Made by a program: the position numbers and the translations under genes. Shown here one piece after another: positions 1 to 64,000 of a stretch of 64,000 nucleotides of DNA (positions are counted from its first letter, which is position 1; every line of letters begins with the position of its first letter). The notes beneath the pieces are model-generated. The model was not told the origin of the DNA. It searched no databases and worked only from the letters and a program-made list of their open reading frames with translations. The stretch is from Thiosulfatihalobacter marinus (GTDB lineage Bacteria; Pseudomonadota; Alphaproteobacteria; Rhodobacterales; Rhodobacteraceae): NCBI RefSeq assembly GCF_016019955.1, contig NZ_JAECRZ010000016.1, positions 1 through 64,000 on the forward strand, given 5' to 3'.

Positions 1-34
1 AAATTGGCGGCATGAAAACCAACCCGGATACACC

Positions 35-187
35 TTAGATCAGCCGCTGAGCTGTCCGAAAAACCGGGACCACTTCATGATAGCCATTTGCCCAAATACC
101 TTCGGAGATGAAGCGATCCAACTGATCCTCGCCATCCCACTGAGCACCTACAAACCAGTACGGACGGTCATTCTTAACTTCAGGCAT
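35..187 (-). pseudogene. N-terminal fragment resembling a McrB-type restriction GTPase
   Basis: A 50-codon reading frame starts at the ATG at 187, with AGAGGA about 5 bases upstream, and stops at TAA (35-37). The stretch YWFVGAQWDGEDQLDRFISE followed by GIWANGY resembles the start of McrB-like 5-methylcytosine restriction proteins, which often open with a WFVGA...DQ..RF...GIW.NGY pattern. After that point the similarity breaks, and a different frame reads on for a short way, so a frameshift or truncation is likely. This is recalled family resemblance, not a database match. It may mark host DNA flanking prophage A. Confidence 0.35.
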
Positions 188-320
188 GAATTTCCTCTTT
201 TTTATTCAGTGGGCGCTAACGGCTGTTTGCCAAGAGGTTCTGACGTAACCGAAAGACGATCATAAACTTAAGCCAAACACTTTTAGACAGGAGCCGCAAT
301 CATCGGAGCCGCCGACCAAC

Positions 321-998
321 TCAGATTTCCCGCGCGAACCAGCGGATGCGACCGATGATGTGGATTTCTTCGGCGCTGCGCTCATAGGGACTGTAGAAGC
401 CGTTGTCCGAGATCACCCGCACGGCAGGTGGATCGCTGTTCGGGATGTGCTCGAGCCGCTTGGCCACCAACCCAATGCCGTCATCCAGCACGAAGATCCC
501 GGGCGGGTTCGGCGCGCGGCGGGTCATGTCGACCAGCACCGTGTCGCCGTCTAGCAGGGTCGGTGCCATGCTGTCGCCCTCCACATGCATGATCCGCAGC
601 TGCGACGGGCTGGCCTTGAGGCTGCCCTTTATCCAGGACCGGCGGAAGTGGTATGCGCGGCCGGGTGTGTCGTGATCCTCGGTCACCACCGCACCCCCGC
701 CCATCGACGGACGCGGGCTGGCATGTGCGATCGCAACGAAGGTTTCATCCGGGTTCTCGATGAAGGGCGGCTCGCCTTCGACCTCGCCGATGCCGTGGAT
801 CAGCCATTCCCTCTCGACCTTCAGAACGCGGGCGACCTCCGCCAGCTTGTCGATGCCGGGCCGCGCTGAGCGACCGCGCAGGATGTCGTAGACGAAGGAG
901 CGATTGACCCCGGCCATCTCTGCGACATGGGCGGGGCTGAGCCCGAGTTGTTGAGCGCGAGCGCGGAGGCGGTCTGAGAGCGTGTGGTGCTCGGTCAT
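321..998 (-). CDS. CI/LexA-type phage repressor with S24 peptidase domain
   Basis: This 225-residue protein has an Xre-type helix-turn-helix in its first 60 residues (AHVAEMAGVNRSFVYDILRG) and a C-terminal S24 peptidase fold. The likely catalytic dyad is Ser143 in EGDSM and Lys180 in LVAKRLE. Such proteins keep lysogeny and self-cleave during the SOS response; I see no clear Ala-Gly or Cys-Gly cleavage site, so cleavage is uncertain. I chose the ATG at 998 because GGGGAA lies just upstream; the frame is open further but passes through the putative operators. It is transcribed away from the early operon, the standard lysogeny switch layout. Confidence 0.9.
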   Translation of the reverse strand: MTEHHTLSDRLRARAQQLGLSPAHVAEMAGVNRSFVYDILRGRSARPGIDKLAEVARVLKVEREWLIHGIGEVEGEPPFIENPDETFVAIAHASPRPSMGGGAVVTEDHDTPGRAYHFRRSWIKGSLKASPSQLRIMHVEGDSMAPTLLDGDTVLVDMTRRAPNPPGIFVLDDGIGLVAKRLEHIPNSDPPAVRVISDNGFYSPYERSAEEIHIIGRIRWFAREI

Positions 999-1017
999 GT
1001 TTTCCCCAGAGAGCTGT

Positions 1018-1079
1018 GGATCAAATAGGATAAAATAGGATTGATCCGAGGGCGTCAAGGATTTAGAACAAAACCTAAA
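1018..1079. promoter_or_regulatory. Candidate repressor operator cluster
   Basis: The repressor/early intergenic region holds GGATCAA (1018-1024) and its inverse TTGATCC (1041-1047). Between and overlapping them are two direct copies of AAATAGGAT (1023-1031 and 1033-1041), spaced 10 bp, one helical turn. A second dyad, TTTAG(8)CTAAA, lies at 1062-1079. The position between divergent repressor and early genes makes these likely CI-type operators; which protein binds which site is inference. Confidence 0.55.
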
Positions 1080-1106
1080 CATTCAATGGCGGGAATCGGG
1101 GGTCGG

Positions 1107-1790
1107 ATGGAGATCGAGAAGGCGTACTTTACTCTGCCGGAGATCCTCGGTCGCTGGTCCATCTCCGAGGCCGACCTGATCTATCTGGCGGAGAACGACA
1201 AGCTGCGGCTGTCGGTGCGTGTCTTCGGCGTGCCCTTGGAACTGGGCGACTACGAGCAGACCCATGAGGGCGAGCACTTTCGGGTTCCGACCGAGCAGAG
1301 CTATTACAACGGCTTGCTCGAACTGCATGCGCGGGACGTTTTTCAGCTGTTTCGTGCTGCCGAGTTGACAGTGAGCGACTTCCGCACGCCCGGGTCAGAC
1401 TATGCGTCGATCTGGGGTGATCGCGATGGCGTGCCTCTGAGCATTGAGGATTTGCTGCTAAGGCGCGAGGAACGTGATCGTTTTGAAGCGGAGACCGGGT
1501 TCTCCGGCGCAGAGGCCGGACCGCAGTTGCCAATCTTCAGCGCATCGTCTGACTATCACGAGGTGCGTTGCGGCGGGCACCAGTTTCGTCTGGGCCCGAT
1601 CCAGGCGCAGGTTGTCCGTGCGCTGCATGAGGCTGCGCGGCGTGGCGAGGCCTGGCAGAGTGGCAAGGCGATCCTGTCGGCTGCGGGCTCCAAGAGCCTG
1701 AAGATGTCCGACGTGTTCAAATCCCAGAAGCAGTGGCGGTCGCTGATCGAATCGAACGGTCGCGGCAACTATCGTCTGAACTGCGACTGA
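1107..1790 (+). CDS. Phage early protein of unknown function
   Basis: The frame encodes about 227 residues from the ATG at 1107 (MEIEKAYF), preceded by a G-rich ribosome-binding stretch; an ATG at 1086 is an alternative. The N-terminal half (TLPEILGRWSISEADLIYLAEN) suggests a helix-turn-helix-like segment, and the C-terminal part (residues about 165-225) has charged, possibly winged-helix character ending in a WRSLIE...GNYRLN stretch. It is divergent from the CI-like repressor and is the first gene rightward, where phages place anti-repressor or transcription control genes. I do not recognise a named family. Confidence 0.6.
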   Translation: MEIEKAYFTLPEILGRWSISEADLIYLAENDKLRLSVRVFGVPLELGDYEQTHEGEHFRVPTEQSYYNGLLELHARDVFQLFRAAELTVSDFRTPGSDYASIWGDRDGVPLSIEDLLLRREERDRFEAETGFSGAEAGPQLPIFSASSDYHEVRCGGHQFRLGPIQAQVVRALHEAARRGEAWQSGKAILSAAGSKSLKMSDVFKSQKQWRSLIESNGRGNYRLNCD

Positions 1791-1834
1791 TTCCGACTCA
1801 TCCTGTTCCGGCGCGCGTGTCCCTCCGGCTCCAC

Positions 1835-1955
1835 AGTGGGATGCGCTGGGGGATGAGAGTGGGATGGCAATCCCCCGCCAGAGCGTTCGCCGTTGAGTTG
1901 CATAGCTCAAACTGATCCCCCTCCGCATCCCACTTCGATCCTGACGACATCCCAC
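1835..1955. repeat. Inverted and direct copies of an AGTGGGATG motif
   Basis: A perfect 11-bp inverted repeat, AGTGGGATGCG (1835-1845) and CGCATCCCACT (1924-1934), encloses a second direct copy, AGTGGGATG (1858-1866). A further inverted copy, CATCCCAC, lies at 1948-1955. All four sit in the gap between the first early gene and the excisionase-like gene. Spaced, oriented copies suggest binding sites for a regulator or excisionase, or an RNA hairpin. Confidence 0.5.
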
Positions 1956-2005
1956 AGCAGGATTTCGCATCTTCCTCCCAACGCAGCGAGCGACAGGAGA
2001 CGAAG

Positions 2006-2215
2006 ATGCAGCTCAAACACCTCAATCAGAAAGAACTGGCCCGGCGCTGGAACATCTCGCACCGCACGCTGGAGCGGTGGCGGTGGGCCGGTGAAGGCCC
2101 GCAATTCATGAAGCTGGGCGGCCGTGTGGTTTACCGCATGGAGGATATTATCGCGTTCGAGCAGGACCAGCTGCGCCACGGCACCGGCGCGGATGCCCGT
2201 GCGGGTGCCGCATGA
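2006..2215 (+). CDS. Excisionase/AlpA-like helix-turn-helix protein
   Basis: A 69-residue protein whose core, LNQKELARRWNISHRTLERW followed by KLGGRVVYRMEDIIAFE, is the MerR-like helix-turn-helix of the excisionase/AlpA DNA-binding family. These bind phage or plasmid DNA as recombination directionality factors or transcription regulators. The four oriented AGTGGGATG motifs just upstream are possible targets. It overlaps the next gene by ATGA, so the two are probably translationally coupled. Confidence 0.8.
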   Translation: MQLKHLNQKELARRWNISHRTLERWRWAGEGPQFMKLGGRVVYRMEDIIAFEQDQLRHGTGADARAGAA

Positions 2216-2571
2216 TGGTCCGGCTTGATGATTTCGCGGCCGACCGGGTGGTGCCGTTCTGCGCCGCTGGCGGTCTGGACGAGGTCGGTCTCTGCGCTTG
2301 GATCGCGCAGGCCGAGCCCGGCGAGACGCTGATCTATCACCGCGGGTTTCTGGCGGTCGATGCCACGGCCGTCTTGTCGAAGCTGCCTGCGGACCGTCAG
2401 CGGGCCTTGCGCCAGGTCGCGGCCGCCGCCCTTCGCGCGGCCGAGCAGAACCTCGTCCATCTCGTCCAGGCGCGGATCGGCCCCGACCACTTCGCCTACA
2501 TCGCCGTCGCCCGGCCTAAACCCCGATCCAGCGGTGCCGCCCTGTCGGTCCGCCTGCTCGAGGCCGCGTGA
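2212..2571 (+). CDS. Conserved phage early protein, unknown function
   Basis: A 119-residue protein starting at the ATG that overlaps the stop of the excisionase-like gene. It is alanine-rich and probably mixed alpha/beta, with no cysteine cluster, signal peptide or membrane segment. It ends in a GTGATG overlap with the next gene. Its fixed place between an excisionase-like gene and an AAA recombinase operon suggests a role in early phage functions. I do not recognise a domain. Confidence 0.65.
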   Translation: MMVRLDDFAADRVVPFCAAGGLDEVGLCAWIAQAEPGETLIYHRGFLAVDATAVLSKLPADRQRALRQVAAAALRAAEQNLVHLVQARIGPDHFAYIAVARPKPRSSGAALSVRLLEAA

Positions 2572-3104
2572 TGCCCGCATTCCAATCCCTTTTCACCGAT
2601 CACGGAAACCCTTTCATGCCATTCCCCGAGAACACCCCCACGCCCGACGATCTGCCGTCCCTTAGTGCAGCGGAAATCGCGGCGCTACCGGCCGAGTTGC
2701 TGGCAATCCTGCAGCGCGAGATCGACGAGCGCCTTAAGCGCGACAAGGCGGCCAAGACCCGCTTCGATGCTGGACTGGCCGTTCGCTACGCCACTCGCGC
2801 TACCGAGGAACGCCAAGCCGCAGGCAAAGACACCGGCACTGTCCGGTTCGACGACGGCGATTTCACCGTGGTCGCTGATCTGCCGAAGCGGGTGGATTGG
2901 GATCAGGACCGACTGGCCGATATGGTCTCGCGGATCCGCGATGCCGGGGACGATCCCGCGGAATATGTCGATCTATCCTACAAGGTTCCCGAGCGCAAAT
3001 ACGTCGCCTGGCCTGAAGCGATCCGCGCCGGTTTCGAGCCCGCGCGCACAGTGCGGCCCGGCACGCTGAAGGTCGAGATCCTCGCGCAGGAGGCCGACCA
3101 GTGA
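2571..3104 (+). CDS. Conserved phage protein upstream of the Sak4-like ATPase
   Basis: The frame can start at GTG 2568, ATG 2571 (overlapping the previous stop) or ATG 2616, which has GGAAA upstream and begins MPFPENTPTPDD. I list 2571. The protein has a charged helical stretch (ILQREIDERLKRDKAAKTRF, residues about 45-65) and a C-terminal part rich in aromatic and acidic residues (YKVPERKYVAWPEAIRAGFE). Its stop overlaps the ATG of the AAA ATPase gene by ATGA, so it belongs to the recombination operon. No domain recognised. Confidence 0.65.
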   Translation: MPAFQSLFTDHGNPFMPFPENTPTPDDLPSLSAAEIAALPAELLAILQREIDERLKRDKAAKTRFDAGLAVRYATRATEERQAAGKDTGTVRFDDGDFTVVADLPKRVDWDQDRLADMVSRIRDAGDDPAEYVDLSYKVPERKYVAWPEAIRAGFEPARTVRPGTLKVEILAQEADQ

Positions 3105-3976
3105 GCCTTCCCATCATCAGCGCCGATCAAAGGCTTGCCGAGCCGCGCGGGATCAAGGGCTGCATCTTCGGGAAATCCGGCATTGGGAAAACCTCGCTGC
3201 TCTGGACGCTCGATCCTGATCGCACCTTGTTCATAGATCTCGAAGCGGGCGATCTTGCCATTGAAGGCTGGGCGGGCGACAGCATCCGGCCGCGCATCTG
3301 GACGGAATGCCGGGATTTTGCGGTGTTCATCGGCGGGCCCAACCCGGCTTTGCGCGATGAGCAGCCCTATAGCCCGGCGCATTATGCCGCCGTCTGCGAG
3401 CGCTTCGGCGATCCGGCAGCCCTAGACCGTTACGACACCATCTTCGTCGACTCGATCACGGTCGCCGGGCGGCTGTGCTTCGGCTGGTGCAAGGGCCAGC
3501 CCGAAGCGCTATCGGAGAAGACCGGCAAGCCGGATGTGCGCGGGGCCTACAGTCTGCACGGGCGCGAGATGATCGGCTGGCTCACCCATCTCCAGCACAC
3601 GCGCGCCAAGAGCGTCTGGTTCGTCGGGATCCTCGACGAGAAGCTCGACGACTTCAATCGCAAGGTGTTCCAGCCGCAGATCGACGGCTCGAAGACCGGG
3701 TTGGAGCTGCCGGGGATCGTCGACGAGGTGATCACCATGGCGGAGTTGAAGGCCGATGGCGGCGATCCCTATCGCGCCTTCGTCTGCCAGACGATCAACC
3801 CCTGGGGCTTCCCGGCCAAGGACCGCTCCGGTCGGCTGGCTCAGGTCGAGGAGCCTCACCTCGGCCACCTGATGGCGAAGATCCGAACGCCTGCCGCCCC
3901 CGTGACAGATCGCCTGACCTACGCCCCGCCACCCGCCGAACCGGCGGCGCCCGACCAATCCCAACCGCAATCCTGA
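3101..3976 (+). CDS. RecA-like AAA ATPase, probable Sak4-type phage recombinase
   Basis: A 291-residue P-loop ATPase with Walker A GKSGIGKTS near residue 24 and a Walker B-like strand YDTIFVDSI near residue 111. The arrangement matches AAA_24 family phage nucleotide-binding proteins, which include Sak4 single-strand annealing or recombinase proteins. The following gene looks like a single-stranded DNA binding protein, a known partner type for Sak4. Together with the helicase and Cas4-like nuclease downstream it would form a phage recombination and replication module. Assignment to Sak4 rather than another AAA_24 member is inference. Confidence 0.75.
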   Translation: MSLPIISADQRLAEPRGIKGCIFGKSGIGKTSLLWTLDPDRTLFIDLEAGDLAIEGWAGDSIRPRIWTECRDFAVFIGGPNPALRDEQPYSPAHYAAVCERFGDPAALDRYDTIFVDSITVAGRLCFGWCKGQPEALSEKTGKPDVRGAYSLHGREMIGWLTHLQHTRAKSVWFVGILDEKLDDFNRKVFQPQIDGSKTGLELPGIVDEVITMAELKADGGDPYRAFVCQTINPWGFPAKDRSGRLAQVEEPHLGHLMAKIRTPAAPVTDRLTYAPPPAEPAAPDQSQPQS

Positions 3977-3995
3977 TCAGAAAAGGAGGTTCCCC

Positions 3996-4589
3996 ATGGG
4001 TTCCTGGAACAATTTTAACGACGCGCAGAGCAACACCAACCTTATCCCCAAGGGCACGCTGGCCAAGGTGCGCCTGACCATCCGTCCCGGCGGTTTCGAC
4101 GACGCCTCACAGGGCTGGACCGGCGGCTACGCCACGCGCGGATCGACTGGCGCGGTATATCTCAACGGTGAGTTCACCGTGACCGAGGGTCCGTATGCCC
4201 GGCGCAAGATCTTCACCCTGATCGGGCTCTACAGCCCCAAGGGGCCGGACTGGACCAACATGGGTCGCAGCCTGGTGCGCGGCATGCTCAACTCGGCGCG
4301 GGGGATTTCCGACAAAGACATGTCGGCGGAGGCGCAGGCAGCGCGGCGCATCAGCGGCTTTGCCGATCTTGACGGGATCGAGTTCATCGCCCGCATCGAT
4401 GTCGGCACCGACGCCAGCGGCGACGACAAGAACGAGATCCGCAGCGCGGTCACGCCCGATCATCGCGACTATGCGCAGGTCATGGGGGCGGCGCCGTCGC
4501 TGGGTCAACAGTCGCCAGCTGCCAATAGCGCACCCGTGTCGCAATCCGCCGCCGCACCTGTGCCGGGTCGCCCGGCATGGGCGCAGTAA
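3996..4589 (+). CDS. Putative phage single-stranded DNA binding protein
   Basis: A 197-residue protein with a strong ribosome-binding site (AAAGGAGG) before the ATG. It has an OB-like, beta-rich centre (GAVYLNGEFTVTEGPYARRK) and a disordered tail rich in Ala, Pro, Gln and Ser (residues about 165-197), a layout typical of SSB proteins whose tails recruit partners. Position right after a Sak4-like recombinase supports this. The primary sequence is not a classical SSB, so the call rests on context and architecture. Confidence 0.55.
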   Translation: MGSWNNFNDAQSNTNLIPKGTLAKVRLTIRPGGFDDASQGWTGGYATRGSTGAVYLNGEFTVTEGPYARRKIFTLIGLYSPKGPDWTNMGRSLVRGMLNSARGISDKDMSAEAQAARRISGFADLDGIEFIARIDVGTDASGDDKNEIRSAVTPDHRDYAQVMGAAPSLGQQSPAANSAPVSQSAAAPVPGRPAWAQ

Positions 4590-4600
4590 GGGGCTGCGCC

Positions 4601-6271
4601 ATGCGCCTTCGTCCGCGCCAGAGTCTTTTCGTGGAGCGCAGCCTCGCTGCGCTCTGCGATCACGGCAACACGCTCAGCATCGCCTCGACCGGCTTCGGCA
4701 AGACGATCGCGCTGTCCACAGTGGTCGCGGGCTCCATTGAGGGCAGCGAGGCCAAGGCCTGCATTCTCGCCCATCGCGACGAGCTGACGTCGCAGAACCG
4801 CACCAAGTTCGGCCGGGTCGCGCCTGAGATTACCACTTCGGTGGTCGATGCCGGGAGCAAGGACTGGGCCGGTCAGGCGACCTTCGCCATGGTGCCAACG
4901 CTGACGCGTCCCGGCAATCTGGCCGCAATGCCCGCTCTTGATCTGCTGGTGATCGACGAAGCGCACCACGCGGTCGCCGACAGCTATCGCCGGATCATCG
5001 ACCACGCGCGCAGCGCCAATCCCGACTGCCGGATCTTCGGCGTCACTGCCACGCCGAACCGGGGTGACCGCAAAGGCCTGCGCGAGATTTTCGACAATGT
5101 GGGCGACCAGGTCCGGCTGGGTGAGCTGATCGCCTCGGGCCATCTCGTCCCGCCTCGCACCTTCATCATCGACGTCGGCGTGCAGGATCAGTTGCGCGCG
5201 TTCCGCAAGACCGCCTCGGATTTCGACATGAACGAGGTGGCGGGCATCATGAACCGCGCCCCGGTCACCGACGAGGTGATCCGGCATTGGCGCGAGAAGG
5301 CCAGCGATCGTCCCACGGTCGTCTTCTGCTCCAACGTTGCTCATGCCGAGAACGTCGCCGCAGCGTTCAACGACGCGGACATCGCGACGGCCGTCGTCCA
5401 TGGCGACTTGGACGGGGCGACCCGGCGCAGGATCCTCGCCGCCTATGCCTCGGGCGAGATCCGGGTGATCGTTAACGTCGCCGTGCTCACGGAAGGCTGG
5501 GACAACCCGCCGACCTCTTGTGTCGTGCTGCTGCGACCCTCGTCCTACAAATCCACCATGATCCAGATGATCGGCCGCGGTCTGCGCACTGTCGATCCGG
5601 AGGAATATCCAGGCGTCGTCAAGGCCGACTGCATCGTGCTGGATTTCGGGACGTCGAGCCTGACCCACGGCACGCTGGAACAGGATGTCGACCTGGACGG
5701 CCGCGATCCGGTGCCCGGTCCAGCCCCGAGCAAGACTTGCCCTGAATGTGAGGCGGAGATCCCGCTCAACGTCACCGAATGCCCATTCTGCGGAGCGGAC
5801 CTGTCGCAGGAAGGCTCGGCCCCGATCGACAGTTTCATCATGTCCGAGATTGATCTGCTAAAACGCTCCAGTTTCGCATGGGTCGACCTCTTCGATGATG
5901 ATGCGGCCCTGATGGCCAACGGGTTCAACGCCTGGGGCGGCGTCTTCTTCCTTGAGGGCCGCTGGCACGCTGTCGGCGGCGGCAAAGGTCAGGCGTCCCG
6001 GCTGCTTGGCGTGGGCGAACGTACGGTTTGTCTCGCGCAGGCCGATGACTGGCTCAACACCCATGAAACGGACGAGAGCGCATTCAAATCGAAGGGATGG
6101 CTGAAACAGGCCGCGACCGAGAAGCAGCTGCAATATCTGCCGACGGAATTTCGCAGCGACTATGGCCTCACCCGTTATCGCGCCTCGGCGCTGATGACCT
6201 TCAAATTCAACAAGCGCGATATTCGACAGTTGGTCGGCCGGGCTGCTCCATCCCTCGGTAGGGCCGCGTGA
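4601..6271 (+). CDS. DEAD/DEAH-box superfamily 2 helicase with C-terminal zinc ribbon
   Basis: About 556 residues from the ATG at 4601 (AAGGGG upstream; an earlier ATG at 4577 lies inside the previous gene). Superfamily 2 motifs are in order: Walker A STGFGKT, DEAH in VIDEAHHAV, motif III VTATPNRGD, and motif VI IGRGLR. A four-cysteine zinc ribbon (CPECEAEIPLNVTECPFCGA) follows the helicase core, and a C-terminal domain of about 170 residues is unassigned. Likely works in phage replication or recombination, unwinding or remodelling DNA. Its stop overlaps the next GTG start. Confidence 0.85.
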   Translation: MRLRPRQSLFVERSLAALCDHGNTLSIASTGFGKTIALSTVVAGSIEGSEAKACILAHRDELTSQNRTKFGRVAPEITTSVVDAGSKDWAGQATFAMVPTLTRPGNLAAMPALDLLVIDEAHHAVADSYRRIIDHARSANPDCRIFGVTATPNRGDRKGLREIFDNVGDQVRLGELIASGHLVPPRTFIIDVGVQDQLRAFRKTASDFDMNEVAGIMNRAPVTDEVIRHWREKASDRPTVVFCSNVAHAENVAAAFNDADIATAVVHGDLDGATRRRILAAYASGEIRVIVNVAVLTEGWDNPPTSCVVLLRPSSYKSTMIQMIGRGLRTVDPEEYPGVVKADCIVLDFGTSSLTHGTLEQDVDLDGRDPVPGPAPSKTCPECEAEIPLNVTECPFCGADLSQEGSAPIDSFIMSEIDLLKRSSFAWVDLFDDDAALMANGFNAWGGVFFLEGRWHAVGGGKGQASRLLGVGERTVCLAQADDWLNTHETDESAFKSKGWLKQAATEKQLQYLPTEFRSDYGLTRYRASALMTFKFNKRDIRQLVGRAAPSLGRAA

Positions 6272-6696
6272 GCCATGTCGCGCAAATCCCATCCCCGGCC
6301 GAACCGGCTTCGGATCGACCGAGCATTGATCGCTTCTGGCATCCGCGCCCGCTGCTCTGTGGCGTCTGCACATCCCGCGCACAGGGTTTTGGCTGGTTCG
6401 ATCCCCACCGGCCGCGCCCGCACCGTACCCGCCGCTGGTTCTGCTCAATGGGCTGCCAGGCGGCTTTCACTCTCAAAGCTCGGAAAGGATTGAGCATGGT
6501 CGATTTTACAGAAGAGGAAACGCAGGCGCTGCCCGCCGTGATGCGCGCACTCGGCCCCGAGATGGAACGGATCGGCTGGGACCGGTCGCTGGGCCAGCTG
6601 ACCCAGAACGACATGCACCGTCTGATCGTGATCACGGTCGAGGCGTTCCGTGCCGAAATGGCCGAGGTTGCAGCCCAGTCGGAGATCCCGTTCTGA
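6268..6696 (+). CDS. Phage zinc-finger-like protein (DUF6511-like)
   Basis: A 142-residue protein starting at GTG 6268, overlapping the helicase stop by GTGA. The N-terminal half has a pair of cysteine motifs (LLCGVC and WFCSMGC, about 35 residues apart) that could bind one zinc ion. The C-terminal half is acidic and helical. I recall this layout in Rhodobacterales phage proteins labelled DUF6511, but the name is from memory. It is flanked by a helicase and a Cas4-like nuclease, so a DNA-processing role is plausible. Confidence 0.65.
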   Translation: MSHVAQIPSPAEPASDRPSIDRFWHPRPLLCGVCTSRAQGFGWFDPHRPRPHRTRRWFCSMGCQAAFTLKARKGLSMVDFTEEETQALPAVMRALGPEMERIGWDRSLGQLTQNDMHRLIVITVEAFRAEMAEVAAQSEIPF

Positions 6697-7454
6697 TGCT
6701 GGATTTCAATCACCGCGCATCCACGGCCGAGCGGATCAACGCATTGGTCGACGCAGCCCTCATCGCTGAGCGCGAGGCCACGCCACCCCGGACCTATCTC
6801 GGCGCGTCCCGCTTGGGGCATGCCTGCGAACGCGCGCTGCAATTCGAGTTTGTCGGCGCGCCCAAGGATGAGGGGGCTGATTTCAGCGGCCAGACGCTGC
6901 GGATCTTCGCGATTGGTCATCAGCTCGAAGACCTGGCGATCCGCTGGCTGCGCGCGGCCGGGATCGATCTGGTGACCCAAAAACGCGATGGCGGCCAGTT
7001 CGGCTTCTCCGTCGCGGGTGGTCGTGTCCGGGGCCATGTCGACGGGATTATCGCCGATGCCCCGGCAGCGCTCGGCATGCGCGCCCCTGCGCTCTGGGAA
7101 TGCAAAACGATGAACGCGAAGAACTGGCGCGCCTGCGTCAAGGATGGGGTGACTGTCTCCAAACCCGTCTATGCCGCCCAGATCGCGATCTACCAGGCCT
7201 ACATGGAACCTTCGGTGCCGGGGATATCGACGGCTCCTGCGCTGTTTACGGCGATCAACAAGGACACGGCCGAGCTGCACCACGAGCTCGTCCCCTTCGA
7301 TGCCGATCTCGCGCAGCGCATGTCCGACCGCGCCGTTCGAATCCTGCAGGCGACCGACGCGGGCGAGTTGCTGCCGCGCATCGCCGCCAATCGCGATTTC
7401 TTCGAATGCCGGTTCTGCGCCCACGCCGAGCGGTGTTGGAGCCTGGCTGCATGA
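6696..7454 (+). CDS. Cas4/RecB-like PD-(D/E)XK nuclease with iron-sulfur cysteines
   Basis: A 252-residue nuclease. Catalytic residues appear as Asp116 (GHVDG) and Glu135-x-Lys137 (WECK). Four cysteines placed as in Cas4 and AddB, Cys44 (HACERA) plus Cys238, Cys241 and Cys247 (ECRFCAHAERCW), suggest a 4Fe-4S cluster. Such proteins make 5' or 3' resections in DNA and in phages usually serve recombination. No cas1 or cas2 is near, so this is not a CRISPR locus. The start overlaps the previous stop by TGATG. Confidence 0.8.
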   Translation: MLDFNHRASTAERINALVDAALIAEREATPPRTYLGASRLGHACERALQFEFVGAPKDEGADFSGQTLRIFAIGHQLEDLAIRWLRAAGIDLVTQKRDGGQFGFSVAGGRVRGHVDGIIADAPAALGMRAPALWECKTMNAKNWRACVKDGVTVSKPVYAAQIAIYQAYMEPSVPGISTAPALFTAINKDTAELHHELVPFDADLAQRMSDRAVRILQATDAGELLPRIAANRDFFECRFCAHAERCWSLAA

Positions 7455-9817
7455 CCGACGAACCCACCGATCCATCAGACCCCAACCAGGACACACCCAT
7501 GCGCGACGACACAACTCCAGATATGCCGACGGAAAACGTCGTCCATTTCAATCCCTGGCGCGACTTCAACGACGCGGCCCCGCAAATCGACGTGTTCGGC
7601 GACGAGCCGGACCCTGCGCAGATCGCGCAGTTCATGCAGGTGGTCTTTGGCTATTGCGACGAACTGGTCCCGGTCCGCAGTTTCATCGACAAGGGTCAAG
7701 GCATCGATGGCCGCCCGCACAACATCTGGCTCGAGGCGGATCAGGCCGCGCCCGAAAAGATGGCAACCTTCGCCACATGGGCGTCGCGGGAGGGTGCGGC
7801 GGTCTATGTGATCCCCGGCACAGTGGCCGCATCCGGCCAGGCCAAGGCCGCCGAGATCTTGCAGATGCAAACCGTGGTCGTCGACCTCGACACCGGCGAC
7901 ATTGCCGCAAAGCGTGCCCATCTCGAGCGCCATCTCGGTGCGCCAACCATGGTTGTGGAGAGCGGTGGCGTGACACCCGAAGGGCAGCGGAAAGCGCACG
8001 TCTGGTGGGCGCTGACCGAGCCCGCCGAGGGAGATGACATTCGACGCGTCTGCCGACTGCGCGGTGACATTGCCGCCAAGGTCGGTGGGGACATGCATTT
8101 CCGCTCCGCCCACCAGCCGATCCGGGTCGCAGGTTCGGTCTATTACAAGAACAGTCTGAAAACGCAGGTGCGTATTGTCGAGGTGAACGCCGGCCTGGAA
8201 CGCGATCTGGCCGAGTTCATCGAAGCAGTCGCCGACATGCCGCCCGCGCCGGGCATCTCGCTGCAACCCGAGTTCACGCACTCCGACAAACCCGACACGG
8301 ACGATGTGCTGGTGACCCCGGTGCGCGAGGGCGCGCAGGACGACTGGTCCCGCTTCGAGGGCGCATCTGCTGCGATCGGGCATTTCATCCGCATGGTCCA
8401 CGAGGGCCGGATGACAAAAGACGAGGGCTGGGAAGGCATCTGCGGCTACAACGCCGCGATGCTGCGCCCGCAATGGCCGGTTGAACGGCTCAAGCGCGAG
8501 TCCGAGCGGCTCTGGGAACGCCATGTCGTGAAATACGGGCCGCCGCTGATCCGACTGGATTCCGGCGCACCGGGGCCGGTAGAAATGCCAGCATTCACGC
8601 TCGGCGCACTTCTGGACGACCAGAGTCTGATGCCTGAGGACATCATCGCACCGCGGGTGCTGACGCCGGGCGGGCTGCTGGTGCTGGGTGGCGCGCCCAA
8701 GGTGGGCAAAAGCGATCTGCTGATCTCCTGGCTTGTCCACATGGCCGCCGGTGTGCCGTTTCTCGGCTTCACGCCGCCACGCCCACTGCGGATTTTCTAT
8801 CTGCAGGCCGAGATCCAGTATCATTATCTGCGGGAACGGTTGAAGCAGATCGCCCTGCCGCCAGAGGTGCTGGTTGCCGCGCGCGACACCTTCGTCGCCA
8901 CGCCAAAGCTGAAGATGCTGCTCGACGACGAGGGCAGCGTGCGAGTGGCCCGCGCCGTGCAGACGGCCTTCCCGTATGCGCCAGTGGACATCCTCTGCGT
9001 CGACCCGATCCGGAACCTCTTTGACGGCGGGCCCGATGGCGGCGGCGAGAATGACAACACCGCCATGATGTTCTTCCTGAAAGAACGGGTGGAGGTGCTG
9101 CGCGATCATATCGACCCCGACTGCGGGGTCATCCTGATCCATCACACCAAGAAGCTCAGCAAGCAGCAGGTGAAGGACGATCCTTTCCTCGCGTTCTCCG
9201 GCGCCAGCGCGCTGCGCGGGTTCTATACCTCCGGCCTGATCCTGCATCGGCCGGACGAGGATTGCTCGCAGCGCAAACTGGAGATCGAGCTGCGCAATGG
9301 ACCCGCGCTGCCGCCCAAGGTGATCGATAAAGTTGGCGGCCAATGGGTCGAGATCAACCCGATGAACGAGCGCCTCGTCCGCCAGGAAGTCGGCGCGAAG
9401 CATGACGCCGAACGGGATCGCAAGCGCGATGTGATCCTGTCGATCCTGATCGACGAGGCGGCTGAGGGCAAACTCTACACCTCCACCCAGTTCCGCGAGG
9501 CGTTCGAAAATCAGCGCGGCCTCGGGAGCCAGTTCACCATCCGCGACCGCATCAACGTGCTGGCCACCAAAGGCGACATCCGCTTCCTGCGGGACGGCAC
9601 AAAATTCGGCCACTCAGTGGTCCGGTCGCGCTTCGGCTACCTCTGTGCCGAAGGTATGGTGTTCGGCCGCAAGGGCCGGATCGATCCGGAGACCGGAGAG
9701 GTCTTGGACAGCGTCATTCCGGTCGTCCCAAGCCACTACAAATCGCCCTCCAACGGGCAGTGCATGGACCTCGCAGACCCCTCCGATTGGTCGATCTGGG
9801 AGGATGAAAATGCCTGA
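7451..9817 (+). CDS. RepB-type primase fused to RepA-like replicative helicase
   Basis: About 788 residues from the ATG at 7451, which overlaps the nuclease stop by ATGA. The N-terminal third carries an archaeo-eukaryotic-type primase signature: VVVDLDTGD (metal-binding Asp-x-Asp), then HVWWAL and a QPIRVAGS stretch. The middle is an AAA_25/RepA-like hexameric helicase with Walker A GGAPKVGKSD, a FYLQAE strand, Walker B ILCVDPI and HHTKK. A C-terminal winged-helix-like region follows. This is probably the phage replication initiator and helicase-primase. The repeat array directly downstream (9825-10010) is a candidate origin. Confidence 0.85.
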   Translation: MTDEPTDPSDPNQDTPMRDDTTPDMPTENVVHFNPWRDFNDAAPQIDVFGDEPDPAQIAQFMQVVFGYCDELVPVRSFIDKGQGIDGRPHNIWLEADQAAPEKMATFATWASREGAAVYVIPGTVAASGQAKAAEILQMQTVVVDLDTGDIAAKRAHLERHLGAPTMVVESGGVTPEGQRKAHVWWALTEPAEGDDIRRVCRLRGDIAAKVGGDMHFRSAHQPIRVAGSVYYKNSLKTQVRIVEVNAGLERDLAEFIEAVADMPPAPGISLQPEFTHSDKPDTDDVLVTPVREGAQDDWSRFEGASAAIGHFIRMVHEGRMTKDEGWEGICGYNAAMLRPQWPVERLKRESERLWERHVVKYGPPLIRLDSGAPGPVEMPAFTLGALLDDQSLMPEDIIAPRVLTPGGLLVLGGAPKVGKSDLLISWLVHMAAGVPFLGFTPPRPLRIFYLQAEIQYHYLRERLKQIALPPEVLVAARDTFVATPKLKMLLDDEGSVRVARAVQTAFPYAPVDILCVDPIRNLFDGGPDGGGENDNTAMMFFLKERVEVLRDHIDPDCGVILIHHTKKLSKQQVKDDPFLAFSGASALRGFYTSGLILHRPDEDCSQRKLEIELRNGPALPPKVIDKVGGQWVEINPMNERLVRQEVGAKHDAERDRKRDVILSILIDEAAEGKLYTSTQFREAFENQRGLGSQFTIRDRINVLATKGDIRFLRDGTKFGHSVVRSRFGYLCAEGMVFGRKGRIDPETGEVLDSVIPVVPSHYKSPSNGQCMDLADPSDWSIWEDENA

Positions 9818-9824
9818 TTTTGGC

Positions 9825-10010
9825 TTGTACGTCCTCTGTTCGACCTCAGGACAAACATGTTCGACCTCCGCCGTTGTTCGTCCTCAATCCAATGAACTCA
9901 ATCACTTGGAGCCAAAAGAGGTCGAACAAGTTCGTCCTCTTGTACGTCCTCTGCACGTCCTCGAAACCCAAATGAATTCAGCACCTTACGCTGATTAAAG
10001 GACGAACAAT
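9825..10010. repeat. Iteron-like 12-bp repeat array, candidate phage origin
   Basis: At least ten copies of a degenerate motif, consensus NTGTTCGWCCTC, lie in the non-coding gap after the helicase-primase gene. Direct copies begin at 9825, 9836, 9857, 9874, 9928, 9940 and 9951. Inverted copies lie at 9848-9858 (one mismatch in the core), 9918-9929 and 9998-10009. Several abut end to end. Such clusters next to a replication initiator gene are typical iterons; origin function is inference. Confidence 0.65.
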
Positions 10011-10026
10011 GAAAGCCCCCATACTA

Positions 10027-10071
10027 CGTATGGGGAGGCCAACCGGCAGGTTTGGCCTCTCTTCCCATACG
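10027..10071. other. Large two-part hairpin
   Basis: An outer stem, CGTATGGG (10027-10034) with CCCATACG (10064-10071), encloses an inner stem, AGGCCAA (10036-10042) with TTGGCCT (10052-10058), around a small loop. No T-tract follows, so it is not a standard Rho-independent terminator. It sits between the iteron-like array and the RuvC-like gene and could be part of the origin or a structured leader RNA. Confidence 0.5.
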
Positions 10072-10202
10072 TCGAGGGGTATCCGCGCGCACGGGCTCTG
10101 ACGCTCCCTGCACATCCCGATCCGACGACGGCGGCCCGTGCCGCCAAGCACATGACCGCCGTCGTCTTCCACCCCCGCAGCCAACCCGAAAAGGAGACCA
10201 CG

Positions 10203-10739
10203 ATGGCTGAAGCGACTCTGACCACCAGGATGCGGGAGGCAATCCCCGATCTGCCGCCTGCTTTCCGCGCCGACCGCACATTGCTTGCGCTCGATCTCGG
10301 TACGACGACAGGCTGGGCCCTGCATGGATCCGACGGGCTGATCACCAGCGGCACCGTGTCCTTCCGTCCCGGCCGCTTTGACGGCGGCGGCATGCGCTAC
10401 CTGCGCTTCAGCAACTGGCTGGGCGAGTTGGACCGGCTGTCCGGGCCCATCGCCGCCATCTGGTTCGAGGAAGTCCGCCGCCACGCGGGCACCGACGCAG
10501 CCCATGTCTATGGAGGTCTGATGGCCACCCTGACCGCATGGGCCGAGTTGCGCGGCGTGCCCTACGAGGGCGTGCCCGTCGGCACCATCAAGCGGTTCGC
10601 CACCGGCAAGGGCAACGCCAACAAGGAGGCCATGATCGCCGCTGCCCGGTCGCGCGGGTTCAGCCCAGCTGACGACAATGAGGCCGATGCTATCGCGATC
10701 CTGTTCTGGGCGCTGGAAGCCATGGGGGGGATGCAATGA
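10203..10739 (+). CDS. RuvC-like Holliday junction resolvase (RNase H fold)
   Basis: About 178 residues from the ATG at 10203, chosen for the strong site AAGGAGA upstream. RNase H-fold acidic residues are visible: Asp in LALDLGTTTGWA near residue 29, Glu in IWFEEV near residue 90, and the C-terminal DDNEADAIAIL pair. This is the pattern of phage RuvC-type crossover junction endonucleases, which resolve branched replication intermediates before packaging. It overlaps the next gene by ATGA. Confidence 0.8.
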   Translation: MAEATLTTRMREAIPDLPPAFRADRTLLALDLGTTTGWALHGSDGLITSGTVSFRPGRFDGGGMRYLRFSNWLGELDRLSGPIAAIWFEEVRRHAGTDAAHVYGGLMATLTAWAELRGVPYEGVPVGTIKRFATGKGNANKEAMIAAARSRGFSPADDNEADAIAILFWALEAMGGMQ

Positions 10740-10942
10740 ACGGAATGCGGTTTGTGCCCAAGGGCTATGGCGGGCATCGCCGCTGCCCCGAAGATGTGAA
10801 GCGGGATGGCTGGCAGGAGCAAGGCCTGCTGGCCGTGGCCATCGACGACCACCGCCTGACCTGGCCGGAACGGGAGTTGGTTCGGCAACTCGGTGAAAAG
10901 CTATACGGGCAGTGCCCACGAGTTCGGGAGGTGTCGCAATGA
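10736..10942 (+). CDS. Small conserved phage protein
   Basis: A 68-residue basic protein that overlaps the RuvC-like gene by ATGA and the next gene by ATGA, so it is a real member of the operon. It contains RFVPKGYGGHRRCPEDVKRD near the start and a helical WPERELVRQLGEKLYG stretch. No domain recognised. Its place between a resolvase and a helix-turn-helix protein gives no firm function. Confidence 0.65.
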   Translation: MNGMRFVPKGYGGHRRCPEDVKRDGWQEQGLLAVAIDDHRLTWPERELVRQLGEKLYGQCPRVREVSQ

Positions 10943-11367
10943 CGGACTGGACACCTGACCTGGTGGAAGAACGGCTGGCCGAGGCTGCCTTCGTCCTGAA
11001 GCGACTGCCTGAACCGCGCAGGCAGGGGTATTTCAGCACATGGCCCGAGATGGTCTACAGCTTCGCCGACAAGGTGGGCCAGGAGCCGAAGCCCATGCGC
11101 GTGTTGCCCTCGCCGCAGGCGATCAGCCGGATGGAGGAGACGCTGACCTGGACCGCCTGCCTCGAACCCATCGACGGCAAGATCGTCTGGATGAAGGCGC
11201 ACGGCGAACGCTGGAAGGAGATCTGCTGGGTGGTCGGTTTGCAGCGCTCTGCCGCCCACCAGCACTGGCAATTCGGAATTTCTGTCATCGCGCTGACCCT
11301 CAATAGGCGACGGTTCAACCGCAACATGTCGAAGCGCCGCGTGATCGAACTGGCCGCTGGCGCGTAA
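10939..11367 (+). CDS. DUF6362-like phage protein with helix-turn-helix
   Basis: About 142 residues from the ATG at 10939, overlapping the upstream stop. It begins MTDWTPDLVEERLAEAAFVL and continues with RLPEPR..GYFSTWP, a pattern I recall from DUF6362 proteins of alphaproteobacterial phages. The second half (GERWKEICWVVGLQRSAAHQ) reads as a sigma-like helix-turn-helix. In such phages this gene ends the early operon, where a late-gene or replication regulator could sit. Function is not established. Confidence 0.65.
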   Translation: MTDWTPDLVEERLAEAAFVLKRLPEPRRQGYFSTWPEMVYSFADKVGQEPKPMRVLPSPQAISRMEETLTWTACLEPIDGKIVWMKAHGERWKEICWVVGLQRSAAHQHWQFGISVIALTLNRRRFNRNMSKRRVIELAAGA

Positions 11368-11779
11368 GCGCTCGCAGCCACTAGGAAAGTGTCCGGCGGA
11401 CAGTTTTCGATGAGACAGAAAGCCCGGATGAGGGTTAGAAAAGGGATATACTCGGGAGAGGCGCGCGCGGGACGGCCCGCGCCGCTGGACCCCGGGGTCC
11501 AGAAAGGGATCCAGCCGGGGTCCAATCCGCTAACCCACTGAATTCTTGGTTTCTTCTGGGCCACTTTCGTATACGGGCGGGCGAAGCGCGCAATATCGCT
11601 AGCGACAGGGCCGGTTTTTTGGGAAGCCACCCCGCGCAGGCATCCACCCGCGATCCGCTGAAAAACACAACAAAACAAACTCTTGGAACCGGACGCGTCC
11701 GGTGGCCGCTGGACCCCTCGCGGAGTCCAGGCTGGTTGCCGGTGTCCGGAGTCCACCCGATTGAGGCGAACCGACCCGC
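11368..11779. other. 412-bp non-coding gap with GTCC-rich palindromes
   Basis: No convincing gene lies here; antisense frames read as low-complexity shadows. It holds three GGAC/GTCC palindromes: CTGGACCCCGGGGTCCAG (11485-11502, perfect), ACCGGACGCGTCCGGT (11688-11703, perfect), and an interrupted CTGGAC...GTCCAG at about 11708-11729. A short hairpin TGTCCGGCGGACA at about 11392-11404 is followed by GTTTTC. The gap separates the early operon from the methyltransferase operon, so regulatory sites are likely. Confidence 0.5.
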
Positions 11780-13033
11780 ATGACCCTGAGCTTTGCCCCG
11801 GACGCGATCGAGACCTGGCCGCTGGCCAAGCTCCAGCCCTATGCAAAAAACGCGAAGGCGCATGGCGCGGACCAAGTCACGAAGATCGCTGCTAGCATGG
11901 CGGAGTTCGGCTGGACCGTGCCTTGCCTGGTTGCCGACGACGGCGAGCTGATCGCGGGCCATGGCCGGGTGCTGGCCGCCACGCAGCTTGGGTTGACCGA
12001 TGCGCCGGTGATCGTGCTGGGGCATCTGACCGACGCGCAACGCCGGGCCTATCGCATCGCTGACAACAAGCTGACGGAACTCGGGACCTGGGATGAGGCG
12101 CTGCTGTCGGCCGAACTGAACGACCTGCTGGCTGAGGACTACGACCTGTCACTCATTGGCTTCGATGACGCTGAACTCGAGGCGCTGTTGGCCGGAGATG
12201 TCGATCCTGAGGCCGCGTCCCGAGAGGGCGAGGATGATGTTCCGGAGGCCCCCGAGACCCCGATAAGCCGTCCCGGCGACCTCTGGGTTCTGGGCAAGCA
12301 TCGGTTGCTCTGCGGTGACGCGACCGTTGCCACCGATGTCGAGCGTTTGCTCGGCGATGTGAAGCCGCTCCTGATGGTGACCGATCCGCCCTATGGCGTC
12401 GAATACGATCCGGGCTGGCGAAACAAGGCAGGCGCTGCCGCCACCAAGCGCACCGGCAAGGTGCTGAATGACGACCGCGCTGACTGGCGCGAGGCCTGGG
12501 GGCTGTTCCCCGGCGATGTCGCCTATGTCTGGCACGGCGCGCTGCATGCGACGACCGTTGCCGACAGCCTCGAGGCCTCCGGCTTCAACATCCGCTCGCA
12601 AATCATCTGGGCCAAGGATCGCCTCGTGTTGAGCCGCGGTGATTATCACTGGCAGCACGAGCCCTGCCTCTATGCTGTGAAGAAGACCGGCAAGGGCCAT
12701 TGGGCGGGTGACCGCAAGCAAACCACGCTCTGGCAGATCGCCAACAAGGATCAGGACGCGGAGACGGTTCACGGGACCCAGAAGCCCGTCGAATGCATGC
12801 GCCGTCCGATCCTGAACAATTCCAGCCCGGGCCAGGCGGTCTACGAGCCCTTCATGGGGTCCGGCACCACGCTGATCGCGGGCGAGACCACCGGTCGCGT
12901 GTGCCTCGGGATCGAACTCAATCCGGCCTATGTCGATGTCGCCATTCAGAGGTGGCAGCAGTTCACCGGCCAGTCGGCCCTGCTGGACGGGACCGGCGAC
13001 ACCTTCGCTGATCTGACGGCCAACCCGCGCTGA
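11780..13033 (+). CDS. ParB-like domain fused to DNA adenine/cytosine-N4 methyltransferase
   Basis: A 417-residue fusion. Residues about 8-110 form a ParB/Srx-type domain (GELIAGHGRVLAA, residues 56-68). Residues about 160-400 form an amino-methyltransferase with motif IV DPPYG (202-206) preceding motif I FMGSGTT (near 358), the beta-class order. It probably methylates phage DNA to evade host restriction; the specificity is unknown. This family is common in temperate phages. A fragment of a close homologue (55356-55437) survives in prophage B. Confidence 0.85.
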   Translation: MTLSFAPDAIETWPLAKLQPYAKNAKAHGADQVTKIAASMAEFGWTVPCLVADDGELIAGHGRVLAATQLGLTDAPVIVLGHLTDAQRRAYRIADNKLTELGTWDEALLSAELNDLLAEDYDLSLIGFDDAELEALLAGDVDPEAASREGEDDVPEAPETPISRPGDLWVLGKHRLLCGDATVATDVERLLGDVKPLLMVTDPPYGVEYDPGWRNKAGAAATKRTGKVLNDDRADWREAWGLFPGDVAYVWHGALHATTVADSLEASGFNIRSQIIWAKDRLVLSRGDYHWQHEPCLYAVKKTGKGHWAGDRKQTTLWQIANKDQDAETVHGTQKPVECMRRPILNNSSPGQAVYEPFMGSGTTLIAGETTGRVCLGIELNPAYVDVAIQRWQQFTGQSALLDGTGDTFADLTANPR

Positions 13034-13037
13034 GGCG

Positions 13038-14219
13038 ATGCATGACCTGGCTTTACCTTCCTCCGGAGACGCTTCCGGAGCCACAGACGCGTGCCTCTTC
13101 GGCCTCTCGCTCTGTTCCGGCGCAGGCGGGCTCGACCTCGGGCTCACCATTGCCATCCCCGGATATCGAACTGTGGGCCATGTCGAACGGGAAACCTACG
13201 CCGCGGCCATCCTCGTGGCACGGATGGAAGAGACGGCCCTGGATCCAGCGCCTGTCTGGGACGATGTTGCCAGCTTCGACGGCCGCCCGTGGCGCGGTGC
13301 GGTGGACATCGTTACTGCGGGATATCCGTGCCAGCCGTTCTCTGTCGCGGGCAAGCGCCGGGGTGCCGACGACCCGCGCCACCTCTGGCCGCATGTCGCG
13401 CGGATCATCAACGAGGTCGAGCCGCCCTTCGTCTTCCTCGAGAATGTCGCCCATCATCTCCGCCTCGGCTTCCCCGAAGTCGCCAGCGGACTGGTCTGCA
13501 TGGGCTACCGCCTTGCGGCGGGCCTCTTTACAGCGGCGGAAGTCGGCGCGCCCCACAAGCGCGAACGCCTGTTCATCCTCGCCATTCGCGAAGGCGACGA
13601 CTTGGCCGACCCCACGCGCCTGCTCTGGGACTCGTTCGAGTGGCGGAAACCGGACGGAGATGCTGCGCCTCTGGCCGACGCCGAGAGCCAGCGCCAACGA
13701 GAACCGGCAGACGAAACCGACGCCCTCACAAGAAGCGGGCAAGCACGGGATGAACCTGGCGACCTCGGCCGCGATGTGGCCGACCCCGCAGACCGACAGC
13801 TTCCGCAGCCGGGGCGGAACCCGGAAACACGAGAAGGGTCTGGATGGGATGGCGCGGGAATGGCCGACGCCGATGGCGACGGACGGGAACAAACCGAGCG
13901 CGGGCAACCGCAAGACAGCGGATCTGACCCATGCCAGCCAGATGTGGATGACACCGACCGCGCGCGATCACAAGGATGGGGCGACGACACTGGCGAACAC
14001 GCCGGTGAACGGCCTGCTTGGCCGCCAGGTCCTGGTGACGCCGATGGCTGGGAGCAATACCTTCGAGCAGCGCCGGACCTTGAACCCGCTGTTCGTCGAG
14101 GCGCTGATGGGCGGGCCCACCGGGTGGACCGGCTTCGGCTCTGTGGCAACGGCGTGGTCCCCTTGGTTGCAGCGCATGCGCTGCGAACTCTCGCGGCTCA
14201 ATTGCTGGCCGATGGATGA
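13038..14219 (+). CDS. C5 cytosine DNA methyltransferase
   Basis: A 393-residue C5 methyltransferase with motif I LCSGAGGLDLGL, catalytic Cys98 in TAGYPCQPFS (motif IV), ENV (motif VI), APHKRERLF (motif VIII) and a C-terminal CGNGVVP (motif X). Between VIII and X is a variable, low-complexity acidic region of about 150 residues, where the target recognition domain should be. It follows the ParB-methyltransferase by 4 bases. The DNA of the second half also encodes a recognisable protein in another frame (see the overprinted frame). It probably protects phage DNA from restriction. Confidence 0.85.
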   Translation: MHDLALPSSGDASGATDACLFGLSLCSGAGGLDLGLTIAIPGYRTVGHVERETYAAAILVARMEETALDPAPVWDDVASFDGRPWRGAVDIVTAGYPCQPFSVAGKRRGADDPRHLWPHVARIINEVEPPFVFLENVAHHLRLGFPEVASGLVCMGYRLAAGLFTAAEVGAPHKRERLFILAIREGDDLADPTRLLWDSFEWRKPDGDAAPLADAESQRQREPADETDALTRSGQARDEPGDLGRDVADPADRQLPQPGRNPETREGSGWDGAGMADADGDGREQTERGQPQDSGSDPCQPDVDDTDRARSQGWGDDTGEHAGERPAWPPGPGDADGWEQYLRAAPDLEPAVRRGADGRAHRVDRLRLCGNGVVPLVAAHALRTLAAQLLADG

Positions 14220-14232
14220 GGCAGTGGTATGA
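13042..14232 (+). CDS. Overprinted frame inside the C5 methyltransferase gene
   Basis: This frame is open across the whole methyltransferase gene. From about 13600 it reads like a protein in its own right: five or more W-P-T-P or M-T-P-T motifs, HDHKDG-like segments, LNPLFVEALMGGPTGWT and WLQRMRCELSRL. I recall such WPTP...LNP.FVE.LMG.P.GWT tails in phage methyltransferase-family proteins. Its stop (14230-14232) overlaps the ATG of the next gene by ATGA, while the main frame ends 10 bases earlier. The N-terminal third looks non-protein-like, so any product would need frameshifting or an internal start. Confidence 0.35.
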   Translation: MTWLYLPPETLPEPQTRASSASRSVPAQAGSTSGSPLPSPDIELWAMSNGKPTPRPSSWHGWKRRPWIQRLSGTMLPASTAARGAVRWTSLLRDIRASRSLSRASAGVPTTRATSGRMSRGSSTRSSRPSSSSRMSPIISASASPKSPADWSAWATALRRASLQRRKSARPTSANACSSSPFAKATTWPTPRACSGTRSSGGNRTEMLRLWPTPRASANENRQTKPTPSQEAGKHGMNLATSAAMWPTPQTDSFRSRGGTRKHEKGLDGMAREWPTPMATDGNKPSAGNRKTADLTHASQMWMTPTARDHKDGATTLANTPVNGLLGRQVLVTPMAGSNTFEQRRTLNPLFVEALMGGPTGWTGFGSVATAWSPWLQRMRCELSRLNCWPMDEAVV

Positions 14233-14504
14233 AGCAGTCGCGCCTCATGTCGCTGGTGGAGTCCGTTGCCAATGTGGTTGTGGGATACGGCGTCGCCGTG
14301 GTCACGCAGATCCTGATCTTCCCGATCTTCGGGTTGCACACGACGCTGGCGCAGAACCTGAAAATGGGGGCTGTGTTCACCGTGGTGAGCATCGCCCGAT
14401 CCTTCGCATTGCGGAGGGTTTTCGAGGCGATCCGCATGCGAGCAGCAAAAAAAAGCTCTCCTCATACGAGTTCACAACATGAAGCGAGGCACGATCCATT
14501 CTGA
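14229..14504 (+). CDS. Small inner-membrane phage protein (DUF7220-like)
   Basis: A 91-residue protein with two predicted membrane segments (residues about 10-32 and 40-62): VANVVVGYGVAVVTQILIFP, then MGAVFTVVSIARSFALRRVF. It matches my recollection of DUF7220, a small phage membrane family that follows methyltransferase genes. The ATG overlaps the stop of the overprinted methyltransferase frame. Its 3' end overlaps, tail to tail, the 3' end of the minus-strand DarT-like gene by 33 bases. Confidence 0.7.
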   Translation: MKQSRLMSLVESVANVVVGYGVAVVTQILIFPIFGLHTTLAQNLKMGAVFTVVSIARSFALRRVFEAIRMRAAKKSSPHTSSQHEARHDPF

Positions 14505-15161
14505 ATAGCCATTTGACGCAGTGTTGAACTCTTCAACTAGGACGTCCCGTTCCGGACCAGGGATTTTGTCCAACTCACCTTGGATTGCGGCAGCATGATC
14601 GTTGCGGCAAGTCCATGCGCCAATAATTTGGTCGGCCGAAACGGATCCAATAATCTGAACTTCCGCATCGGGATCTGTTGGTAAGAAAGACGGGATGACG
14701 GTTTCTGCGCGATATGCCTGTCCCTTGAAGCGAGTGGGAGCCATTTCGTCTGAAAACATCTGCTCGAAAGCCCATGGGCCGCCAAGGAACCCACGGTGAT
14801 TGAGCATTTCACGGGTAGCGGCGTTCCGAAAACAGAAACGGCAGTTGTGCGTCCAGAGTATACTTGGGTCTATGAAGAGCATGACCCACTCAGCTTGCTT
14901 GGAATCACGCGACTTGGCGGAGAAGATTTTTTGACTGGCACCGGAGATGCTGAATGACACCGCCTGATCACTTGCATCCAAGCGATGTTGTGCACCGGTG
15001 TAGGCTGCAAACTCCGCGGGGTAGAGCATTTCTCGAGGCAGAATACCGTGCTGGACGATGTTGGACAGGTTCCTTGTCAAAGTGAAATGAAGCAGAAAGC
15101 GGATATCTCTGTGCCGTGCTGCATTCCTGATGCGCTGTGATACTGTTGCTCGAGATGACAA
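14472..15161 (-). CDS. DarT-like DNA ADP-ribosyltransferase (DUF4433)
   Basis: A 229-residue protein starting at TTG 15161, with AGGA about 9 bases upstream. It has the DarT layout: FLLHFTLTRNLSNIVQHGIL (His25 in the NAD-binding strand), HRLDAS near residue 60, LFIDPSIL, FCFRNAATREM, and DPDAEVQI with Glu167 as likely catalytic residue. DarT toxins ADP-ribosylate thymidine in single-stranded DNA and are normally paired with the macrodomain antitoxin DarG; no macrodomain gene is present here. Base composition is more AT-rich than neighbours and it runs against the early operon, as expected of an acquired moron. Confidence 0.7.
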   Translation of the reverse strand: MSSRATVSQRIRNAARHRDIRFLLHFTLTRNLSNIVQHGILPREMLYPAEFAAYTGAQHRLDASDQAVSFSISGASQKIFSAKSRDSKQAEWVMLFIDPSILWTHNCRFCFRNAATREMLNHRGFLGGPWAFEQMFSDEMAPTRFKGQAYRAETVIPSFLPTDPDAEVQIIGSVSADQIIGAWTCRNDHAAAIQGELDKIPGPERDVLVEEFNTASNGYSEWIVPRFML

Positions 15162-15315
15162 TTTTTGCAGTCCTGTTTGTCTTCATTATTTGTAGGGCAG
15201 CTTTTCACCGGTCCCCAACGCCTGTTCTCGGCGACTCTTTCAGCAAGTATGAATAGCAGCAAGATACCACCGCCCCAAAGGGACGGCGGCAATCAGTTTG
15301 TTGAGGCCGTGAGCG

Positions 15316-15888
15316 TCAGGCGGCGGGCAGTTTGTAAACGCGCCCCCGATCCTCAACCTTCTCCGAGGTCACCTCGAGCCCGAGTTTCTTCTTCAGCGCT
15401 CCTGCTATCGCCCCGCGCACCGTGTGCGACTGCCAGTTCGTCGCGGCCATGATCTCCTCGATGGTTGCGCCTTCCGGCGCGCGCAGCATGACGATCAGCG
15501 TGGCCTGCTTGGTGCCCTCGCGCGGAGTGCGCGTCGTGGGCGCGGGTTTGGCCTCGCTGGCTGTGTTCGGCGTGGGCTCCTCAGTCGGAGCGTCCGTCGC
15601 GCCCACAGGCGGGGCGTTCCCGCCCTCCGGCTCGATGCCGATGGCGGCGAGTCCGGCGTCGGTCGCGACCAGCGAGGTGCCATGGCCGTCACCGGTTTCG
15701 TGCCAAAGGAGTTCGCCGTTGCGCAAGTTGGCGTCGACCTCTTCGAGGTAGCCCTTCGCGATCATCGCGCTGACCACCTTGGCGGCGGCCCCGCCGCGTA
15801 GGCTGTCGGGCAGCGGCAGGGCAACGCGGTCCTCGTTCTGGGCCGCGCGGGACAGGATGATCGTTTGCGTGTCGGAAAGCTTGGTCAT
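15316..15888 (-). CDS. DUF3489 protein
   Basis: A 190-residue protein. The C-terminal 70 residues (PREGTKQATLIVMLRAPEGA, then IMAATNWQSHTVRGAIAGAL) form the DUF3489 domain, a winged-helix-like fold frequent in alphaproteobacterial mobile elements. The N-terminal 50 residues (MTKLSDTQTIILSRAAQN...) form a separate helical unit joined by a Pro/Thr/Ala-rich linker. It is probably DNA-binding; function unknown. The N-terminal unit of a homologue is fused to methyltransferase pieces in the chimera at 53036-55585. Confidence 0.8.
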   Translation of the reverse strand: MTKLSDTQTIILSRAAQNEDRVALPLPDSLRGGAAAKVVSAMIAKGYLEEVDANLRNGELLWHETGDGHGTSLVATDAGLAAIGIEPEGGNAPPVGATDAPTEEPTPNTASEAKPAPTTRTPREGTKQATLIVMLRAPEGATIEEIMAATNWQSHTVRGAIAGALKKKLGLEVTSEKVEDRGRVYKLPAA

Positions 15889-15983
15889 GGGGTCGTCTCC
15901 GTTTTCGGACCGCGACCGTCGCGGTCTTCTACGACCCCAAGCCGCGCAGTTCGCGCGGCCGGAGTTTGGGCGACGGCCCGAGG

Positions 15984-16202
15984 TCAGATCAGCCCGAGGT
16001 CCCGCAGGAGTGCTGCGGCGTCAGGAAGTCGGTCGGTCGCAACATTGATGGCGATTGTCATGCTGTCGGCGGTGAGGCGCGCCCGAACGTTGGCTTCCTC
16101 GCGGAGCGATGCTTCGATCTCGTCGAGGATCGCCGGGATGCGGCTCGTGTCCCAAGGCTCGTTGAGGCCGCGAATGGCGATGCGGATGGTGCTGGTTTCC
16201 AT
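15984..16202 (-). CDS. Small conserved phage protein
   Basis: About 72 residues from the ATG at 16202 (GGAG eight bases upstream); an ATG at 16220 that overlaps the upstream stop is an alternative. The sequence (METSTIRIAIRGLNEPWDTS) is beta-rich at the start and ends in a helix (DAAALLRDLGLI). It lies in a minus-strand block with DUF3489 and another small gene. No domain recognised. Confidence 0.55.
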   Translation of the reverse strand: METSTIRIAIRGLNEPWDTSRIPAILDEIEASLREEANVRARLTADSMTIAINVATDRLPDAAALLRDLGLI

Positions 16203-16216
16203 GGCGTTTGCTCCGT

Positions 16217-16486
16217 TCATTCCGCGTGCTCGCCTTCGCTGAAGGCGCTGTCGGTGATGCGCTTCAGGAGGCTCGCGTAATGCTCAAGGGTGCCGACATC
16301 GCCCCAGTTGATCTCGTCGGGGTGGGCGTTGAAATGCTCGTCGCTGAGGCTTGCCAAGCGGGCGAGCATCTCGTCGATCTCGGCTTTCTTGCCCATGAAG
16401 GCGTTGAGCGCTGCTTCCTTGTTCCGCGCAACCTTCTCAGCGCGCAGTTGGTGGCGGGGTGTGGTGACCGAGTTCGGGCGGGTCAT
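16217..16486 (-). CDS. Small helical phage protein
   Basis: An 89-residue, charged, mostly helical protein (RNKEAALNAFMGKKAEIDEM; INWGDVGTLEHYASLLKRIT). It is first in the minus-strand block and divergent from the terminase operon. Its last seven residues, SEGEHAE, are also found at a deletion scar in prophage B (about 55680), which shows the gene once existed there too. Function unknown; control of late genes is possible from position. Confidence 0.6.
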   Translation of the reverse strand: MTRPNSVTTPRHQLRAEKVARNKEAALNAFMGKKAEIDEMLARLASLSDEHFNAHPDEINWGDVGTLEHYASLLKRITDSAFSEGEHAE

Positions 16487-16597
16487 CGCGGTGGCTCCGT
16501 TGTGAGTTGCATCGTTTTCGTAGGATCACGTTCGCTCTGGCTGGGAGGCTTATCAACTACATAAGTACATGACTTTGAATGATAATCGGAGCGTTTC

Positions 16598-17158
16598 ATG
16601 GAGGGTCTGAGCGAGCGCCAATACGCCGCCCGCGTTGGCCTTTCACGCGGGGCGATCCAGAAGGCCAAGGCGACGGGGCGGTTGGTTCTGCACGGCGATG
16701 GCAGCATCGACGCGGCGGCCAGCGATGCCCTGCGCGCCGAGGCGACCGACCCGTCCAAGACCCGCAAGCCGCCGCAGTCGAAGCTCAAACCTGTTCCGGA
16801 GGCGGCGGTCTCCGCCGTGGGAGAAACCCTGCGCGAACAGGGTCTGGCGGCACCGCCAATCGGTACCGGCACCACGTTTCTGCAGGCCAAGACGGCCAAT
16901 GAAGTGCTGAAGGCGCAGGAACGCCGCCTCCGGCTACAGAAGCTGAAAGGCGAATTGATCGAACGGGCCCGCGCGCTGTCGTTGGTCTTTCGGCTGGCGC
17001 GGCAGGAGCGCGACGTCTGGGTCAATTGGCCCGCGCGGGCGGCGGCGCTGATGGCGGCTGATCTGGGCGTCGAGCCCGCCGCAATGCAGAAGGTTCTGGA
17101 GAAACATGTCCGTGCCCAGCTCGACGAACTTGCCGAGGTCAAACCCGATCTCCGGTGA
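16598..17158 (+). CDS. Terminase small subunit (Nu1-like)
   Basis: A 186-residue protein with an N-terminal helix-turn-helix (LSERQYAARVGLSRGAIQKA), a Lys/Pro/Glu-rich linker, and a long helical segment (KTANEVLKAQERRLRLQKLK) followed by a domain ending in EKHVRAQLDELAEV. This is the layout of lambda Nu1-type small terminase subunits, which bind the packaging site and recruit the large subunit. It overlaps the large-subunit gene by about 50 bases. A DNA-contacting role is inferred from family and position. Confidence 0.75.
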   Translation: MEGLSERQYAARVGLSRGAIQKAKATGRLVLHGDGSIDAAASDALRAEATDPSKTRKPPQSKLKPVPEAAVSAVGETLREQGLAAPPIGTGTTFLQAKTANEVLKAQERRLRLQKLKGELIERARALSLVFRLARQERDVWVNWPARAAALMAADLGVEPAAMQKVLEKHVRAQLDELAEVKPDLR

Positions 17159-19109
17159 TGCGGACGATATGATGGTCTTCGACGGCGCTGCAGAAATCCT
17201 GCGCGCCTGGGGTGCGGGCCTCACGCCGGATGCGGACCTGACCGTTTCGGAATGGGCGGATCGTCACCGGATGCTCTCGGGCCGCGCTTCGGCCGAACCC
17301 GGGCGGTATCGCACAGCACGCACGCCCTACATGGGCGAGATCATGGACCGGCTGTCGCCCGGCGATCCGACACAAAGGATCGTGTTCATGAAGGCCGCGC
17401 AGGTCGGTGCGACCGAAGCGGGCAACAACTGGATCGGCTTTGCGATCCACCAAGCACCGGGGCCAATGCTCGCGGTCCAGCCGACGGTGGAACTGGCCAA
17501 GCGAAACTCGCGGCAGCGGATCGATCCGCTGATCGACGAAAGCCCGGAGCTGCGGGAGCGGGTGAAGCCCGCCCGGTCGCGCGACGCGGGCAACACGATG
17601 CTGTCGAAGGAGTTCGCGGGCGGCATCCTGATCCTGACGGGCGCGAACTCGGCGGTCGGCCTGCGCTCCACACCGGCGCGGTACATCTTCCTCGACGAGG
17701 TCGACGCCTATCCGGCCTCGGCCGACGAGGAAGGCGACCCGGTCACGCTGGCCGAGGCCCGGTCGCTGACCTTCGCCCACCGGCGCAAGGTGCTACTGGT
17801 CTCGACACCGACAATTCGGGGGATGAGCCGGATCGAACGGGACTATGAGGCCAGCGATCAGCGCCGGTTCTTTGTGCCCTGTCCGCATTGCGGCGCGATG
17901 CAGTGGCTGAAATTCGAACGGCTGCGCTGGGAAAAAGGGCAACCAGAAACAGCGGAATATCACTGCGAGGGCTGCGACACGCCCATCGCGGAGCATCACA
18001 AGACGGTGATGCTGGAATCTGGCGAATGGCGGGCGACCGCTACGGCAGCAGATCCGACCACGGTCGGGTATCACCTTTCAGCGCTTTATTCGCCGATCGG
18101 CTGGCTGAGCTGGGAGCAGATCGTGCGGGCTTGGGACGCGGCGCAGGGGTCGGACGAGGCGATCAAGGCGTTCCGCAACACCATCCTCGGCGAGACCTGG
18201 GTCGAGACCGGGGAAGCGCCCGACTGGCAGCGGCTCTACGACCGGCGTGAGCGCTGGACATCCGGCACGGTGCCCGCGGGCGGGCTGTTCCTGACCGCAG
18301 GAGCCGACGTGCAGAAGGACCGGATCGAGGTCGATGTCTGGGCCTGGGGGCGTGGGCTGGAAAGCTGGCTTGTCGATCACATTGTCATCGAGGGCGGGCC
18401 CGACCGGCATGAGGCGTGGGGCGACCTGACCGGGTTGCTCGGTCGAACCTGGCCGCATGAGCGTGGCGCACACTTGAAGATCGCGCGACTTGCCATCGAT
18501 ACCGGCTACGAGGCCCCAGCGGTCTATAGCTGGTCGCGGGCCCAAGGGTTCGCACAGGTGGCCCCTGTAAAAGGTATCGAAGGGTTCAACCGCGCAAGCC
18601 CGGTGTCTGGGCCGACTTTCGTGGACGCGACCGAGGGCGGGAAACGCCTGCGCCGGGGCGCACGGCTCTGGACCGTGGCGGTGTCGACCTTCAAGGCCGA
18701 GACCTATCGCTTCCTGCGGCTCGAACGGCCGACCGAGGAGGACATGGCCGCCGGGGCGGCGTTCTCACCAGGCACGGTCCACCTGCCGCATTGGGTCGAA
18801 AACGAATGGCTGAAGCAGTTCGTCGCCGAGCAGCTGGTCACGGTGCGGACCAAACGCGGCTTCGCGCGGCTGGAATGGCAGAAACTACGCGAGCGCAACG
18901 AGGCGCTGGATTGCCGGGTCTACGCGCGCGCCGCCGCCTAGATCGCGGGCGCGGATCGCTGGACCGATGAGAAATGGCGCGATCTCGAGGATCAGCTCGG
19001 GGTCGCCGACGCCTCTGCGGATCCCGCGGGGCAGATCAACAGGCAAGCGCAGGCTTCACAGGGCAAACGCCAATCCGACTGGCTCGGACGGCGTGGAGGA
19101 TGGTTTTGA
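17106..19109 (+). pseudogene. Large terminase subunit (GpA family) with premature amber codon
   Basis: The packaging ATPase-nuclease. The first 611 codons read without interruption: Walker A FMKAAQVGATEAG near residue 100, Walker B IFLDEVDAY near 200, and a CPHCGA/CEGCD zinc pair near 265-300. At 18939-18941 the frame meets TAG, but the same frame then continues with IAGADRWTDEKWRDLEDQLG and stops naturally at TGA 19107-19109, overlapping the next ATG. Homologues read W at this point, so TGG to TAG is the likely change. The truncated product loses about 56 residues. Could be decay or a sequence error. Confidence 0.8.
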
Positions 19110-19318
19110 TGACCGATTGGACAGAAACCGAGCTGTCGGCCCTGCGCCGCGCTTATGCCAGCGGCACGACCCGGGTCAGCTATGACGGCAAGTCTGTCGA
19201 CTATGGCTCGGCCGAAGATCTTCTGGCCCGGATTCGCACCATCGAACGCGCTATCGCCGGGACGGCAAGACCACTGCCGATCGCCGGCCTCGCGAGCTTC
19301 TCGCGTGGAGACCGCTGA
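19109..19318 (+). CDS. GpW-like head-tail connector
   Basis: A 69-residue protein (MTDWTETELSALRRAYASGT ... RTIERAIAG) with the length and helical pattern of lambda gpW, which sits between portal and tail and stabilises packaged DNA. The ATG overlaps the natural stop of the terminase frame, and the stop overlaps the portal ATG (TGATG), so it lies between the two genes as gpW does in lambda. The C-terminal part of a homologue survives in prophage B (55701-55787). Confidence 0.75.
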   Translation: MTDWTETELSALRRAYASGTTRVSYDGKSVDYGSAEDLLARIRTIERAIAGTARPLPIAGLASFSRGDR

Positions 19319-20886
19319 TGTCGGCGAACTGGTTTGACCACGCCATAGCCTCGGTGGCACCGCGCACGGCGGCCCGTCGAGTCCTTGCCAGGCAAGCCTT
19401 CGAAACCCTGACGCGGGGATATGACGGTGCCGCAAAGGGGCGGCGCACCGAAGGCTGGCGCACGCCAGGAACTTCCGCCGACACTGAGGTCGGCGTGGCC
19501 AGGGCGCTCTTGAGGGACCGGATGCGCGATCTGGTGCGCAACAACCCGCATGCGGCAAAGGCCGTGGCAGTGCTGGTGAACAACATTGTTGGTGCGGGCA
19601 TCATGCCCCGGGCGGCCAGCGGTAACGACAAGCTGGACCGCAAGGTCGATGCACTCTTCGCACGATGGTCAGATACGGCTGACGCCGACGGCCAGCTCGA
19701 CTTCTACGGGCTGCAAACGCTGATCTGCCGCGAGATGGTCGAAGCGGGCGAAGTGCTGGTGCGTCGTCGCCTGCGTCGATCCTCGGACGGTCTGTCGGTG
19801 CCGCTCCAATTGCAGGTGCTGGAGGCCGACTTTCTGGATGCCACGAAATCCGGCGCGGTCGGTGCTGGTCGCCTCGTCCAGGGGATCGAGTTCGACCCGG
19901 TCGGCAAGCGCCGGGCCTATTGGCTACACGCCGAACACCCCGGTGACGCTTATGGCGCATTTCAGAACGGCCTGCAGAGCCGCCCAATCCCGGCGACTGA
20001 GATCGCCCATGTTTATGAGAAACAGCGCACGCAGGCACGCGGCGTTCCCTGGGGCGCGCCAGTCATCCGCAGCTTGCGCGATCTCGACGACTACGAGGTG
20101 GCCGAACTGGTCCGCAAGAAGACCGAGGCCTGCGTTACCGCCATCGTCTTTGGAGATGATGAGGCGCAGCAGGGTATCGCGCCCTCCGTGGTCGACGCCG
20201 ACGGCAACCGGGTCGAGCAGTTCGAGCCGGGGCTGATCGCCTATGCGCGGGGCGGCAAGGATATCCGCTTTAACCAGCCCTCGGCAACGGGCGGCTACGG
20301 CGAGTACAAGCGGGCCAGCCTGCAAACGATCTCGGCCGGGTTCCGGATGCCCTACGAATTGCTGACCGGGGATCTCAGCCAGGTGAACTATTCCTCGATC
20401 CGCGCCGGACTTGTGGAGTTCCGACGGCAGATCGACGCAGTGCAGTGGCAGCTTTTCATCCCGATGTTCTGTGCACCAGTCTGGCGCTGGTTCACCGAGG
20501 CCGCATGGGCGGCGGGCCAGATCCCGACGCCGGACGTGCCCGTCGAATGGTCGCCGCCGAAGTTCGAGGCGGTCGATCCGCAAAAGGACGCAATGGCCAA
20601 CCTGCTGTCGATCCGATCCGGCACCATGACGCTGGCCGAGGTAATCGCCCGGCAGGGGCGCAACCCTGACGCCGTGCTGACGGAAATCGCTGCCACAAAT
20701 GCCAAACTCGATGCGCTTGGGCTGGTGCTCGACAGTGATCCGCGCCGCGTCACCAAGACCGGCAGCGCCCAGACAAGCGATCCGGCGAACGATCCCGCCG
20801 ACGACGGGCCGACCAATGACCCGGCCGACGATGATCCAAACGCCGACGCGGAAACCGACTCGGCGCAGGCCGACCAACAGGACTGA
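19318..20886 (+). CDS. Lambda-type portal protein (GpB family)
   Basis: A 522-residue portal, the dodecameric ring through which DNA enters and leaves the capsid. The N-terminal region (NPHAAKAVAVLVNNIVGAGI) and central GLIAYARGGKDIRFNQPSAT and YELLTGDLSQVNYSSIRAGL segments are typical of the phage_portal_2 family. The C-terminal 40 residues are a repetitive Asp/Pro/Asn-rich tail. A second full-length portal at 55787-57358 is about nine-tenths identical by eye but differs at many silent positions, so the two belong to separate prophages and not a recent duplication. Confidence 0.9.
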   Translation: MSANWFDHAIASVAPRTAARRVLARQAFETLTRGYDGAAKGRRTEGWRTPGTSADTEVGVARALLRDRMRDLVRNNPHAAKAVAVLVNNIVGAGIMPRAASGNDKLDRKVDALFARWSDTADADGQLDFYGLQTLICREMVEAGEVLVRRRLRRSSDGLSVPLQLQVLEADFLDATKSGAVGAGRLVQGIEFDPVGKRRAYWLHAEHPGDAYGAFQNGLQSRPIPATEIAHVYEKQRTQARGVPWGAPVIRSLRDLDDYEVAELVRKKTEACVTAIVFGDDEAQQGIAPSVVDADGNRVEQFEPGLIAYARGGKDIRFNQPSATGGYGEYKRASLQTISAGFRMPYELLTGDLSQVNYSSIRAGLVEFRRQIDAVQWQLFIPMFCAPVWRWFTEAAWAAGQIPTPDVPVEWSPPKFEAVDPQKDAMANLLSIRSGTMTLAEVIARQGRNPDAVLTEIAATNAKLDALGLVLDSDPRRVTKTGSAQTSDPANDPADDGPTNDPADDDPNADAETDSAQADQQD

Positions 20887-20890
20887 CCCT

Positions 20891-22945
20891 ATGGACACGA
20901 TGATCGAAATCCCGGCCTTGCGCCGGTCGGCGGAGCTTGCGCCAAACTCGGCTGATATCGACGCCCGCACCGTCGAGGTGATCTGGTCAGCAGGGGCGCG
21001 GGTTCGCCGTTCGACCCTGTTCGGCGAGCCCTATGACGAAGAGCTCAGCCTAGATCCAACCCATGTGCGGCTGTATCGTCTGAATGCGGGCGCGCCGTTT
21101 CTGAAGGTGCATGAAATCGACACGCTGGATGCTGTGATCGGTTCGGTCGTCCCGGGCTCGGCGCGTATCGAAAACGGCCGTGGCATCGCCCTCGTGCGGA
21201 TCAGTGAACGTGCCGATGTAGAACCGATTTGGCGCGACATTCAGGCCGGGCACATCCGTGCGGTGTCCATCGGCTACCAAGTTCATCGCTTCGAGGTCTC
21301 GAAACCCGAAGCAGCCCGCGAACTTTGGCGCGCGGTGGACTGGACGCCCTTTGAGGTGTCCGCCGTGCCCGTTGGCGCGGACCCTGCCGCGGGGTTCCGC
21401 GCCCAATCCCCACTTCACGACTGCGTCCTCCATCGCCGGGACGTCCCACCCACAACCACAGGAGCCATCCCGATGACGGACAAACCCAATGCCCCGGCCG
21501 CAGAGGCCGAAGACCAGCACAGCGACACTCTCGCGACCGAGGACACCACCATGACTGAACCGAAGACTTCCGCGACTGAGCCGAAGGCCGCCGCAAGTGA
21601 AACCCGCACCCCACCAAAGGCGCAGAAGCCCGATGCCCCCGTTGTGCCTGACACTGAAGCCGTCGCAACCCGCGCCCGCGAAACCGAGCGCGACCGCGTG
21701 TCCACCATCTACGATCTGGCAGGACGGCTTAACCTCGAGCGCAGCTTTGCCGAGGATCTGGTGAAGCGCGGCACCGATATCGGCGAAGCCCGCCGTCTGA
21801 TCCTCGATCAGGTGGCCGCCAAATCCGAAGAAACCCGCACCTTCAGCCAAGTCTCGATCCCTCTCGGCGGACGCGATGAACAGGTCACCCGTCGCGAAGC
21901 CGTCGCAAATGCGCTGCTCCACCGCTACAGCCCGACGCTGTTCACTCTGGAGGAAGCCGCCCGCCAGTATCGCGGCATGACGCTGATGGAACTGGCCCGG
22001 GAAAGCCTCGGCAATGCAGGGGTCAACACGCGCGGCCTGTCGCGCGACGAGGTGGCGACGCGCGCGCTGCATTCGACCTCGGACTTCCCTGAGATCCTGT
22101 CGGCGGTCACCAACAAGACCCTGCGGCAGGCCTACGAGGCCTATCCCCGCACCTTCATGCTGTTCTGCCGCCAGGTGCTGGCCACCGACTTCAAGGCGAT
22201 GCACCGGGTCCAGCTCGGCGAAGCGCCGCAGCTGCTGGAGGTCGGCGAAAGTGGTGAGTTCAAGCGCGGCACGCTTGGCGAGAGCAAGGAGAGCTACAAG
22301 GTCAAGACCTATGGCCGAGTGGTCGCGATCACCCGCCAGACGCTGATCAACGACGACCTCGACGCCTTTACCCGCATCCCGGCGATGTATGGCAACTCCA
22401 TTGCGCAGCTGGAAAGCGATGTGGTCTGGGGCATCATCACCGCCAACCCGGCGATGGCTGACGGCAATGCGCTGTTCCACACCACCCACAAGAACCTTGC
22501 GGGCACCGGCGCGGCGCTGGCCGTCGATGCGGTGGGGGCGGCCCGTGCGGCGATGGCGCTGCAGACTGGGCTCGACAAGAAGACGGTGCTGAATGTGCGG
22601 CCCGCCTTCCTGATCGTGCCCGCCTCGCTGGAACTGAAGGCCGAGCAAATGGTCGCTCAGAACCTGGTGCCCGCCGCGACGTCCGGCGTGGTGCCGCAGT
22701 CGATTCGCACGCTCGCGCCGATCAGCGAGCCCCGGCTCGATGCGGCGAGCGAGACCGCATGGTATCTGGCGGCCAGCCCGAACCAGATCGACACCATCGA
22801 ATACGCCTATCTCGAGGGCCAGCAGGGTGCCTATATCGAGACGCGCAACGGCTTCGACGTCGACGGCGTCGAGATCAAGTGCCGCCTCGACTTCGGCGCC
22901 AAGGCCATCGACTGGCGGGGTCTCTACAAGAACCCGGGCGCATAA
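20891..22945 (+). CDS. Prohead protease-major capsid fusion protein
   Basis: About 684 residues from the ATG at 20891. Residues 1-190 form a prohead protease (FLKVHEIDTLDAVIGSVVPG; RAVSIGYQVHRFEV). A Pro/Ala/Glu-rich linker of about 110 residues acts as a likely scaffold. Residues about 300-684 form a Mu gpT-like major capsid domain (RTFMLFCRQVLATDFKAMHR; YGRVVAITRQTLINDDLDAF). Fused protease-capsid proteins self-process during head assembly. In prophage B the same gene is cut at the end of the linker (57363-58214). Confidence 0.85.
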   Translation: MDTMIEIPALRRSAELAPNSADIDARTVEVIWSAGARVRRSTLFGEPYDEELSLDPTHVRLYRLNAGAPFLKVHEIDTLDAVIGSVVPGSARIENGRGIALVRISERADVEPIWRDIQAGHIRAVSIGYQVHRFEVSKPEAARELWRAVDWTPFEVSAVPVGADPAAGFRAQSPLHDCVLHRRDVPPTTTGAIPMTDKPNAPAAEAEDQHSDTLATEDTTMTEPKTSATEPKAAASETRTPPKAQKPDAPVVPDTEAVATRARETERDRVSTIYDLAGRLNLERSFAEDLVKRGTDIGEARRLILDQVAAKSEETRTFSQVSIPLGGRDEQVTRREAVANALLHRYSPTLFTLEEAARQYRGMTLMELARESLGNAGVNTRGLSRDEVATRALHSTSDFPEILSAVTNKTLRQAYEAYPRTFMLFCRQVLATDFKAMHRVQLGEAPQLLEVGESGEFKRGTLGESKESYKVKTYGRVVAITRQTLINDDLDAFTRIPAMYGNSIAQLESDVVWGIITANPAMADGNALFHTTHKNLAGTGAALAVDAVGAARAAMALQTGLDKKTVLNVRPAFLIVPASLELKAEQMVAQNLVPAATSGVVPQSIRTLAPISEPRLDAASETAWYLAASPNQIDTIEYAYLEGQQGAYIETRNGFDVDGVEIKCRLDFGAKAIDWRGLYKNPGA

Positions 22946-23022
22946 CCGGGCAATTCCTGAAATCCCACCTCTGACGGGCGGTCCCATCAGGCCGCCCGTT
23001 CGCTTTTGCAAAGGATCCCGCA

Positions 23023-23358
23023 ATGAAAAACTACGTCCAACCCGGCAACACCATCACCCTGACCGCGCCCTATGCCGTGACATCCGGCGACGGCCTGCTT
23101 GTTGGCTCCATTTTCGGCGTGGCCGCCGGGGATGCCGCTAATGCCGAAACGGTCGAGGCCGCGCTCGTCGGCATTTTCGATCTGAAAAAGGTCGCGTCCC
23201 AAGCCTGGTCTGCCGGTGACAAGGTCTATTGGGACAACACCAACAAGGAAGCCACCAAGACCGCCACGGCGAATACGCTGATTGGCGTAGCCACCGAAGC
23301 TGTTGCGGGCGGCGCGGGCGACGTGATCGGCCGCGTGCGCCTGAACGCGAGCTTCTGA
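23023..23358 (+). CDS. DUF2190 capsid decoration-like protein
   Basis: A 111-residue beta-rich protein (MKNYVQPGNTITLTAPYAVT; ASQAWSAGDKVYWDNTNKEA; GRVRLNASF). This matches DUF2190, often placed after major capsid genes and thought to decorate or stabilise the head. The start has AAGGAT upstream, and its stop overlaps the next ATG (TGATGA). Confidence 0.8.
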   Translation: MKNYVQPGNTITLTAPYAVTSGDGLLVGSIFGVAAGDAANAETVEAALVGIFDLKKVASQAWSAGDKVYWDNTNKEATKTATANTLIGVATEAVAGGAGDVIGRVRLNASF

Positions 23359-23669
23359 TGACGGCGTTTGCCGCCATTCTGGATGCGCTGTTCGCGGATC
23401 CCAACATCGGGCGCGAGGCCGTCTATACTTCCGATGGTGGCGCGCCGGTGCTAGTGCGCGTCGTCTCCCGGCAGGCTGATGCGATCACCGACTTTGGCAA
23501 TGCGCGGCTCTGGTCGGAAACGACCCGGATCGATTTACGCGTCGCAGAGGTTCCGACCCCGCGTCCCGGCGACCGCTTGGAAATCGACGGCGATGCCTTC
23601 CTCATTCAGGGCGAGCCTGTTCGCGACCGCGAGCGGCTGGTCTGGACCGTGGATCTGAGACCTGCGTGA
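23358..23669 (+). CDS. Head-tail joining protein (gpFII-like)
   Basis: A 103-residue protein starting at the ATG that overlaps the DUF2190 stop. Segments such as AILDALFADPNIGREAVYTS and PRPGDRLEIDGDAFLIQGEP resemble phage head-tail joining proteins of the lambda FII type, small beta proteins at the neck. Length and position between decoration protein and the DUF6441 gene agree. Confidence 0.75.
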   Translation: MTAFAAILDALFADPNIGREAVYTSDGGAPVLVRVVSRQADAITDFGNARLWSETTRIDLRVAEVPTPRPGDRLEIDGDAFLIQGEPVRDRERLVWTVDLRPA

Positions 23670-24295
23670 AACTGAAGCTCGACATCGATCCGGACATCGT
23701 CGCCATGATGGCAGCGGAGGTTGCGGCCGGGGAGCGCGCGGTGACAGCCGCCATGCGCGAGGCCGGGACTAGGCTGAAGACTGCATGGCGCACGCAGATC
23801 ACTGGCGCGGGACTGGGGCGGCGGCTTGCGAATTCGATCCGCAACCAGAACTTCCCGAAGTCGGGCGAGAGCCTCGACGCCGCCGCGCTGGTCTGGTCCA
23901 AGGCACCGGTTATTGTCGGAGCCCACGACACCGGCCCGTTGATCCGCTCGAAGAATGGGTTCTGGCTGGCGATCCCGCTGCCCGCTGCTGGCAAGTCCCT
24001 GCGCGGCGGCCGGATCACACCCGGCGAATGGGAGTGGCGGCGCGGGTTGCGCCTGCGCTTCGTCTATCGCCGCACCGGCCCGAGCCTGCTTGTGGCGGAG
24101 GGACGGCTGAACACGAAGGGTCAGGCGGTAGTGTCCCGCTCAAAGACCGGGCGCGGCAAGGTCACCGCGCCGATCTTCCTTCTGGTCCCGCAGGTCAAAC
24201 TGCCGAAGCGGCTGAACCTCGACCGGGATGCAGAGCGGGTGCTCGACAGCGTGCCGGGGCTGATCGTGGCGAATTGGGTGGAGGGAATGTTGTGA
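23666..24295 (+). CDS. DUF6441 tail-completion protein
   Basis: A 209-residue basic protein that overlaps the upstream stop by a few bases. It has a long N-terminal helix (MAAEVAAGERAVTAAMREAG) and a C-terminal KVTAPIFLLVPQVKLPKRLN stretch. I recall it as DUF6441, which occupies the place of HK97 gp10-type neck or tail proteins. Its last 65 residues are preserved in prophage B. In both prophages foreign cargo genes begin right after it. Confidence 0.75.
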   Translation: MKLKLDIDPDIVAMMAAEVAAGERAVTAAMREAGTRLKTAWRTQITGAGLGRRLANSIRNQNFPKSGESLDAAALVWSKAPVIVGAHDTGPLIRSKNGFWLAIPLPAAGKSLRGGRITPGEWEWRRGLRLRFVYRRTGPSLLVAEGRLNTKGQAVVSRSKTGRGKVTAPIFLLVPQVKLPKRLNLDRDAERVLDSVPGLIVANWVEGML

Positions 24296-24367
24296 GCGTA
24301 CGGTGTATTGCCAAAGAATTAACCCCTTTATGTGAAGTTGGCGAAAACTCTGTCCAGGGGCTTCTGC

Positions 24368-25228
24368 ATGCACATCGACCCACATCTTTATCGCAAGGCG
24401 TTCCAAGCCTACCTGCGCAAAGGGACGCCTATCGAGTGGTCGATCAAGCAGGAGCGGCCAGCCACGCATTACATCTGGCGTACGCGCGGAGATGATAAAG
24501 TCCGCCCAAGCCATGCTGCCAACAACGGTCGGGTTTTTGCATGGAATGATCCGCCTGAGACGGGCCATCCCGGCGAAGACTACGGCTGCCGCTGCACGGC
24601 TGAGCCCTTCATGCCGTCGGTCGATGAGTCTATTGAAATCGAAGTGGCCGACGCAGAGGACACCGGAGCCGCTTGGAGCAGCCGTGATTTCGTCCGCCAC
24701 TACTACAATGGTGGTGGCCGTGGTGTTACCGTTCGCGAAACCGGACATCTGAGCGGAATCGTGGCGAAGTACATGACCTCCACTGTGACCAAGAGCCTTC
24801 AGGACAACATCGCGGAGGTAGCCAGGGAACACCCGAACGGTGCCTTTTCGGATGTCTTCGAGAACACGTACGATATGACCGGGATCGTATTCAGCATCGG
24901 TGACACCACAATAGGCGGTCGCTTCACGGGAAACGGTGTTGCGGAGTTCGGTATTCTCACGGTCACGGGGCAAATTGATTTCTACCTGGAGGATGAATTC
25001 GCCGATCCGGCCGATGTCGGTATGGAGGTCATCGACTTAGGCGAGACAATCTACGAAAATATCCACAGGCCGATGGAAGATTACCTTCGCGGACGCGTCG
25101 GGCTCCCTCCCACAGGGCCACAGCGTCTGGGCATTCACACTGGAGAACCATATCCGATCACGGATCGGTGGACTGGAAGCTTCTCGGGTCAGATCTTTGC
25201 GGATCCAGCACGCAGCAGGTTCGGGTGA
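24368..25228 (+). CDS. MuF-motif protein with C-terminal domain of unknown type, probable toxin
   Basis: About 286 residues from the ATG at 24368 (AGGGG seven bases upstream); GTG 24332 is an alternative start. Residues about 35-85 carry the Mu gpF signature: WRTRGDDKVRPSHAANNGRV, then HPGEDYGCRCTAEPF. About 190 residues follow that have no counterpart in ordinary minor head proteins (FVRHYYNGGGRGVTVRETGH; FTGNGVAEFGILTVTGQIDF). MuF domains followed by a variable C-terminus are known polymorphic toxins of temperate phages. Codon use is less GC-rich than the flanking tail genes. The toxin role is inference. Confidence 0.55.
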   Translation: MHIDPHLYRKAFQAYLRKGTPIEWSIKQERPATHYIWRTRGDDKVRPSHAANNGRVFAWNDPPETGHPGEDYGCRCTAEPFMPSVDESIEIEVADAEDTGAAWSSRDFVRHYYNGGGRGVTVRETGHLSGIVAKYMTSTVTKSLQDNIAEVAREHPNGAFSDVFENTYDMTGIVFSIGDTTIGGRFTGNGVAEFGILTVTGQIDFYLEDEFADPADVGMEVIDLGETIYENIHRPMEDYLRGRVGLPPTGPQRLGIHTGEPYPITDRWTGSFSGQIFADPARSRFG

Positions 25229-25749
25229 AACATTCGGGGAGGGACAATGGCAATGACGGGGCGCTTGGTGCCCTGTTGGGTGTCCTGCTGATCCCGATCG
25301 TTCTTGTGGCGCTCTGGGTCGTAATCGTCTTCAACAACACATATCGCACCTGCGTACGGCTCGCGAACGGCGCAAACCTCGGCTATGAAGCAGTTTTCGA
25401 CCTTGGCAGGCCGTACCTGAAGCCAATTGCGGTTCCGCGATTGGAGGATGGGACGCCGATTGTCCGCGACAGTCTTTGGTCTATCAAAATCACGCCGACT
25501 ACCATTTACGGACTTTCAATGGCACCGGCTATAGACGAGCGTGGTTATCGCTTTGCTTGGCGCAACGACGTGGGTTTGGTCCTGGAAACCGATAATCCCA
25601 CCGTATACGAGCATCTTGTCGCCGAAGCAGGGCACGCGAATTGGGACATTGATATCAATAACGTCGGCACCCAATGGCTGCTGAATGAATTGGCCGAGCG
25701 ACCGGATTTCGAAGTTGGTCGATGTCCGACGTCTCTCATCACTTGGTGA
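25225..25749 (+). CDS. Membrane protein, candidate immunity partner of the MuF protein
   Basis: About 174 residues from GTG 25225, whose last bases overlap the upstream stop (GTGA). A short polar N-terminus is followed by one strong membrane helix (LGALLGVLLIPIVLVALWVV, residues about 13-33) and a soluble domain of about 135 residues. Tight coupling to the MuF-motif gene, lower GC and absence of any tail-gene features fit an immunity protein. No domain recognised, so this is inferred from position only. Confidence 0.5.
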   Translation: MKHSGRDNGNDGALGALLGVLLIPIVLVALWVVIVFNNTYRTCVRLANGANLGYEAVFDLGRPYLKPIAVPRLEDGTPIVRDSLWSIKITPTTIYGLSMAPAIDERGYRFAWRNDVGLVLETDNPTVYEHLVAEAGHANWDIDINNVGTQWLLNELAERPDFEVGRCPTSLITW

Positions 25750-25753
25750 TCCA

Positions 25754-26173
25754 TTGCCCACCCCACGCGAAACCATCCTCACCGCGCTGCACGCGCGGCT
25801 CTCGGCTTTGCCAGCCACCGCCCTGCGCGGTGACGTGCTACCCGAGCGTGTCCCGGCCGATGGTCTGCTGATCCTGCGCGATGGCGAGCCGGGGGAGCCC
25901 GAGGTTACTTTGTCGCCGTTGCGCTACCACTACCAACACCGCGCCGAGATCGAGGCGGTCGTTCAGGGCACCGCCCGTGACGTCGCATTCGACACGCTGA
26001 CCGCCAGCATCGGCACAGCCATCGCCGCCGACCGCACGCTAGGCGGCCTCTGCGACTGGGTCGAGGCAGAAGCGCCACGCCCGGTCGATCTGCCGGTCGA
26101 AGGCGCGGCAAGCCTGAAGGCTGCCGTGATCCCAGTGGTGCTGCACTATTCAACAGCCGATCCGCTCGGCTGA
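25754..26173 (+). CDS. Tail terminator-like phage protein
   Basis: About 139 residues starting at TTG 25754 (PTPRETILTALHARLSALPA); the upstream extension of the frame lies inside the previous gene. It has an alpha/beta pattern (GEPEVTLSPLRYHYQHRAEI; FDTLTASIGTAIAADRTLGG). In siphophages of this group the gene between neck proteins and tail tube is the tail terminator or completion protein. The call rests on position and size. Confidence 0.6.
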   Translation: MPTPRETILTALHARLSALPATALRGDVLPERVPADGLLILRDGEPGEPEVTLSPLRYHYQHRAEIEAVVQGTARDVAFDTLTASIGTAIAADRTLGGLCDWVEAEAPRPVDLPVEGAASLKAAVIPVVLHYSTADPLG

Positions 26174-26197
26174 CCCCGAAAACCTGAGGAGAACACG

Positions 26198-27136
26198 ATG
26201 GCACGAGCCCAAGGGGCGCGGGCGCAGATGGCGCTTGCGTTCGAGACGACCTATGGAACGCCGCCCGTGGGCGGCTTCACCAAGATGCCCTTCACCAGCA
26301 CATCGCTTGGCGCAGAGCAGCCGCTGCTTAATTCGGAACTTCTGGGCTACGGCCGTGATCCGCTGGCGCCGATCAAGGATGCAGTGACGGCGGATGGCGA
26401 TGTCGTCGTGCCGCTCGATGCCGAGGCCTTCGGTTTCTGGCTGAAGGCGGCCTTTGGCGACCCAATCACGACCGGCACCGGCCCCTGGACGCATGAGTTC
26501 CAGTCGGGCTCCTGGACGTTGCCCAGCATGTCCATCGAGACCGGCATGCCCGAGGTGCCGCGCTATGCGATGTATTCCGGATGCGTGCTCGACCAGATCA
26601 CCTGGCAGATGCAGCGTTCAGGGCTGTTGACCGCAACGGCCCGGCTGGTGGCACAAGGCGAGACCGTCGGCACGACGACCAGCGCCGGGACGCCAGCTGC
26701 TCTTGAATTGCAGCGCTTCGGCCATTTCAACGGAGCCATCACGCGCAACGGGTCTGCCCTCGGCAATGTGGTCTCGGCCGACATCACCTACGCCAACAAC
26801 CTCGACCGGATCGAGACCATCCGCTCGGACGGCCGCATTGATGGGGCGGACCCGTCCATTGCGGCGCTGACCGGCTCCATTGAGGTGCGCTTCGCCGACC
26901 AGACGTTGGTGACACAGGCGATCAATGGCGATCCCTGCGAGTTGGAATTCGCCTACGTCCTGCCCTCTGGCGAGAGCTTCACCTTTAGTGTGCACGCCGT
27001 CTACCTGCCGCGCCCGCGCATCGAGATTTCTGGACCACAGGGCGTGCAGGCCACCTTCGACTGGCAGGCCGCCCGCGACAGCGTCGTCGGCCGGATGTGC
27101 ACGGCAACCCTTGTGAACGATGTGGAGACCTATTGA
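26198..27136 (+). CDS. Major tail tube protein
   Basis: A 312-residue protein preceded by GAGGAG. The N-terminus (ARAQMALAFETTYGTPPVGG) and internal repeats of beta character (ADGDVVVPLDAEAFGFWLKA; SIETGMPEVPRYAMYSGCVL) are typical of phage tail tube proteins of Rhodobacterales siphophages. The tube proteins stack as hexamers around the tape measure. Followed with TGATG overlap by the tail assembly chaperone. Confidence 0.8.
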   Translation: MARAQGARAQMALAFETTYGTPPVGGFTKMPFTSTSLGAEQPLLNSELLGYGRDPLAPIKDAVTADGDVVVPLDAEAFGFWLKAAFGDPITTGTGPWTHEFQSGSWTLPSMSIETGMPEVPRYAMYSGCVLDQITWQMQRSGLLTATARLVAQGETVGTTTSAGTPAALELQRFGHFNGAITRNGSALGNVVSADITYANNLDRIETIRSDGRIDGADPSIAALTGSIEVRFADQTLVTQAINGDPCELEFAYVLPSGESFTFSVHAVYLPRPRIEISGPQGVQATFDWQAARDSVVGRMCTATLVNDVETY

Positions 27137-27573
27137 TGCTGACGCTCGACCTGACGAACGCCCCCCGCTGGCACGACCTCGCCCCTGGCGTCCGGGTGCA
27201 ACTCCGCCCGCTGACCACCGCGCTGATGGTGGCGACGCGCAGCGATCCGGCCGTCGAGGCCGTTCCCGAGGAGGCCTCTGACGAGGAGCGCGCCGTCGCC
27301 TTCGCCAAGGCGCTGGCTCGCCGTGCGGTGCTCGCCTGGGAGGGCATCGGAGATGCGGACGGCAATCCCATCGACCCGAGCCCGGACGCCATCGACGCGC
27401 TTCTCGATATCTGGCCGATCTTCGAGGCGTTCCAGCTGACCTATGTGTCCAAAGGCTTGCTGCTGGAACAGGAAAAAAACGCCTCCGCGCTCTCGCCGAA
27501 TGGTCCTTCGGCGGGGGCGAGCGCTACTGCGACGCCTGCCAAACGGCGTGCGAAGACTGCCCGGCGCGACTGA
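27136..27573 (+). CDS. Tail assembly chaperone, short (zero-frame) product
   Basis: A 145-residue protein starting at the ATG overlapping the tail tube stop. It is the G-type chaperone that coats the tape measure during tail assembly. A slippery heptamer, A AAA AAC at 27474-27480, lies in the correct phase near codons 113-115. Downstream of it the zero frame has a low-complexity, Ala/Thr/Ser-rich end (SAGASATATPAKRR), which suggests the -1 frame carries the meaningful sequence. Confidence 0.75.
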   Translation: MLTLDLTNAPRWHDLAPGVRVQLRPLTTALMVATRSDPAVEAVPEEASDEERAVAFAKALARRAVLAWEGIGDADGNPIDPSPDAIDALLDIWPIFEAFQLTYVSKGLLLEQEKNASALSPNGPSAGASATATPAKRRAKTARRD

Positions 27574-27800
27574 ACCGTCCGGAAACTCCGGAGGGTTGGC
27601 AGGTCTGGGACCTGGTCGGTCGTCTCGGCGGCCAACTGCGCGTCCTGCCCGGTGCTGTGATCGGCTGGGACATGTCGGCCGCGCTCGCGCTCGGTGACGC
27701 CCTCGGCGTGCCGCAGATCGCCATGGCCGAACTGCTGCCCGTGATCGAAGCGGTGATGGTCGCCAAGCTCAACGAACAGATGGATCACTCCCATGGCTGA
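27136..27800 (+). CDS. Tail assembly chaperone, -1 frameshift (G-T) product
   Basis: If ribosomes slip back one base on A AAA AAC (27474-27480), codons continue CGC CTC CGC and give a 221-residue product that ends at TGA 27798-27800, overlapping the tape measure ATG (27793). The extension contains a four-cysteine cluster (RYCDACQTACEDCPARL) and a well-formed domain (PETPEGWQVWDLVGRLGGQL). No start codon with a ribosome site precedes the extension. Programmed frameshifting here is conserved in lambda-like tails. Confidence 0.7.
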
Positions 27801-30210
27801 GAAGAGGGTCAGCGTCCGCCTCGCCGCGGTCGGCGGGCGACAGGTGCGCGCCGAGCTGGAAGGCGTCGGCGAGGCAGGGGCGCGCGGCTTCGGTCGGCTC
27901 AGCCAGGAGATGGAGGCCGCGAATACCCGGCTTGCCGCCTTTTCGCGCCGGGTTGCCGTAGCCGCCGCAGCGGCAGTGGCAGCCGCTGCCGCTGCTGGTG
28001 TGGCGATGATCCGCTCCGGCCTGCAGACGGTGGATGCGCAGGCGAAGCTCGCGCAGTCCCTCGGCACCACCGTCGCCTCGATCCAGACCCTCGAGCGGGC
28101 GGGCGAGCTGGCGGGCGTGTCGATGTCCGGCATCGAACAGGCCACCAAGGATCTGACGCGTCGTCTCAGCCAGGCGGCCGCCGGGACCGGACCTGCTGCC
28201 GACGCGCTGGATCGGCTCGGGCTCTCGGCCACCGAGCTGATCGCCCTGCCGCTTGACCAACGTGTGGGCGCGATCAACGCGGCAATCGAAAGTTTCGTGC
28301 CCGCCGCAGAACGCGCCGCCGTCGCGGGCCAGCTTTTCGGCGAGGAAGGCTCCATAGCGATGTCGCGGATCGACACCGCGACGCTGCGCCAGGCGACAGA
28401 GGATGTTCTGGCCTTCGGCGTCGTCGTATCGGAGCAGGATGCCGACCAGATCGAGCGGACGAACGACGCCATCTCAAGGCTGGGGCTGATCTGGCGCGGG
28501 CTGTCGAACCAGCTGGCGGTCGCTGCGGCACCCGCGCTGGAAGCGGTCGCGAATGCCATGGCGGCCGTGGCCAGCCGCACCGGGCCTCTCGGCATCGCGA
28601 TCCGAGGCCTTTTCGACAACATCGGCCGTCTAACCACCTATGCCGCCACGTTTGTGGCTTTTCTTGCAGGGCGTTGGGTCGCCGGGATGGCGGTTGCTGC
28701 CCTGTCGGTCCGTGGGCTCGCCACGGCGCTGGTCCTGTTGCGCGGCGCGCTGATCCGCACCGGCATCGGGGCGTTGATCGTTGGCGCGGGCGAGCTTGTC
28801 TACCAGTTCACCCGCCTTGTTTCCGGCGCGGGTGGGTTTGGCGAAGCGATGTCGCTCCTGAAAGACCTCGCCGTCGAGGTCTGGGATCGCATCAAGATGG
28901 GCGCTGCAGCGGCGGGCGCTGCGGCCACGGCGATGTTCTTCGACCTGAAGGCCGATGCCGCGGCGGGCATGCAGAACGCCATCGAGAGCGTCGTGGCTTT
29001 TGGCAACACGGCCGCGAACACGTTTGAGGGGGCATATGAGGCGATCAAGGCAATCTGGGGCATGCTCCCGACCGCCATCGGCGATCTGGCGTTTCAGGCG
29101 GCCAACAGCCTGATCGACGGTGTCGAGGCAATGCTGAATGGCGTCGTTTCGCGCATCAACACATTCATCGGCGGGATCAATCAGGGGCTGGAAGCGCTCG
29201 GCTCCGAGCGGCGCATCTCGATCATCCCCGATCTTGAGTTGGGCCAGATCGAGAACCGCTTCGAGGGTGCCGCGACCGCCGCAACCACCGCCGCACAATC
29301 CGCGTTTGACCGGGCGTTCGAGAACAACCCGCTCACAGCCCCCGATCTGGGGCTCACCCAGGCGGCCAATACTGCGCTCGCCACCGCAAATACCTATCGC
29401 GGTGCCGCGCGCGATCTGGCCGAGGGGGCACGCGCGCCGCTCGCCAGTTGGCAGGCGTTGCGCGATGCGGTGCGGGGCAGCGATGAAGGTGGCGCGGACG
29501 CGCTGACCGAGGCGACCAACGCAGCTGACCGCTTTGAGACAGCCCTTGGTGATGCCGGACGCGCCGCTGCCGGTGCGGGCGCAGCGGCCGGGGCTGCTGC
29601 CGCTGCAGCCGAACCTGACACCGACGCCGCAGTTTCCGGCTGGCAGGCGGTCACCGCAGCGCTCAGCGACTATGCCAGCAAGGCGCGCGAAATTGGCGGG
29701 GACATCGGTCAGAGCCTCGTCAGCGCATTTCAGTCCGCTGAAAACGCAGTCGGCAATTTCGTGAAGACCGGCAAGCTGGATTTTCGCGATCTGGTCACCT
29801 CACTGCTGGCCGATCTCGCCAAGCTGGCGGCGCGCCGGTTCATCCTCGGGCCAATCGCAAATGCGCTGTCCGGCGTGCTCGGCGGCGCGGGTGGGATCTT
29901 CGCGAACATCCTGCATGCGGGCGGCATGGTCGGCTCGGCGGGCCCCTCGCGGATAGTTCCGGCAATGGCCTTTGCGGCCGCGCCCCGGATGCATTCTGGC
30001 GGTGTGGCGGGGCTGCGCCACGATGAAGTTCCGGCCATCTTGCAACGCGGCGAGCGCGTGCTGTCTCGCCGCGAAGCTCAGAGCTACGGCGCAGCCGGTG
30101 GCGTGAATGTCACCATCATGGCGCGCGACGCCGAAAGCTTCCGACAGTCGCGGACACAGGTCGCGGCCGACATCGCTCGCGCGGTGTCGCTCGGGCGGAG
30201 GGGCATGTAA
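27793..30210 (+). CDS. Tail tape measure protein
   Basis: An 805-residue protein that sets tail length and is threaded through the tube. It is Ala/Gly-rich with long helices, hydrophobic membrane-like stretches (AVAAAAAAGVAMIRSGLQTV; AVAALSVRGLATALVLLRGA), and a C-terminal HSGGVAGLRHDEVPAILQRG segment typical of tape measure ends. It overlaps the chaperone extension by 8 bases and abuts the DUF2460 gene. Confidence 0.85.
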   Translation: MAEKRVSVRLAAVGGRQVRAELEGVGEAGARGFGRLSQEMEAANTRLAAFSRRVAVAAAAAVAAAAAAGVAMIRSGLQTVDAQAKLAQSLGTTVASIQTLERAGELAGVSMSGIEQATKDLTRRLSQAAAGTGPAADALDRLGLSATELIALPLDQRVGAINAAIESFVPAAERAAVAGQLFGEEGSIAMSRIDTATLRQATEDVLAFGVVVSEQDADQIERTNDAISRLGLIWRGLSNQLAVAAAPALEAVANAMAAVASRTGPLGIAIRGLFDNIGRLTTYAATFVAFLAGRWVAGMAVAALSVRGLATALVLLRGALIRTGIGALIVGAGELVYQFTRLVSGAGGFGEAMSLLKDLAVEVWDRIKMGAAAAGAAATAMFFDLKADAAAGMQNAIESVVAFGNTAANTFEGAYEAIKAIWGMLPTAIGDLAFQAANSLIDGVEAMLNGVVSRINTFIGGINQGLEALGSERRISIIPDLELGQIENRFEGAATAATTAAQSAFDRAFENNPLTAPDLGLTQAANTALATANTYRGAARDLAEGARAPLASWQALRDAVRGSDEGGADALTEATNAADRFETALGDAGRAAAGAGAAAGAAAAAAEPDTDAAVSGWQAVTAALSDYASKAREIGGDIGQSLVSAFQSAENAVGNFVKTGKLDFRDLVTSLLADLAKLAARRFILGPIANALSGVLGGAGGIFANILHAGGMVGSAGPSRIVPAMAFAAAPRMHSGGVAGLRHDEVPAILQRGERVLSRREAQSYGAAGGVNVTIMARDAESFRQSRTQVAADIARAVSLGRRGM

Positions 30211-30836
30211 TGGCATTTCACGAGGTCCGGTTTCCCGACAACATCAGCCGGGGCGCACGCGGAGGTCCGGAACGCCGCACGCAGATCGTCGAGCTCGCCT
30301 CGGGCGACGAGGAGCGCAACGCCAGCTGGGCCAACTCGCGCCGCCGCTACGATGTCGCCTACGGCATCCGTCGCGCGGACGATCTGGCGGCGGTCGTCGC
30401 GTTCTTTGAAGCTCGCAACGGACGGCTCCATGGCTTCCGGTTCAAGGACTGGGGCGACCACAAGTCCTGCCTGCCGTCCCAGACGCCAACCCCGACCGAT
30501 CAGGCCATCGGCACCGGCGATGACACGACGACCGCCTTCCAGCTGGTGAAGCGCTACGCCTCGGGCAGCCAGACATGGGTACGCACGATCACCAAGCCGG
30601 TCGCCGGTACGGTCCGCGTCGCCCTCGATGGCGCAGAGCAGCTCGTCGGCTGGTCCGTCGACACCACGACCGGCGTTGTCACCTTCAGCGCCGCGCCGGT
30701 CTCCGGTGTCGCAATCACCGCGGGGTTCCAGTTCGACGTGCCAGTCCGCTTCGACACTGACGCGCTCGACGTGACGCTTGATCTCGAGCGGCTCGGCTCG
30801 ATCACCTCCATCCCGCTTCTGGAGATCCGGCGATGA
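30210..30836 (+). CDS. DUF2460 distal tail/baseplate protein (GTA gp12-like)
   Basis: A 208-residue protein with FHEVRFPDNISRGARGGPER at the start and YDVAYGIRRADDLAAVVAFF in the middle, features of DUF2460 (TIGR02217), the gp12 family of the Rhodobacter gene transfer agent. It forms the distal tail ring. The stop overlaps the next ATG by ATGA. Confidence 0.85.
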   Translation: MAFHEVRFPDNISRGARGGPERRTQIVELASGDEERNASWANSRRRYDVAYGIRRADDLAAVVAFFEARNGRLHGFRFKDWGDHKSCLPSQTPTPTDQAIGTGDDTTTAFQLVKRYASGSQTWVRTITKPVAGTVRVALDGAEQLVGWSVDTTTGVVTFSAAPVSGVAITAGFQFDVPVRFDTDALDVTLDLERLGSITSIPLLEIRR

Positions 30837-31183
30837 ATGAAGAGACCGGATTCCTGGCAGCGGTTCTCCGAGAACTCGGAGCCTCCACGGCCGTGATCCT
30901 TGCCATCTGGCGCGCGCTCGGCGGCGCAACGAACGCACTGACGACGAAGATGCGGCTGCGCGACGCGCTGCGGCACATCCTGCTCGGCGGGCTGATCGCG
31001 GCCGGGATGGGCAGCCTGTCGATGGCCGTCATCACGGCGCGGCTGGGGCTCCAGCCCGAGGCCATTCCGGCTGGCGGAGCAGCCGGGTCAGCCGCCTATC
31101 TCGTCGGGGTCTTCGGCCCGGCCTTCATCGAGATGCTGCTCGCCCGCCTACGCCGCGCCAAACTGGGCGACGGCGATGAATGA
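30833..31183 (+). CDS. Putative holin-like membrane protein
   Basis: A 116-residue protein with two or three membrane segments (residues about 48-68, 80-100) and charged ends (MNEETGFLAAVLRELGASTA; RLRRAKLGDGDE). Overlap with DUF2460 and position just before a lysozyme gene suggest a holin or lysis accessory. It interrupts the GTA-like tail gene order, as lysis cassettes often do in these phages. Confidence 0.6.
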   Translation: MNEETGFLAAVLRELGASTAVILAIWRALGGATNALTTKMRLRDALRHILLGGLIAAGMGSLSMAVITARLGLQPEAIPAGGAAGSAAYLVGVFGPAFIEMLLARLRRAKLGDGDE

Positions 31184-31307
31184 GCTCGTTCGCCTCGCGC
31201 GCTCCCTCCGCTGCGACCCGGCCGACCCTCGAGCGGCTTTTGCCCACCGTCTGCGCATCGGCCTCGCTGTCGCCGCGCTCATCCTCGTTCTCTCGCTCCT
31301 GAGGTAA
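31176..31307 (+). CDS. Small single-span membrane protein in the lysis cassette
   Basis: A 43-residue protein (MNELVRLARSLRCDPADPRA ... IGLAVAALILVLSLLR). It starts inside the end of the previous gene and has one membrane helix at its C-terminus. Nothing but position suggests function; small proteins next to endolysin genes may be holin partners. Confidence 0.5.
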   Translation: MNELVRLARSLRCDPADPRAAFAHRLRIGLAVAALILVLSLLR

Positions 31308-31311
31308 TCTC

Positions 31312-31971
31312 ATGCAAATGACTGACCGGGGCCTCCTGGCCCTTGTCCGGCACGAAGGTATCGTGCCCGGACCTTATCTCGATGTGAAACAGGTCTGGAC
31401 CTTCGGCATCGGCCACACGGCCGCGGCCGGGCCGCCCGATCCGGCCACCATGCCGCGCGGCATGCCCGCCGATCTCGATGGCGGGATCCGTGAGGCGTTC
31501 CGGGTATTCCGCGCCGACCTCGCGCGCTACGAGGCGGCCGTCCTGCGCGCCGTGAAGGTGCCATTGGCGCCTCACGAGTTAGATGCGCTGGTCAGCTTCC
31601 ACTACAACACCGGCGGGATCGCCAAGGCCGCGCTGACCCGACACCTCAATGACGGCAATCGCGTTGCAGCCGCCGACGCGTTTCTGAACTGGCGGAGACC
31701 GGCCTCGATCATTCCCCGCCGGGAGGCTGAGCGCGACCTGTTCCGCCATGGCCGCTATCCCGGCGGCACGATCCCGGTCTGGTCTGTGGATCGCAGCGGC
31801 CGCGTCGACTTCTCCCGACCGATCCGTCGCCTGACGGAGGATGAGGCGCTGACCCTGCTACGGCGACCTCCAACACCGCAGCCGCAGGACCGCGATCCTG
31901 AACCCGATACGCCGACCGGCTGGCTCGCCCGGCTGGTCGCCTTCTTCTCCACTCTGATCCGGAGGGCCTGA
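31312..31971 (+). CDS. T4-type lysozyme endolysin (GH24)
   Basis: A 219-residue muramidase. The catalytic triad is visible as Glu15 (RHEG), Asp24 (YLDV) and Thr30 (VWTFGIGHT), with the same 9 and 6 residue spacing as T4 lysozyme. It cleaves peptidoglycan at the end of infection. No signal peptide is evident, so export would rely on a holin. The C-terminal 45 residues are Pro-rich and end in a hydrophobic WLARLVAFFSTLIRRA helix, unusual for this family and perhaps a membrane anchor. Confidence 0.85.
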   Translation: MQMTDRGLLALVRHEGIVPGPYLDVKQVWTFGIGHTAAAGPPDPATMPRGMPADLDGGIREAFRVFRADLARYEAAVLRAVKVPLAPHELDALVSFHYNTGGIAKAALTRHLNDGNRVAAADAFLNWRRPASIIPRREAERDLFRHGRYPGGTIPVWSVDRSGRVDFSRPIRRLTEDEALTLLRRPPTPQPQDRDPEPDTPTGWLARLVAFFSTLIRRA

Positions 31972-31975
31972 TCCC

Positions 31976-32206
31976 ATGCGCTACGTTCGCCCCAACTCCT
32001 TGACCTGGTGGGCGGGACTGCTCGCCATGCTCACTGGAATCGCCTCTCTCGCGCTGCCCGCCACCGGGCCGCTCGGGGAAGTGTCCCGCCTTGTCGCGCT
32101 GCTCGCCGGCTCGGGCGATGCCTCGCCGGCGGGCCTGATGTTCCTCGGTCTGGGCCTGATCGGTCTGCGCGATCGGATCGAGCGCGGGTTCCGCGGCGAT
32201 GCTTGA
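31976..32206 (+). CDS. Small two-span membrane protein of the lysis cassette
   Basis: A 76-residue protein with hydrophobic segments at residues about 10-30 (WWAGLLAMLTGIASLALPAT) and 50-64 (PAGLMFLGLGLIGL), ending in a charged RDRIERGFRGD tail. This topology fits a class II holin or accessory. It overlaps the next tiny gene by a few bases. Confidence 0.55.
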   Translation: MRYVRPNSLTWWAGLLAMLTGIASLALPATGPLGEVSRLVALLAGSGDASPAGLMFLGLGLIGLRDRIERGFRGDA

Positions 32207-32300
32207 GTTTCTCGTCGGTCTGGTCGTGGGCGGCTGCCTCGGCGTCTTCGTCGCAGCCCTCTGCGTCGCCGCCGCGCGCGGGGAGCGGGACGATGGCTGA
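32199..32300 (+). CDS. Tiny membrane peptide in the lysis cassette
   Basis: A 33-residue frame (MLEFLVGLVVGGCLGVFVAA ... RGERDDG) with one membrane helix, overlapping both neighbours by a few bases. The tight overlaps support translation. Function unknown. Confidence 0.4.
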   Translation: MLEFLVGLVVGGCLGVFVAALCVAAARGERDDG

Positions 32301-32523
32301 TCTCCTGATCTGGCTGGTCGCGGCTCTGGGCGCGGTCGGCGGCGTCGTCCTCGGCCGCATCTGGGGGCGTGCGGAAGGCGAACGCCAAGGCAAACGGGAG
32401 GCCGAACGCGATGCTACAGAAGAAAAGAGCAAGCGCGTCGAGAGGGGTCGCGACGCGGTTCGCAATGGCCGCGGCGCTGGCGATCCTGCTGACCGGCTGC
32501 GCCGCAACGATGGGCGTTGGTGA
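32293..32523 (+). CDS. Rz-like inner-membrane spanin subunit
   Basis: A 76-residue protein with an N-terminal membrane anchor (LLIWLVAALGAVGGVVLGRI) followed by a charged, helical periplasmic part (GRAEGERQGKREAERDATEE). This is the layout of phage i-spanins, though short. A lipoprotein gene overlaps it in another frame, the classic nested Rz/Rz1 arrangement. The two would bridge inner and outer membranes in the last step of lysis. Confidence 0.65.
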   Translation: MADLLIWLVAALGAVGGVVLGRIWGRAEGERQGKREAERDATEEKSKRVERGRDAVRNGRGAGDPADRLRRNDGRW

Positions 32524-32653
32524 TGCGGGATGTGCCTCCTATGCCGAGGCGCGGCTCGCCCGGCCGGCTGCCGAGACCGTCGCAGAGGTTCCGCCGGACT
32601 GGGCGGACTGGATTGCTGATCTTAATGACAGGATGACGGGAACCTGCCGATGA
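32411..32653 (+). CDS. Rz1-like outer-membrane lipoprotein spanin, nested
   Basis: An 80-residue lipoprotein beginning within the Rz-like gene in a shifted frame. It has a signal sequence and lipobox ending LLTGC (Cys30), then a short mature domain with ARPAAETVAEVPPDWADWI. Small nested lipoproteins of this kind are o-spanins. Its end overlaps the ATG of the DUF2163 gene by four bases. Confidence 0.65.
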   Translation: MLQKKRASASRGVATRFAMAAALAILLTGCAATMGVGDAGCASYAEARLARPAAETVAEVPPDWADWIADLNDRMTGTCR

Positions 32654-33534
32654 AATCCCTCTCGCCCGCCTTGCAGGACCATCTCGACGAGGGCACGACC
32701 ACGCTTGCCTGGTGCTGGCGGATCAGCCGCCCCGACGACGTCACCTTCGGCTTTACCGATCACGACCGGACGCTCAGCTTCGACGGCACTAGCTTCGAGC
32801 CCGAGAGCGGGCTGACGGCGTCCGAGGTGCGCTCGGGCTCGGACCTGTCGGTCGATGCGCAGGACGCCGAGGGCGTGCTGACCTCGGACCGGATCACTGA
32901 GACCGACATTCTCGACGGCCGCTGGGACAATGCCGAGGTCGAGGTCTGGCGAGTTAATTGGGCGGACACCGGCCAGCGCGTCCTGATGCGCCGCGGCGCC
33001 ATCGGCCAGATCCGGCGCGGGCGGCTCGCCTTTGTGGCAGAGGTCCGTTCGCTCGCCCATGTCCTCGGCCAGACGGTCGGGCGGACCTTCCAGGCGCCCT
33101 GTGATGCGGCCCTTGGTGACGGACGCTGTGGGGTCGATCTCGAGGGGTCCACCTTCAAGGGCACAGGCGGCGTTATCGATCTATTGCGAGACCGGGCGTT
33201 CACTGCGTCGGGCCTCGGCGGCTTTACCTCGGGCTGGTTTACGTTTGGCACCGTTGAATGGACCAGCGGGGCAAATGTCGGGCGGAGAGCTGAGGTCATT
33301 TCACATGATTTGACGGATGCCATCGCGGTGATGACGCTGCTCGAAGCGCCTGTGCGGTCCATCACTGGCGGTGACGCCTTCATTGTCCGCGCAGGCTGCG
33401 ACAAGCGCCTGGAGACCTGCGGCGCGAAGTTCGCAAATACCGTCAACTTTCGTGGCTTCCCGCACATCCCCGGCCAAGACGCGGTTCTCCGCTATGCCAC
33501 CAAGGATGGTGGGCACGAGGGGGCGGTGCTTTGA
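32650..33534 (+). CDS. DUF2163 baseplate protein (GTA gp13-like)
   Basis: A 294-residue protein. FGFTDHDRTLSFDGTSFEPE, WRVNWADTG, QAPCDAALGDGRCGVDL and ACDK..TCGAKFANTVNFRGFP-type segments are characteristic of DUF2163 (TIGR02218), the gp13 family of gene transfer agents. It forms part of the tail tip hub, with conserved cysteines near the C-terminus. It overlaps the peptidase gene by TTGA. Confidence 0.85.
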   Translation: MKSLSPALQDHLDEGTTTLAWCWRISRPDDVTFGFTDHDRTLSFDGTSFEPESGLTASEVRSGSDLSVDAQDAEGVLTSDRITETDILDGRWDNAEVEVWRVNWADTGQRVLMRRGAIGQIRRGRLAFVAEVRSLAHVLGQTVGRTFQAPCDAALGDGRCGVDLEGSTFKGTGGVIDLLRDRAFTASGLGGFTSGWFTFGTVEWTSGANVGRRAEVISHDLTDAIAVMTLLEAPVRSITGGDAFIVRAGCDKRLETCGAKFANTVNFRGFPHIPGQDAVLRYATKDGGHEGAVL

Positions 33535-33965
33535 ATGCTGCCAAACCACAGCGGGTTATCAAGGTAGCGCGGTCCTGGCTGGGCACGCCGTATCACGACC
33601 AGGCCAGCCTTCGGGGCGTTGGCTGCGACTGCCTCGGGTTGGCGCGCGGCGTCTGGCGCGAGGTCGTCGGCCCCGAGCCGTTCCCGATCCCGCCCTACAG
33701 CCGGGATTGGGGCGAGACCGTACCGCGCGAGGTACTGGCCGAGGGCGCGCGGCGCATGATGCTGGAGATCGCACCTGCTGACGTCGTTCCGGGCGCGCTG
33801 GTCCTGTTCCGCATGATGCCCCGCGCCATTGCCAAGCATGTCGGGATCCTCACCGGGCCTGATGCCTTCCTCCACGCCTACGAGCGGCTCGGCGTGATTG
33901 AGGAGCCGCTCACCCCGTCCTGGCGGCGGCGCATCGCCTTCGCCTTTATGTTTCCGCAACGCTGA
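33531..33965 (+). CDS. NlpC/P60 cysteine peptidase (GTA gp14-like)
   Basis: A 144-residue peptidase beginning at TTG 33531, whose last bases overlap the upstream stop. The catalytic cysteine lies in GVGCDCLGLARG (Cys34 likely) and the histidine in KHVGIL. It matches TIGR02219, the tail-tip peptidoglycan hydrolase of gene transfer agents and related siphophages, which helps DNA cross the cell wall. Confidence 0.85.
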   Translation: MNAAKPQRVIKVARSWLGTPYHDQASLRGVGCDCLGLARGVWREVVGPEPFPIPPYSRDWGETVPREVLAEGARRMMLEIAPADVVPGALVLFRMMPRAIAKHVGILTGPDAFLHAYERLGVIEEPLTPSWRRRIAFAFMFPQR

Positions 33966-33974
33966 GATTATCCC

Positions 33975-36900
33975 ATGGCTACCCTCGTCCTCGGTGCCGC
34001 TGGTGCTGCCATTGGCGGCAGCATTGGTGGCGCTATCCTCGGCGTCAGTGCAGCCACCATCGGCGGTTTCATCGGCTCCACCATCGGATCGGTCGTCGAC
34101 AGCTGGATCATCTCGTCGCTCGCGCCGACCCAGCGCATCGAAGGCGCGCGGATGGACAATCTGCGCATCACCTCGGCCACCGAAGGGGCGGTGATCCCGC
34201 GCCTTTACGGCCGCATGCGGATCGGCGGCAATATCGTCTGGGCGACGGATTTCCGCGAGGAGACCAAGACGACCACGCAGGGCGGCGGCAAGGGCGGCGG
34301 GGGTGGCGGCAAGGTCAAGACAACTGAATACTTCTACTATGCGAGCTTCGCCGTCGCGCTCTGCGAGGGTCCGATCACCGGCATTGGCCGCATCTGGGCC
34401 GATGGCAAACTGCTGGACACCGCCGGGGTCACATGGCGCTGGTATCCTGGCGACGAGAGCCAGGCGGCCGATCCGTTCATTTCGGCGAAGATGGGCGCGG
34501 CAAATACGCCCGCCTATCGCGGTACCGCCTATGTCGTTTTCGAGGACCTGCCGCTCGGGAATTACGGCAACCGCATCCCGCAACTGAGTTTCGAGGTGTT
34601 CCGCCCGCTGGCCGATCCCGACACGGCGGAGGGTCTCACGCAAGCTGTCACTATGATCCCGGCATCCGGCGAGTTCGCCTATGCCACGCAGGGCATCCGG
34701 AAGGGCAGCGGCGGTTCGTCCGAGCCCGAGAACCTCAACGCGCTGACCGATACCGCCGACATGGTGGTGGCGCTGGACCGGCTGCAGGCCATGGCTCCCA
34801 AGGTCGAGAGCGTGTCGCTGGTGGTCGCCTGGTTCGGCGACGATCTGCGGGCAGGTCATTGCAAGGTGCGGCCGGGTGTCGAGGTCACCGCGAAGAACAC
34901 CACACCGTCGGCCTGGTCCGTGAATGGCGTCAACCGCGCCAATGCCTTTCTGGTCAGCCGCGACGATCAGGATCGCCCCGTCTATGGCGGCACGCCGGCC
35001 GATTTCGCGGTGGTGCAGGCGATCCAGGAGATGAAGGCGCGCGGGCTGCGCGTCACCTTCTATCCCTTCATCCTGATGGACGTGCCGCCCGGCAACGCGC
35101 TGCAGAACCCGTATTCCGACAACGCCGCGGAGACGGGTCAGCCAGTCTTCCCTTGGCGCGGCCGGATCACCTGTTCTCCGGCCGCGGGATTCGCCGGGAC
35201 CGTGGACAAGACGGCGACGGCGGAAAGCCAGGTCGCGGCGCTGTTCGGCGCGGCGGCGCCCGCGAGCTTCAGCGTCTCGGGTCAGTCGGTTTCGTGGACG
35301 GGCACGCCCGGCGATTGGGGCCTGCGCCGCATGGTGCTGCACTACGCCCATCTCTGCGCCGCCGCGGGCGGCGTCGACGCCTTCCTGATCGGCACCGAGA
35401 TGCCGGGGCTGACCACGATCCGCTCGGGCGCCAGCACCTATCCCGCCGTGCAGGCCTATCGGGACCTGCTCGCGGATGTGCGCTCGATCCTCGGGTCGGG
35501 GACGAAGATTGGCTATGCGGCGGACTGGAGCGAGTATTTCGGGCACCAGCTGGGCGATGGTTCGGGGGACGTGTTCTTCCACCTCGATCCGCTCTGTGCC
35601 GATCCGGAGATCGATTTCATCGGCATCGACAATTACATGCCGCTCTCCGACTGGCGGGACGGCTTCGAGCACGCCGACGCGGCCGAGGGTTGGCCCGCGA
35701 TCTACGACCGGGCCTACCTGCAGGGGAACCTCGCGGGCGGGGAAGGCTTCGACTGGTTCTATGCCAGCGCGGCGGATCGCACCGCTCAGGTCCGCACCGC
35801 GATTACCGATGGCGCGGCCAGCAAGCCATGGGTGTTCCGCTACAAGGATTTGCGCGCCTGGTGGTCGCGACCACATCACGACCGCCAGGGCGGTCTGCGC
35901 ACCAATCCCATCCCCGACGGCGACGCACCCGCGACCTGGTCACCGACGACAGCCACCGTGTCGCCCAGCCCGGAAGGTTTCGGCCTGTTCACCTCGGCCG
36001 CTAGGATCGCGGCCATCGACGGGTCCAACGATTTCGCGCAATCGGCCTCGGCGCAGGATCTGGTGGTGGCGGGCGAGACCTATGAGACCGGCGTGCTCCT
36101 CAAGCCGGGAACGTCGGGCAGGGCCCGGATCTATGTCAACCTGACCGGGGCGCCGAACAAGGAAGTCCGGATCGACGATTTCTCCGGCGCGGCGCCATAT
36201 ACCTCGGATCCGGACATCTTCGATCTCGCCCTTACCGACATCGGCGGCGGGATCTGGCGGCTGACATTCAGCTGGGTCGCGCCGATCACCGACACGACCG
36301 TGCAACTGCGCGTCGGCCCCTATTCGTCCGTGCCGGGGGAGGACGTGCATGGGCTGGCTGGCTGGATCACCTCCCGCGACCGTGGCACCACCCCGTGGCT
36401 TCCGCAGTCCAAACCGATCCGCTTCACGGAACTCGGCTGCCCTGCCATCGACCGCGGCACAAACCAGCCTAACGTCTTCTTCGACCCGAAATCCTCGGAA
36501 GGCTTGACGCCGCATTTCTCACGGGGTTGGCGGGATGACGCGATTCAGAGAGCCTATCTGGAGGCGACATATCTGTTCTGGGACGTGGCCGCCAACAACC
36601 CGATGTCGTCAGTTTATGGGGACCGTATGGTGCATGTTCCCGAATGCGCCGCCTGGACCTGGGACGCACGGCCCTATCCGTTCTTTCCCGAACTCACCGA
36701 TGTCTGGACAGACGGGCCGAACTGGCGGCTTGGCCACTGGCTGACCGGACGCCTGGGGGCTGTATCGCTCGCTGCTCTGGTCCGGCACCTTTGCCTGCGG
36801 GCCGGAATGCCCGAGGCCTGGATTGACGTCACCGGCCTCTGGGGCGCGGTCGAGGGATACGCGATTGGTGCGCTCGAAAGCCCGCGGGCCTCGATCACCA

Positions 36901-38420
36901 CGCTTTCGCGGCATTTCGGGTTCGACGCGGTCGAGACCGAAGGCGTGATCCGTTTCATCATGCGGGGGCGGGCATCAGCCCTAATCATTGCACCCGACGA
37001 CCTAGTGGCGGCTCGTGACGGCGATGTGCTGGAACTGACCCGGGCGCAGGAAACCGAACTGCCCCAGGCGCTCAAATGGCAGGTGGCACGCGCGGACCAG
37101 GATTACGACGCCGCCCTTGTCGAGGCGCGCCGCATCACCGTGGACACTTCCCGGATCGCCTCGGAGAGCTTCCCCATGGCCGTCCCGCCCGAAGAAGCCG
37201 AACGCCGTTGTCGCCGGGCGCTGATGGAAGCCTGGACCGGGCGCGAGACAGCTGCCTTTCGCCTGCCACCGTCGCGACTGGCGCTCGATCCGGCGGATGT
37301 CGTGACGCTGGAGCATGATGGGCGACAGGTGCCGCTGCGGCTGGTTTCCATCGCCGATGCTGATGCACGCGGCATAGAAGCCGTGCGCCAGGACCGGGAT
37401 GCCCACGACCTCCCGCCGGGATCACCACAACCGTCATCGCTTTCGCAAACCGTGGTGTTCGGCGCGCCCGAGGTTGTGCTGATGGATCTGCCGCAACTGA
37501 CCGAGGATCAATCCGCGCATCGCCCGTTCATTGCCGCCCATGCCGTGCCATGGCCGGGGGAGATGGCGGTGTTTCGCAGCCCGTCGAGCGATGGGTTCGA
37601 GCTGCTGACAAGCTTTGGCAGCCGCGCCCGGATCGGCACGCTGGTCTCGGATCTTCATTCCGGCCCCACCTCGCGCTTCGATCTCGGCAATGCGCTGGTG
37701 GTCGATCTGCTGTCCGGCACGCTGGAAAGCGTCACCGACCTTATACTGTTCGGCGGCGCCAATGCGCTGGCGGTGGAAACTGGCACTGGCAGCTGGGAAA
37801 TCGTCCAGGCAGGCGAGGCCGAGCTGATCGCGCCGGGTCGGTATCGGCTGACGCGCCTGTTGCGCGGGCAACGTGGGACCGAAAGCGCGATGGTCAACCC
37901 GGCCCCTGCGGGCGCGCGGGTCGTGGTGCTGGATGAGGCGTTGGCGTCATTGCCGGTGACGGAGGCCGACCTCGGGCTTCCCTGGAACTGGCGCATCGGC
38001 CCCGCCAGCCGGTCTGTCAGCGACGAGACCTATGTCGCAGCCAGTTTCACGCCGTTGGGTGCGGGGCTGCGACCGTTTTCGGTCGCGCATGTCGAGCAAC
38101 CCTGGCGTAAGCCGCGAACGCCCGGCGATCTGACAATCCGCTGGACACGCCGGTCCAGGGCCCTCGCGGCTGACAATTGGGGCGCGGTGGAGGTCCCGCT
38201 CGTTGAAGAAACCGAGGCCTATGAGGTCGAGATACTCGATGGGGCTGACGTGAAACGTACGCTGATCACCTCTTCGACCAGCGCAATCTACTCGGCCGCT
38301 CAGCAAACGGCCGATTGGGGCGGGCTGCTCGCTCCGGGCGACACGCTGACCATCCACATTTTCCAGCTTTCCGCGCTAACTGGGCGAGGCGCGGCCAAAA
38401 CAGTCACGCTCACATTCTGA
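33975..38420 (+). CDS. Giant tail tip protein with GTA TIM-barrel-like domain
   Basis: A 1481-residue host-contact protein. The N-terminus holds a glycine-rich hydrophobic stretch (GAAIGGSIGGAILGVSAATI) and a hub domain (GAVIPRLYGRMRIGGNIVWA). The middle carries a TIM-barrel, GH-like region (IDFIGIDNYMPLSDWRDGFE; VFRYKDLRAWWSRPHHDR) and, near residues 640-800, a beta-sandwich insert resembling a carbohydrate-binding module. A phage tail hub domain follows (RHFGFDAVETEGVIRF). This is the gp15 family of gene transfer agents and related phages. Whether the barrel is enzymatic is unknown. Confidence 0.85.
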   Translation: MATLVLGAAGAAIGGSIGGAILGVSAATIGGFIGSTIGSVVDSWIISSLAPTQRIEGARMDNLRITSATEGAVIPRLYGRMRIGGNIVWATDFREETKTTTQGGGKGGGGGGKVKTTEYFYYASFAVALCEGPITGIGRIWADGKLLDTAGVTWRWYPGDESQAADPFISAKMGAANTPAYRGTAYVVFEDLPLGNYGNRIPQLSFEVFRPLADPDTAEGLTQAVTMIPASGEFAYATQGIRKGSGGSSEPENLNALTDTADMVVALDRLQAMAPKVESVSLVVAWFGDDLRAGHCKVRPGVEVTAKNTTPSAWSVNGVNRANAFLVSRDDQDRPVYGGTPADFAVVQAIQEMKARGLRVTFYPFILMDVPPGNALQNPYSDNAAETGQPVFPWRGRITCSPAAGFAGTVDKTATAESQVAALFGAAAPASFSVSGQSVSWTGTPGDWGLRRMVLHYAHLCAAAGGVDAFLIGTEMPGLTTIRSGASTYPAVQAYRDLLADVRSILGSGTKIGYAADWSEYFGHQLGDGSGDVFFHLDPLCADPEIDFIGIDNYMPLSDWRDGFEHADAAEGWPAIYDRAYLQGNLAGGEGFDWFYASAADRTAQVRTAITDGAASKPWVFRYKDLRAWWSRPHHDRQGGLRTNPIPDGDAPATWSPTTATVSPSPEGFGLFTSAARIAAIDGSNDFAQSASAQDLVVAGETYETGVLLKPGTSGRARIYVNLTGAPNKEVRIDDFSGAAPYTSDPDIFDLALTDIGGGIWRLTFSWVAPITDTTVQLRVGPYSSVPGEDVHGLAGWITSRDRGTTPWLPQSKPIRFTELGCPAIDRGTNQPNVFFDPKSSEGLTPHFSRGWRDDAIQRAYLEATYLFWDVAANNPMSSVYGDRMVHVPECAAWTWDARPYPFFPELTDVWTDGPNWRLGHWLTGRLGAVSLAALVRHLCLRAGMPEAWIDVTGLWGAVEGYAIGALESPRASITTLSRHFGFDAVETEGVIRFIMRGRASALIIAPDDLVAARDGDVLELTRAQETELPQALKWQVARADQDYDAALVEARRITVDTSRIASESFPMAVPPEEAERRCRRALMEAWTGRETAAFRLPPSRLALDPADVVTLEHDGRQVPLRLVSIADADARGIEAVRQDRDAHDLPPGSPQPSSLSQTVVFGAPEVVLMDLPQLTEDQSAHRPFIAAHAVPWPGEMAVFRSPSSDGFELLTSFGSRARIGTLVSDLHSGPTSRFDLGNALVVDLLSGTLESVTDLILFGGANALAVETGTGSWEIVQAGEAELIAPGRYRLTRLLRGQRGTESAMVNPAPAGARVVVLDEALASLPVTEADLGLPWNWRIGPASRSVSDETYVAASFTPLGAGLRPFSVAHVEQPWRKPRTPGDLTIRWTRRSRALAADNWGAVEVPLVEETEAYEVEILDGADVKRTLITSSTSAIYSAAQQTADWGGLLAPGDTLTIHIFQLSALTGRGAAKTVTLTF

Positions 38421-38429
38421 GGGACCACA

Positions 38430-39506
38430 ATGTCCGACACCACAACCAACCTGCTGCTGCCCTACATCCTCGCGGCGCAGGCCCAGAAGCATGTCACCCA
38501 CAACGACGCCCTGCGGCTGCTCGACGGGCTCGTACAACTTTCAGTGCTCGACCGTGATCTCACCGCGCCGCCAGGCAGCCCGGCCGACGGCGACCGCTAC
38601 ATCGTCGGCTCGGGCGCGACGGGCGACTGGGCGGGCTGGGACCTGAACGTCGCACTCTGGACCGATGGCGCCTGGCTGCGCCTTCCACCGCGCACGGGAT
38701 GGCGAGCGTGGATGGAGGACGAGGGACTGCTGCTGGTCTACGACGGGTCAGGTTGGGTCAGTACCACGCCGCCCGCGCTGCAGAACCTTGCGCTGCTTGG
38801 GCTCGGCACTACGGCGGACGCAGCCAACCCGTTCTCGGCCAAACTCAATGCGGCGCTCTGGACGGCGAAGACCGTGGCCGAGGGCGGCACCGGCGATCTG
38901 TTCTACACCATGAACAAGGAGGCTGCGGGTGACGATCTCGGCCTCACGCTGCAGACGGGCTTCACAACCAAGGCGCTTCTCGGTCTTTTTGGCTCCGACC
39001 AGTTCCGCCTCGCGGTCTCGGCCGACGGCAGCACCTTCTTCGATGGACTGTTCATCGACAACGCGAGCGGGATCGTCGACCAGCCCCGGCTCCCGCGCTT
39101 CAAGGCCTACACCAACTACGACAACTACGTCGGCGTCGGGACCTGGACGAAGATCGGGCTGAACAACACCGACTACAACGACCAAGGCGGGTTTGATGCC
39201 GGGGCCAACCTGTTCACGGCGCCCGTGGACGGCACCTACCTCTTCGGCGCGACGCTGCTCTTCAAGGTCAACGCCAGCACCGCGGCCCGCATGAGCGGGC
39301 GGCTCGTGCTGAATGGCACGACCGAAATCCGAGGATCGCGCGGCGAGATCAGCGGGGCGCATGTCTCGGAAGCCACCGCGCTCTGGTTGCAGACTATGGC
39401 ACCGCTGATCGCAGGCGATACCGTTGAATTGCAGGGCTATTTCCGGGCGCAGGATGGGTATTTCGCCGCCGATCACACGTCCTTCTGGGGCACGAAGATC
39501 GGTTGA
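38430..39506 (+). CDS. DUF2793 tail fibre protein with C1q-like C-terminus
   Basis: A 358-residue protein. The first 120 residues (LLLPYILAAQAQKHVTHNDA; PADGDRYIVG) are the DUF2793 domain found in tail fibres of this phage group. Residues about 225-358 (GGFDAGANLFTAPVDGTYLF; KVNASTAARMSGRLVLNG) match the jelly-roll of C1q/TNF-like trimeric receptor-binding tips. It is probably the receptor-binding fibre. It is the last unmistakable phage gene on the right. Confidence 0.8.
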   Translation: MSDTTTNLLLPYILAAQAQKHVTHNDALRLLDGLVQLSVLDRDLTAPPGSPADGDRYIVGSGATGDWAGWDLNVALWTDGAWLRLPPRTGWRAWMEDEGLLLVYDGSGWVSTTPPALQNLALLGLGTTADAANPFSAKLNAALWTAKTVAEGGTGDLFYTMNKEAAGDDLGLTLQTGFTTKALLGLFGSDQFRLAVSADGSTFFDGLFIDNASGIVDQPRLPRFKAYTNYDNYVGVGTWTKIGLNNTDYNDQGGFDAGANLFTAPVDGTYLFGATLLFKVNASTAARMSGRLVLNGTTEIRGSRGEISGAHVSEATALWLQTMAPLIAGDTVELQGYFRAQDGYFAADHTSFWGTKIG

Positions 39507-39518
39507 GCGAGGCTCCCC

Positions 39519-39565
39519 ATGGATCCACAACAACCCGAAAAAGGTTTCTTCCTCAAACTGGTCTA
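39519..39565 (+). other. Possible cut-off phage reading frame at the prophage A edge
   Basis: An ATG at 39519 opens a frame (MDPQQPEKGFFLKLVYLRPR) that soon becomes antisense to the AraC gene. The first 15-20 codons look protein-like and then coding quality is lost, as if a phage gene had been cut at a recombination point near 39560. Weak evidence; it mainly helps place the boundary. Confidence 0.25.
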
Positions 39566-39605
39566 TCTGCGTCCGAGATTGGTCGTCGAAAACTCGGCAA
39601 GCCTG

Positions 39606-40649
39606 TTACCAGCGGCCTCTTGCGTGATGTTCGGCCTGAGACTGACGGAACTCGGTCGGGGATTGTCCGGTAATTTCCCGGAACGCGCGGTTAAACGGCC
39701 CGATCGAGGCAAAGCCGACATCGTAGGCGATGGACAGGACCGGCATATCTGCACGAACCGGATCCGAGAGCATATTTCGAGCCGCTTCGATCCTCCGTTC
39801 GTTGATGAAACTGGCGAAGTTCCTGTATCCGAGGCCTTTGTTTATCGCACGCCGAACACGGTGCTCCGGAGCATTCACCGCTGTCGCAAGTTTGCCTATC
39901 GTCAGCCCCTCCTGGCGCCAGACGCCTTCCGACATCGCCCCCTCGATTCTCTTCATGACCGCTGCATCGGCAGCAGAAGGCTGTGTCCCAGGTAACTCGA
40001 TGTGCTGCCGACGCTGGGGCCAGAGATCAGGTGCAAGCTGTGTCGCCCAGGACAGAAACAAGAGCGTCAGCAGCAGAAAAACCAGAGCGTGGAGCGGGTA
40101 TACCACGGAAGGCAGATTGGCATCGAGCTTCAGAAGCTCGACGATCGAGATCCCGATACCGGTCAGGGCCATGAGGGCCACGAACGATCTGCGGAAACGG
40201 CGGCGGGTTTCGACCAGGTCATCCGTTGCGGTCGACAACGCTATGAACAGCAAAGCCGCGTACAACACGACGACAAGGATGCCCCTGATCAAGCCAGCGA
40301 ATGGCAACAGCGGAGCTACCCATGCTCCCAGAACAATCGCGACTGCCGGCAATCCGTGCCAGGGCCGGAATACAGGTCGGTCGAAGAATATCTCGGCTGC
40401 CGCCCAGACCGCCAGAACCGGCACCGCCCCTGCGAACAGAACGAGCGAGACCTCCGCCCCTGACCCTTGAAGGCCGGTGTTAGGCGTCGATACCAGCAAA
40501 TAGGCGCCCAGACCGAGGCACAGCGCTGGCACTGACAGACCGCGTGGCCAAAGCCTGCGCTCGCCAAGAAACACAAGCGCACAGAAGACGAGCGCGGTTG
40601 CCGCACCGCCCCTCAAGAAAAGGTCAAGTCTCGTCGCAATGTCCTCCAT
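39606..40649 (-). CDS. Membrane-anchored AraC-family regulator
   Basis: About 347 residues from the ATG at 40649; a longer frame from 40742 exists but lacks a good ribosome site. Residues about 10-200 form six or seven membrane helices (FLRGGAATALVFCALVFLGE; ILVVVLYAALLFIAL). The C-terminal 110 residues are an AraC-type double helix-turn-helix (LSIAYDVGFASIGPFNRAFR). It is probably a membrane sensor that regulates the divergent sterol-desaturase and methyltransferase pair. The signal is unknown. Confidence 0.8.
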   Translation of the reverse strand: MEDIATRLDLFLRGGAATALVFCALVFLGERRLWPRGLSVPALCLGLGAYLLVSTPNTGLQGSGAEVSLVLFAGAVPVLAVWAAAEIFFDRPVFRPWHGLPAVAIVLGAWVAPLLPFAGLIRGILVVVLYAALLFIALSTATDDLVETRRRFRRSFVALMALTGIGISIVELLKLDANLPSVVYPLHALVFLLLTLLFLSWATQLAPDLWPQRRQHIELPGTQPSAADAAVMKRIEGAMSEGVWRQEGLTIGKLATAVNAPEHRVRRAINKGLGYRNFASFINERRIEAARNMLSDPVRADMPVLSIAYDVGFASIGPFNRAFREITGQSPTEFRQSQAEHHARGRW

Positions 40650-40815
40650 GTTTTGAAAGAAGACCGATGGCACCTGCCAGTCAACAGGAACGGACCCGCC
40701 GATTTCGAACGATCGACGCCGATCTCTCGATTTTCGTTGCATCTTTCAAATTCGGCGAGAGCGATTCGAAAACCTGTTCCAGTTGGATTCCAGAACCCGC
40801 CATCAGGATATCCAC

Positions 40816-41652
40816 ATGACAGACCAATGCCTTTTCTCTCACCTCGCCGAAATCTTCTCCGGTGTCTTTGCCACGGACCTGCTGCGCTACGTCGTCGGTG
40901 CCGGCGGAGTTTACCTGGCCGTCAATCTGGTTCTTGCTGCCCGGCTGCGCTCGCGGAAGATCCGGGCTTCCCATCCGCCACGAGGCCAAATCCGCCGCGA
41001 AATCCTCGCGAGTCTGCGAACCGTTCTTGTCTTTGCGCTGAACGGCACGCTGATCGTTTTTGGAGCCGAGGCCGGTATCGTGCCGATCTACACCGAGATC
41101 GGCGCATATGGCTGGATCTATCTTGGTCTCAGCACGGCGGTTCTGATCGTCGCGCATGACGCCTGGTTCTACTGGTCGCACCGGCTGTTGCACTATCCTC
41201 CGCTCTTCCGGCGGTTTCACCGGCTGCATCACAAGTCGCACAATCCGACGCCGTTCACATCCTACAGCTTCGATCTGGGCGAGGCGGTTGTGAACGCCGT
41301 CTACCTTCCGCTCATCCTGCTGGTTCTGCCGGCGCACCCGGTGGCGATCCTGATCTTTGTCACGCACATGATGTTGCGCAATGCCATCGGGCATTCCGGC
41401 TATGAACTCTTTCCGGCCAACCGGCACGGCAAACCGCTGTTCGACTGGATGACAACCGTCACCCATCATGATCTGCACCACGCCCATGCAGGATACAACC
41501 TCGGCCTTTACTTCACCTGGTGGGACCGTCTGATGGGAACGGAGCATCCGGGTTACCACGCAGAGTTTCACCGCGCAGCGTGTCAGAGGCCGATGCGTTC
41601 ACGGTCTCGAAGTTCGGCCTCCCACCTTGCCACGGAAGGACGGATCAAATGA
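40816..41652 (+). CDS. Sterol desaturase/fatty acid hydroxylase family enzyme
   Basis: About 278 residues from the ATG at 40816. It has several membrane helices and the histidine clusters of the di-iron superfamily: HRLLH, HRLHHKSH and HHDLHH. Such enzymes hydroxylate or desaturate membrane lipids using oxygen. The last 25 residues (RPMRSRSRSSASHLATEGRI) look like a tail unrelated to the family and may reflect a 3' rearrangement. It overlaps the methyltransferase gene by ATGA and is divergent from the AraC regulator. Confidence 0.85.
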   Translation: MTDQCLFSHLAEIFSGVFATDLLRYVVGAGGVYLAVNLVLAARLRSRKIRASHPPRGQIRREILASLRTVLVFALNGTLIVFGAEAGIVPIYTEIGAYGWIYLGLSTAVLIVAHDAWFYWSHRLLHYPPLFRRFHRLHHKSHNPTPFTSYSFDLGEAVVNAVYLPLILLVLPAHPVAILIFVTHMMLRNAIGHSGYELFPANRHGKPLFDWMTTVTHHDLHHAHAGYNLGLYFTWWDRLMGTEHPGYHAEFHRAACQRPMRSRSRSSASHLATEGRIK

Positions 41653-42275
41653 CCAAACCCGAGTTCATCGCGCGTCAGAGCCGTTGCCCGACCGGGCTTC
41701 TTGGTGGTGTCGTCGCCCGTGTCATGGCGCGGGAAACGCGGGCCGAGAACCGACGGGCGCTTGATCTGCTGGACCTTGAAGATGGCGACAGTCTGCTCGA
41801 CATCGGATGCGGGCATGGTGAGACGCTGCGATACGCAGATCGCATGGTGCGGCTGTCGCGTGGCGTGGGTGTCGATTTTTCCGGCGTCATGGTGCGACTT
41901 GCGCGAAAACGAAACCGCGCGGCGGTCTGGGATACGCGCTTGTCGTTTCATTGTGCCGACAGTGCGAACCTGCCTTCGCCGAACAACCGTTTCTCCAAGG
42001 CGCTGTCGGTGCACACGGTGTATTTCTGGTCCGGCCCGGCCGCCCATCTGGCCGAAGCGTTTCGCATCCTCATCCACGGGGGGCGGTTCCTGCTGTGCTA
42101 TCGCTCGTCTGCGGACGCGCGCGCGCTGAAGGATTATCCGGACACGATCTATCGCTTCCCCTCGGTCGCCGAGGTCGAAAAAGAACTGGCGAAGGCCGGG
42201 TTCGCCAGCATCCAGACCGAGACAGCAGACATTTCCGGACGGCTGACGCATTGGACGATCTCAAGGAGGATCTGA
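41649..42275 (+). CDS. Class I SAM-dependent methyltransferase
   Basis: About 208 residues from the ATG overlapping the desaturase stop. The SAM-binding motif is LLDIGCGHGETLRYA, followed by GVDFSGVMVRLARKRN and a post-motif HGGRFLLCYRS. It is close to the small UbiE-like methyltransferases. Coupling to a lipid-modifying enzyme suggests a lipid or quinone-like substrate, but this is inference. It converges on the ArsR gene. Confidence 0.8.
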   Translation: MTKPEFIARQSRCPTGLLGGVVARVMARETRAENRRALDLLDLEDGDSLLDIGCGHGETLRYADRMVRLSRGVGVDFSGVMVRLARKRNRAAVWDTRLSFHCADSANLPSPNNRFSKALSVHTVYFWSGPAAHLAEAFRILIHGGRFLLCYRSSADARALKDYPDTIYRFPSVAEVEKELAKAGFASIQTETADISGRLTHWTISRRI

Positions 42276-42360
42276 GACGCGACATGCGCCGGATATGTCC
42301 GTCATTTCCTGCCGAGCAATGTCAAGAGCGGGGCGGCCTGGGACGCATATCCGTTGGCCG

Positions 42361-42690
42361 TCACCCGGCCTCCTTGCATTGGTCTGGTCTTTCGAGGGTT
42401 TCTGTCCACGCGCGGAAATCCTCGAGAAGCTCCAGAAGTTTCTGGTTGGGCAGACAATAGTACACGAACGGCCCGCGCTTCTCCGGGCGGACCAACCCCG
42501 CTTCGCGCAACAGCCGCAGGTGGAACGAGACATTGGTTTGGCTGAGCCCGGTTTCCTCGACAATCGATCCGACGGACTGGCACTCCAGCCCCAGCCCGCA
42601 CAGGATGCGCAGGCGGTTCGGCTCCGACAGGAGCTTGAAAATCTCGCTCAGGGACTTGACGCCGCCGCAATCGATCATGATATCCGCCAT
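42361..42690 (-). CDS. ArsR-family transcriptional regulator
   Basis: About 109 residues from the ATG at 42690 (GTG 42702 possible). The winged helix is clear: FKLLSEPNRLRILCGLGLEC, SQTNVSFHLRLLREAGLV, GPFVYYCLPN. Cysteines lie in DCGG, RILC, LEC and YYC; the RILC position is similar to a redox cysteine in sulfide-responsive ArsR regulators such as SqrR/BigR. It is divergent from the Met-rich DUF302 gene. Sensing of metal or sulfane sulfur is possible but not shown. Confidence 0.8.
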   Translation of the reverse strand: MADIMIDCGGVKSLSEIFKLLSEPNRLRILCGLGLECQSVGSIVEETGLSQTNVSFHLRLLREAGLVRPEKRGPFVYYCLPNQKLLELLEDFRAWTETLERPDQCKEAG

Positions 42691-42770
42691 ATGCGTGATC
42701 ACTTATATGAATAGTCTCTCACATAATGTGGGGACTCGGGCGCGATGTCAAACCAGAATGGAGAACGGCG
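42691..42770. promoter_or_regulatory. Divergent ArsR/DUF302 control region
   Basis: The 80-bp gap between the ArsR gene and the DUF302 gene contains the near-perfect palindrome CACATAATGTG (42720-42730) and AT-rich flanks (TTATATGAAT) that contrast with the GC-rich surroundings. These are good candidates for the ArsR operator and both promoters. The DUF302 gene has GGAGAA before its ATG. Confidence 0.45.
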
Positions 42771-43343
42771 ATGATGGGAAACATGAAAGAGATGATGGGC
42801 AGGATGGACGCCGACATGAAGGCGAAGGGCCAGAGCATGATGGAGCAGTGCAAATCCATGATGGCGCGGATGGAGCCGGACATGCGGGCCGAATGCCAGT
42901 CGATGATGCAGCGGGCGAAGTCCATGATGGGGGAAAGCGAAAAGGCAGGCCCGGGTGACCTGGTCTTCACCCACACCGCCGCCGGCACATTCGATGAGAT
43001 CGAAGCGCGCGTCGAGGCGGACGGTGAAGCCATCGGGCTCGAACTGAAAAAGCATTACCCGTTCTCGAAGAACCTGCCCGCTCAGAAAGGGCTGGAGATC
43101 AAGGAGGATGCCTCCGTTTTCGAGCTGTGCAACGCGCCGCTGGCCGCAGAACTGCTCAACACCCAGCCGGAACTGAACGTGCTGATGCCTTGCCGGATCA
43201 GCATCTATGCCAAGGATGGCGAGGTGTTCGTGACCATCCCAAATCTCGAGACCCAGCTTGCAGCGCTCGGTGCCGAGGGTGAACTGAAGGCCAACATCCT
43301 CGATCTCTACGCCAAGATGGTCGAGATGATCAAAGCCTGGTAG
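42771..43343 (+). CDS. DUF302 protein with a methionine-rich tandem-repeat N-terminus
   Basis: A 190-residue protein. The first 53 residues contain 17 methionines and two cysteines, arranged as two tandem copies of a 22-residue unit (residues about 11-54) with QSMMEQCKSMM and ECQSMMQRAKSMM cores. There is no signal peptide. The C-terminal part is a DUF302 domain (AGTFDEIEARVEADGEAIGL; VFELCNAPLAAELL; VLMPCRISIYAKDGEV). DUF302 proteins occur near sulfur oxidation and metal genes. Methionine clusters suggest binding of Cu(I) or another soft metal, or quenching of oxidants. It precedes the permease gene. Confidence 0.7.
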   Translation: MMGNMKEMMGRMDADMKAKGQSMMEQCKSMMARMEPDMRAECQSMMQRAKSMMGESEKAGPGDLVFTHTAAGTFDEIEARVEADGEAIGLELKKHYPFSKNLPAQKGLEIKEDASVFELCNAPLAAELLNTQPELNVLMPCRISIYAKDGEVFVTIPNLETQLAALGAEGELKANILDLYAKMVEMIKAW

Positions 43344-43364
43344 GCCCGCTTCGGGGGCAGGGAA

Positions 43365-44102
43365 ATGAACGACTACATCCTGTATTTTTCCCTGACGCTG
43401 GGGTTTTCCACGCTGTTTTCCATGGGTGGCATCGGCGCGGCCATTGCGCTGGTGCCGCTGTTCAACGTGGCGGGGTTGCCGATCAACCTCGCCAAGGCAA
43501 TCGGGCTGTTCGTCAACACCTCCAGCACCATTACCGCCAGCGTGATGAACTTCAGGCGCGGGGTGCTGAATGTGAAGGCGACCCTGCCGCTGATCATTGC
43601 CATTCTGCTGGCCACGCCGCTGGGCGCCTGGCTGAGCCAGCATGTCAACGAGGTCTGGGTGAAATGGCTGCTTGTGGCCTTCCTCGTGACCAGCGGCACA
43701 CTCCTGCTGTTTCAAAAACGCGAGGCGCGGTTCCGGTTTCGCAGCCCCGCGCTGCTGGCGGCTTTGGGCGGCGGTGTCGGCATCGTCTCGGGCCTTCTGG
43801 GCGTTGGCGGCGGCTCGCTCCTGATCCCGATGCTGATCTTGCTCGGCTATAACGCCAAGGAGGCGGGGATTGCGGTAGGCATGGTGATCCCGTTTTCATC
43901 CTTCGGGGCCTTCACCACCTATCTGGGCTTCACCGAAATGGACTGGCGGCTTTTGGGAGTCGTGACCGTCGCGGCAATCCTCGGCGGCTATTTCGGCAAC
44001 CGGATCATGCATTTCAGGCTTTCACCGGCGCAGGTCAAGAAACTGATCGGTGTCGTGCTTTATCTGCTCGCGGCCAAAGTTGCGTTTGGTCTGCTGGTCT
44101 AA
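43365..44102 (+). CDS. TauE/SafE (TSUP) family permease
   Basis: A 245-residue protein with about seven membrane helices and the paired glycine-rich repeats of the family: GGIGAAIALVPLFNVAGLPI and GGGVGIVSGLLGVGGGSLLI. TSUP members export or import sulfite, sulfoacetate, thiosulfate and related anions. It lies 21 bases after the DUF302 gene, so they probably form an operon. Its end overlaps the convergent ArsR-rhodanese gene by 4 bases. Confidence 0.85.
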   Translation: MNDYILYFSLTLGFSTLFSMGGIGAAIALVPLFNVAGLPINLAKAIGLFVNTSSTITASVMNFRRGVLNVKATLPLIIAILLATPLGAWLSQHVNEVWVKWLLVAFLVTSGTLLLFQKREARFRFRSPALLAALGGGVGIVSGLLGVGGGSLLIPMLILLGYNAKEAGIAVGMVIPFSSFGAFTTYLGFTEMDWRLLGVVTVAAILGGYFGNRIMHFRLSPAQVKKLIGVVLYLLAAKVAFGLLV

Positions 44103-44758
44103 GAATGCTCGAGTGGCAGCCCCGCCGCGCGCCATTCCGGCAGCCCGTCCTCCAACCGGCGCGCGGCAATCCCCTTTTTGCGCAGCGCCGCGACCGCTTC
44201 GAAAGAGAGGACGCAGTAAGGGCCGCGGCAATAGGCAATTACCTCTTTGCCGGGGTCGATTTCCGCCAGGCGGCTTTCCAGTTCTTCGAGCTGCATGTTG
44301 ACCGCGCCGGGCAGATGCCCGGCCCGAAACTCGTCCTCGGGACGCACGTCCAGCACCGTGACCAGACCGTCGCGCGACCGCTCGATCAGGTCCTCGTGCG
44401 AAACCGGTTCCATCGCGTCACGTTCATGGAAATAGCCGCGCAGCACCTTGTCCACTTCGGCGAGATTGTGCTCTCCGACGTCAAACAGGGCCGCAATGAG
44501 GCCAAGCACCCTGTCGCCGCTCAGACGGTACAGGATGAATTTTCCGTCCCGGCGTGATTCCACCAGTCCGGCGTGTTTCAGCAATTGCAGATGCTGAGAG
44601 GTGTTTCCGGTGGTCAGTCCGACCTTCGCCGCGAGGGCCTCGACCCCGCGCTCGCCTTGCGCGAGATGTTCAAGAATATCAAGGCGGTGCGCATGCCCCA
44701 GCGCCCGACCGATGCCTGCAAAGGCCTCATAGAGCTTCAGTTTCGGACTGATTGACAT
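44099..44758 (-). CDS. ArsR-rhodanese fusion regulator
   Basis: A 219-residue fusion. Residues 1-100 are an ArsR winged helix (LGHAHRLDILEHLAQGERGV; TTGNTSQHLQLLKHAGLVES). Residues about 118-215 are a rhodanese domain with active-site loop CRGPYC (near residue 177). The second cysteine in the loop could allow disulfide or persulfide switching. A plausible reading is that rhodanese persulfidation controls DNA binding. It is divergent from the second sterol desaturase gene. Confidence 0.85.
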   Translation of the reverse strand: MSISPKLKLYEAFAGIGRALGHAHRLDILEHLAQGERGVEALAAKVGLTTGNTSQHLQLLKHAGLVESRRDGKFILYRLSGDRVLGLIAALFDVGEHNLAEVDKVLRGYFHERDAMEPVSHEDLIERSRDGLVTVLDVRPEDEFRAGHLPGAVNMQLEELESRLAEIDPGKEVIAYCRGPYCVLSFEAVAALRKKGIAARRLEDGLPEWRAAGLPLEHS

Positions 44759-44777
44759 GCCTTGACCTCATCATTAT

Positions 44778-44805
44778 ATCATTCCAGCGATTACTAGAAT
44801 GTAAT
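44778..44805. promoter_or_regulatory. Candidate operator of the ArsR-rhodanese regulator
   Basis: An imperfect AT-rich dyad, ATCATTC (44778-44784) and GAATGTAAT (44797-44805), lies in the 79-bp gap between the divergent ArsR-rhodanese and desaturase genes. ArsR proteins bind dyads of this size, so it may control both directions. Confidence 0.45.
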
Positions 44806-44837
44806 GCCGTTACACACGATCGGCAAGGGATGTAGAC

Positions 44838-45689
44838 ATGACAGACCTGCTTTTGACAAATGAAGGTGCCATACGTCTGGCCGTTTTCCTCGGCATTCTG
44901 GTTGTCATGGCGGTCTGGGAGGTTGCCGCACCACGCCGCCGGATCGAGATCCCTCGCGTCATCCGCTGGACCAACAATCTGGGTGTCGTTGTCATCGACA
45001 CCATCCTTGTGCGCCTGACCTTTCCGGTTGTCGCCATGGGTCTTGCTCTGCTGGCGCAGGAAAACGGCTGGGGCCTGTTCAACATTGTCCAGGTGCCGGG
45101 ATGGGTCGCCATCGTGGTATCCGTCGTGGTTCTGGATTTCGTGATCTACCTCCAGCATGTGCTGTTTCACGCGGTGCCCGCCCTGTGGCGGCTGCACCGG
45201 ATGCATCACGCCGACCAGGCGTTTGACGTGACCACCGGGCTGCGGTTCCATCCCATCGAGATCTTGCTGTCGATGGGGATCAAGCTGGCCGCCGTTCTGG
45301 CGCTCGGTCCGCCCGCCGTGGCCGTTCTGATCTTCGAGGTGCTGCTGAACGGCACCGCGATGTTCAACCATTCCAACATTCGCCTGCCCGAAGGAGTGGA
45401 CAGGGTGCTGCGGCTCTTCGTGGTCACGCCCGACATGCACCGCGTGCATCACTCGGTGATCCAGCGTGAGACCGACAGCAATTACGGCTTCAACCTGCCG
45501 TGGTGGGACCGCCTGCTGGGCACCTATATCGCCCAGCCATCCAAGGGCCACGAGGGCATGACAATCGGGTTCGAGCAGTTCCGCCGCGTGCGCGAGCAAT
45601 GGCTCGACAAGATGCTGACCCAACCGTTTCGCGGCCCGGCCAGCGGCCCGGACCCGCGCGACCGGAAGGATGCCGAAGATGCTCAGTAG
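44838..45689 (+). CDS. Second sterol desaturase/fatty acid hydroxylase family enzyme
   Basis: A 283-residue membrane protein (AAGGGA before the ATG). Histidine motifs HVLFH, HRMHH and HRVHH match the di-iron hydroxylase superfamily. It differs clearly from the first family member at 40816. It begins the operon that continues with VTT-rhodanese and MFS genes and overlaps the next start by about 10 bases. Substrate unknown; membrane-lipid modification is the usual role. Confidence 0.85.
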   Translation: MTDLLLTNEGAIRLAVFLGILVVMAVWEVAAPRRRIEIPRVIRWTNNLGVVVIDTILVRLTFPVVAMGLALLAQENGWGLFNIVQVPGWVAIVVSVVVLDFVIYLQHVLFHAVPALWRLHRMHHADQAFDVTTGLRFHPIEILLSMGIKLAAVLALGPPAVAVLIFEVLLNGTAMFNHSNIRLPEGVDRVLRLFVVTPDMHRVHHSVIQRETDSNYGFNLPWWDRLLGTYIAQPSKGHEGMTIGFEQFRRVREQWLDKMLTQPFRGPASGPDPRDRKDAEDAQ

Positions 45690-46671
45690 ATCCACTTTCC
45701 CGCGCCTGGCTTTGCTGGTCGCGGTGGCGGCGGCGGTTGCTCTCGTTACCCTGAACCGCGACAAACTCGACCCGGCCCTCCTCGACGCATGGCTCTCCGG
45801 CTTTGGTATCTGGGCGCCGGTGGTCTATGTCGGTCTTTACGCGCTCGGCACCGTGGTCTTTGCCCCGGGCTCGCTCTTTGCCCTGGCAGGCGGCGCGATG
45901 TTCGGCCCGGTTCTGGGCACCTTCCTCAACCTGCTCGGTGCCACCATCGGCGCCAGCATCGCGTTTCTGATCGCCCGCTATCTGGCGGGCGACTGGGTGG
46001 CCCGAAAGGCTGGCGGGCGGCTCAAGCGCATGATTGCCGGTGTCGAAAACGAGGGCTGGCGTTTCGTCGCCTTCGTGCGCCTCGTGCCGGTCTTCCCGTT
46101 CAACCTCAGCAACTATGCGTTCGGCCTGACCCGCATCCCGCTGGTTTCCTACGTGGTGACATCCTTCATCACCATGACCCCCGGCGCGCTGGCCTATACG
46201 TGGCTCGGTTTCGCTGGACGCGAGGCGCTGGAGGGCAACGGTTCCGCCATCCGCTATGGCCTGCTGGCGCTTGGCCTGCTGGCGGCAATCGCCCTCCTTC
46301 CCCGGATCATCAAACGGATGCGCGGCGGCGACATTGCATGGATCGACGCCCCGACCACCCTGGCGCGGCTGGCCGAATCCGCGCCGCCGACCATCCTCGA
46401 CGTACGCGGGGCAGACGAGTTCACCGGGCCGCACGGACATATCCCCGGCGCGCTCAACATTCCGCTGGAGGAACTGGAGGCGCGCATTGACGCGGTTGCG
46501 GCCAAGCTCAAGGGCGAGGTCATCACCGTTTGCCGCACCGAGCGGCGGTCGGCCGGTGCTGCCCGGCTCTTGCAGGATGTCGGCTTTGCGGACGTCAAGG
46601 TACTTAAATGCGGCATGGTCGATTGGAACGCGCGCGGATTGGCCACGAGCCTTGGTGAGCAAGTCGCATGA
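45679..46671 (+). CDS. VTT-domain membrane protein fused to rhodanese
   Basis: About 330 residues from the ATG at 45679 (AAGGA nine bases upstream). Residues about 5-215 are a VTT/DedA-type membrane domain (FAPGSLFALAGGAMFGPVLG; RLVPVFPFNLSNYAFGLTRI). Residues about 230-325 form a cytoplasmic rhodanese (ILDVRGADEF; ITVCRTERRSAGA, catalytic Cys near 285). VTT proteins move lipids or help membrane homeostasis; joined to a rhodanese it could couple membrane transport with sulfane sulfur. The stop overlaps a small frame that precedes the MFS gene. Confidence 0.8.
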   Translation: MLSRSTFPRLALLVAVAAAVALVTLNRDKLDPALLDAWLSGFGIWAPVVYVGLYALGTVVFAPGSLFALAGGAMFGPVLGTFLNLLGATIGASIAFLIARYLAGDWVARKAGGRLKRMIAGVENEGWRFVAFVRLVPVFPFNLSNYAFGLTRIPLVSYVVTSFITMTPGALAYTWLGFAGREALEGNGSAIRYGLLALGLLAAIALLPRIIKRMRGGDIAWIDAPTTLARLAESAPPTILDVRGADEFTGPHGHIPGALNIPLEELEARIDAVAAKLKGEVITVCRTERRSAGAARLLQDVGFADVKVLKCGMVDWNARGLATSLGEQVA

Positions 46672-46817
46672 ACGGGCAGGGATCGAAAGCTGTCTCTGCG
46701 TGGCTTGAAGCGCGTCCAGGGTTGCGGAGCGGGGCTTCCCGTCGCACCGGGGCCGCAAGGGGCGCCGCGCCCGCGCCTCGAGACCCGAAACATTTCACCG
46801 GGGAAACCGACGAATGA
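46668..46817 (+). CDS. Small frame linking VTT-rhodanese and MFS genes
   Basis: A 49-codon frame (MNGQGSKAVSAWLEARPGLR ... HFTGETDE) that overlaps its upstream neighbour by ATGA and the MFS ATG by ATGA. The double coupling hints at real translation, but the composition is basic and low-complexity and I know no homologue. It may be a leader that delivers ribosomes to the MFS start. Confidence 0.3.
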   Translation: MNGQGSKAVSAWLEARPGLRSGASRRTGAARGAAPAPRDPKHFTGETDE

Positions 46818-48124
46818 CACCGAACGATTTGCAGCATGGTCTGTCCGCCAACCGGGCACAGGTCGTCCACCAACTGATCCAGGTATTGCTGGTGGGTTTT
46901 GCCATCGGCATGACCCGCACCGTGGTGCCGGCGCTCGCTGAGACCGAGTTCGGCCTGGCGCGCGGCTCATTTCTGCTGCTTGCGTCTTTCGTGGTGGCCT
47001 TCGGGGCAGTGAAGGCGGCGATGAACTTCGTTGCCGGGCGCTGGTCCGAGCGGGTCGGGCGCAAACGGGTGCTGATCTGGGGCTGGATTGCGGCGCTGCC
47101 GATCCCGGTGCTGATCTGGGCCGCGCCGGACTGGAACTGGATCATCGCCGCGACTGTGCTTCTGGGCATCAACCAGGGGCTTTGCTGGTCGATGACCCAG
47201 ACCGCCAAGCTCGACATCACCAGGGCCGAGGAACGCGGGCTGACCATGGGGCTGAACGAATTCTCGGGCTATGTGGGCGTCGCGCTCGCAGGTGTCCTGA
47301 CGGCCTATGCCGCGGAATGGCTGGGCGCGCGGACCGGGCTCCTTGTCTTCGGCATGACCGTGGTTGTTCTGGCGTTGATGCTGACCGTGGTCTGGGTCCA
47401 GGATACGCTCCCCTGGGCGCGGGCCGAGACGGCCGCGCACAAGGCCGCACCGCCCAGCTTCATGCCGCGCTACCCGAAGGGTGTCTCGCAGCATCCCGGC
47501 ACGGGAGAGGTGTTTGCGCTGATGAGTTGGCGCGACAGGCGGCTTTTCGCAATCAGTCAGGCCGGGCTGGTGGAGAAATTCGTCGATGCGTTGGTCTGGG
47601 CGCTGTTTCCCGTGTTCCTCGTCCAACGCGGCGCGACGCTGACCGAGCTTGGCTGGATCGTGGGCACCTATGGCTTTGTCTGGGGTGGTTCGCAGCTCTT
47701 TACCGGGCGGCTTTCGGACCATGTGGGACGGTTCTGGCCCAATGTGCTGGGCATGTGGATCTCGGGCGCGGGGGTCGCGATGGTGGTCATGGGGTCCGGT
47801 GCGCTGTGGTGGTCGGTCTCGGTCGGGGTCGTGGGGATCGGCATGGCGCTGCTCTATCCCAACCTGTCGGCCGCCGTGGCCGACATCACGCCGCCCGCCT
47901 GGCGCGGCTCTGCCATCGGCATCTACCGCTTCTGGCGCGACCTTGGCTATGCCATCGGCGCTCTTGGCCTCGGCCTTGCCGCCAGCCTGACCGGCGCAGC
48001 AGAGGCCGCCTTCTGGTTCGTCGCGATCTCCATGTTCGTCTCCGGCGCCGTGCTCTTCTGGCTCGGTGAGGAAACCCACCCACGGCTTAATTCCGCCGTA
48101 CAGCCGGAGACTGCCCATGCGTGA
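46814..48124 (+). CDS. Major facilitator superfamily transporter
   Basis: A 436-residue protein with about 12 membrane helices. The family loop motif is seen as GRWSERVGRKRVL after helix 2 and GRLSDHVGRF in the second half. Such proteins exchange small solutes or drugs with proton gradients. Placement between rhodanese-containing genes suggests export of a sulfur- or metal-related compound, but the sequence does not tell the substrate. Its end overlaps the DUF1499 start by 8 bases. Confidence 0.8.
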   Translation: MTPNDLQHGLSANRAQVVHQLIQVLLVGFAIGMTRTVVPALAETEFGLARGSFLLLASFVVAFGAVKAAMNFVAGRWSERVGRKRVLIWGWIAALPIPVLIWAAPDWNWIIAATVLLGINQGLCWSMTQTAKLDITRAEERGLTMGLNEFSGYVGVALAGVLTAYAAEWLGARTGLLVFGMTVVVLALMLTVVWVQDTLPWARAETAAHKAAPPSFMPRYPKGVSQHPGTGEVFALMSWRDRRLFAISQAGLVEKFVDALVWALFPVFLVQRGATLTELGWIVGTYGFVWGGSQLFTGRLSDHVGRFWPNVLGMWISGAGVAMVVMGSGALWWSVSVGVVGIGMALLYPNLSAAVADITPPAWRGSAIGIYRFWRDLGYAIGALGLGLAASLTGAAEAAFWFVAISMFVSGAVLFWLGEETHPRLNSAVQPETAHA

Positions 48125-48836
48125 CACGTCCGTCGCCCGCCTCGGATGGGGTGCAGTTCTCTTCGGGCTGGCTTCGATCCTGCTGCTCGCGGCCTCCGCG
48201 CTCGGCTACCGACAGGACTGGTGGCCCGTACTGCGGGCGCTGGACGTGGCGAGCTGGGGCGCTTGGGCCGCCATTGCGGGAGCAGCGCTGGCGATGGCGG
48301 CGTTGTGCCTCGGGCTCGCTCGCGGGCGGAGCGGCGGCGGCATCGCTGTGCTCGGCCTCGTGCTGTCGCTGCCGGTCCTGATCGCGGCCGGCGCCTGGCA
48401 GTATGCCACACTCACCACGCCGCCGATCAACGACATCTCGACCGACACCGAAGATCCGCCGGTCTTCTGGTTCACCGCAACGCCCAGCGATTACCCGGCG
48501 CAGAACGCCGAGCCGCAGCGTGCTGCCTATCCGGATGTGCGCCCGCTGGAGACGCCGGTCTCCGCAGACGAGGCTTTCGCGGCAGCGCTCGCGCTCGTTG
48601 AAGAGCGTGGCTGGGAGGTGCTCTCGGCCGACCCCGCGGAGAGCCAGATCGAGGCCATCGCCAGGAGCCGTGTGTTCGGCTTCGAGGACGAGGTGGCGAT
48701 CCGTTTCAGCGAAACCGATACCGGCACCCGCATCGACATGCGCTCGCGCTCGCGCCTCGGTCAGATCGACCGCGGCGCCAATGCTCGGCGCATCGAGGCG
48801 TATCTCGCAGATCTCGAAACGCGCACCCCGAACTGA
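48117..48836 (+). CDS. DUF1499 membrane protein
   Basis: About 239 residues from the ATG at 48117. Three membrane helices occupy residues about 8-100 (LFGLASILLLAASALGYRQD; AIAGAALAMAALCLGLARGR; LGLVLSLPVLIAAGAWQY). The soluble DUF1499 domain follows (NDISTDTEDPPVF; ALVEERGWEVLSADPAESQI; RIDMRSRSRLGQIDRGANAR). DUF1499 proteins have no settled function. It overlaps the MFS gene and is 9 bases before the DsrE gene. Confidence 0.8.
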   Translation: MRDTSVARLGWGAVLFGLASILLLAASALGYRQDWWPVLRALDVASWGAWAAIAGAALAMAALCLGLARGRSGGGIAVLGLVLSLPVLIAAGAWQYATLTTPPINDISTDTEDPPVFWFTATPSDYPAQNAEPQRAAYPDVRPLETPVSADEAFAAALALVEERGWEVLSADPAESQIEAIARSRVFGFEDEVAIRFSETDTGTRIDMRSRSRLGQIDRGANARRIEAYLADLETRTPN

Positions 48837-48845
48837 GGACCGACG

Positions 48846-49200
48846 ATGAAGCACCTGATCCTTCTGAACGACCCGCCCTATGGCACCGAGCGCAGCTTCA
48901 ACGGGCTGCGCATGGCCCACGCACTGGCAAAGAATGACCCTGAAGCGGACATCACTGTCTTCCTGATGGCCGACGCAGTGCTCTGCGCCAAGGCGGGGCA
49001 GAAGACCCCGGAAGGTTACTACCAACCTTGAACGGATGCTCCGCCGTGTCCTGTCCTCCACGGGGCGCGTCCTGATGTGCGGCACCTGCATGGACGCGCG
49101 CGGCCTAGCCGAGGGCGACATGATGGAGGGGGTGAACCGATCAACCATGGACGAGCTTGCCCAGGCGACGCTCGCCGTCGACAAGGTCCTGGTGTTCTGA
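48846..49200 (+). pseudogene. DsrE-family protein with +1 frameshift
   Basis: The first 60 codons read as a DsrE/DsrF-like sulfur-transfer protein (MKHLILLNDPPYGTERSFNG; VFLMADAVLCAKAGQKTPEG) and then stop at TGA in the sequence YYQP-stop. One extra C near 49020 explains this: removing it restores YYNLERMLRRVLS, then VLMCGTCMDARGL (conserved cysteines) and ends at TGA 49198-49200, overlapping the next ATG. Either a recent null mutation or a sequencing error. Intact, it would carry persulfide sulfur between partners, for example the rhodaneses that follow. Confidence 0.75.
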
Positions 49201-49532
49201 TGGCGGAGATGCTCACACTCACCGCCCTCGCGGCCGATCCGGGTCGGTTCCACCTGATCGACGTTCGAGGTGCCCAAGACTGCGTTGCCGCGCATGTCAA
49301 TGGAGCCGCGCATACCTCGCTGGCCGACCTCGAAGCTCGGGCGAGCGAGATTCCCGCTGGCAAGACGCCGCTGACCATCTGCGGAAAAGGCGGCGGTCGC
49401 TCGGCAGAGGGTGCCGAGATTTTGCGACAAGCCGGCCATTCCGGTGCGCTCTGGCTCCAAGGTGGCACTATCGGCTGGAACGCAAGACAATATCTCACCG
49501 AAAGCAACTCAAACGGAGGACCCCACTCATGA
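49200..49532 (+). CDS. Cytoplasmic rhodanese-domain protein
   Basis: A 110-residue single-domain rhodanese starting at the ATG overlapping the dsrE stop. FHLIDVRGAQDCVAAHVNGA and the active loop ICGKGGGRSAEGA (Cys near residue 61) identify it. It moves sulfane sulfur between acceptors. Its end overlaps the start of the periplasmic rhodanese by 4 bases. Confidence 0.8.
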   Translation: MAEMLTLTALAADPGRFHLIDVRGAQDCVAAHVNGAAHTSLADLEARASEIPAGKTPLTICGKGGGRSAEGAEILRQAGHSGALWLQGGTIGWNARQYLTESNSNGGPHS

Positions 49533-49954
49533 ACCTGAAACACTTATTCGCCGCGAGCACGATTGCGCTTTCCATGTCGGCACTGCCAGCTCTGGCACAG
49601 GAAAACGGCATCGAGGCGATGCAGGAATACATGATGTTCTCGGACTACGAGACTGGCATCAGCCTGCCCCGGCAGATCGACCAGACCGTCTTCGAGACCG
49701 CGCTTTTCGTCGATACTCGCGACGCGGGTCAGTTCGAGGAGGGCACGATCCCCGGCTCCGTCAACATCGAATGGCGCGAAGTGCTCGACCGGATCGACGA
49801 AATCCCCGAAGATCGGATGACGATCCTGTTCTGTAACACCGGTTCCCTTTCGGCACAGGCCACGTTCGCGCTGCGTGTAGCCGGGCGGTCGAACGTCGTC
49901 GTCATGCAGACCGGCTTCACCGGCTGGCAGCAGGACGCGGCCTACAAGCCCTGA
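49529..49954 (+). CDS. Periplasmic rhodanese
   Basis: A 141-residue protein with a Sec signal peptide (MNLKHLFAASTIALSMSALP, cleavage after ALA near residue 23) and a rhodanese domain: ALFVDTRDAGQFEEGTIPGS, with active loop LFCNTGSLSAQA (Cys near residue 101). Export to the periplasm sets it apart from the cytoplasmic rhodanese encoded just upstream. It could handle extracellular thiosulfate or polysulfide. Confidence 0.8.
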   Translation: MNLKHLFAASTIALSMSALPALAQENGIEAMQEYMMFSDYETGISLPRQIDQTVFETALFVDTRDAGQFEEGTIPGSVNIEWREVLDRIDEIPEDRMTILFCNTGSLSAQATFALRVAGRSNVVVMQTGFTGWQQDAAYKP

Positions 49955-49989
49955 CCCGGGCAGAGCGACAACGGATGGGAGGCAGGGCC

Positions 49990-51108
49990 ATGCGCGACAT
50001 CTATCTGGATTTCAACGCCAGCACCCCGGTCGCCCCCGAGGTCGCCGAGATCCTGCGCCATGCCCTGGAAACGGGGCACGGCAATCCCTCCAGCGGCCAC
50101 TGGGCCGGGGTTCCCGCACGCCAGATGGTGGAGGACGCCAGGACCCGTGTCGCGGGTCTTCTCGGCTGCGCGCCGCAGGAGATCGTGTTCACAAGCGGTG
50201 GCAGCGAGGCGAACAACCACGCGCTGAAGGGTGTGTTCTTCGCCAGCGGCAAGGAACGGCCGCATTTCGTCACGTCGAGCGCCGAGCATCCGGCCATCGT
50301 GGCGCCGCTTCGGTTCCTTGAAGGCCTCGGCGCGCGGGTGACATGGCTGCCGGTCGATGGCACGGGGCTCGTCGATCCCGACGACCTGCGGCGCGCGATC
50401 ACGGACGATACCGTGCTCGTCACTATCATGCACGCCAACAACGAGACGGGAACGATCCAGCCCATCGCGGAGTGCGCGGCGATTGCGCGAGAGCACGGCG
50501 TTCGCTTTCACACTGACGCCGCGCAGTCGGTCGGCAAGATCGCGACCCGGGCGGACGACCTCGGCGTCGATCTGCTGACGATGGCCGGGCACAAGTTCCA
50601 TGCCCCCAAGGGCGTCGGCGCGCTTTTCATCCGTGACGGGCTGCGGCCGGAGCCGTTCATCCATGGTGCCGGGCATGAGAGCGGTCGGCGCGCTGGCACC
50701 GAAAGTGCAATGCTCACGGCCGCGCTCGGGGTGGCCGCCAGTCTCTCCGCCGACTTGGGGCCGATGGAGCAAGTCAAGGCCCTCCGAGATCGTTTCTGGA
50801 CCGCACTGCAGGATGCGTTCGGCGACGGTGTCGTTCTCAACGGCCATCCCGAGCGCCGCCTTCCCAACACGCTCAACGTCGCCTTCGTCGGCCGCGTAGG
50901 CGCGGAAATCCTCGCGGCCATGCCGGAGGTTGCGGCCTCGACCGGCTCTGCCTGCCATTCGGGGTGCGTCGAGCTGTCTCCGGTGCTGGAGGCGATGAGT
51001 GTCGCGCCGCCGGTCGGCATTGGCGCGATCCGGTTCAGCCTCGGCCGCAAGACCACCGTGGACGAGGTCGATCACGTCGTGGCCCGCTTGCGCCGGGTGC
51101 TGAGTTGA
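49990..51108 (+). CDS. Cysteine desulfurase (NifS/IscS-like)
   Basis: About 372 residues from the ATG at 49990. Aminotransferase class V features: substrate-binding SGGSEANNHALKG, pyridoxal-phosphate Lys in TMAGHKFHAPKG, and catalytic Cys in STGSACHSGC. It takes sulfur from cysteine as an enzyme persulfide for rhodanese or DsrE-type acceptors. Its context is a sulfur-relay operon and not an iron-sulfur assembly operon (no iscU or sufBCD). The next gene begins at TTG overlapping its stop. Confidence 0.85.
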   Translation: MRDIYLDFNASTPVAPEVAEILRHALETGHGNPSSGHWAGVPARQMVEDARTRVAGLLGCAPQEIVFTSGGSEANNHALKGVFFASGKERPHFVTSSAEHPAIVAPLRFLEGLGARVTWLPVDGTGLVDPDDLRRAITDDTVLVTIMHANNETGTIQPIAECAAIAREHGVRFHTDAAQSVGKIATRADDLGVDLLTMAGHKFHAPKGVGALFIRDGLRPEPFIHGAGHESGRRAGTESAMLTAALGVAASLSADLGPMEQVKALRDRFWTALQDAFGDGVVLNGHPERRLPNTLNVAFVGRVGAEILAAMPEVAASTGSACHSGCVELSPVLEAMSVAPPVGIGAIRFSLGRKTTVDEVDHVVARLRRVLS

Positions 51109-51866
51109 CGGAAGCGGAGCGGCCCGTCTCGGATGCGAGCGCGGCCGACCCAGCGCTCGAGGGTCTCCCCGACGCTTATTCCGACTGGCGCCGCAGCACG
51201 CTCGGCCGGATCACGGACGCGCTCGAGTAGCGTCTCCTGATTGACCGGATCGGCCCGGTCCGCGGCGTGCGCATCCTCGATGTCGGCTGCGGTGACGGCG
51301 TGCTGGCCACCCGGCTCGCACAGGACGGCGCACGGGTCGCAGGCCTCGATACCTCGGCAGACATGATCGCCGCCGCACGCCGCCGGGCGGAAGCCGCGGG
51401 TGTCGAGATCGATCTGGTGGAAGGGGATGCTGGCGGCCTTCCATTCCCCGCAGGGCACTACGATTGCGTCGTGTCGGTCGCCACGCTCTGCTTCGTCGAC
51501 GATCCGCGCTCGACGATCCGGGAAATGACGCGCGTGCTCAAACCCGGCGGTCGGCTGTTCCTCGGCGAGCTCGGTCGCTGGAACCTCTGGGCGGCGCAGC
51601 GCCGCGTCAAGGGCTGGCTCGGCTCGAAGCGCTGGAGTGGAGCGCATTTCCGGAGCCGGGGCAATCTGATCGACATAGCGACCGAGGCGAGGCTCACGGA
51701 CGCCACCGTCACCGGCACCGTCTTCTACCCGCCGTTCGGATGGGCCGCGAAGGTCATGGCGCCGATCGATCCGTGGTTCGGACGCTGGACAACGCTGGGC
51801 GCGGCATTTCTGGTGGTGAGCGCGACCAAAATCCCAAAGATAACACCAGAAACGGAGCCGTCATGA
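51105..51866 (+). pseudogene. SAM-dependent methyltransferase with in-frame amber codon
   Basis: Starting at TTG 51105 (overlapping the desulfurase stop), the frame reads TEAERPVSDASAADPALEGL ... LGRITDALE and meets TAG at 51228-51230. The same frame then continues with RLLIDRIGPVRGVRILDVGC (SAM motif GCGDG), LPFPAGHYDCVVSVATLCFV and a LKPGGRLFLGELGRWNLW stretch, to the stop at 51866. A CGG/CAG/GAG-type codon changed to TAG is likely. A shorter protein could start internally but would lack the first 40 residues. Its stop overlaps the phosphorylase ATG. Confidence 0.7.
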
Positions 51867-52657
51867 CCAAACGAGAAGGCCAGACGCCGCCGATCCTTGC
51901 CGACAAGCATCACGACTCGCCATCGGCCTTTACGCCCGAGAGTCTGTTGCGTGAGGCGCGCCGCCAGAAAGGTGCCGATGCCGTCGCAGTGCCTGAAGTT
52001 TGCCTGCTCGACCCCGACGGCGACATCGTGCGCCAGATCCGCGCTGAGGGTCGCGCGCGGCGGCATGAAGGATGGGTCTGTTACCACACCGACATGTGGG
52101 TGTTCGACCTGAATGGCCACGAGATCGGCGTGGTCGGCTGCGCCGTCGGCGCTTCCTTCGCCGTGCTCGTCGCCGAGGAGATGTTCGCCTCGGGATGCGA
52201 ACTCCTGATCAGCGTCACCTCGTCGGGGCAGATCATGCCGCAAGGCGCGCCGCCGTATTTCATCCTGATCGACCGGGCGCTCCGCGATGAGGGCACGAGC
52301 TACCATTACCTTGCGCCATCTGACTGGAGCGCGGCACCCGAAGAAATCCTTGCGCGACTCGATGGCGCGTTCGCGGACGGCCCCCGCGTGCTGACCGGCG
52401 CGACTTGGACAACCGATGCCCCGTTCCGCGAGACCGAAACCGCCATCGCCGCGGCGCGGGCACGTGGCATCCTCGCCGTCGAAATGGAGGCGGCCGGGCT
52501 CTATGCCTTCGCAATAGCGCGAGGTCGGGCGGTCATCTGCCTCGCCCATGTGACCAACCAGATGGGGACTATCGAGGGCGACTTCGAAAAGGGCGAGGCG
52601 AACGGGACAGCCGATGCCTTCGCGGTCGTGTCGCTGATTGCTGCGCGGCTCAACTGA
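51863..52657 (+). CDS. Nucleoside phosphorylase-family protein
   Basis: A 264-residue member of the PNP/UDP phosphorylase superfamily. GCAVGASFAVLVAEEMFASG and LAVEMEAAGLYAFAIARGRA are the phosphate/nucleoside-binding patterns. Enzymes of this family split nucleosides, methylthioadenosine or S-adenosylhomocysteine. Being last in an operon with a methyltransferase and sulfur-relay genes, it may recycle a by-product, but that is inference. It is followed by a strong terminator hairpin. Confidence 0.8.
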   Translation: MTKREGQTPPILADKHHDSPSAFTPESLLREARRQKGADAVAVPEVCLLDPDGDIVRQIRAEGRARRHEGWVCYHTDMWVFDLNGHEIGVVGCAVGASFAVLVAEEMFASGCELLISVTSSGQIMPQGAPPYFILIDRALRDEGTSYHYLAPSDWSAAPEEILARLDGAFADGPRVLTGATWTTDAPFRETETAIAAARARGILAVEMEAAGLYAFAIARGRAVICLAHVTNQMGTIEGDFEKGEANGTADAFAVVSLIAARLN

Positions 52658-52722
52658 TCGGCGCGATCATCAACTGCCAACCGCAGCGGTGATTTCAAAC
52701 TACTTTAAAAACAATGACTTCG

Positions 52723-52928
52723 GGTGGAGAAGGTTCGACACCAGTCGCGTTCCCTCCGCCACTTGCCCTCGCGAAAGCGTTCTCCCGATCCGGCTCCGGC
52801 CGGATTTTTCCGTTGTTTTCGAGGGTTATGCGGGAGGGGCTGTTAACCGGGCTGCGCCCCGAAGGGCGCGCATGCGTTCTCTCCGGGCCGATATTCTCCG
52901 GACCTGTTAACCGCGCGCGGTCCGGTTT
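52723..52928. repeat. Imperfect direct repeat, copy A
   Basis: This stretch begins GGTGGAGAAGGTT, contains CCTCCGCCACTTGCCC, the terminator hairpin and GTTCTCTCcGGgCCGA, and ends near GGACCTGTTAAC. The same landmarks in the same order occur at 63744-63944. The CTCCGCCA motif resembles the 3' end of a tRNA-Ser gene, but no tRNA folds here. The two copies bracket the prophage B/copper segment. Confidence 0.7.
52788..52809 (+). terminator. Rho-independent terminator after the sulfur operon
   Basis: ATCCGGC (52788-52794) pairs with GCCGGAT (52799-52805) around a four-base loop and is followed by a run of five T. It lies about 130 bases past the nucleoside phosphorylase gene. A near-identical hairpin occurs in the second repeat copy at 63809-63829. 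Confidence 0.65.
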
Positions 52929-55355
52929 AGCCGATCAAGGTCGTGATAATTAGTGGTTTTGGGTCGCAAATCATGCGTAACCGTTGTGGAAGCCGTATCC
53001 GTGCCGCAAGGAACTGGCGTCGAACTCTGTGATGGTTAGGGCAAGTAATCGAATGCATTCGCGCTTTCATACAGAGCCTTGATGGTTGTCGCGGTAGAGA
53101 CCGACGCGCGCGTCGCGGCTTCCTTCAGGTCCAGAACACGGAACTTGTCGCCGATCTTTGCAACGGCCTCGATCCGACGATACTGATCGCCGAAGCGTTC
53201 TGCGTACTGCGCCAGCCCCTTGAGCTTCGGCATCGCGTCGCCGAACTGAATGCCGTGCGGATCGACGATATCGGCGACGGCGGTCCCATCGTCCTGCTGA
53301 ACGAAAAATACGAAGTCGGGCCGGACGATCTTTGGTTCGCCACCATCCTCGTAAATGATGCCAAGCGAGTCCTGGCTGGCGCGCGACGGGTTCCGGTACC
53401 ACGCGATGGCCCCCGCCCGCGCGAGTTCGGATTTCACGACTTCACCTTCCCATGAATTGAAGTCCTCGGGGAACATCCCATGCTCATCGCACAGCATGTG
53501 CCGCTCGAACGATGGCAGCGGCGTCTCTGAGCCGTTCGCCTCCCGGATCGTCGTCGGCTGCATCCAAGACGTCGGACGAGCCAGGTCCACATCCATGGGG
53601 TTCGCGCTCATCTCCCGGATCTGGCGATACACGTCCTGACGCTCGTCGGAGAGATTCTTGATGTCGACCCGGAAGCGAGTGAGCCATTGGTTCGCGAGTT
53701 TCTCGGCCTCAGCCTCAAGTGTCTCTCGGATGCCGGGAACCAATCCCAGAGCGCCAATCGTGACGTGCGCATCGATGAGAGCGGCCTCCATGTCGTCCGC
53801 ATCGCCTTCGCTCCGCGCCAGGTAGTCGCTGTACGACGTCGCGAGATCCGGACTGATCGCACGGCCCGCCCTGCGATATGCGTCTTCGATCACGGCGTAG
53901 TCCGCTTCCTCGAGGAAGTCGTCGAACGACATGCCGCCGCCTTTCAGGTCGGCCTTCAGGCTCTTGCCTTCGACTGTCAGGACCGATTTGCGGGCAGTCT
54001 CGATTTCCGCCTTGTAGCGCGCTCTGGCGCCATCGAGCACTTTGTGCATTTCGGCATGAGCAGCCTTGCCAGCGTCCTCGAGCAGGCCATCCACGGCCAG
54101 CTCATGCGCCAGCGATGTCAGCCGCTTGACGGGACGGGCATGCCGCTTCGGCAGGGATTGGGATGGCAGCGAGAGCAGCTTGTCCCAAACCGCCTCCGGG
54201 ATCGCAGGATTGGGCTTCAACTCGACGGGGTTGATCAGCACGCGGCGACCCGGCAGGTCATCGCCGCCGTCCCCACCGGACATCAGCGCCTTGGCGACGT
54301 CCTTGACCGAGGCTTCGTCGAAGAACGGGAGCAGGCAATCGACCGAGTTCAGTCGTTCATTGCCCGGGATCCGCCGCGCCAGTGGTGTGCGCACCATGCG
54401 CCCCAGCAGCTGCGTTAGGTGCGTCTTGTGGGCTACAAGATTCCAAATGGTTACGGGACTTCTTGTTCCGAATGCGTCTGCAAATTCCAATTCGAGTGCG
54501 CCCTCGGGGTCCTTGCCAACAGATACGACCTCTCCGCTCTTTAACATCTGCCTTATCCCGGCTTGCAAGTAAGAGACTGAACGAAGCCCGGTTCTCTTAT
54601 CTCTCCTTCCGAATTTTGCATGTCCGATCGCGAGATAATCTCGGAGCGACGGAGGGCTTAGACGCCACATCAATTCCTGGCCGTTCTGGTCTATCGGCCA
54701 GATTGGAAGTGTTCCTGGTGGCGAAGGCACATCCTCGGGGCGGACTTCTGGAGGCGGCGGTTCGCCGGTTGAATGGTATTCTCCCGTTTCCGCATCGATG
54801 TAAATCGGGAAGAACATCGACGGAATTCGCTGGCGGCGACTTCCCTCACCATTCCTCATTAGCCCTGCCCAGCGAACCTTTCGACCCTCGCCCTCTACTT
54901 CGCGAAGCATATCGGAACGCCAGGGTGCCACTGAGGCAGATCCGAGGAAAACGAAGTAGATGTACTCATCGACCCGACTGAAGCGCCCAGTCCGAGACGA
55001 GCCTTTCGGGTTGATCACCGAACTAACCATTTGAATCGATGCATCAGGAAACATCTGTTCAAGAAGCAGGCCGAGCCTCAAATATTCCTTCTCATCAATA
55101 GTGACGATCAGCGTGGACTCGTTCGGATTTAGAAGCTCGCGCGAAATCAATAGCCTGCGCTCAATAAAAGCCAGCCATTTCGAGTGCCGATACAGGTCCT
55201 CGGCCTCGACATAATCGTTGTTGTACTTCCAGTCCCGCGCTCCTGTATTATAGGGCGGATCGATGTAGATAGCATCAATCTTGCCACGATGGGTGTAGGT
55301 CAGCGCCTCCAGCACATGGAAGTTTTCGCCGTTGATCACCGTGTGGAACGGCTTG

Positions 55356-55437
55356 TCGCCGCCACGCAACTCGGGCTGACCGAGGCGCCGGTGATCGTGC
55401 TCGGGCATCTGACCGAAGCGCAGCGGCGGGCCTACCT
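55356..55437 (+). pseudogene. Fragment of a ParB-methyltransferase gene
   Basis: About 27 codons read AATQLGLTEAPVIVLGHLTE plus AQRRAY, matching residues 66-92 of the prophage A ParB-methyltransferase with few changes. It lies on the plus strand and is read antisense by the chimeric Mod frame. Both ends are abrupt joins. Confidence 0.75.
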
Positions 55438-55444
55438 CCTCGAG

Positions 55445-55585
55445 GAAGCCCTTGGCGAGCATTGCGCCGACCACCTTGGCGGCGGCGCCACCGCGCAGGC
55501 TCTCGGGCAGCGGCAGGGCGATGTGCTCGGGCCGCTGAGCGGCGGCGCTCAGGATCAGGGCTTGGGCGTCGGAAAGCTTGGTCAT
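55445..55585 (-). pseudogene. N-terminal fragment of a DUF3489 gene
   Basis: About 47 codons from the ATG at 55585 (MTKLSDAQALILSAAAQRPE ... AKGFLEEV) match the start of the DUF3489 protein of prophage A. The fragment then runs in frame into the ParB antisense piece and the Mod sequence, supplying a start codon and ribosome site to the chimera. Confidence 0.75.
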
Positions 55586-55700
55586 CGTCGTCTCCCGTAT
55601 CGGGGCGCGCGGGATGCGGGCCCTTCTACGAGGCCGAGCCCGCCAGTCGGCGGGCGGGACCGGGAGCGGGTCGTCTCACTCGGCGTGTTCGCCTTCGCTG

Positions 55701-55787
55701 ATCCGCACCATCGAGCGCGCCATCGCCGGGACGACCCGACCGCTGCCGATGGCCGGGCTCGCGGGCTTTAGCCGCGGGGATCGCTGA
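55701..55787 (+). pseudogene. C-terminal fragment of a GpW-like gene
   Basis: Codons read IRTIERAIAGTTRPLPMAGL then GFSRGDR and stop, overlapping the portal ATG exactly as in prophage A. The upstream side joins directly to the last codons (SEGEHAE, minus strand) of the small gene equivalent to 16217-16486, so the terminase genes were deleted between these points. Confidence 0.75.
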
Positions 55788-57358
55788 TGTCCGCGACCTG
55801 GTTCGACCACGCCATCGCCATGGTGGCGCCGCGCATGGCCGCGCGCCGCGTGATGGCGCGTCAGGCCTTCGAGACCCTGACGCGCGGCTACGATGGGGCG
55901 GCACGCGGGCGGCGCACCGAGGGCTGGCGCGCGCCGGGCTCCTCGGCCGACACCGAAATCGGCGTCGCCGGGGCGCTCTTGCGCGACCGGATGCGGGATC
56001 TGGTGCGCAACAACCCGCACGCGGCGAAGGCTGTGGCGGTGCTGGTGAACAACATCATCGGCGCGGGGATCATGCCGCGCGCCGCGAGCGGCGACGACAA
56101 GCTCGACCGCAAGGTCGACGCGCTGTTCGAGCGCTGGACGGCGGAGTGCGACGCCGACGGCCAGCTGGACTTCTATGGACTGCAGACTCTGATCTGCCGC
56201 GAGATGGTCGAGGCAGGCGAAGTGCTGGTGCGCCGCCGTCTGCGGCGGGCCAGCGATGGCCTGCCGGTGCCGCTGCAGTTGCAGGTGCTGGAGGCCGACT
56301 TCCTCGACGCCACGAAATCCGGCGCCGTCGGTTCTGGACGCCTTGTGCAGGGGATCGAGTTCGACCCTGTTGGCAAGCGCCGGGCTTACTGGCTGCACGC
56401 CGAACATCCCGGCGACGCCTATGGGGCCTTGCAGAACGGATTACAGAGCCGCCCGGTGCCCGCGAGTGAGATCGCCCATGTCTATGAAAAACAGCGCACG
56501 CAGGCGCGCGGCGTTCCCTGGGGCGCGCCAGTCATTCGGTCCTTGCGGGATCTTGATGACTATGAGGTCGCCGAACTGGTCCGCAAAAAGACCGAGGCCT
56601 GCGTCACGGCCATCGTCTTCGGCGACGACGAGGTGCAGCAGGGCATCGCGCCCTCGGTGGTCGATGCCGACGGCAACCGGGTCGAGCAGTTCGAGCCGGG
56701 GCTGATCGCCTATGCCCGCGGCGGCAAGGACATCCGCTTCAACCAGCCATCGGCGACGGGCGGCTATGGCGAATACAAGCGCGCCAGCCTGCACACGATC
56801 TCGACCGGGTTCCGGGTGCCTTACGAGTTGCTGACCGGGGACCTGTCCCAGGTCAACTATTCCTCGATCCGGGCGGGGCTCGTCGAATTCCGCCGCCAGA
56901 TCGACGCCGTGCAGTGGCAGCTCTTCATCCCGATGTTCTGCGCGCCCACCTGGCGCTGGTTCACGGAAGCGGCGTGGGCGGCGGGGCAGATCCCGTCGCC
57001 GACGGTGCCGGTCGAGTGGTCGCCGCCCAAGTTCGAGGCGGTCGATCCGCAGAAGGACGCGATGGCAAACCTGCTGTCGATCCGCTCGGGCACCATGACG
57101 CTGGCCGAAGTGATCGCGAAACAGGGCCGCAACCCGGACGCCGTGCTGGCCGAAATCGCCGCGACCAATGCCAAGCTCGATGCCCTCGGTCTCGTGCTCG
57201 ACAGCGACCCGCGCCGTGTCACCAAGACCGGCAGCGCGCAGACGAGCGATCCGGCTACCGATCCGGCCGACGACGAACCGGACACCGACGACCCGACCGC
57301 CGACGACCCGGCCGCCAACGTGGAAAATGACCCGGCGCAGGCCGACCAACAGGACTGA
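55787..57358 (+). CDS. Lambda-type portal protein, prophage B copy
   Basis: A 523-residue portal protein, full length and without lesions, roughly nine-tenths or more identical by eye to the portal at 19318-20886. Differences concentrate in the first 80 residues and in the Asp/Pro-rich tail. Intact coding potential is surprising in a remnant with no terminase or complete capsid gene; it may be recent decay, or the portal may still be expressed. Confidence 0.85.
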   Translation: MSATWFDHAIAMVAPRMAARRVMARQAFETLTRGYDGAARGRRTEGWRAPGSSADTEIGVAGALLRDRMRDLVRNNPHAAKAVAVLVNNIIGAGIMPRAASGDDKLDRKVDALFERWTAECDADGQLDFYGLQTLICREMVEAGEVLVRRRLRRASDGLPVPLQLQVLEADFLDATKSGAVGSGRLVQGIEFDPVGKRRAYWLHAEHPGDAYGALQNGLQSRPVPASEIAHVYEKQRTQARGVPWGAPVIRSLRDLDDYEVAELVRKKTEACVTAIVFGDDEVQQGIAPSVVDADGNRVEQFEPGLIAYARGGKDIRFNQPSATGGYGEYKRASLHTISTGFRVPYELLTGDLSQVNYSSIRAGLVEFRRQIDAVQWQLFIPMFCAPTWRWFTEAAWAAGQIPSPTVPVEWSPPKFEAVDPQKDAMANLLSIRSGTMTLAEVIAKQGRNPDAVLAEIAATNAKLDALGLVLDSDPRRVTKTGSAQTSDPATDPADDEPDTDDPTADDPAANVENDPAQADQQD

Positions 57359-57362
57359 CCCC

Positions 57363-58214
57363 ATGGACACGATGATCGAACTGCCGGCCATGCGCCGGTC
57401 GGCGGAGCTTGCGCCGAACACGGCCGATGCCGACAGCCGCACCGTCGAGGTGGTCTGGTCGGCCGGGGCCCGCGTCCGCCGCGCGACCTTCTTCGGCGAA
57501 CCCTATGACGAGGAACTGAGCCTCGACCCCGCCCATGTCCGCCTCGACCGGCTGAACGCGGGCGCGCCGTTTCTGAAGGTGCACGAGATCGACACGCTGG
57601 ATGCGGTGATCGGTTCGGTCGTGCCCGGTTCCGCCCGCATCGAAAACGGTCGGGGCGTTGCCCTCGTGCGCATCAGCGAGCGCGCCGATGTCGATCCGAT
57701 CTGGCGCGATATCCAGGCCGGGCACATCCGCGCGGTTTCCATCGGCTACCAGGTCCACCGTTTCGAGGTCACGAAGCCCGAGGCGGGCCGCGAGCTCTGG
57801 CGCGCGGTCGACTGGACGCCGTTCGAGGTCTCCGCCGTCGCGGTCGGCGCCGACCCGGCAGCGGGCTTCCGAGCCCAGCATCCCCTTCACGACTGCGTCC
57901 TTCACCGCCTGGACGCCCCTTCTACCACGAAAGGACCGATCCCGATGACGGACAAGACCCAGACCCCGACGAGCGACGGCGCACCGGCCACCACGCAGCC
58001 GACCGAGCCGGTCGAAACAGAGGACACCATCATGACCGAGCCGAAAGCGGCTGTGCCCGATCCGAAGGTCGCCGCCAGCGAGACGCGCGCGCAGCCGAAG
58101 ACGCAGGCAACGCCCGCGCCCGACACCGAGGCGGTCGCGACCCGCGCCCGCGAGGCCGAGCGCGACCGCGTCTCAACCATCTACGATCTGGCAGGCCGCC
58201 TGAGGGTCGGCTGA
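57363..58214 (+). pseudogene. Protease half of the protease-capsid fusion, truncated
   Basis: About 283 codons from ATG 57363 match the protease domain and linker of the prophage A capsid fusion (VHEIDTLDAVIGSVVPGSAR; AVSIGYQVHRFEV). The frame ends soon after YDLAGRL, where sequence jumps to the end of a DUF6441 gene. Prophage A has GGACGGCTTAAC at the first point and GGACGGCTGAAC at the second, so a microhomology deletion explains the join. The entire capsid domain is lost. Confidence 0.8.
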
Positions 58215-58405
58215 ACACGAAGGGCCAAGCGGTGGTGTCGCGCTCCAAGACCGGGCGCGGCAAGGTCACCGCGCCGATCTTCCTGCTCGTGCCTCAGGTG
58301 AAGTTGCCGAAGCGGCTGGACCTGGCGCGGGAAGCAGATCGGGCATTGGACTGCGTACTGGGGCTGATCGTGGCGAACTGGGTGGACGGAAAAGCCAGTT
58401 CGTGA
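58203..58405 (+). pseudogene. C-terminal fragment of a DUF6441 gene
   Basis: Codons EGRLNTKGQAVVSRSKTGRG ... PQVKLPKRLDLAREAD match the last third of the prophage A DUF6441 protein, ending at TGA 58403-58405. The fragment overlaps the end of the truncated capsid frame and couples by GTGA to the cargo gene that follows. Confidence 0.75.
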
Positions 58406-58930
58406 TCGTTTGCAGCAAGACAAAAAATCTAGTCGGGCTGAAAAGATCTATGCTTACCGCCGAAATCATCCGATCCGCACGAATGAAAATGCTTAATCGC
58501 GCGCGATCAATCCGCAATGCGGAGTTCAACAACCCGGTAGAGCGTCAGTTTACGGCAGAACAGATCCGTGAAGGAGTCGCAGCGCAACAGCTTGGGCCAT
58601 GGCTGGCGCAAAGTCTCGGTGTAAACATCACGCGTCCAGCGCTATACTCGCTTTCTGTCGAGAATGCCGGAGTTGCTCAGACGATCAGAAATGCATTTGA
58701 TGGTCTGCCGGCCGAGCAGGTGAGAGGGTACCGCCTCCCACGGCGCAATCCTGAAAGGGAAGAGCAAACGACACTGTATGTTGGTGGCTCGGAAGGCATC
58801 CGTCGTAGATTAAGAGAGCATGTCGGGTCGGCTGCAGCTGGAACTTATGCCCTGAACATGCAGCGTTGGTGCCCACAGTTTGATGGTGTGGTGACAGTCA
58901 TGGTGCAGTCGTTTTCGCCTGACACGGGTT
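58402..58930 (+). pseudogene. GIY-YIG nuclease-like cargo gene, 3' end lost
   Basis: A frame starting at GTG 58402, overlapping the DUF6441 stop by GTGA. It contains TTLYVGGSEGIRRRLREHVG and YALNMQRWCPQFDGVVTV, a GIY-YIG-like signature (LYVG...RLxxH). The first 100 residues are helical and unrecognised. After about residue 175 the frame becomes antisense to the SCO1 operon, so the true end was removed near 58920. AT content is higher than in phage genes. It occupies the same site as the MuF toxin gene in prophage A. Confidence 0.55.
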
Positions 58931-59018
58931 CTTTCGACAAAAGATCGGAGATGGCGATAGCCGCTCCCGAAACCGTCCCCGCAATTGCGACACAAGCCGC
59001 CAAAGTTCTGAGCCTCAT
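58845..59018 (-). pseudogene. Truncated secreted protein at the end of the copper operon
   Basis: An ATG at 59018 overlaps the SCO1 stop (ATGA) and opens a frame with a good Sec signal peptide (MRLRTLAACVAIAGTVSGAA, cleavage near residue 22). After about 33 residues the sequence becomes antisense to the GIY-YIG gene and stops at 58845. It is probably the start of another periplasmic gene of the copper operon, cut off at the junction near 58920. Confidence 0.45.
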
Positions 59019-59641
59019 GTCGCCCCTTCCGTTTCTCCTGCCAGCGCGCGGCGAATTTTCGGCAACGCGAATTCCCTCGGCTCGTGATAGTCGATCGTGG
59101 TGACAAACCGCCCCGTGGAGGCGAATAGGAAGACGCCCGCGGTGTGGTTCATCGTGTAATCGCCGCTCTCCGTCGCCACCCTTTCGTAGGTGGCGCGAAA
59201 GCCGTCCGCGACGCGCGCGATCTGCTCCTCCGGCCCCGTCCAGCCACGGATCGCCGGATGGAAATAGCCGACATATTCGGCCATCGTTTCGACAGTGTCG
59301 CGCTCGGGATCGACCGTGATGAAAACCACGTTCATCTCGTCGGCCTCGTCTCCCAGATCGTCGAGCCATCCCGAAATGTCCGAGAGTGTCGTCGGGCAGA
59401 CATCGGGGCAGTAGGTGAAACCGAAGAACACCATCGTCGGGCGGCCGATAAGGGTTTCCGGCCCGACCGCGTTGCCCTCATGATCCGTCAGACGGAAATC
59501 CATCTCGGTCAGGGCCATTGGCCGCTGGCCGATGGGCTCGGATCCACCTGCACCATCGACCTGCCACCAACCGACGAAGAGCATCAGGGCGACCGCCCCG
59601 ACACCGGCGACGCCATACCCCAGGATCGCCCGTCGCCGCAT
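59015..59641 (-). CDS. SCO1/SenC family copper chaperone
   Basis: A 208-residue membrane-anchored periplasmic protein. The copper-binding pair is Cys78 and Cys82 in FTYCPDVCPT, with the conserved His in YTMNHTAG. An N-terminal hydrophobic anchor (residues about 7-27) is present. SCO proteins deliver copper to cytochrome oxidase or act as thiol reductants. It overlaps the PCuAC gene stop by one base. Confidence 0.85.
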   Translation of the reverse strand: MRRRAILGYGVAGVGAVALMLFVGWWQVDGAGGSEPIGQRPMALTEMDFRLTDHEGNAVGPETLIGRPTMVFFGFTYCPDVCPTTLSDISGWLDDLGDEADEMNVVFITVDPERDTVETMAEYVGYFHPAIRGWTGPEEQIARVADGFRATYERVATESGDYTMNHTAGVFLFASTGRFVTTIDYHEPREFALPKIRRALAGETEGAT

Positions 59642-60111
59642 CAGTCCTCCGGACCCCGTGCGGCGACGCCGAGGATCGGCACTTCGACCGTCACTTCGCC
59701 CCCGTCTTCGAAAAGCAAGGTCAGCGGAAAGGTGTCCCCTTCCGTCATCGGTTCTTGCAGCCGCATCAGCATTGCATGCAGGCCGCCCGGCTCAAGCGCG
59801 ACACTCTCGCCCGGGGCGATTGCGATCTCCACCGCCGGACTCATGGAACTCACACCTCCGGCATTGGTCTTCGTCTCGTGAATTTCGGGCATCTTGGCGA
59901 GCGGTGTTGCAAGGCCGACCAACGTCACCGGCTCGTCGCCGGTGTTGCGTATTGTCATGTATGCGGCCCCGGGGCGGTTCATTCCGATGGAGGCGCGGGA
60001 CCACGCGTTCTCGACGACAACATCCTCGGCTCCGGCCAGCGCGGGCGCCGACAGCGCTCCAAATGTCAAAAGCGCGGCCAGGGCAACAGTCAAAACCTTC
60101 TTTTTCATCAA
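59641..60111 (-). CDS. PCuAC-type periplasmic copper chaperone
   Basis: A 156-residue protein with a signal peptide (MKKKVLTVALAALLTFGALS, cleavage after ALA). The copper motif H-x10-M-x21-H-x-M is recognisable: EIHET, SSM, and GLHAMLM. PCuAC hands Cu(I) to SCO1 and oxidase. The neighbour SCO1 gene agrees with this partnership. Confidence 0.85.
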   Translation of the reverse strand: MMKKKVLTVALAALLTFGALSAPALAGAEDVVVENAWSRASIGMNRPGAAYMTIRNTGDEPVTLVGLATPLAKMPEIHETKTNAGGVSSMSPAVEIAIAPGESVALEPGGLHAMLMRLQEPMTEGDTFPLTLLFEDGGEVTVEVPILGVAARGPED

Positions 60112-60126
60112 ACTGGTCTCCTCTTT

Positions 60127-60786
60127 TCAGCTTTGCGCCGCGGCGACTTCAGCAGCCACCACGCGACGCAATTCTGCCTCCCCGAAAGGATCGAGCGGCT
60201 TGCCGTTCACGAAAAAGGTAGGCGTCTGGCGAATGTCCATGGTCGCGACATCTGCACGATCCTGATTCAGGATCGCCACGACATCGGGTGCCAGGATCTG
60301 AGTCCGCGCCGCCTCTGCATCGAGTCCGGCGGTTGCGGCGATCTCCAGGATCAGGCCCGGCGGCGGGGCCCCGCGCGAGGCCCATCGGGGTTGCCCTTCG
60401 AGCAGAGCCGTCATGACCGGCCGGTAGACATCCTGCATCCTTGCAGCTTCGAGAACGCGGATCGCTTCTTCGGAGGATGCGCCATGGAAAGGCGTATAGC
60501 GGATCACGACACGCACCGCGTCGCCATGCTCGGCCATGATGTCCTTCACGATCGGATCGAAGGCACGACAGGCCTCGCAGGCCGGATCGAAGAATTCGAC
60601 GATCGTGACGGGCGCCTCCGCAGGTCCGAGGATGGGTGAGTAGGGGCGGATCAATGCGTCCGCGAGTTCCGGAGCAACGGGCTCCGCTTCGGCCACGGGG
60701 CCGGGGCGGTTAGCATACCAGGTCGCGCCACCGAAACCGGCGACGCCGAGGGCGAGAACGGACAGGATCAGGCCGCGTCTATTCAT
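60127..60786 (-). CDS. DsbA-like thiol oxidoreductase
   Basis: A 219-residue periplasmic protein with an N-terminal anchor or signal (LILSVLALGVAGFGGATWYA) and a thioredoxin fold: active site Cys70-x-x-Cys73 in FFDPACEACRAF and a cis-Pro in RQTPTFFVNGKPL. It resembles the Com1/DsbA branch. Coupled to DsbB by a 4-base overlap, it is likely an oxidant of periplasmic thiols, maybe of the SCO cysteines. Confidence 0.85.
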   Translation of the reverse strand: MNRRGLILSVLALGVAGFGGATWYANRPGPVAEAEPVAPELADALIRPYSPILGPAEAPVTIVEFFDPACEACRAFDPIVKDIMAEHGDAVRVVIRYTPFHGASSEEAIRVLEAARMQDVYRPVMTALLEGQPRWASRGAPPPGLILEIAATAGLDAEAARTQILAPDVVAILNQDRADVATMDIRQTPTFFVNGKPLDPFGEAELRRVVAAEVAAAQS

Positions 60787-61205
60787 GTTCGTGTGTCCTT
60801 CAATGAAAGGGCCGACAGCGCCCCGATCAGCGCGAAGGCGGCGAGCGCCATCAGCGGGATCGGGATGCCGAAGACCAATTGGTTGTCATCGGTGCAAGAG
60901 GGGCCGGTGGCCGTGCAGGGCTGGATACGTTCGGGAACAAGACCGACGTACAGCCCCATGTGCCAAAGGGCGACTGCGCCGCCGCCAAGCGCCAGTGCGA
61001 TGCCGTAGCGCCCCACGCTGCCGTCCCGCCACCAAAGGCCCAGCCCGAGGACAATGGCCAAGGGGAACATGAAGGCGCGCTGGAACCAGCACAGCACGCA
61101 GGGCGTCTGCCCCAGCACCTCGCCGATGAAAAGCACGGCAAGCGAGGCGACAAGCGCGATGACCCATGCGAGCCCGAGGGCTGTTTCTCCGGATATGCGG
61201 TTCAT
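60783..61205 (-). CDS. DsbB disulfide bond formation protein
   Basis: A 140-residue protein from the ATG at 61205, with four membrane helices. The first cysteine pair is TPCVLCWFQR (Cys36, Cys39) and the second is QPCTATGPSC. DsbB re-oxidises DsbA using quinone. It overlaps the DsbA-like gene by ATGA and follows the first SCO gene by 5 bases. Confidence 0.85.
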   Translation of the reverse strand: MNRISGETALGLAWVIALVASLAVLFIGEVLGQTPCVLCWFQRAFMFPLAIVLGLGLWWRDGSVGRYGIALALGGGAVALWHMGLYVGLVPERIQPCTATGPSCTDDNQLVFGIPIPLMALAAFALIGALSALSLKDTRT

Positions 61206-61210
61206 GTCGG

Positions 61211-61813
61211 TCAGATCCTCTCTTCCAGATCGGCGAGAATCTCTTCGGCGGGGGTGCCGTAGGGCCATGAGTCGGCAAAGCCCGCCTCGGGGTCGAAGAG
61301 GAACAGATGCGACGTGTGGCCCATGGTGTACCCATCCGGCGCGGCGGCCTCTTCGACGCGCTCAAAGAAGATTGGAAACGTCTCGGACGTCGCGGCGATC
61401 TGTTCCGGCGTGCCAGTCAGCCCGACGATGCCCGCACCGAACAGAGGGACATATTCTGCGAGCACCATTGGCGTGTCCCGTTCAGGGTCGATTGTTATGA
61501 AAATCGGCTGGACCTTGGCGGCATCGTCGCCCAGACCGTCCATCACCGCCGCGACCTCGGATAGGGTCGTCGGGCAGACGTCGGGGCAGTTGGTAAAGCC
61601 GAAAAAAACCAGCATCCAGCGCCCCGCAAAGTCCTCCTCGGTTTGAACCATACCCTGGTGGTCCGTCAGTTCGAACTCAGCGAAAAAAGGCGGTTCGGCG
61701 TCGGTTCGGGCGCGGTCGGCACGATAGTCGGACCAGAGCAAAAGCCATACGAAGGCAAGCGCTGCCACGCATGCCAAAACCCAAAGAAACTTCTGTGCCG
61801 ATGTAAGGGACAA
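61211..61813 (-). CDS. SCO1/SenC family protein, first gene of the operon
   Basis: A 200-residue protein beginning at TTG 61813. It has a membrane anchor (residues about 8-27) and the copper/thiol pair Cys76 and Cys80 in FTNCPDVCPT, with His in YTMGHTSH. It is clearly different from the second SCO protein of the operon. The operon order is SCO, DsbB, DsbA-like, PCuAC, SCO. A MerR-type palindromic promoter lies about 45 bases upstream. Confidence 0.8.
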   Translation of the reverse strand: MSLTSAQKFLWVLACVAALAFVWLLLWSDYRADRARTDAEPPFFAEFELTDHQGMVQTEEDFAGRWMLVFFGFTNCPDVCPTTLSEVAAVMDGLGDDAAKVQPIFITIDPERDTPMVLAEYVPLFGAGIVGLTGTPEQIAATSETFPIFFERVEEAAAPDGYTMGHTSHLFLFDPEAGFADSWPYGTPAEEILADLEERI

Positions 61814-61848
61814 TCCTGTTCGCCTGTTTTTGATTCTTATTGCATGTG

Positions 61849-61906
61849 CGGATACATCCTCTAGCCGCTAGAAGTTCAAGCACGAAATCATGGTATAGCT
61901 TGAACT
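61849..61906. promoter_or_regulatory. MerR-type operator-promoter for the copper operon
   Basis: On the minus strand a TTGAAC -35 box (61874-61879) is followed by a 19-bp spacer containing the palindrome CTAGCCGCTAG (61861-61871) and a weak -10 near 61849-61854. MerR regulators act on such long-spacer promoters. A further 9-bp inverted repeat, AGTTCAAGC (61873-61881) and GCTTGAACT (61898-61906), extends toward the MerR gene. Confidence 0.5.
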
Positions 61907-61984
61907 CACGCGTCTGTGAATCCGACACTTGTTTATTCCGACGGCAAAACCTACACAGACTGTATCTTTTTCATGGAGGCGAGA

Positions 61985-62413
61985 ATGCTCACGATCGGTA
62001 CTCTGTCAAAGAAGACCGGCACGAAGGTGCAGACCATCCGGTACTACGAGCAGATCGGGCTAATGCCCGAACCTGGCAGGACCGAAGGCGGACAGAGGCG
62101 CTACGACAATGCACAGCTCGACCGACTGTCCTTCATCCGCCACTCGCGGCAACTCGGCTTCTCGCTCGATGCGATCCGCGAGCTACTCGACCTCAGCGAC
62201 CATCCCAACCGACCCTGCGACGAGGCTGATGCCATCGCGCGTCGCCAGCTCAAACAGGTGGAGCAGCGCATGGCCCGCCTGAAGGCGCTGCGCACGGAAC
62301 TGAAACGCATGGTCCACGAGTGCAGCGGCGGGCGGACAGCGGATTGCCGGGTGCTGGAGGTGTTGCGGGACCATTCTGAATGTCTGACCGAGCACGACGA
62401 GATTGGGGCCTGA
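61985..62413 (+). CDS. MerR-family metal-responsive regulator
   Basis: About 142 residues from the ATG at 61985. The N-terminus (MLTIGTLSKKTGTKVQTIRY; GLMPEPGRTEGGQRRY) is a MerR winged helix-turn-helix. A long dimer helix and cysteines at HPNRPCDEADAI and HECSGGRTADCRVLE match the metal-binding layout of PbrR/CadR/ZntR-like members. It is divergent from the SCO operon and upstream of the CDF exporter, so it may control both. The metal is not determined. Confidence 0.8.
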   Translation: MLTIGTLSKKTGTKVQTIRYYEQIGLMPEPGRTEGGQRRYDNAQLDRLSFIRHSRQLGFSLDAIRELLDLSDHPNRPCDEADAIARRQLKQVEQRMARLKALRTELKRMVHECSGGRTADCRVLEVLRDHSECLTEHDEIGA

Positions 62414-62416
62414 TTG

Positions 62417-62805
62417 GGCTCTGTTGCAACAGAGCCGTCTTCTGGCGCCGCGACAGCGTGCTGAAGTCGGGCACAGCCCAGTCCAGGCCGATCAGGCGCA
62501 GCAGGCTCTCGACGAACCCGGTTGTATGGCGCAGGGCCATGCCGAACAGCACCTTCATCGTCAGGCAGGTCTGGATGGCGGCGTCGCTGTGGTCTGGCTG
62601 GCGCCCGCGCTTGCCGGTGGGCGCGGCTCCCCACATCATGGCGGGATCGAACCAGATCGTCAGCGAGCCCCGGCGCTTGAGCGCCTCGTTGTTGGCTGGC
62701 CAGTTCCGGGTCTTGTAGGTCGGGGGTATCGGTCTGCTCATGCAGCCCAGCTACCACGCTGGATTCACAAGATGAATCCCCTCAGACCATTTGTGCAACA
62801 GAGCC
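62417..62805. mobile_element. Internally deleted IS5-family element
   Basis: The element is bounded on the right by TGCAACAGAGCC (62794-62805) and on the left by GGCTCTGTTGCA (62417-62428), inverted ends of the IS5/IS427 type. On the left the two ends fuse into a perfect 20-bp palindrome, GGCTCTGTTGCAACAGAGCC (62417-62436), so most of the element is gone. It separates the MerR and CDF genes and removed the CDF start. Confidence 0.7.
62437..62741 (-). pseudogene. IS5-family transposase, N-terminal fragment
   Basis: About 100 codons from ATG 62741 (MSRPIPPTYKTRNWPANNEA; AAIQTCLTMKVLFGMALRHT; GLDWAVPDFSTLSRRQKT) match the start of IS5-type transposases. The DDE catalytic domain is missing; the frame runs into the terminal palindrome. 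It cannot transpose alone. Confidence 0.8.
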
Positions 62806-62806
62806 A

Positions 62807-63664
62807 GCGAACGCCCTTCTGACCGTCGCGCAGATCGCAGGCGGGATCGTTTCGGGCAGTCTCGCGCTGATCGCGGATGAGCTGCACAACTTCTCGGATA
62901 TGGCGTCGCTGGTGATCGCTTTCGCGGCGCGCAAGATCGCGCGGAGGCCTGCGGACGAGCGGATGACCTTCGGATACGGCCGGATCGAGATTGTCGCGGC
63001 ACTGATCAACTACACGACACTCATCCTCGTCGGCGTTTATCTGATCTACGAGGGCGGTATGCGCATTATCGATCCGCCCGAGGTTCAGGGTTGGACCGTC
63101 GTCATCCTCGGCGGCGTGGCGCTCGTGGTCGACGCTCTGACTGCGGCGCTCACCTGGTCCATGCAGAAGGGCAGCGTGAACATCCGCGCGCTCTTCCTGC
63201 ACAACCTCTCGGATGCGCTCGCCTCGGTCGCCGTGATCGTCGGCGGCACGCTGATCATTCTCTACGACCTGCGCTGGGTCGATCCCGCAATCACCATCGG
63301 TATCGCGCTGTATATACTGTATCTCGCACTGACCGAGATCGGCGGCCCGATCCGGACACTGATGCTGGGCAGCCCGCCGGATATCGACAACTCGGCCGTG
63401 ATCGCCGCGATGCGGGACGTGGACGGCGTTACGGATGTCCACCACGTGCATCTATGGCAGATGCAGGAACACGAGGCGGCGCTCGACTGCCACGTGGTCG
63501 TCGCCGAAGATGGATGGACAAGAATTGAGGCCATCAAGGGCGAGATCAAAGCACGACTGAGCGAGCGCTTCGGCATCGCTCATTCCAGCCTCGAATTCGA
63601 GAATGAAAGGAACGCCCACACCAACGCCAACCTCTACGGTCACGGTAGTAATGGCCATGAATGA
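62807..63664 (+). pseudogene. CDF cation exporter lacking its N-terminus
   Basis: The frame from 62807 reads ANALLTVAQIAGGIVSGSLA, then LIADELHNFSD and later HNLSDALASVAVIVGG, the metal-site motifs of cation diffusion facilitators, and a C-terminal cytoplasmic domain (VHHVHLWQMQEHEAALDCHV). It ends in a His-rich tail. The first 25 or so residues and the start codon are cut off by the IS remnant. Internal ATG 62900 would lose a membrane helix. Intact homologues export Zn, Cd or Co; the adjacent MerR fits. Confidence 0.75.
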
Positions 63665-63677
63665 TCAGGAGGACGAA

Positions 63678-63719
63678 TTGACGGAAGAACGATATTATCT
63701 CGCACCTTCATACACTTAA
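63678..63719 (+). other. Possible cut-off gene start after the CDF gene
   Basis: A strong AGGAGG site precedes a TTG (63678), giving TEERYYLAPSYT and then TAA. The good ribosome site and short protein-like sequence suggest the beginning of a gene removed at the edge of repeat copy B, which starts 25 bases later. Confidence 0.25.
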
Positions 63720-63743
63720 GCGCAGAGCAGGCAGTGTCAGCTT

Positions 63744-63944
63744 GGTGGAGAAGGTTGGATATCAGGCCCATCCCCTCCGCCACTTGCCCCCGAGAAAGCG
63801 CTCTCCCCATCCGGCTGCGGCCGGATTTTCTCGTGTTTTAAAAGGGGTTTGCGGGGCACGCTAGGCACAGCCACAGGTGTCAGGAGACCCGAAAGCGTTC
63901 TCTCGGCCCGAAATTCTCTGGACCTGTTAACTGCATCGGTTTGG
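63744..63944. repeat. Imperfect direct repeat, copy B
   Basis: It shares with copy A (52723-52928) the opening GGTGGAGAAGGTT, CCTCCGCCACTTGCCC, the terminator hairpin, GTTCTCTCGGcCCGA and GGACCTGTTAAC, in order, with substitutions and an insertion in the middle. It closes an 11-kb segment. No gene is seen from 63720 to the end of the window. Confidence 0.7.
63809..63829 (+). terminator. Rho-independent terminator in repeat copy B
   Basis: ATCCGGC (63809-63815) pairs with GCCGGAT (63820-63826) and is followed by four T. It is the counterpart of the hairpin at 52788-52809. Confidence 0.55.
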
Positions 63945-64000
63945 TGAATTTCTTCCAAGACATTGAAAGAAAACGGGAAAAGAGTGCGGCCAGAAATGTT

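Follow-up and report, generated by a model that had tools for sequence, protein, structure and literature searches.

Known Met-rich metal proteins are mostly exported, and the periplasmic Met-rich proteins CopM, CopK and MrpX belong to this exported kind. For a periplasmic Met-rich peptide a function as an oxidant sink is said to have been proposed by Melnyk in 2015, and the Met-rich M domains provide a flexible hydrophobic binding surface. Cytosolic storage of copper is represented by the Csp3 proteins. DUF302, a domain of unknown function, is present in sox clusters according to the accessible parts of two reports (PMC5037610; PMC11034169) and, in the accessible text of a third, in the SUL module of Arthrobacter together with a sulfur dioxygenase, a CsoR-type regulator, two rhodaneses, TauE and an MFS transporter (PMC6305408). 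A published link of DUF302 to arsenite and sqr amounts, in the accessible text, to one sentence, behind which our literature search found no paper; a paper on auranofin was rejected as a false match to DUF3025. Literature searches on DUF302 (with methionine, copper and rhodanese) and on cytoplasmic methionine-rich proteins with ArsR and copper returned no description of a Met/Cys module, which is weak evidence of absence as subscription papers mostly lay outside their scope. Here we describe a gene of Thiosulfatihalobacter marinus that joins such a module to DUF302. It lies in a stretch of 64,000 nucleotides (contig NZ_JAECRZ010000016.1, positions 1 to 64,000), which was analysed as a whole and is referred to below as the window (Table 1).

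A Met/Cys module joined to DUF302

The Met-rich stretch that first drew attention to this gene is real: the first 53 residues of the encoded protein (P0001) contain 17 Met (binomial p ~1.5e-14 against an assumed background of 2.6% Met) and two Cys, and residues 62–190 contain three Met. The start codon is backed by the GGAGAA sequence upstream and by an identical start in three related sequences (L071–L073). An earlier note on this DNA had described two tandem 22-residue units with a conserved Cys; the units are present and share 12 of 22 residues and 44 of 66 nucleotides, and their Cys turned out to be out of register, at position 16 of the first and position 9 of the second. A seven-residue step, (C/G/A)(Q/K)SMMxx, spans both units and brings the two Cys into register; L073 has a third Cys in the same register at position 49, where a free-standing peptide discussed below (G1254) also has Cys. 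With 44 of 66 nucleotides and 14 of 22 third positions shared, a fresh tandem duplication of the DNA was rejected as the origin of the units.

Table 1. Features of the Met/Cys-DUF302 locus in window coordinates
Feature	Positions	Strand	Remarks
Class I SAM methyltransferase	41649..42275	+	Neighbour, role in module uncertain
ArsR-family regulator	42361..42690	-	C41 and C83 in 19/19 aligned rows
Putative ArsR operator, CATATRAG-type direct repeats	42687..42725	-	16-bp spacing, overlaps arsR start codon, between divergent genes
Met/Cys-DUF302 gene (P0001), 190 aa	42771..43343	+	GGAGAA at 42760-42765
Met/Cys module, residues 1-53	42771..42929	+	Predicted helices 3-32 and 36-52 (low confidence)
Repeat unit 1, 22 residues	42804..42869	+	
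Repeat unit 2, 22 residues	42870..42935	+	
MMxxCxxMM signature	42837..42863	+	MMEQCKSMM
DUF302 domain per Pfam, residues 99-156	43065..43238	+	Cys120 and Cys141
TauE/SafE (TSUP) permease	43365..44102	+	
ArsR-rhodanese fusion	44099..44758	-	43% to L135 and L158
FA_hydroxylase-family protein	44838..45689	+	66% identical to homologue in ArsR locus L167
VTT-domain protein fused to rhodanese	45670..46671	+	VTT part 54% identical to L166/L167
MFS transporter	46814..48124	+	66% to L165, 64% to L168 (ArsR-MBL-MFS loci)

The sulfur-containing residues between positions 3 and 52 cluster on one face of a 100-degree helical wheel (R 0.67, as high in 0 of 5000 random placements), and the clustering holds for residues 3–32 alone (p 0.0004) and for residues 36–52 alone (p 0.023). 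An AlphaFold model built from six sequences is helical over these same two segments at low confidence, with a pLDDT by ten-residue blocks of 50–61 for residues 1–50 and of 38–61 over residues 1–60; the DUF302 part is partly confident, and the mean pLDDT is 62.6. Inspection of the N-terminus revealed no hydrophobic or signal-like segment, on which basis the protein is probably cytosolic. The module alone, in the forms of the window and of L073, matched no Pfam family above cut-off, P0001 reached no NCBIfam cut-off on it, and nothing stood out in the leader RNA structure of the gene (z 0.26).

Close relatives are few. When each species was represented by a single genome (84,980 species according to the description of the tool), a scan with P0001 gave 136 pattern matches and five related loci. 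Four are contigs of metagenome-assembled genomes and are 100% (L070), 89% (L071), 88% (L072) and 82% (L073) identical to P0001; they are titled Rhodobacteraceae, save L071 (Hyphomicrobiales), which may be misbinned to judge from a flanking gene common to it and L072. The fifth (L074, an Arcobacter metagenome-assembled genome) matches at 48% over residues 64–190 and has no Met module. Nine of 292 relatives at E 1e-3 and 48 of 398 genomes of the phylum matched (own genome included in both); otherwise the matches listed were at the level of DUF302, with 19–37% identity. The 20 same-genus genomes listed gave no match to P0001. The mobile collections, searched by BLAST with a low-complexity filter that may mask the Met-rich part of P0001, contained no close relative: at the level of DUF302 there was one match among plasmids (Salinibacter, 40% over 56 residues) and two among phages (33% over 49), and viral contigs gave no match.

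Absence of the Met pattern from homologues had been set beforehand as a point that would count against a function, and the pattern is kept: 15 of the 16 Met beyond the start codon and the two Cys are common to the window, L071, L072 and L073, as compared with 23 of the 34 other residues of positions 2–53 (Fisher p 0.042 for Met and 0.028 for Met and Cys, from these four related sequences), the sole Met lost being residue 2. The Met/Cys module is under purifying selection. Over residues 1–53 dN/dS between the window and each relative is 0.075–0.10 at dS 1.0–1.2; the DUF302 part is tighter in these pairs (0.037–0.063), and the order flips in all three pairs within L071–L073 (module 0.020–0.080, DUF302 part 0.082–0.198). 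An artefact or a chance open reading frame was rejected on the grounds of this selection, the conserved start and the existence of homologues.

The assignment of the C-terminal domain to DUF302 holds (PF03625, 49.4 bits with a cut-off of 23), and Foldseek recovered the fold from the AlphaFold model (1q9u_A, E 1.1e-6, TMt 0.78; 1j3m_A, E 6.2e-4, TMt 0.59). The two Cys of the domain are invariant in six aligned rows and matched by Cys in both solved structures. Are such extensions common among DUF302 proteins? The survey proposed earlier found CxxMM in none of 175 other distinct proteins (187 loci), identified with a DUF302 profile rebuilt in a script rather than the Pfam HMM. It took in one full listing minus the window gene, the loci from the 292-relative and 398-genome searches, 30 of the 56 rows of another listing and 48 of the at least 140 rows of a third (30 loci and 18). 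A general habit of DUF302 proteins to carry a Met/Cys extension was rejected on this survey, and DUF302 is a rare fusion partner of the module. Ten Met in 40 residues are reached by three longer DUF302 proteins of other kinds (L116, L125, L126) with unrelated Met segments. The proteins of L125 (832–2734) and L126 (301–2409) have neighbours in which MMNPMM-type repeats occur along with a CxxCH motif, and represent a different association of Met with DUF302. In the genome of the window itself another DUF302 gene (L241, C33:365000-375000) has weak SHOCT and VTT matches nearby, as well as a Met-rich protein whose N-terminus is signal-like and in which EF-hand-like segments were identified by eye.

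A two-Cys ArsR regulator, free peptides and a Met-rich companion

The gene is divergent from an ArsR regulator, as first noted, and the regulator (P0002) matches both PF01022 (HTH_5, 46.9 bits, cut-off 22) and NF033788 (76.3, cut-off 55). After the general HTH_metalloreg model, the nearest specific NCBIfam ArsR models are TsoR, SdpR, CmtR and BigR, and P0002 lies under every curated cut-off: 73.1 of 115 bits for TsoR (NF045707), 50.1 of 100 for SdpR, 41.8 of 150 for CmtR and 41.7 of 155 for BigR (NF040642). Among 303 genomes of the class of G746, 12 have homologues at E 1e-20 or better, as do G1254 and G1263, and a 152-genome sample of the window's own class gave none at this threshold beyond its own genome. 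The class of G746, to which the G1254, G1055 and G1167 group belongs, is a large second class of the phylum that we take to be Gammaproteobacteria. With 57–71% identity in the matched regions, we treat these ArsRs as probable orthologues. In an alignment of 19 rows, near-duplicates among them, Cys also occupies position 12 in ten rows and position 35 in 11, joining the two invariant Cys listed in Table 1 (numbering follows P0002, which starts at the GTG at 42702).

Upstream of arsR, [CT]ATAT[GA] words are spaced 16 bp apart in 11 of 19 loci and 32 bp apart in seven, the other spacings listed appearing once each, and the regulator may well bind such CATATRAG-type repeats. The consensus was derived from the regions that were scored, so that the shuffle values for the 19 regions are optimistic and not independent; four of them (L160, L161, L163, L172) score weakly. 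In the window one site is exact and one has three mismatches to the pattern; at up to three mismatches the whole window has three matches (1.09 expected), two of which are one site read on both strands, and 10 of 100 shuffles had as many, which is not significant.

In three genomes of the other class (G1254, G1055, G1167) the gene divergent from the ArsR homologue is a free-standing Met/Cys peptide. This corresponds to three of the 14 ArsR loci of the class taken as gammaproteobacterial (L135, L158–L169, L238, of which L161–L163 end at contig ends). The G1254 peptide aligns without gaps over 35 residues with window residues 23–57; none of 2000 residue shuffles and none of 2000 dipeptide shuffles reached the score of 99. 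The G1055 peptide scores 71 (0 of 2000 in both types of shuffle), and the G1167 peptide is weaker, with 10 and 13 of 2000 shuffles against the window and two and none against L073. G1055 lacks the first Met of MMxxCxxMM and the last CxxMM, and G1167 lacks the middle Cys. No NCBIfam or Pfam family covered the G1254 peptide above cut-off (DUF3106, 15.2 of 24.3 bits). Because of the ungapped alignment and the divergent position beside apparently orthologous ArsRs, the window gene looks like a G1254-type peptide fused to DUF302 that occupies the corresponding position beside a regulator of the same kind. The emphasis that the earlier note laid on DUF302 was thus too narrow, as three genomes of another class have the homologous module on its own; a similar mini-protein, encoded separately next to a related regulator in bacteria so distant, suggests an unnamed module.

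A second Met-rich protein accompanies these loci. L071, L072 and L073 have an 85-residue Met-rich open reading frame after TauE; the window has no companion frame, its TauE and ArsR-rhodanese genes overlapping, and a search of its genome, run without a positive control, gave no match. Homologues of 74–130 residues are present in seven of the 14 ArsR loci (L135, L158, L159, L160, L161, L169, L238), the reading frame of L160 staying open further upstream, and in each of the seven a methyltransferase related to that of L135 (5755–6402) lies close by. MMxxCxxMM occurs in the companion at six of these loci (it is absent in L161); the three alphaproteobacterial companions lack the exact motif and read MMPRCMGMI (MMxxCxxMI). 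Among 249 records (1.11 Mb in six frames, many overlapping) the signature is restricted to module and companion. The companion reached no Pfam cut-off (MgtE_N, 18.9 and 18.1 of 25.9 bits) and no NCBIfam family; its model has five helices (mean pLDDT 76), and comparison with PDB folds gave no match of note (best E 4.1).

Genomic context and candidate ligands

The TSUP permease that had been noticed next to the gene is confirmed as a TauE downstream of it, and the neighbourhood can be read as a set for reactive sulfur no less than for metals. Gene content around the ArsR homologues varies by genome and is drawn from a pool common with the window (MFS, FA_hydroxylase, VTT and ArsR-rhodanese, Table 1); further genes in the loci of the other class are those for MBL proteins in four of 14 (L135, L158, L165, L168), GST in five, the methyltransferase in nine, SHOCT in two and an SO_0444 exporter in two (L135, L158). 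The L135 exporter belongs to the SO_0444 Cu/Zn efflux family (403 bits, cut-off 300); a second ArsR-family gene (HTH_5, 53.7 bits), in L158 recognised by position, separates the exporter from the divergent ArsR of these loci, and the product of this second gene may be what really regulates the exporter. A tblastn search with the L135 MBL protein found no match, as for an MBL-fold sulfur (persulfide) dioxygenase, between 36 and 54 kb of the window.

Plasmids carry related groupings. Three haloarchaeal plasmid loci place a related methyltransferase near DUF302, together with FAD-type oxidoreductases (three loci), TusA and multicopper oxidase (two each) and DsrE, MBL and YeeE (one); in Halomicrobium DUF302 adjoins the multicopper oxidase. 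A plasmid of Sulfitobacter dubius groups DUF302, VTT, multicopper oxidase, ArsR, sterol desaturase and heavy-metal ATPase, and on a plasmid of Limimaricola a few kb separate the genes for ArsR, sterol desaturase and MFS from those for YeeE, MBL and rhodanese. Overall, neighbours and plasmid relatives point to the handling of reactive sulfur and less often to copper. In two haloarchaeal plasmids (L175, 1290–2292; L177, 566–1566) the DUF302 gene is tightly paired with that of a second class I methyltransferase, possibly as a functional couple. The chlorate reductase genes of Ideonella dechloratans have beside them a related ArsR (57.6% identical over 85 residues) and SHOCT; in the accessible text this ArsR is taken as a putative regulator, unlikely to serve oxygen control (PMC7349173). 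Behind ArsR and SHOCT (plasmid locus L144, 8602 onward) an open reading frame starts like the methyltransferase (MPDRDWW) and then diverges before an IS21-like element, and is probably a remnant.

The window also contains a copper and metal locus (59015–63664) with two SCO1/SenC genes, PCuAC, DsbA-like, DsbB, a MerR regulator and a cation efflux protein; its SCO1/SenC, PCuAC and DsbA/B-like genes, at 59.0–61.8 kb, lie about 16 kb from the module with phage-like genes between. Directly before the cluster, positions 321–39506 are prophage-like (repressor, terminase, portal, tape measure, tail and tail-fibre-like genes by PHROGs), and portal genes of the same PHROGs families at 19318–20886 and 55787–57358 flank the cluster, as if a second partial prophage lay behind it.

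What might the module bind? A helical Cys with Met at -4, -3, +3 and +4 places four thioethers round one thiolate, a set that suits Cu(I) or Ag(I), and MMxxCxxMM may offer such a set. Given this coordination set, the two-Cys ArsR and a gene pool of sulfur and copper functions, a cytosolic trap for a soft ligand is the most economical account, and we tentatively favour, at somewhat less than even confidence, a cytosolic helical hairpin of Met and Cys under ArsR control as a trap for a soft thiophile, which is most likely Cu(I). The N-terminal 53 residues would form this trap as a hairpin turning near Pro35-Asp36; its thioether and thiolate groups would line one face, on which MMxxCxxMM would bind most tightly. 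The divergent ArsR would bind the 16-bp-spaced repeats in the shared upstream region and be released by the thiophile. The trap would act as a free peptide in the three carriers taken as gammaproteobacterial and tethered to DUF302 in the alphaproteobacterial ones, where the Cys pair C120 and C141 may take over the bound species or hand it on. Such a unit would operate in a mobile island for reactive-sulfur and soft-metal stress with TauE, rhodaneses and MFS, to which relatives of the island would add MBL hydrolase, methyltransferase and GST. The computed support consists of the conservation of Met and Cys, the homology to free peptides beside the orthologous ArsRs, the shared operator-like repeats and the neighbourhood; the cytosolic location, the fold of the module, its ligand, the inducer, the binding of ArsR and the role of DUF302 are what we infer. 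In the gene context, soft metals are favoured by the SCO1/SenC, PCuAC and DsbA/B-like genes of the window, the plasmids of Sulfitobacter dubius and Halomicrobium and the SO_0444 exporters; the distance of the window's copper genes from the module and the second ArsR gene beside the exporter weigh against them. The suggestion of a soft-metal or oxidant buffer made at the outset finds partial support, in its first half, which is chemically and contextually reasonable and agrees with a Met pattern kept in homologues.

It is possible, though in our judgement doubtful, that the locus has no metal role and handles reactive sulfur, the Cys of module and DUF302 carrying sulfane sulfur as persulfide or polysulfide, the Met face acting as a soft hydrophobic bed and ArsR as a persulfide sensor. 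The gene context speaks for this: TauE, two rhodanese fusions and MFS in the window, the MBL, GST and methyltransferase genes of the ArsR loci in the other class, the TusA, FAD/NAD(P) oxidoreductase, DsrE, MBL and YeeE genes around DUF302 and the methyltransferase on two haloarchaeal plasmids, and, in the accessible texts, DUF302 in sox clusters (PMC5037610; PMC11034169) and the Arthrobacter SUL gene set (PMC6305408). The haloarchaeal loci and, as far as its accessible text goes, the SUL module (PMC6305408) fit reactive sulfur without copper, which counts against the latter. However, a carrier of sulfane sulfur leaves unexplained that 15 of 16 Met are kept while the residue at the third Cys position varies. 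P0002, moreover, falls far under the cut-off of BigR, which we take to be a regulator of the persulfide-sensing kind. Since Met is the residue type that the module conserves best, we place copper first, narrowly, over sulfane sulfur.

Contact with a protein or membrane, in which a flexible hydrophobic Met face would dock DUF302 to TauE or another partner and perform no ligand chemistry, is improbable; the amphipathic one-face pattern and the all-helical model of the companion agree with it, but the conserved Cys within the Met runs and the free peptides in loci with no DUF302 or TauE match do not. Most improbable is a methionine sink for HOCl or peroxide recycled by methionine sulfoxide reductase: the high density of Met and the ArsR and SHOCT genes beside the Ideonella chlorate reductase genes would suit it, yet the reductase is absent among the 19 window proteins near the cluster (Pfam), which leaves the "oxidant buffer" of the earlier note little supported, and a sink would need neither ordered spacing on one face nor a CxxMM motif.

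Returning to the copper trap, a wider proposal takes MMxxCxxMM as the mark of a so far undescribed class of cytosolic proteins that hold soft ligands through Met and Cys. The class would comprise a hairpin of about 30 residues, free or fused to DUF302, and a Met-rich companion of about 85 residues, under a two-Cys ArsR with a direct-repeat operator; it would serve as a buffer or carrier of Cu(I) where the metabolism of copper and that of sulfane sulfur cross, and would have spread on mobile islands between bacterial classes. We regard this as unlikely and offer it as a speculation. A cytosolic, regulator-linked Met/Cys hairpin with a short signature would be a new type of ligand for cytosolic copper handling and would provide a concrete handle on DUF302, which recurs in sulfur-oxidation, sulfide-detoxification and copper clusters.

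Comparison with known systems

By sequence and fold (PF03625; 1q9u, 1j3m) the C-terminal domain of P0001 is a plain member of the DUF302 family; what sets the protein apart is its N-terminus, which carries CxxMM, found in none of the 175 other DUF302 proteins, and reaches 13 Met in 40 residues as compared with at most ten elsewhere in the family. With the Arthrobacter SUL module the window has TauE, rhodaneses, MFS and DUF302 in common, as far as the accessible text describes it (PMC6305408), and differs in an ArsR-type instead of a CsoR-type regulator and in the Met/Cys module. As in P0001, the Met-rich segments of CopM, CopK and MrpX are found near metal or oxidant genes; P0001 differs from these proteins in having no signal-like segment on inspection and in being divergent from an ArsR. 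The proposed module resembles the Csp3 cytosolic copper storage proteins, in the accessible account of them, in that it would likewise be cytosolic, helical and lined with soft ligands. Csp3 uses many Cys in a four-helix bundle, whereas the module has two Cys and 17 Met in 53 residues and a two-helix hairpin predicted at low confidence.
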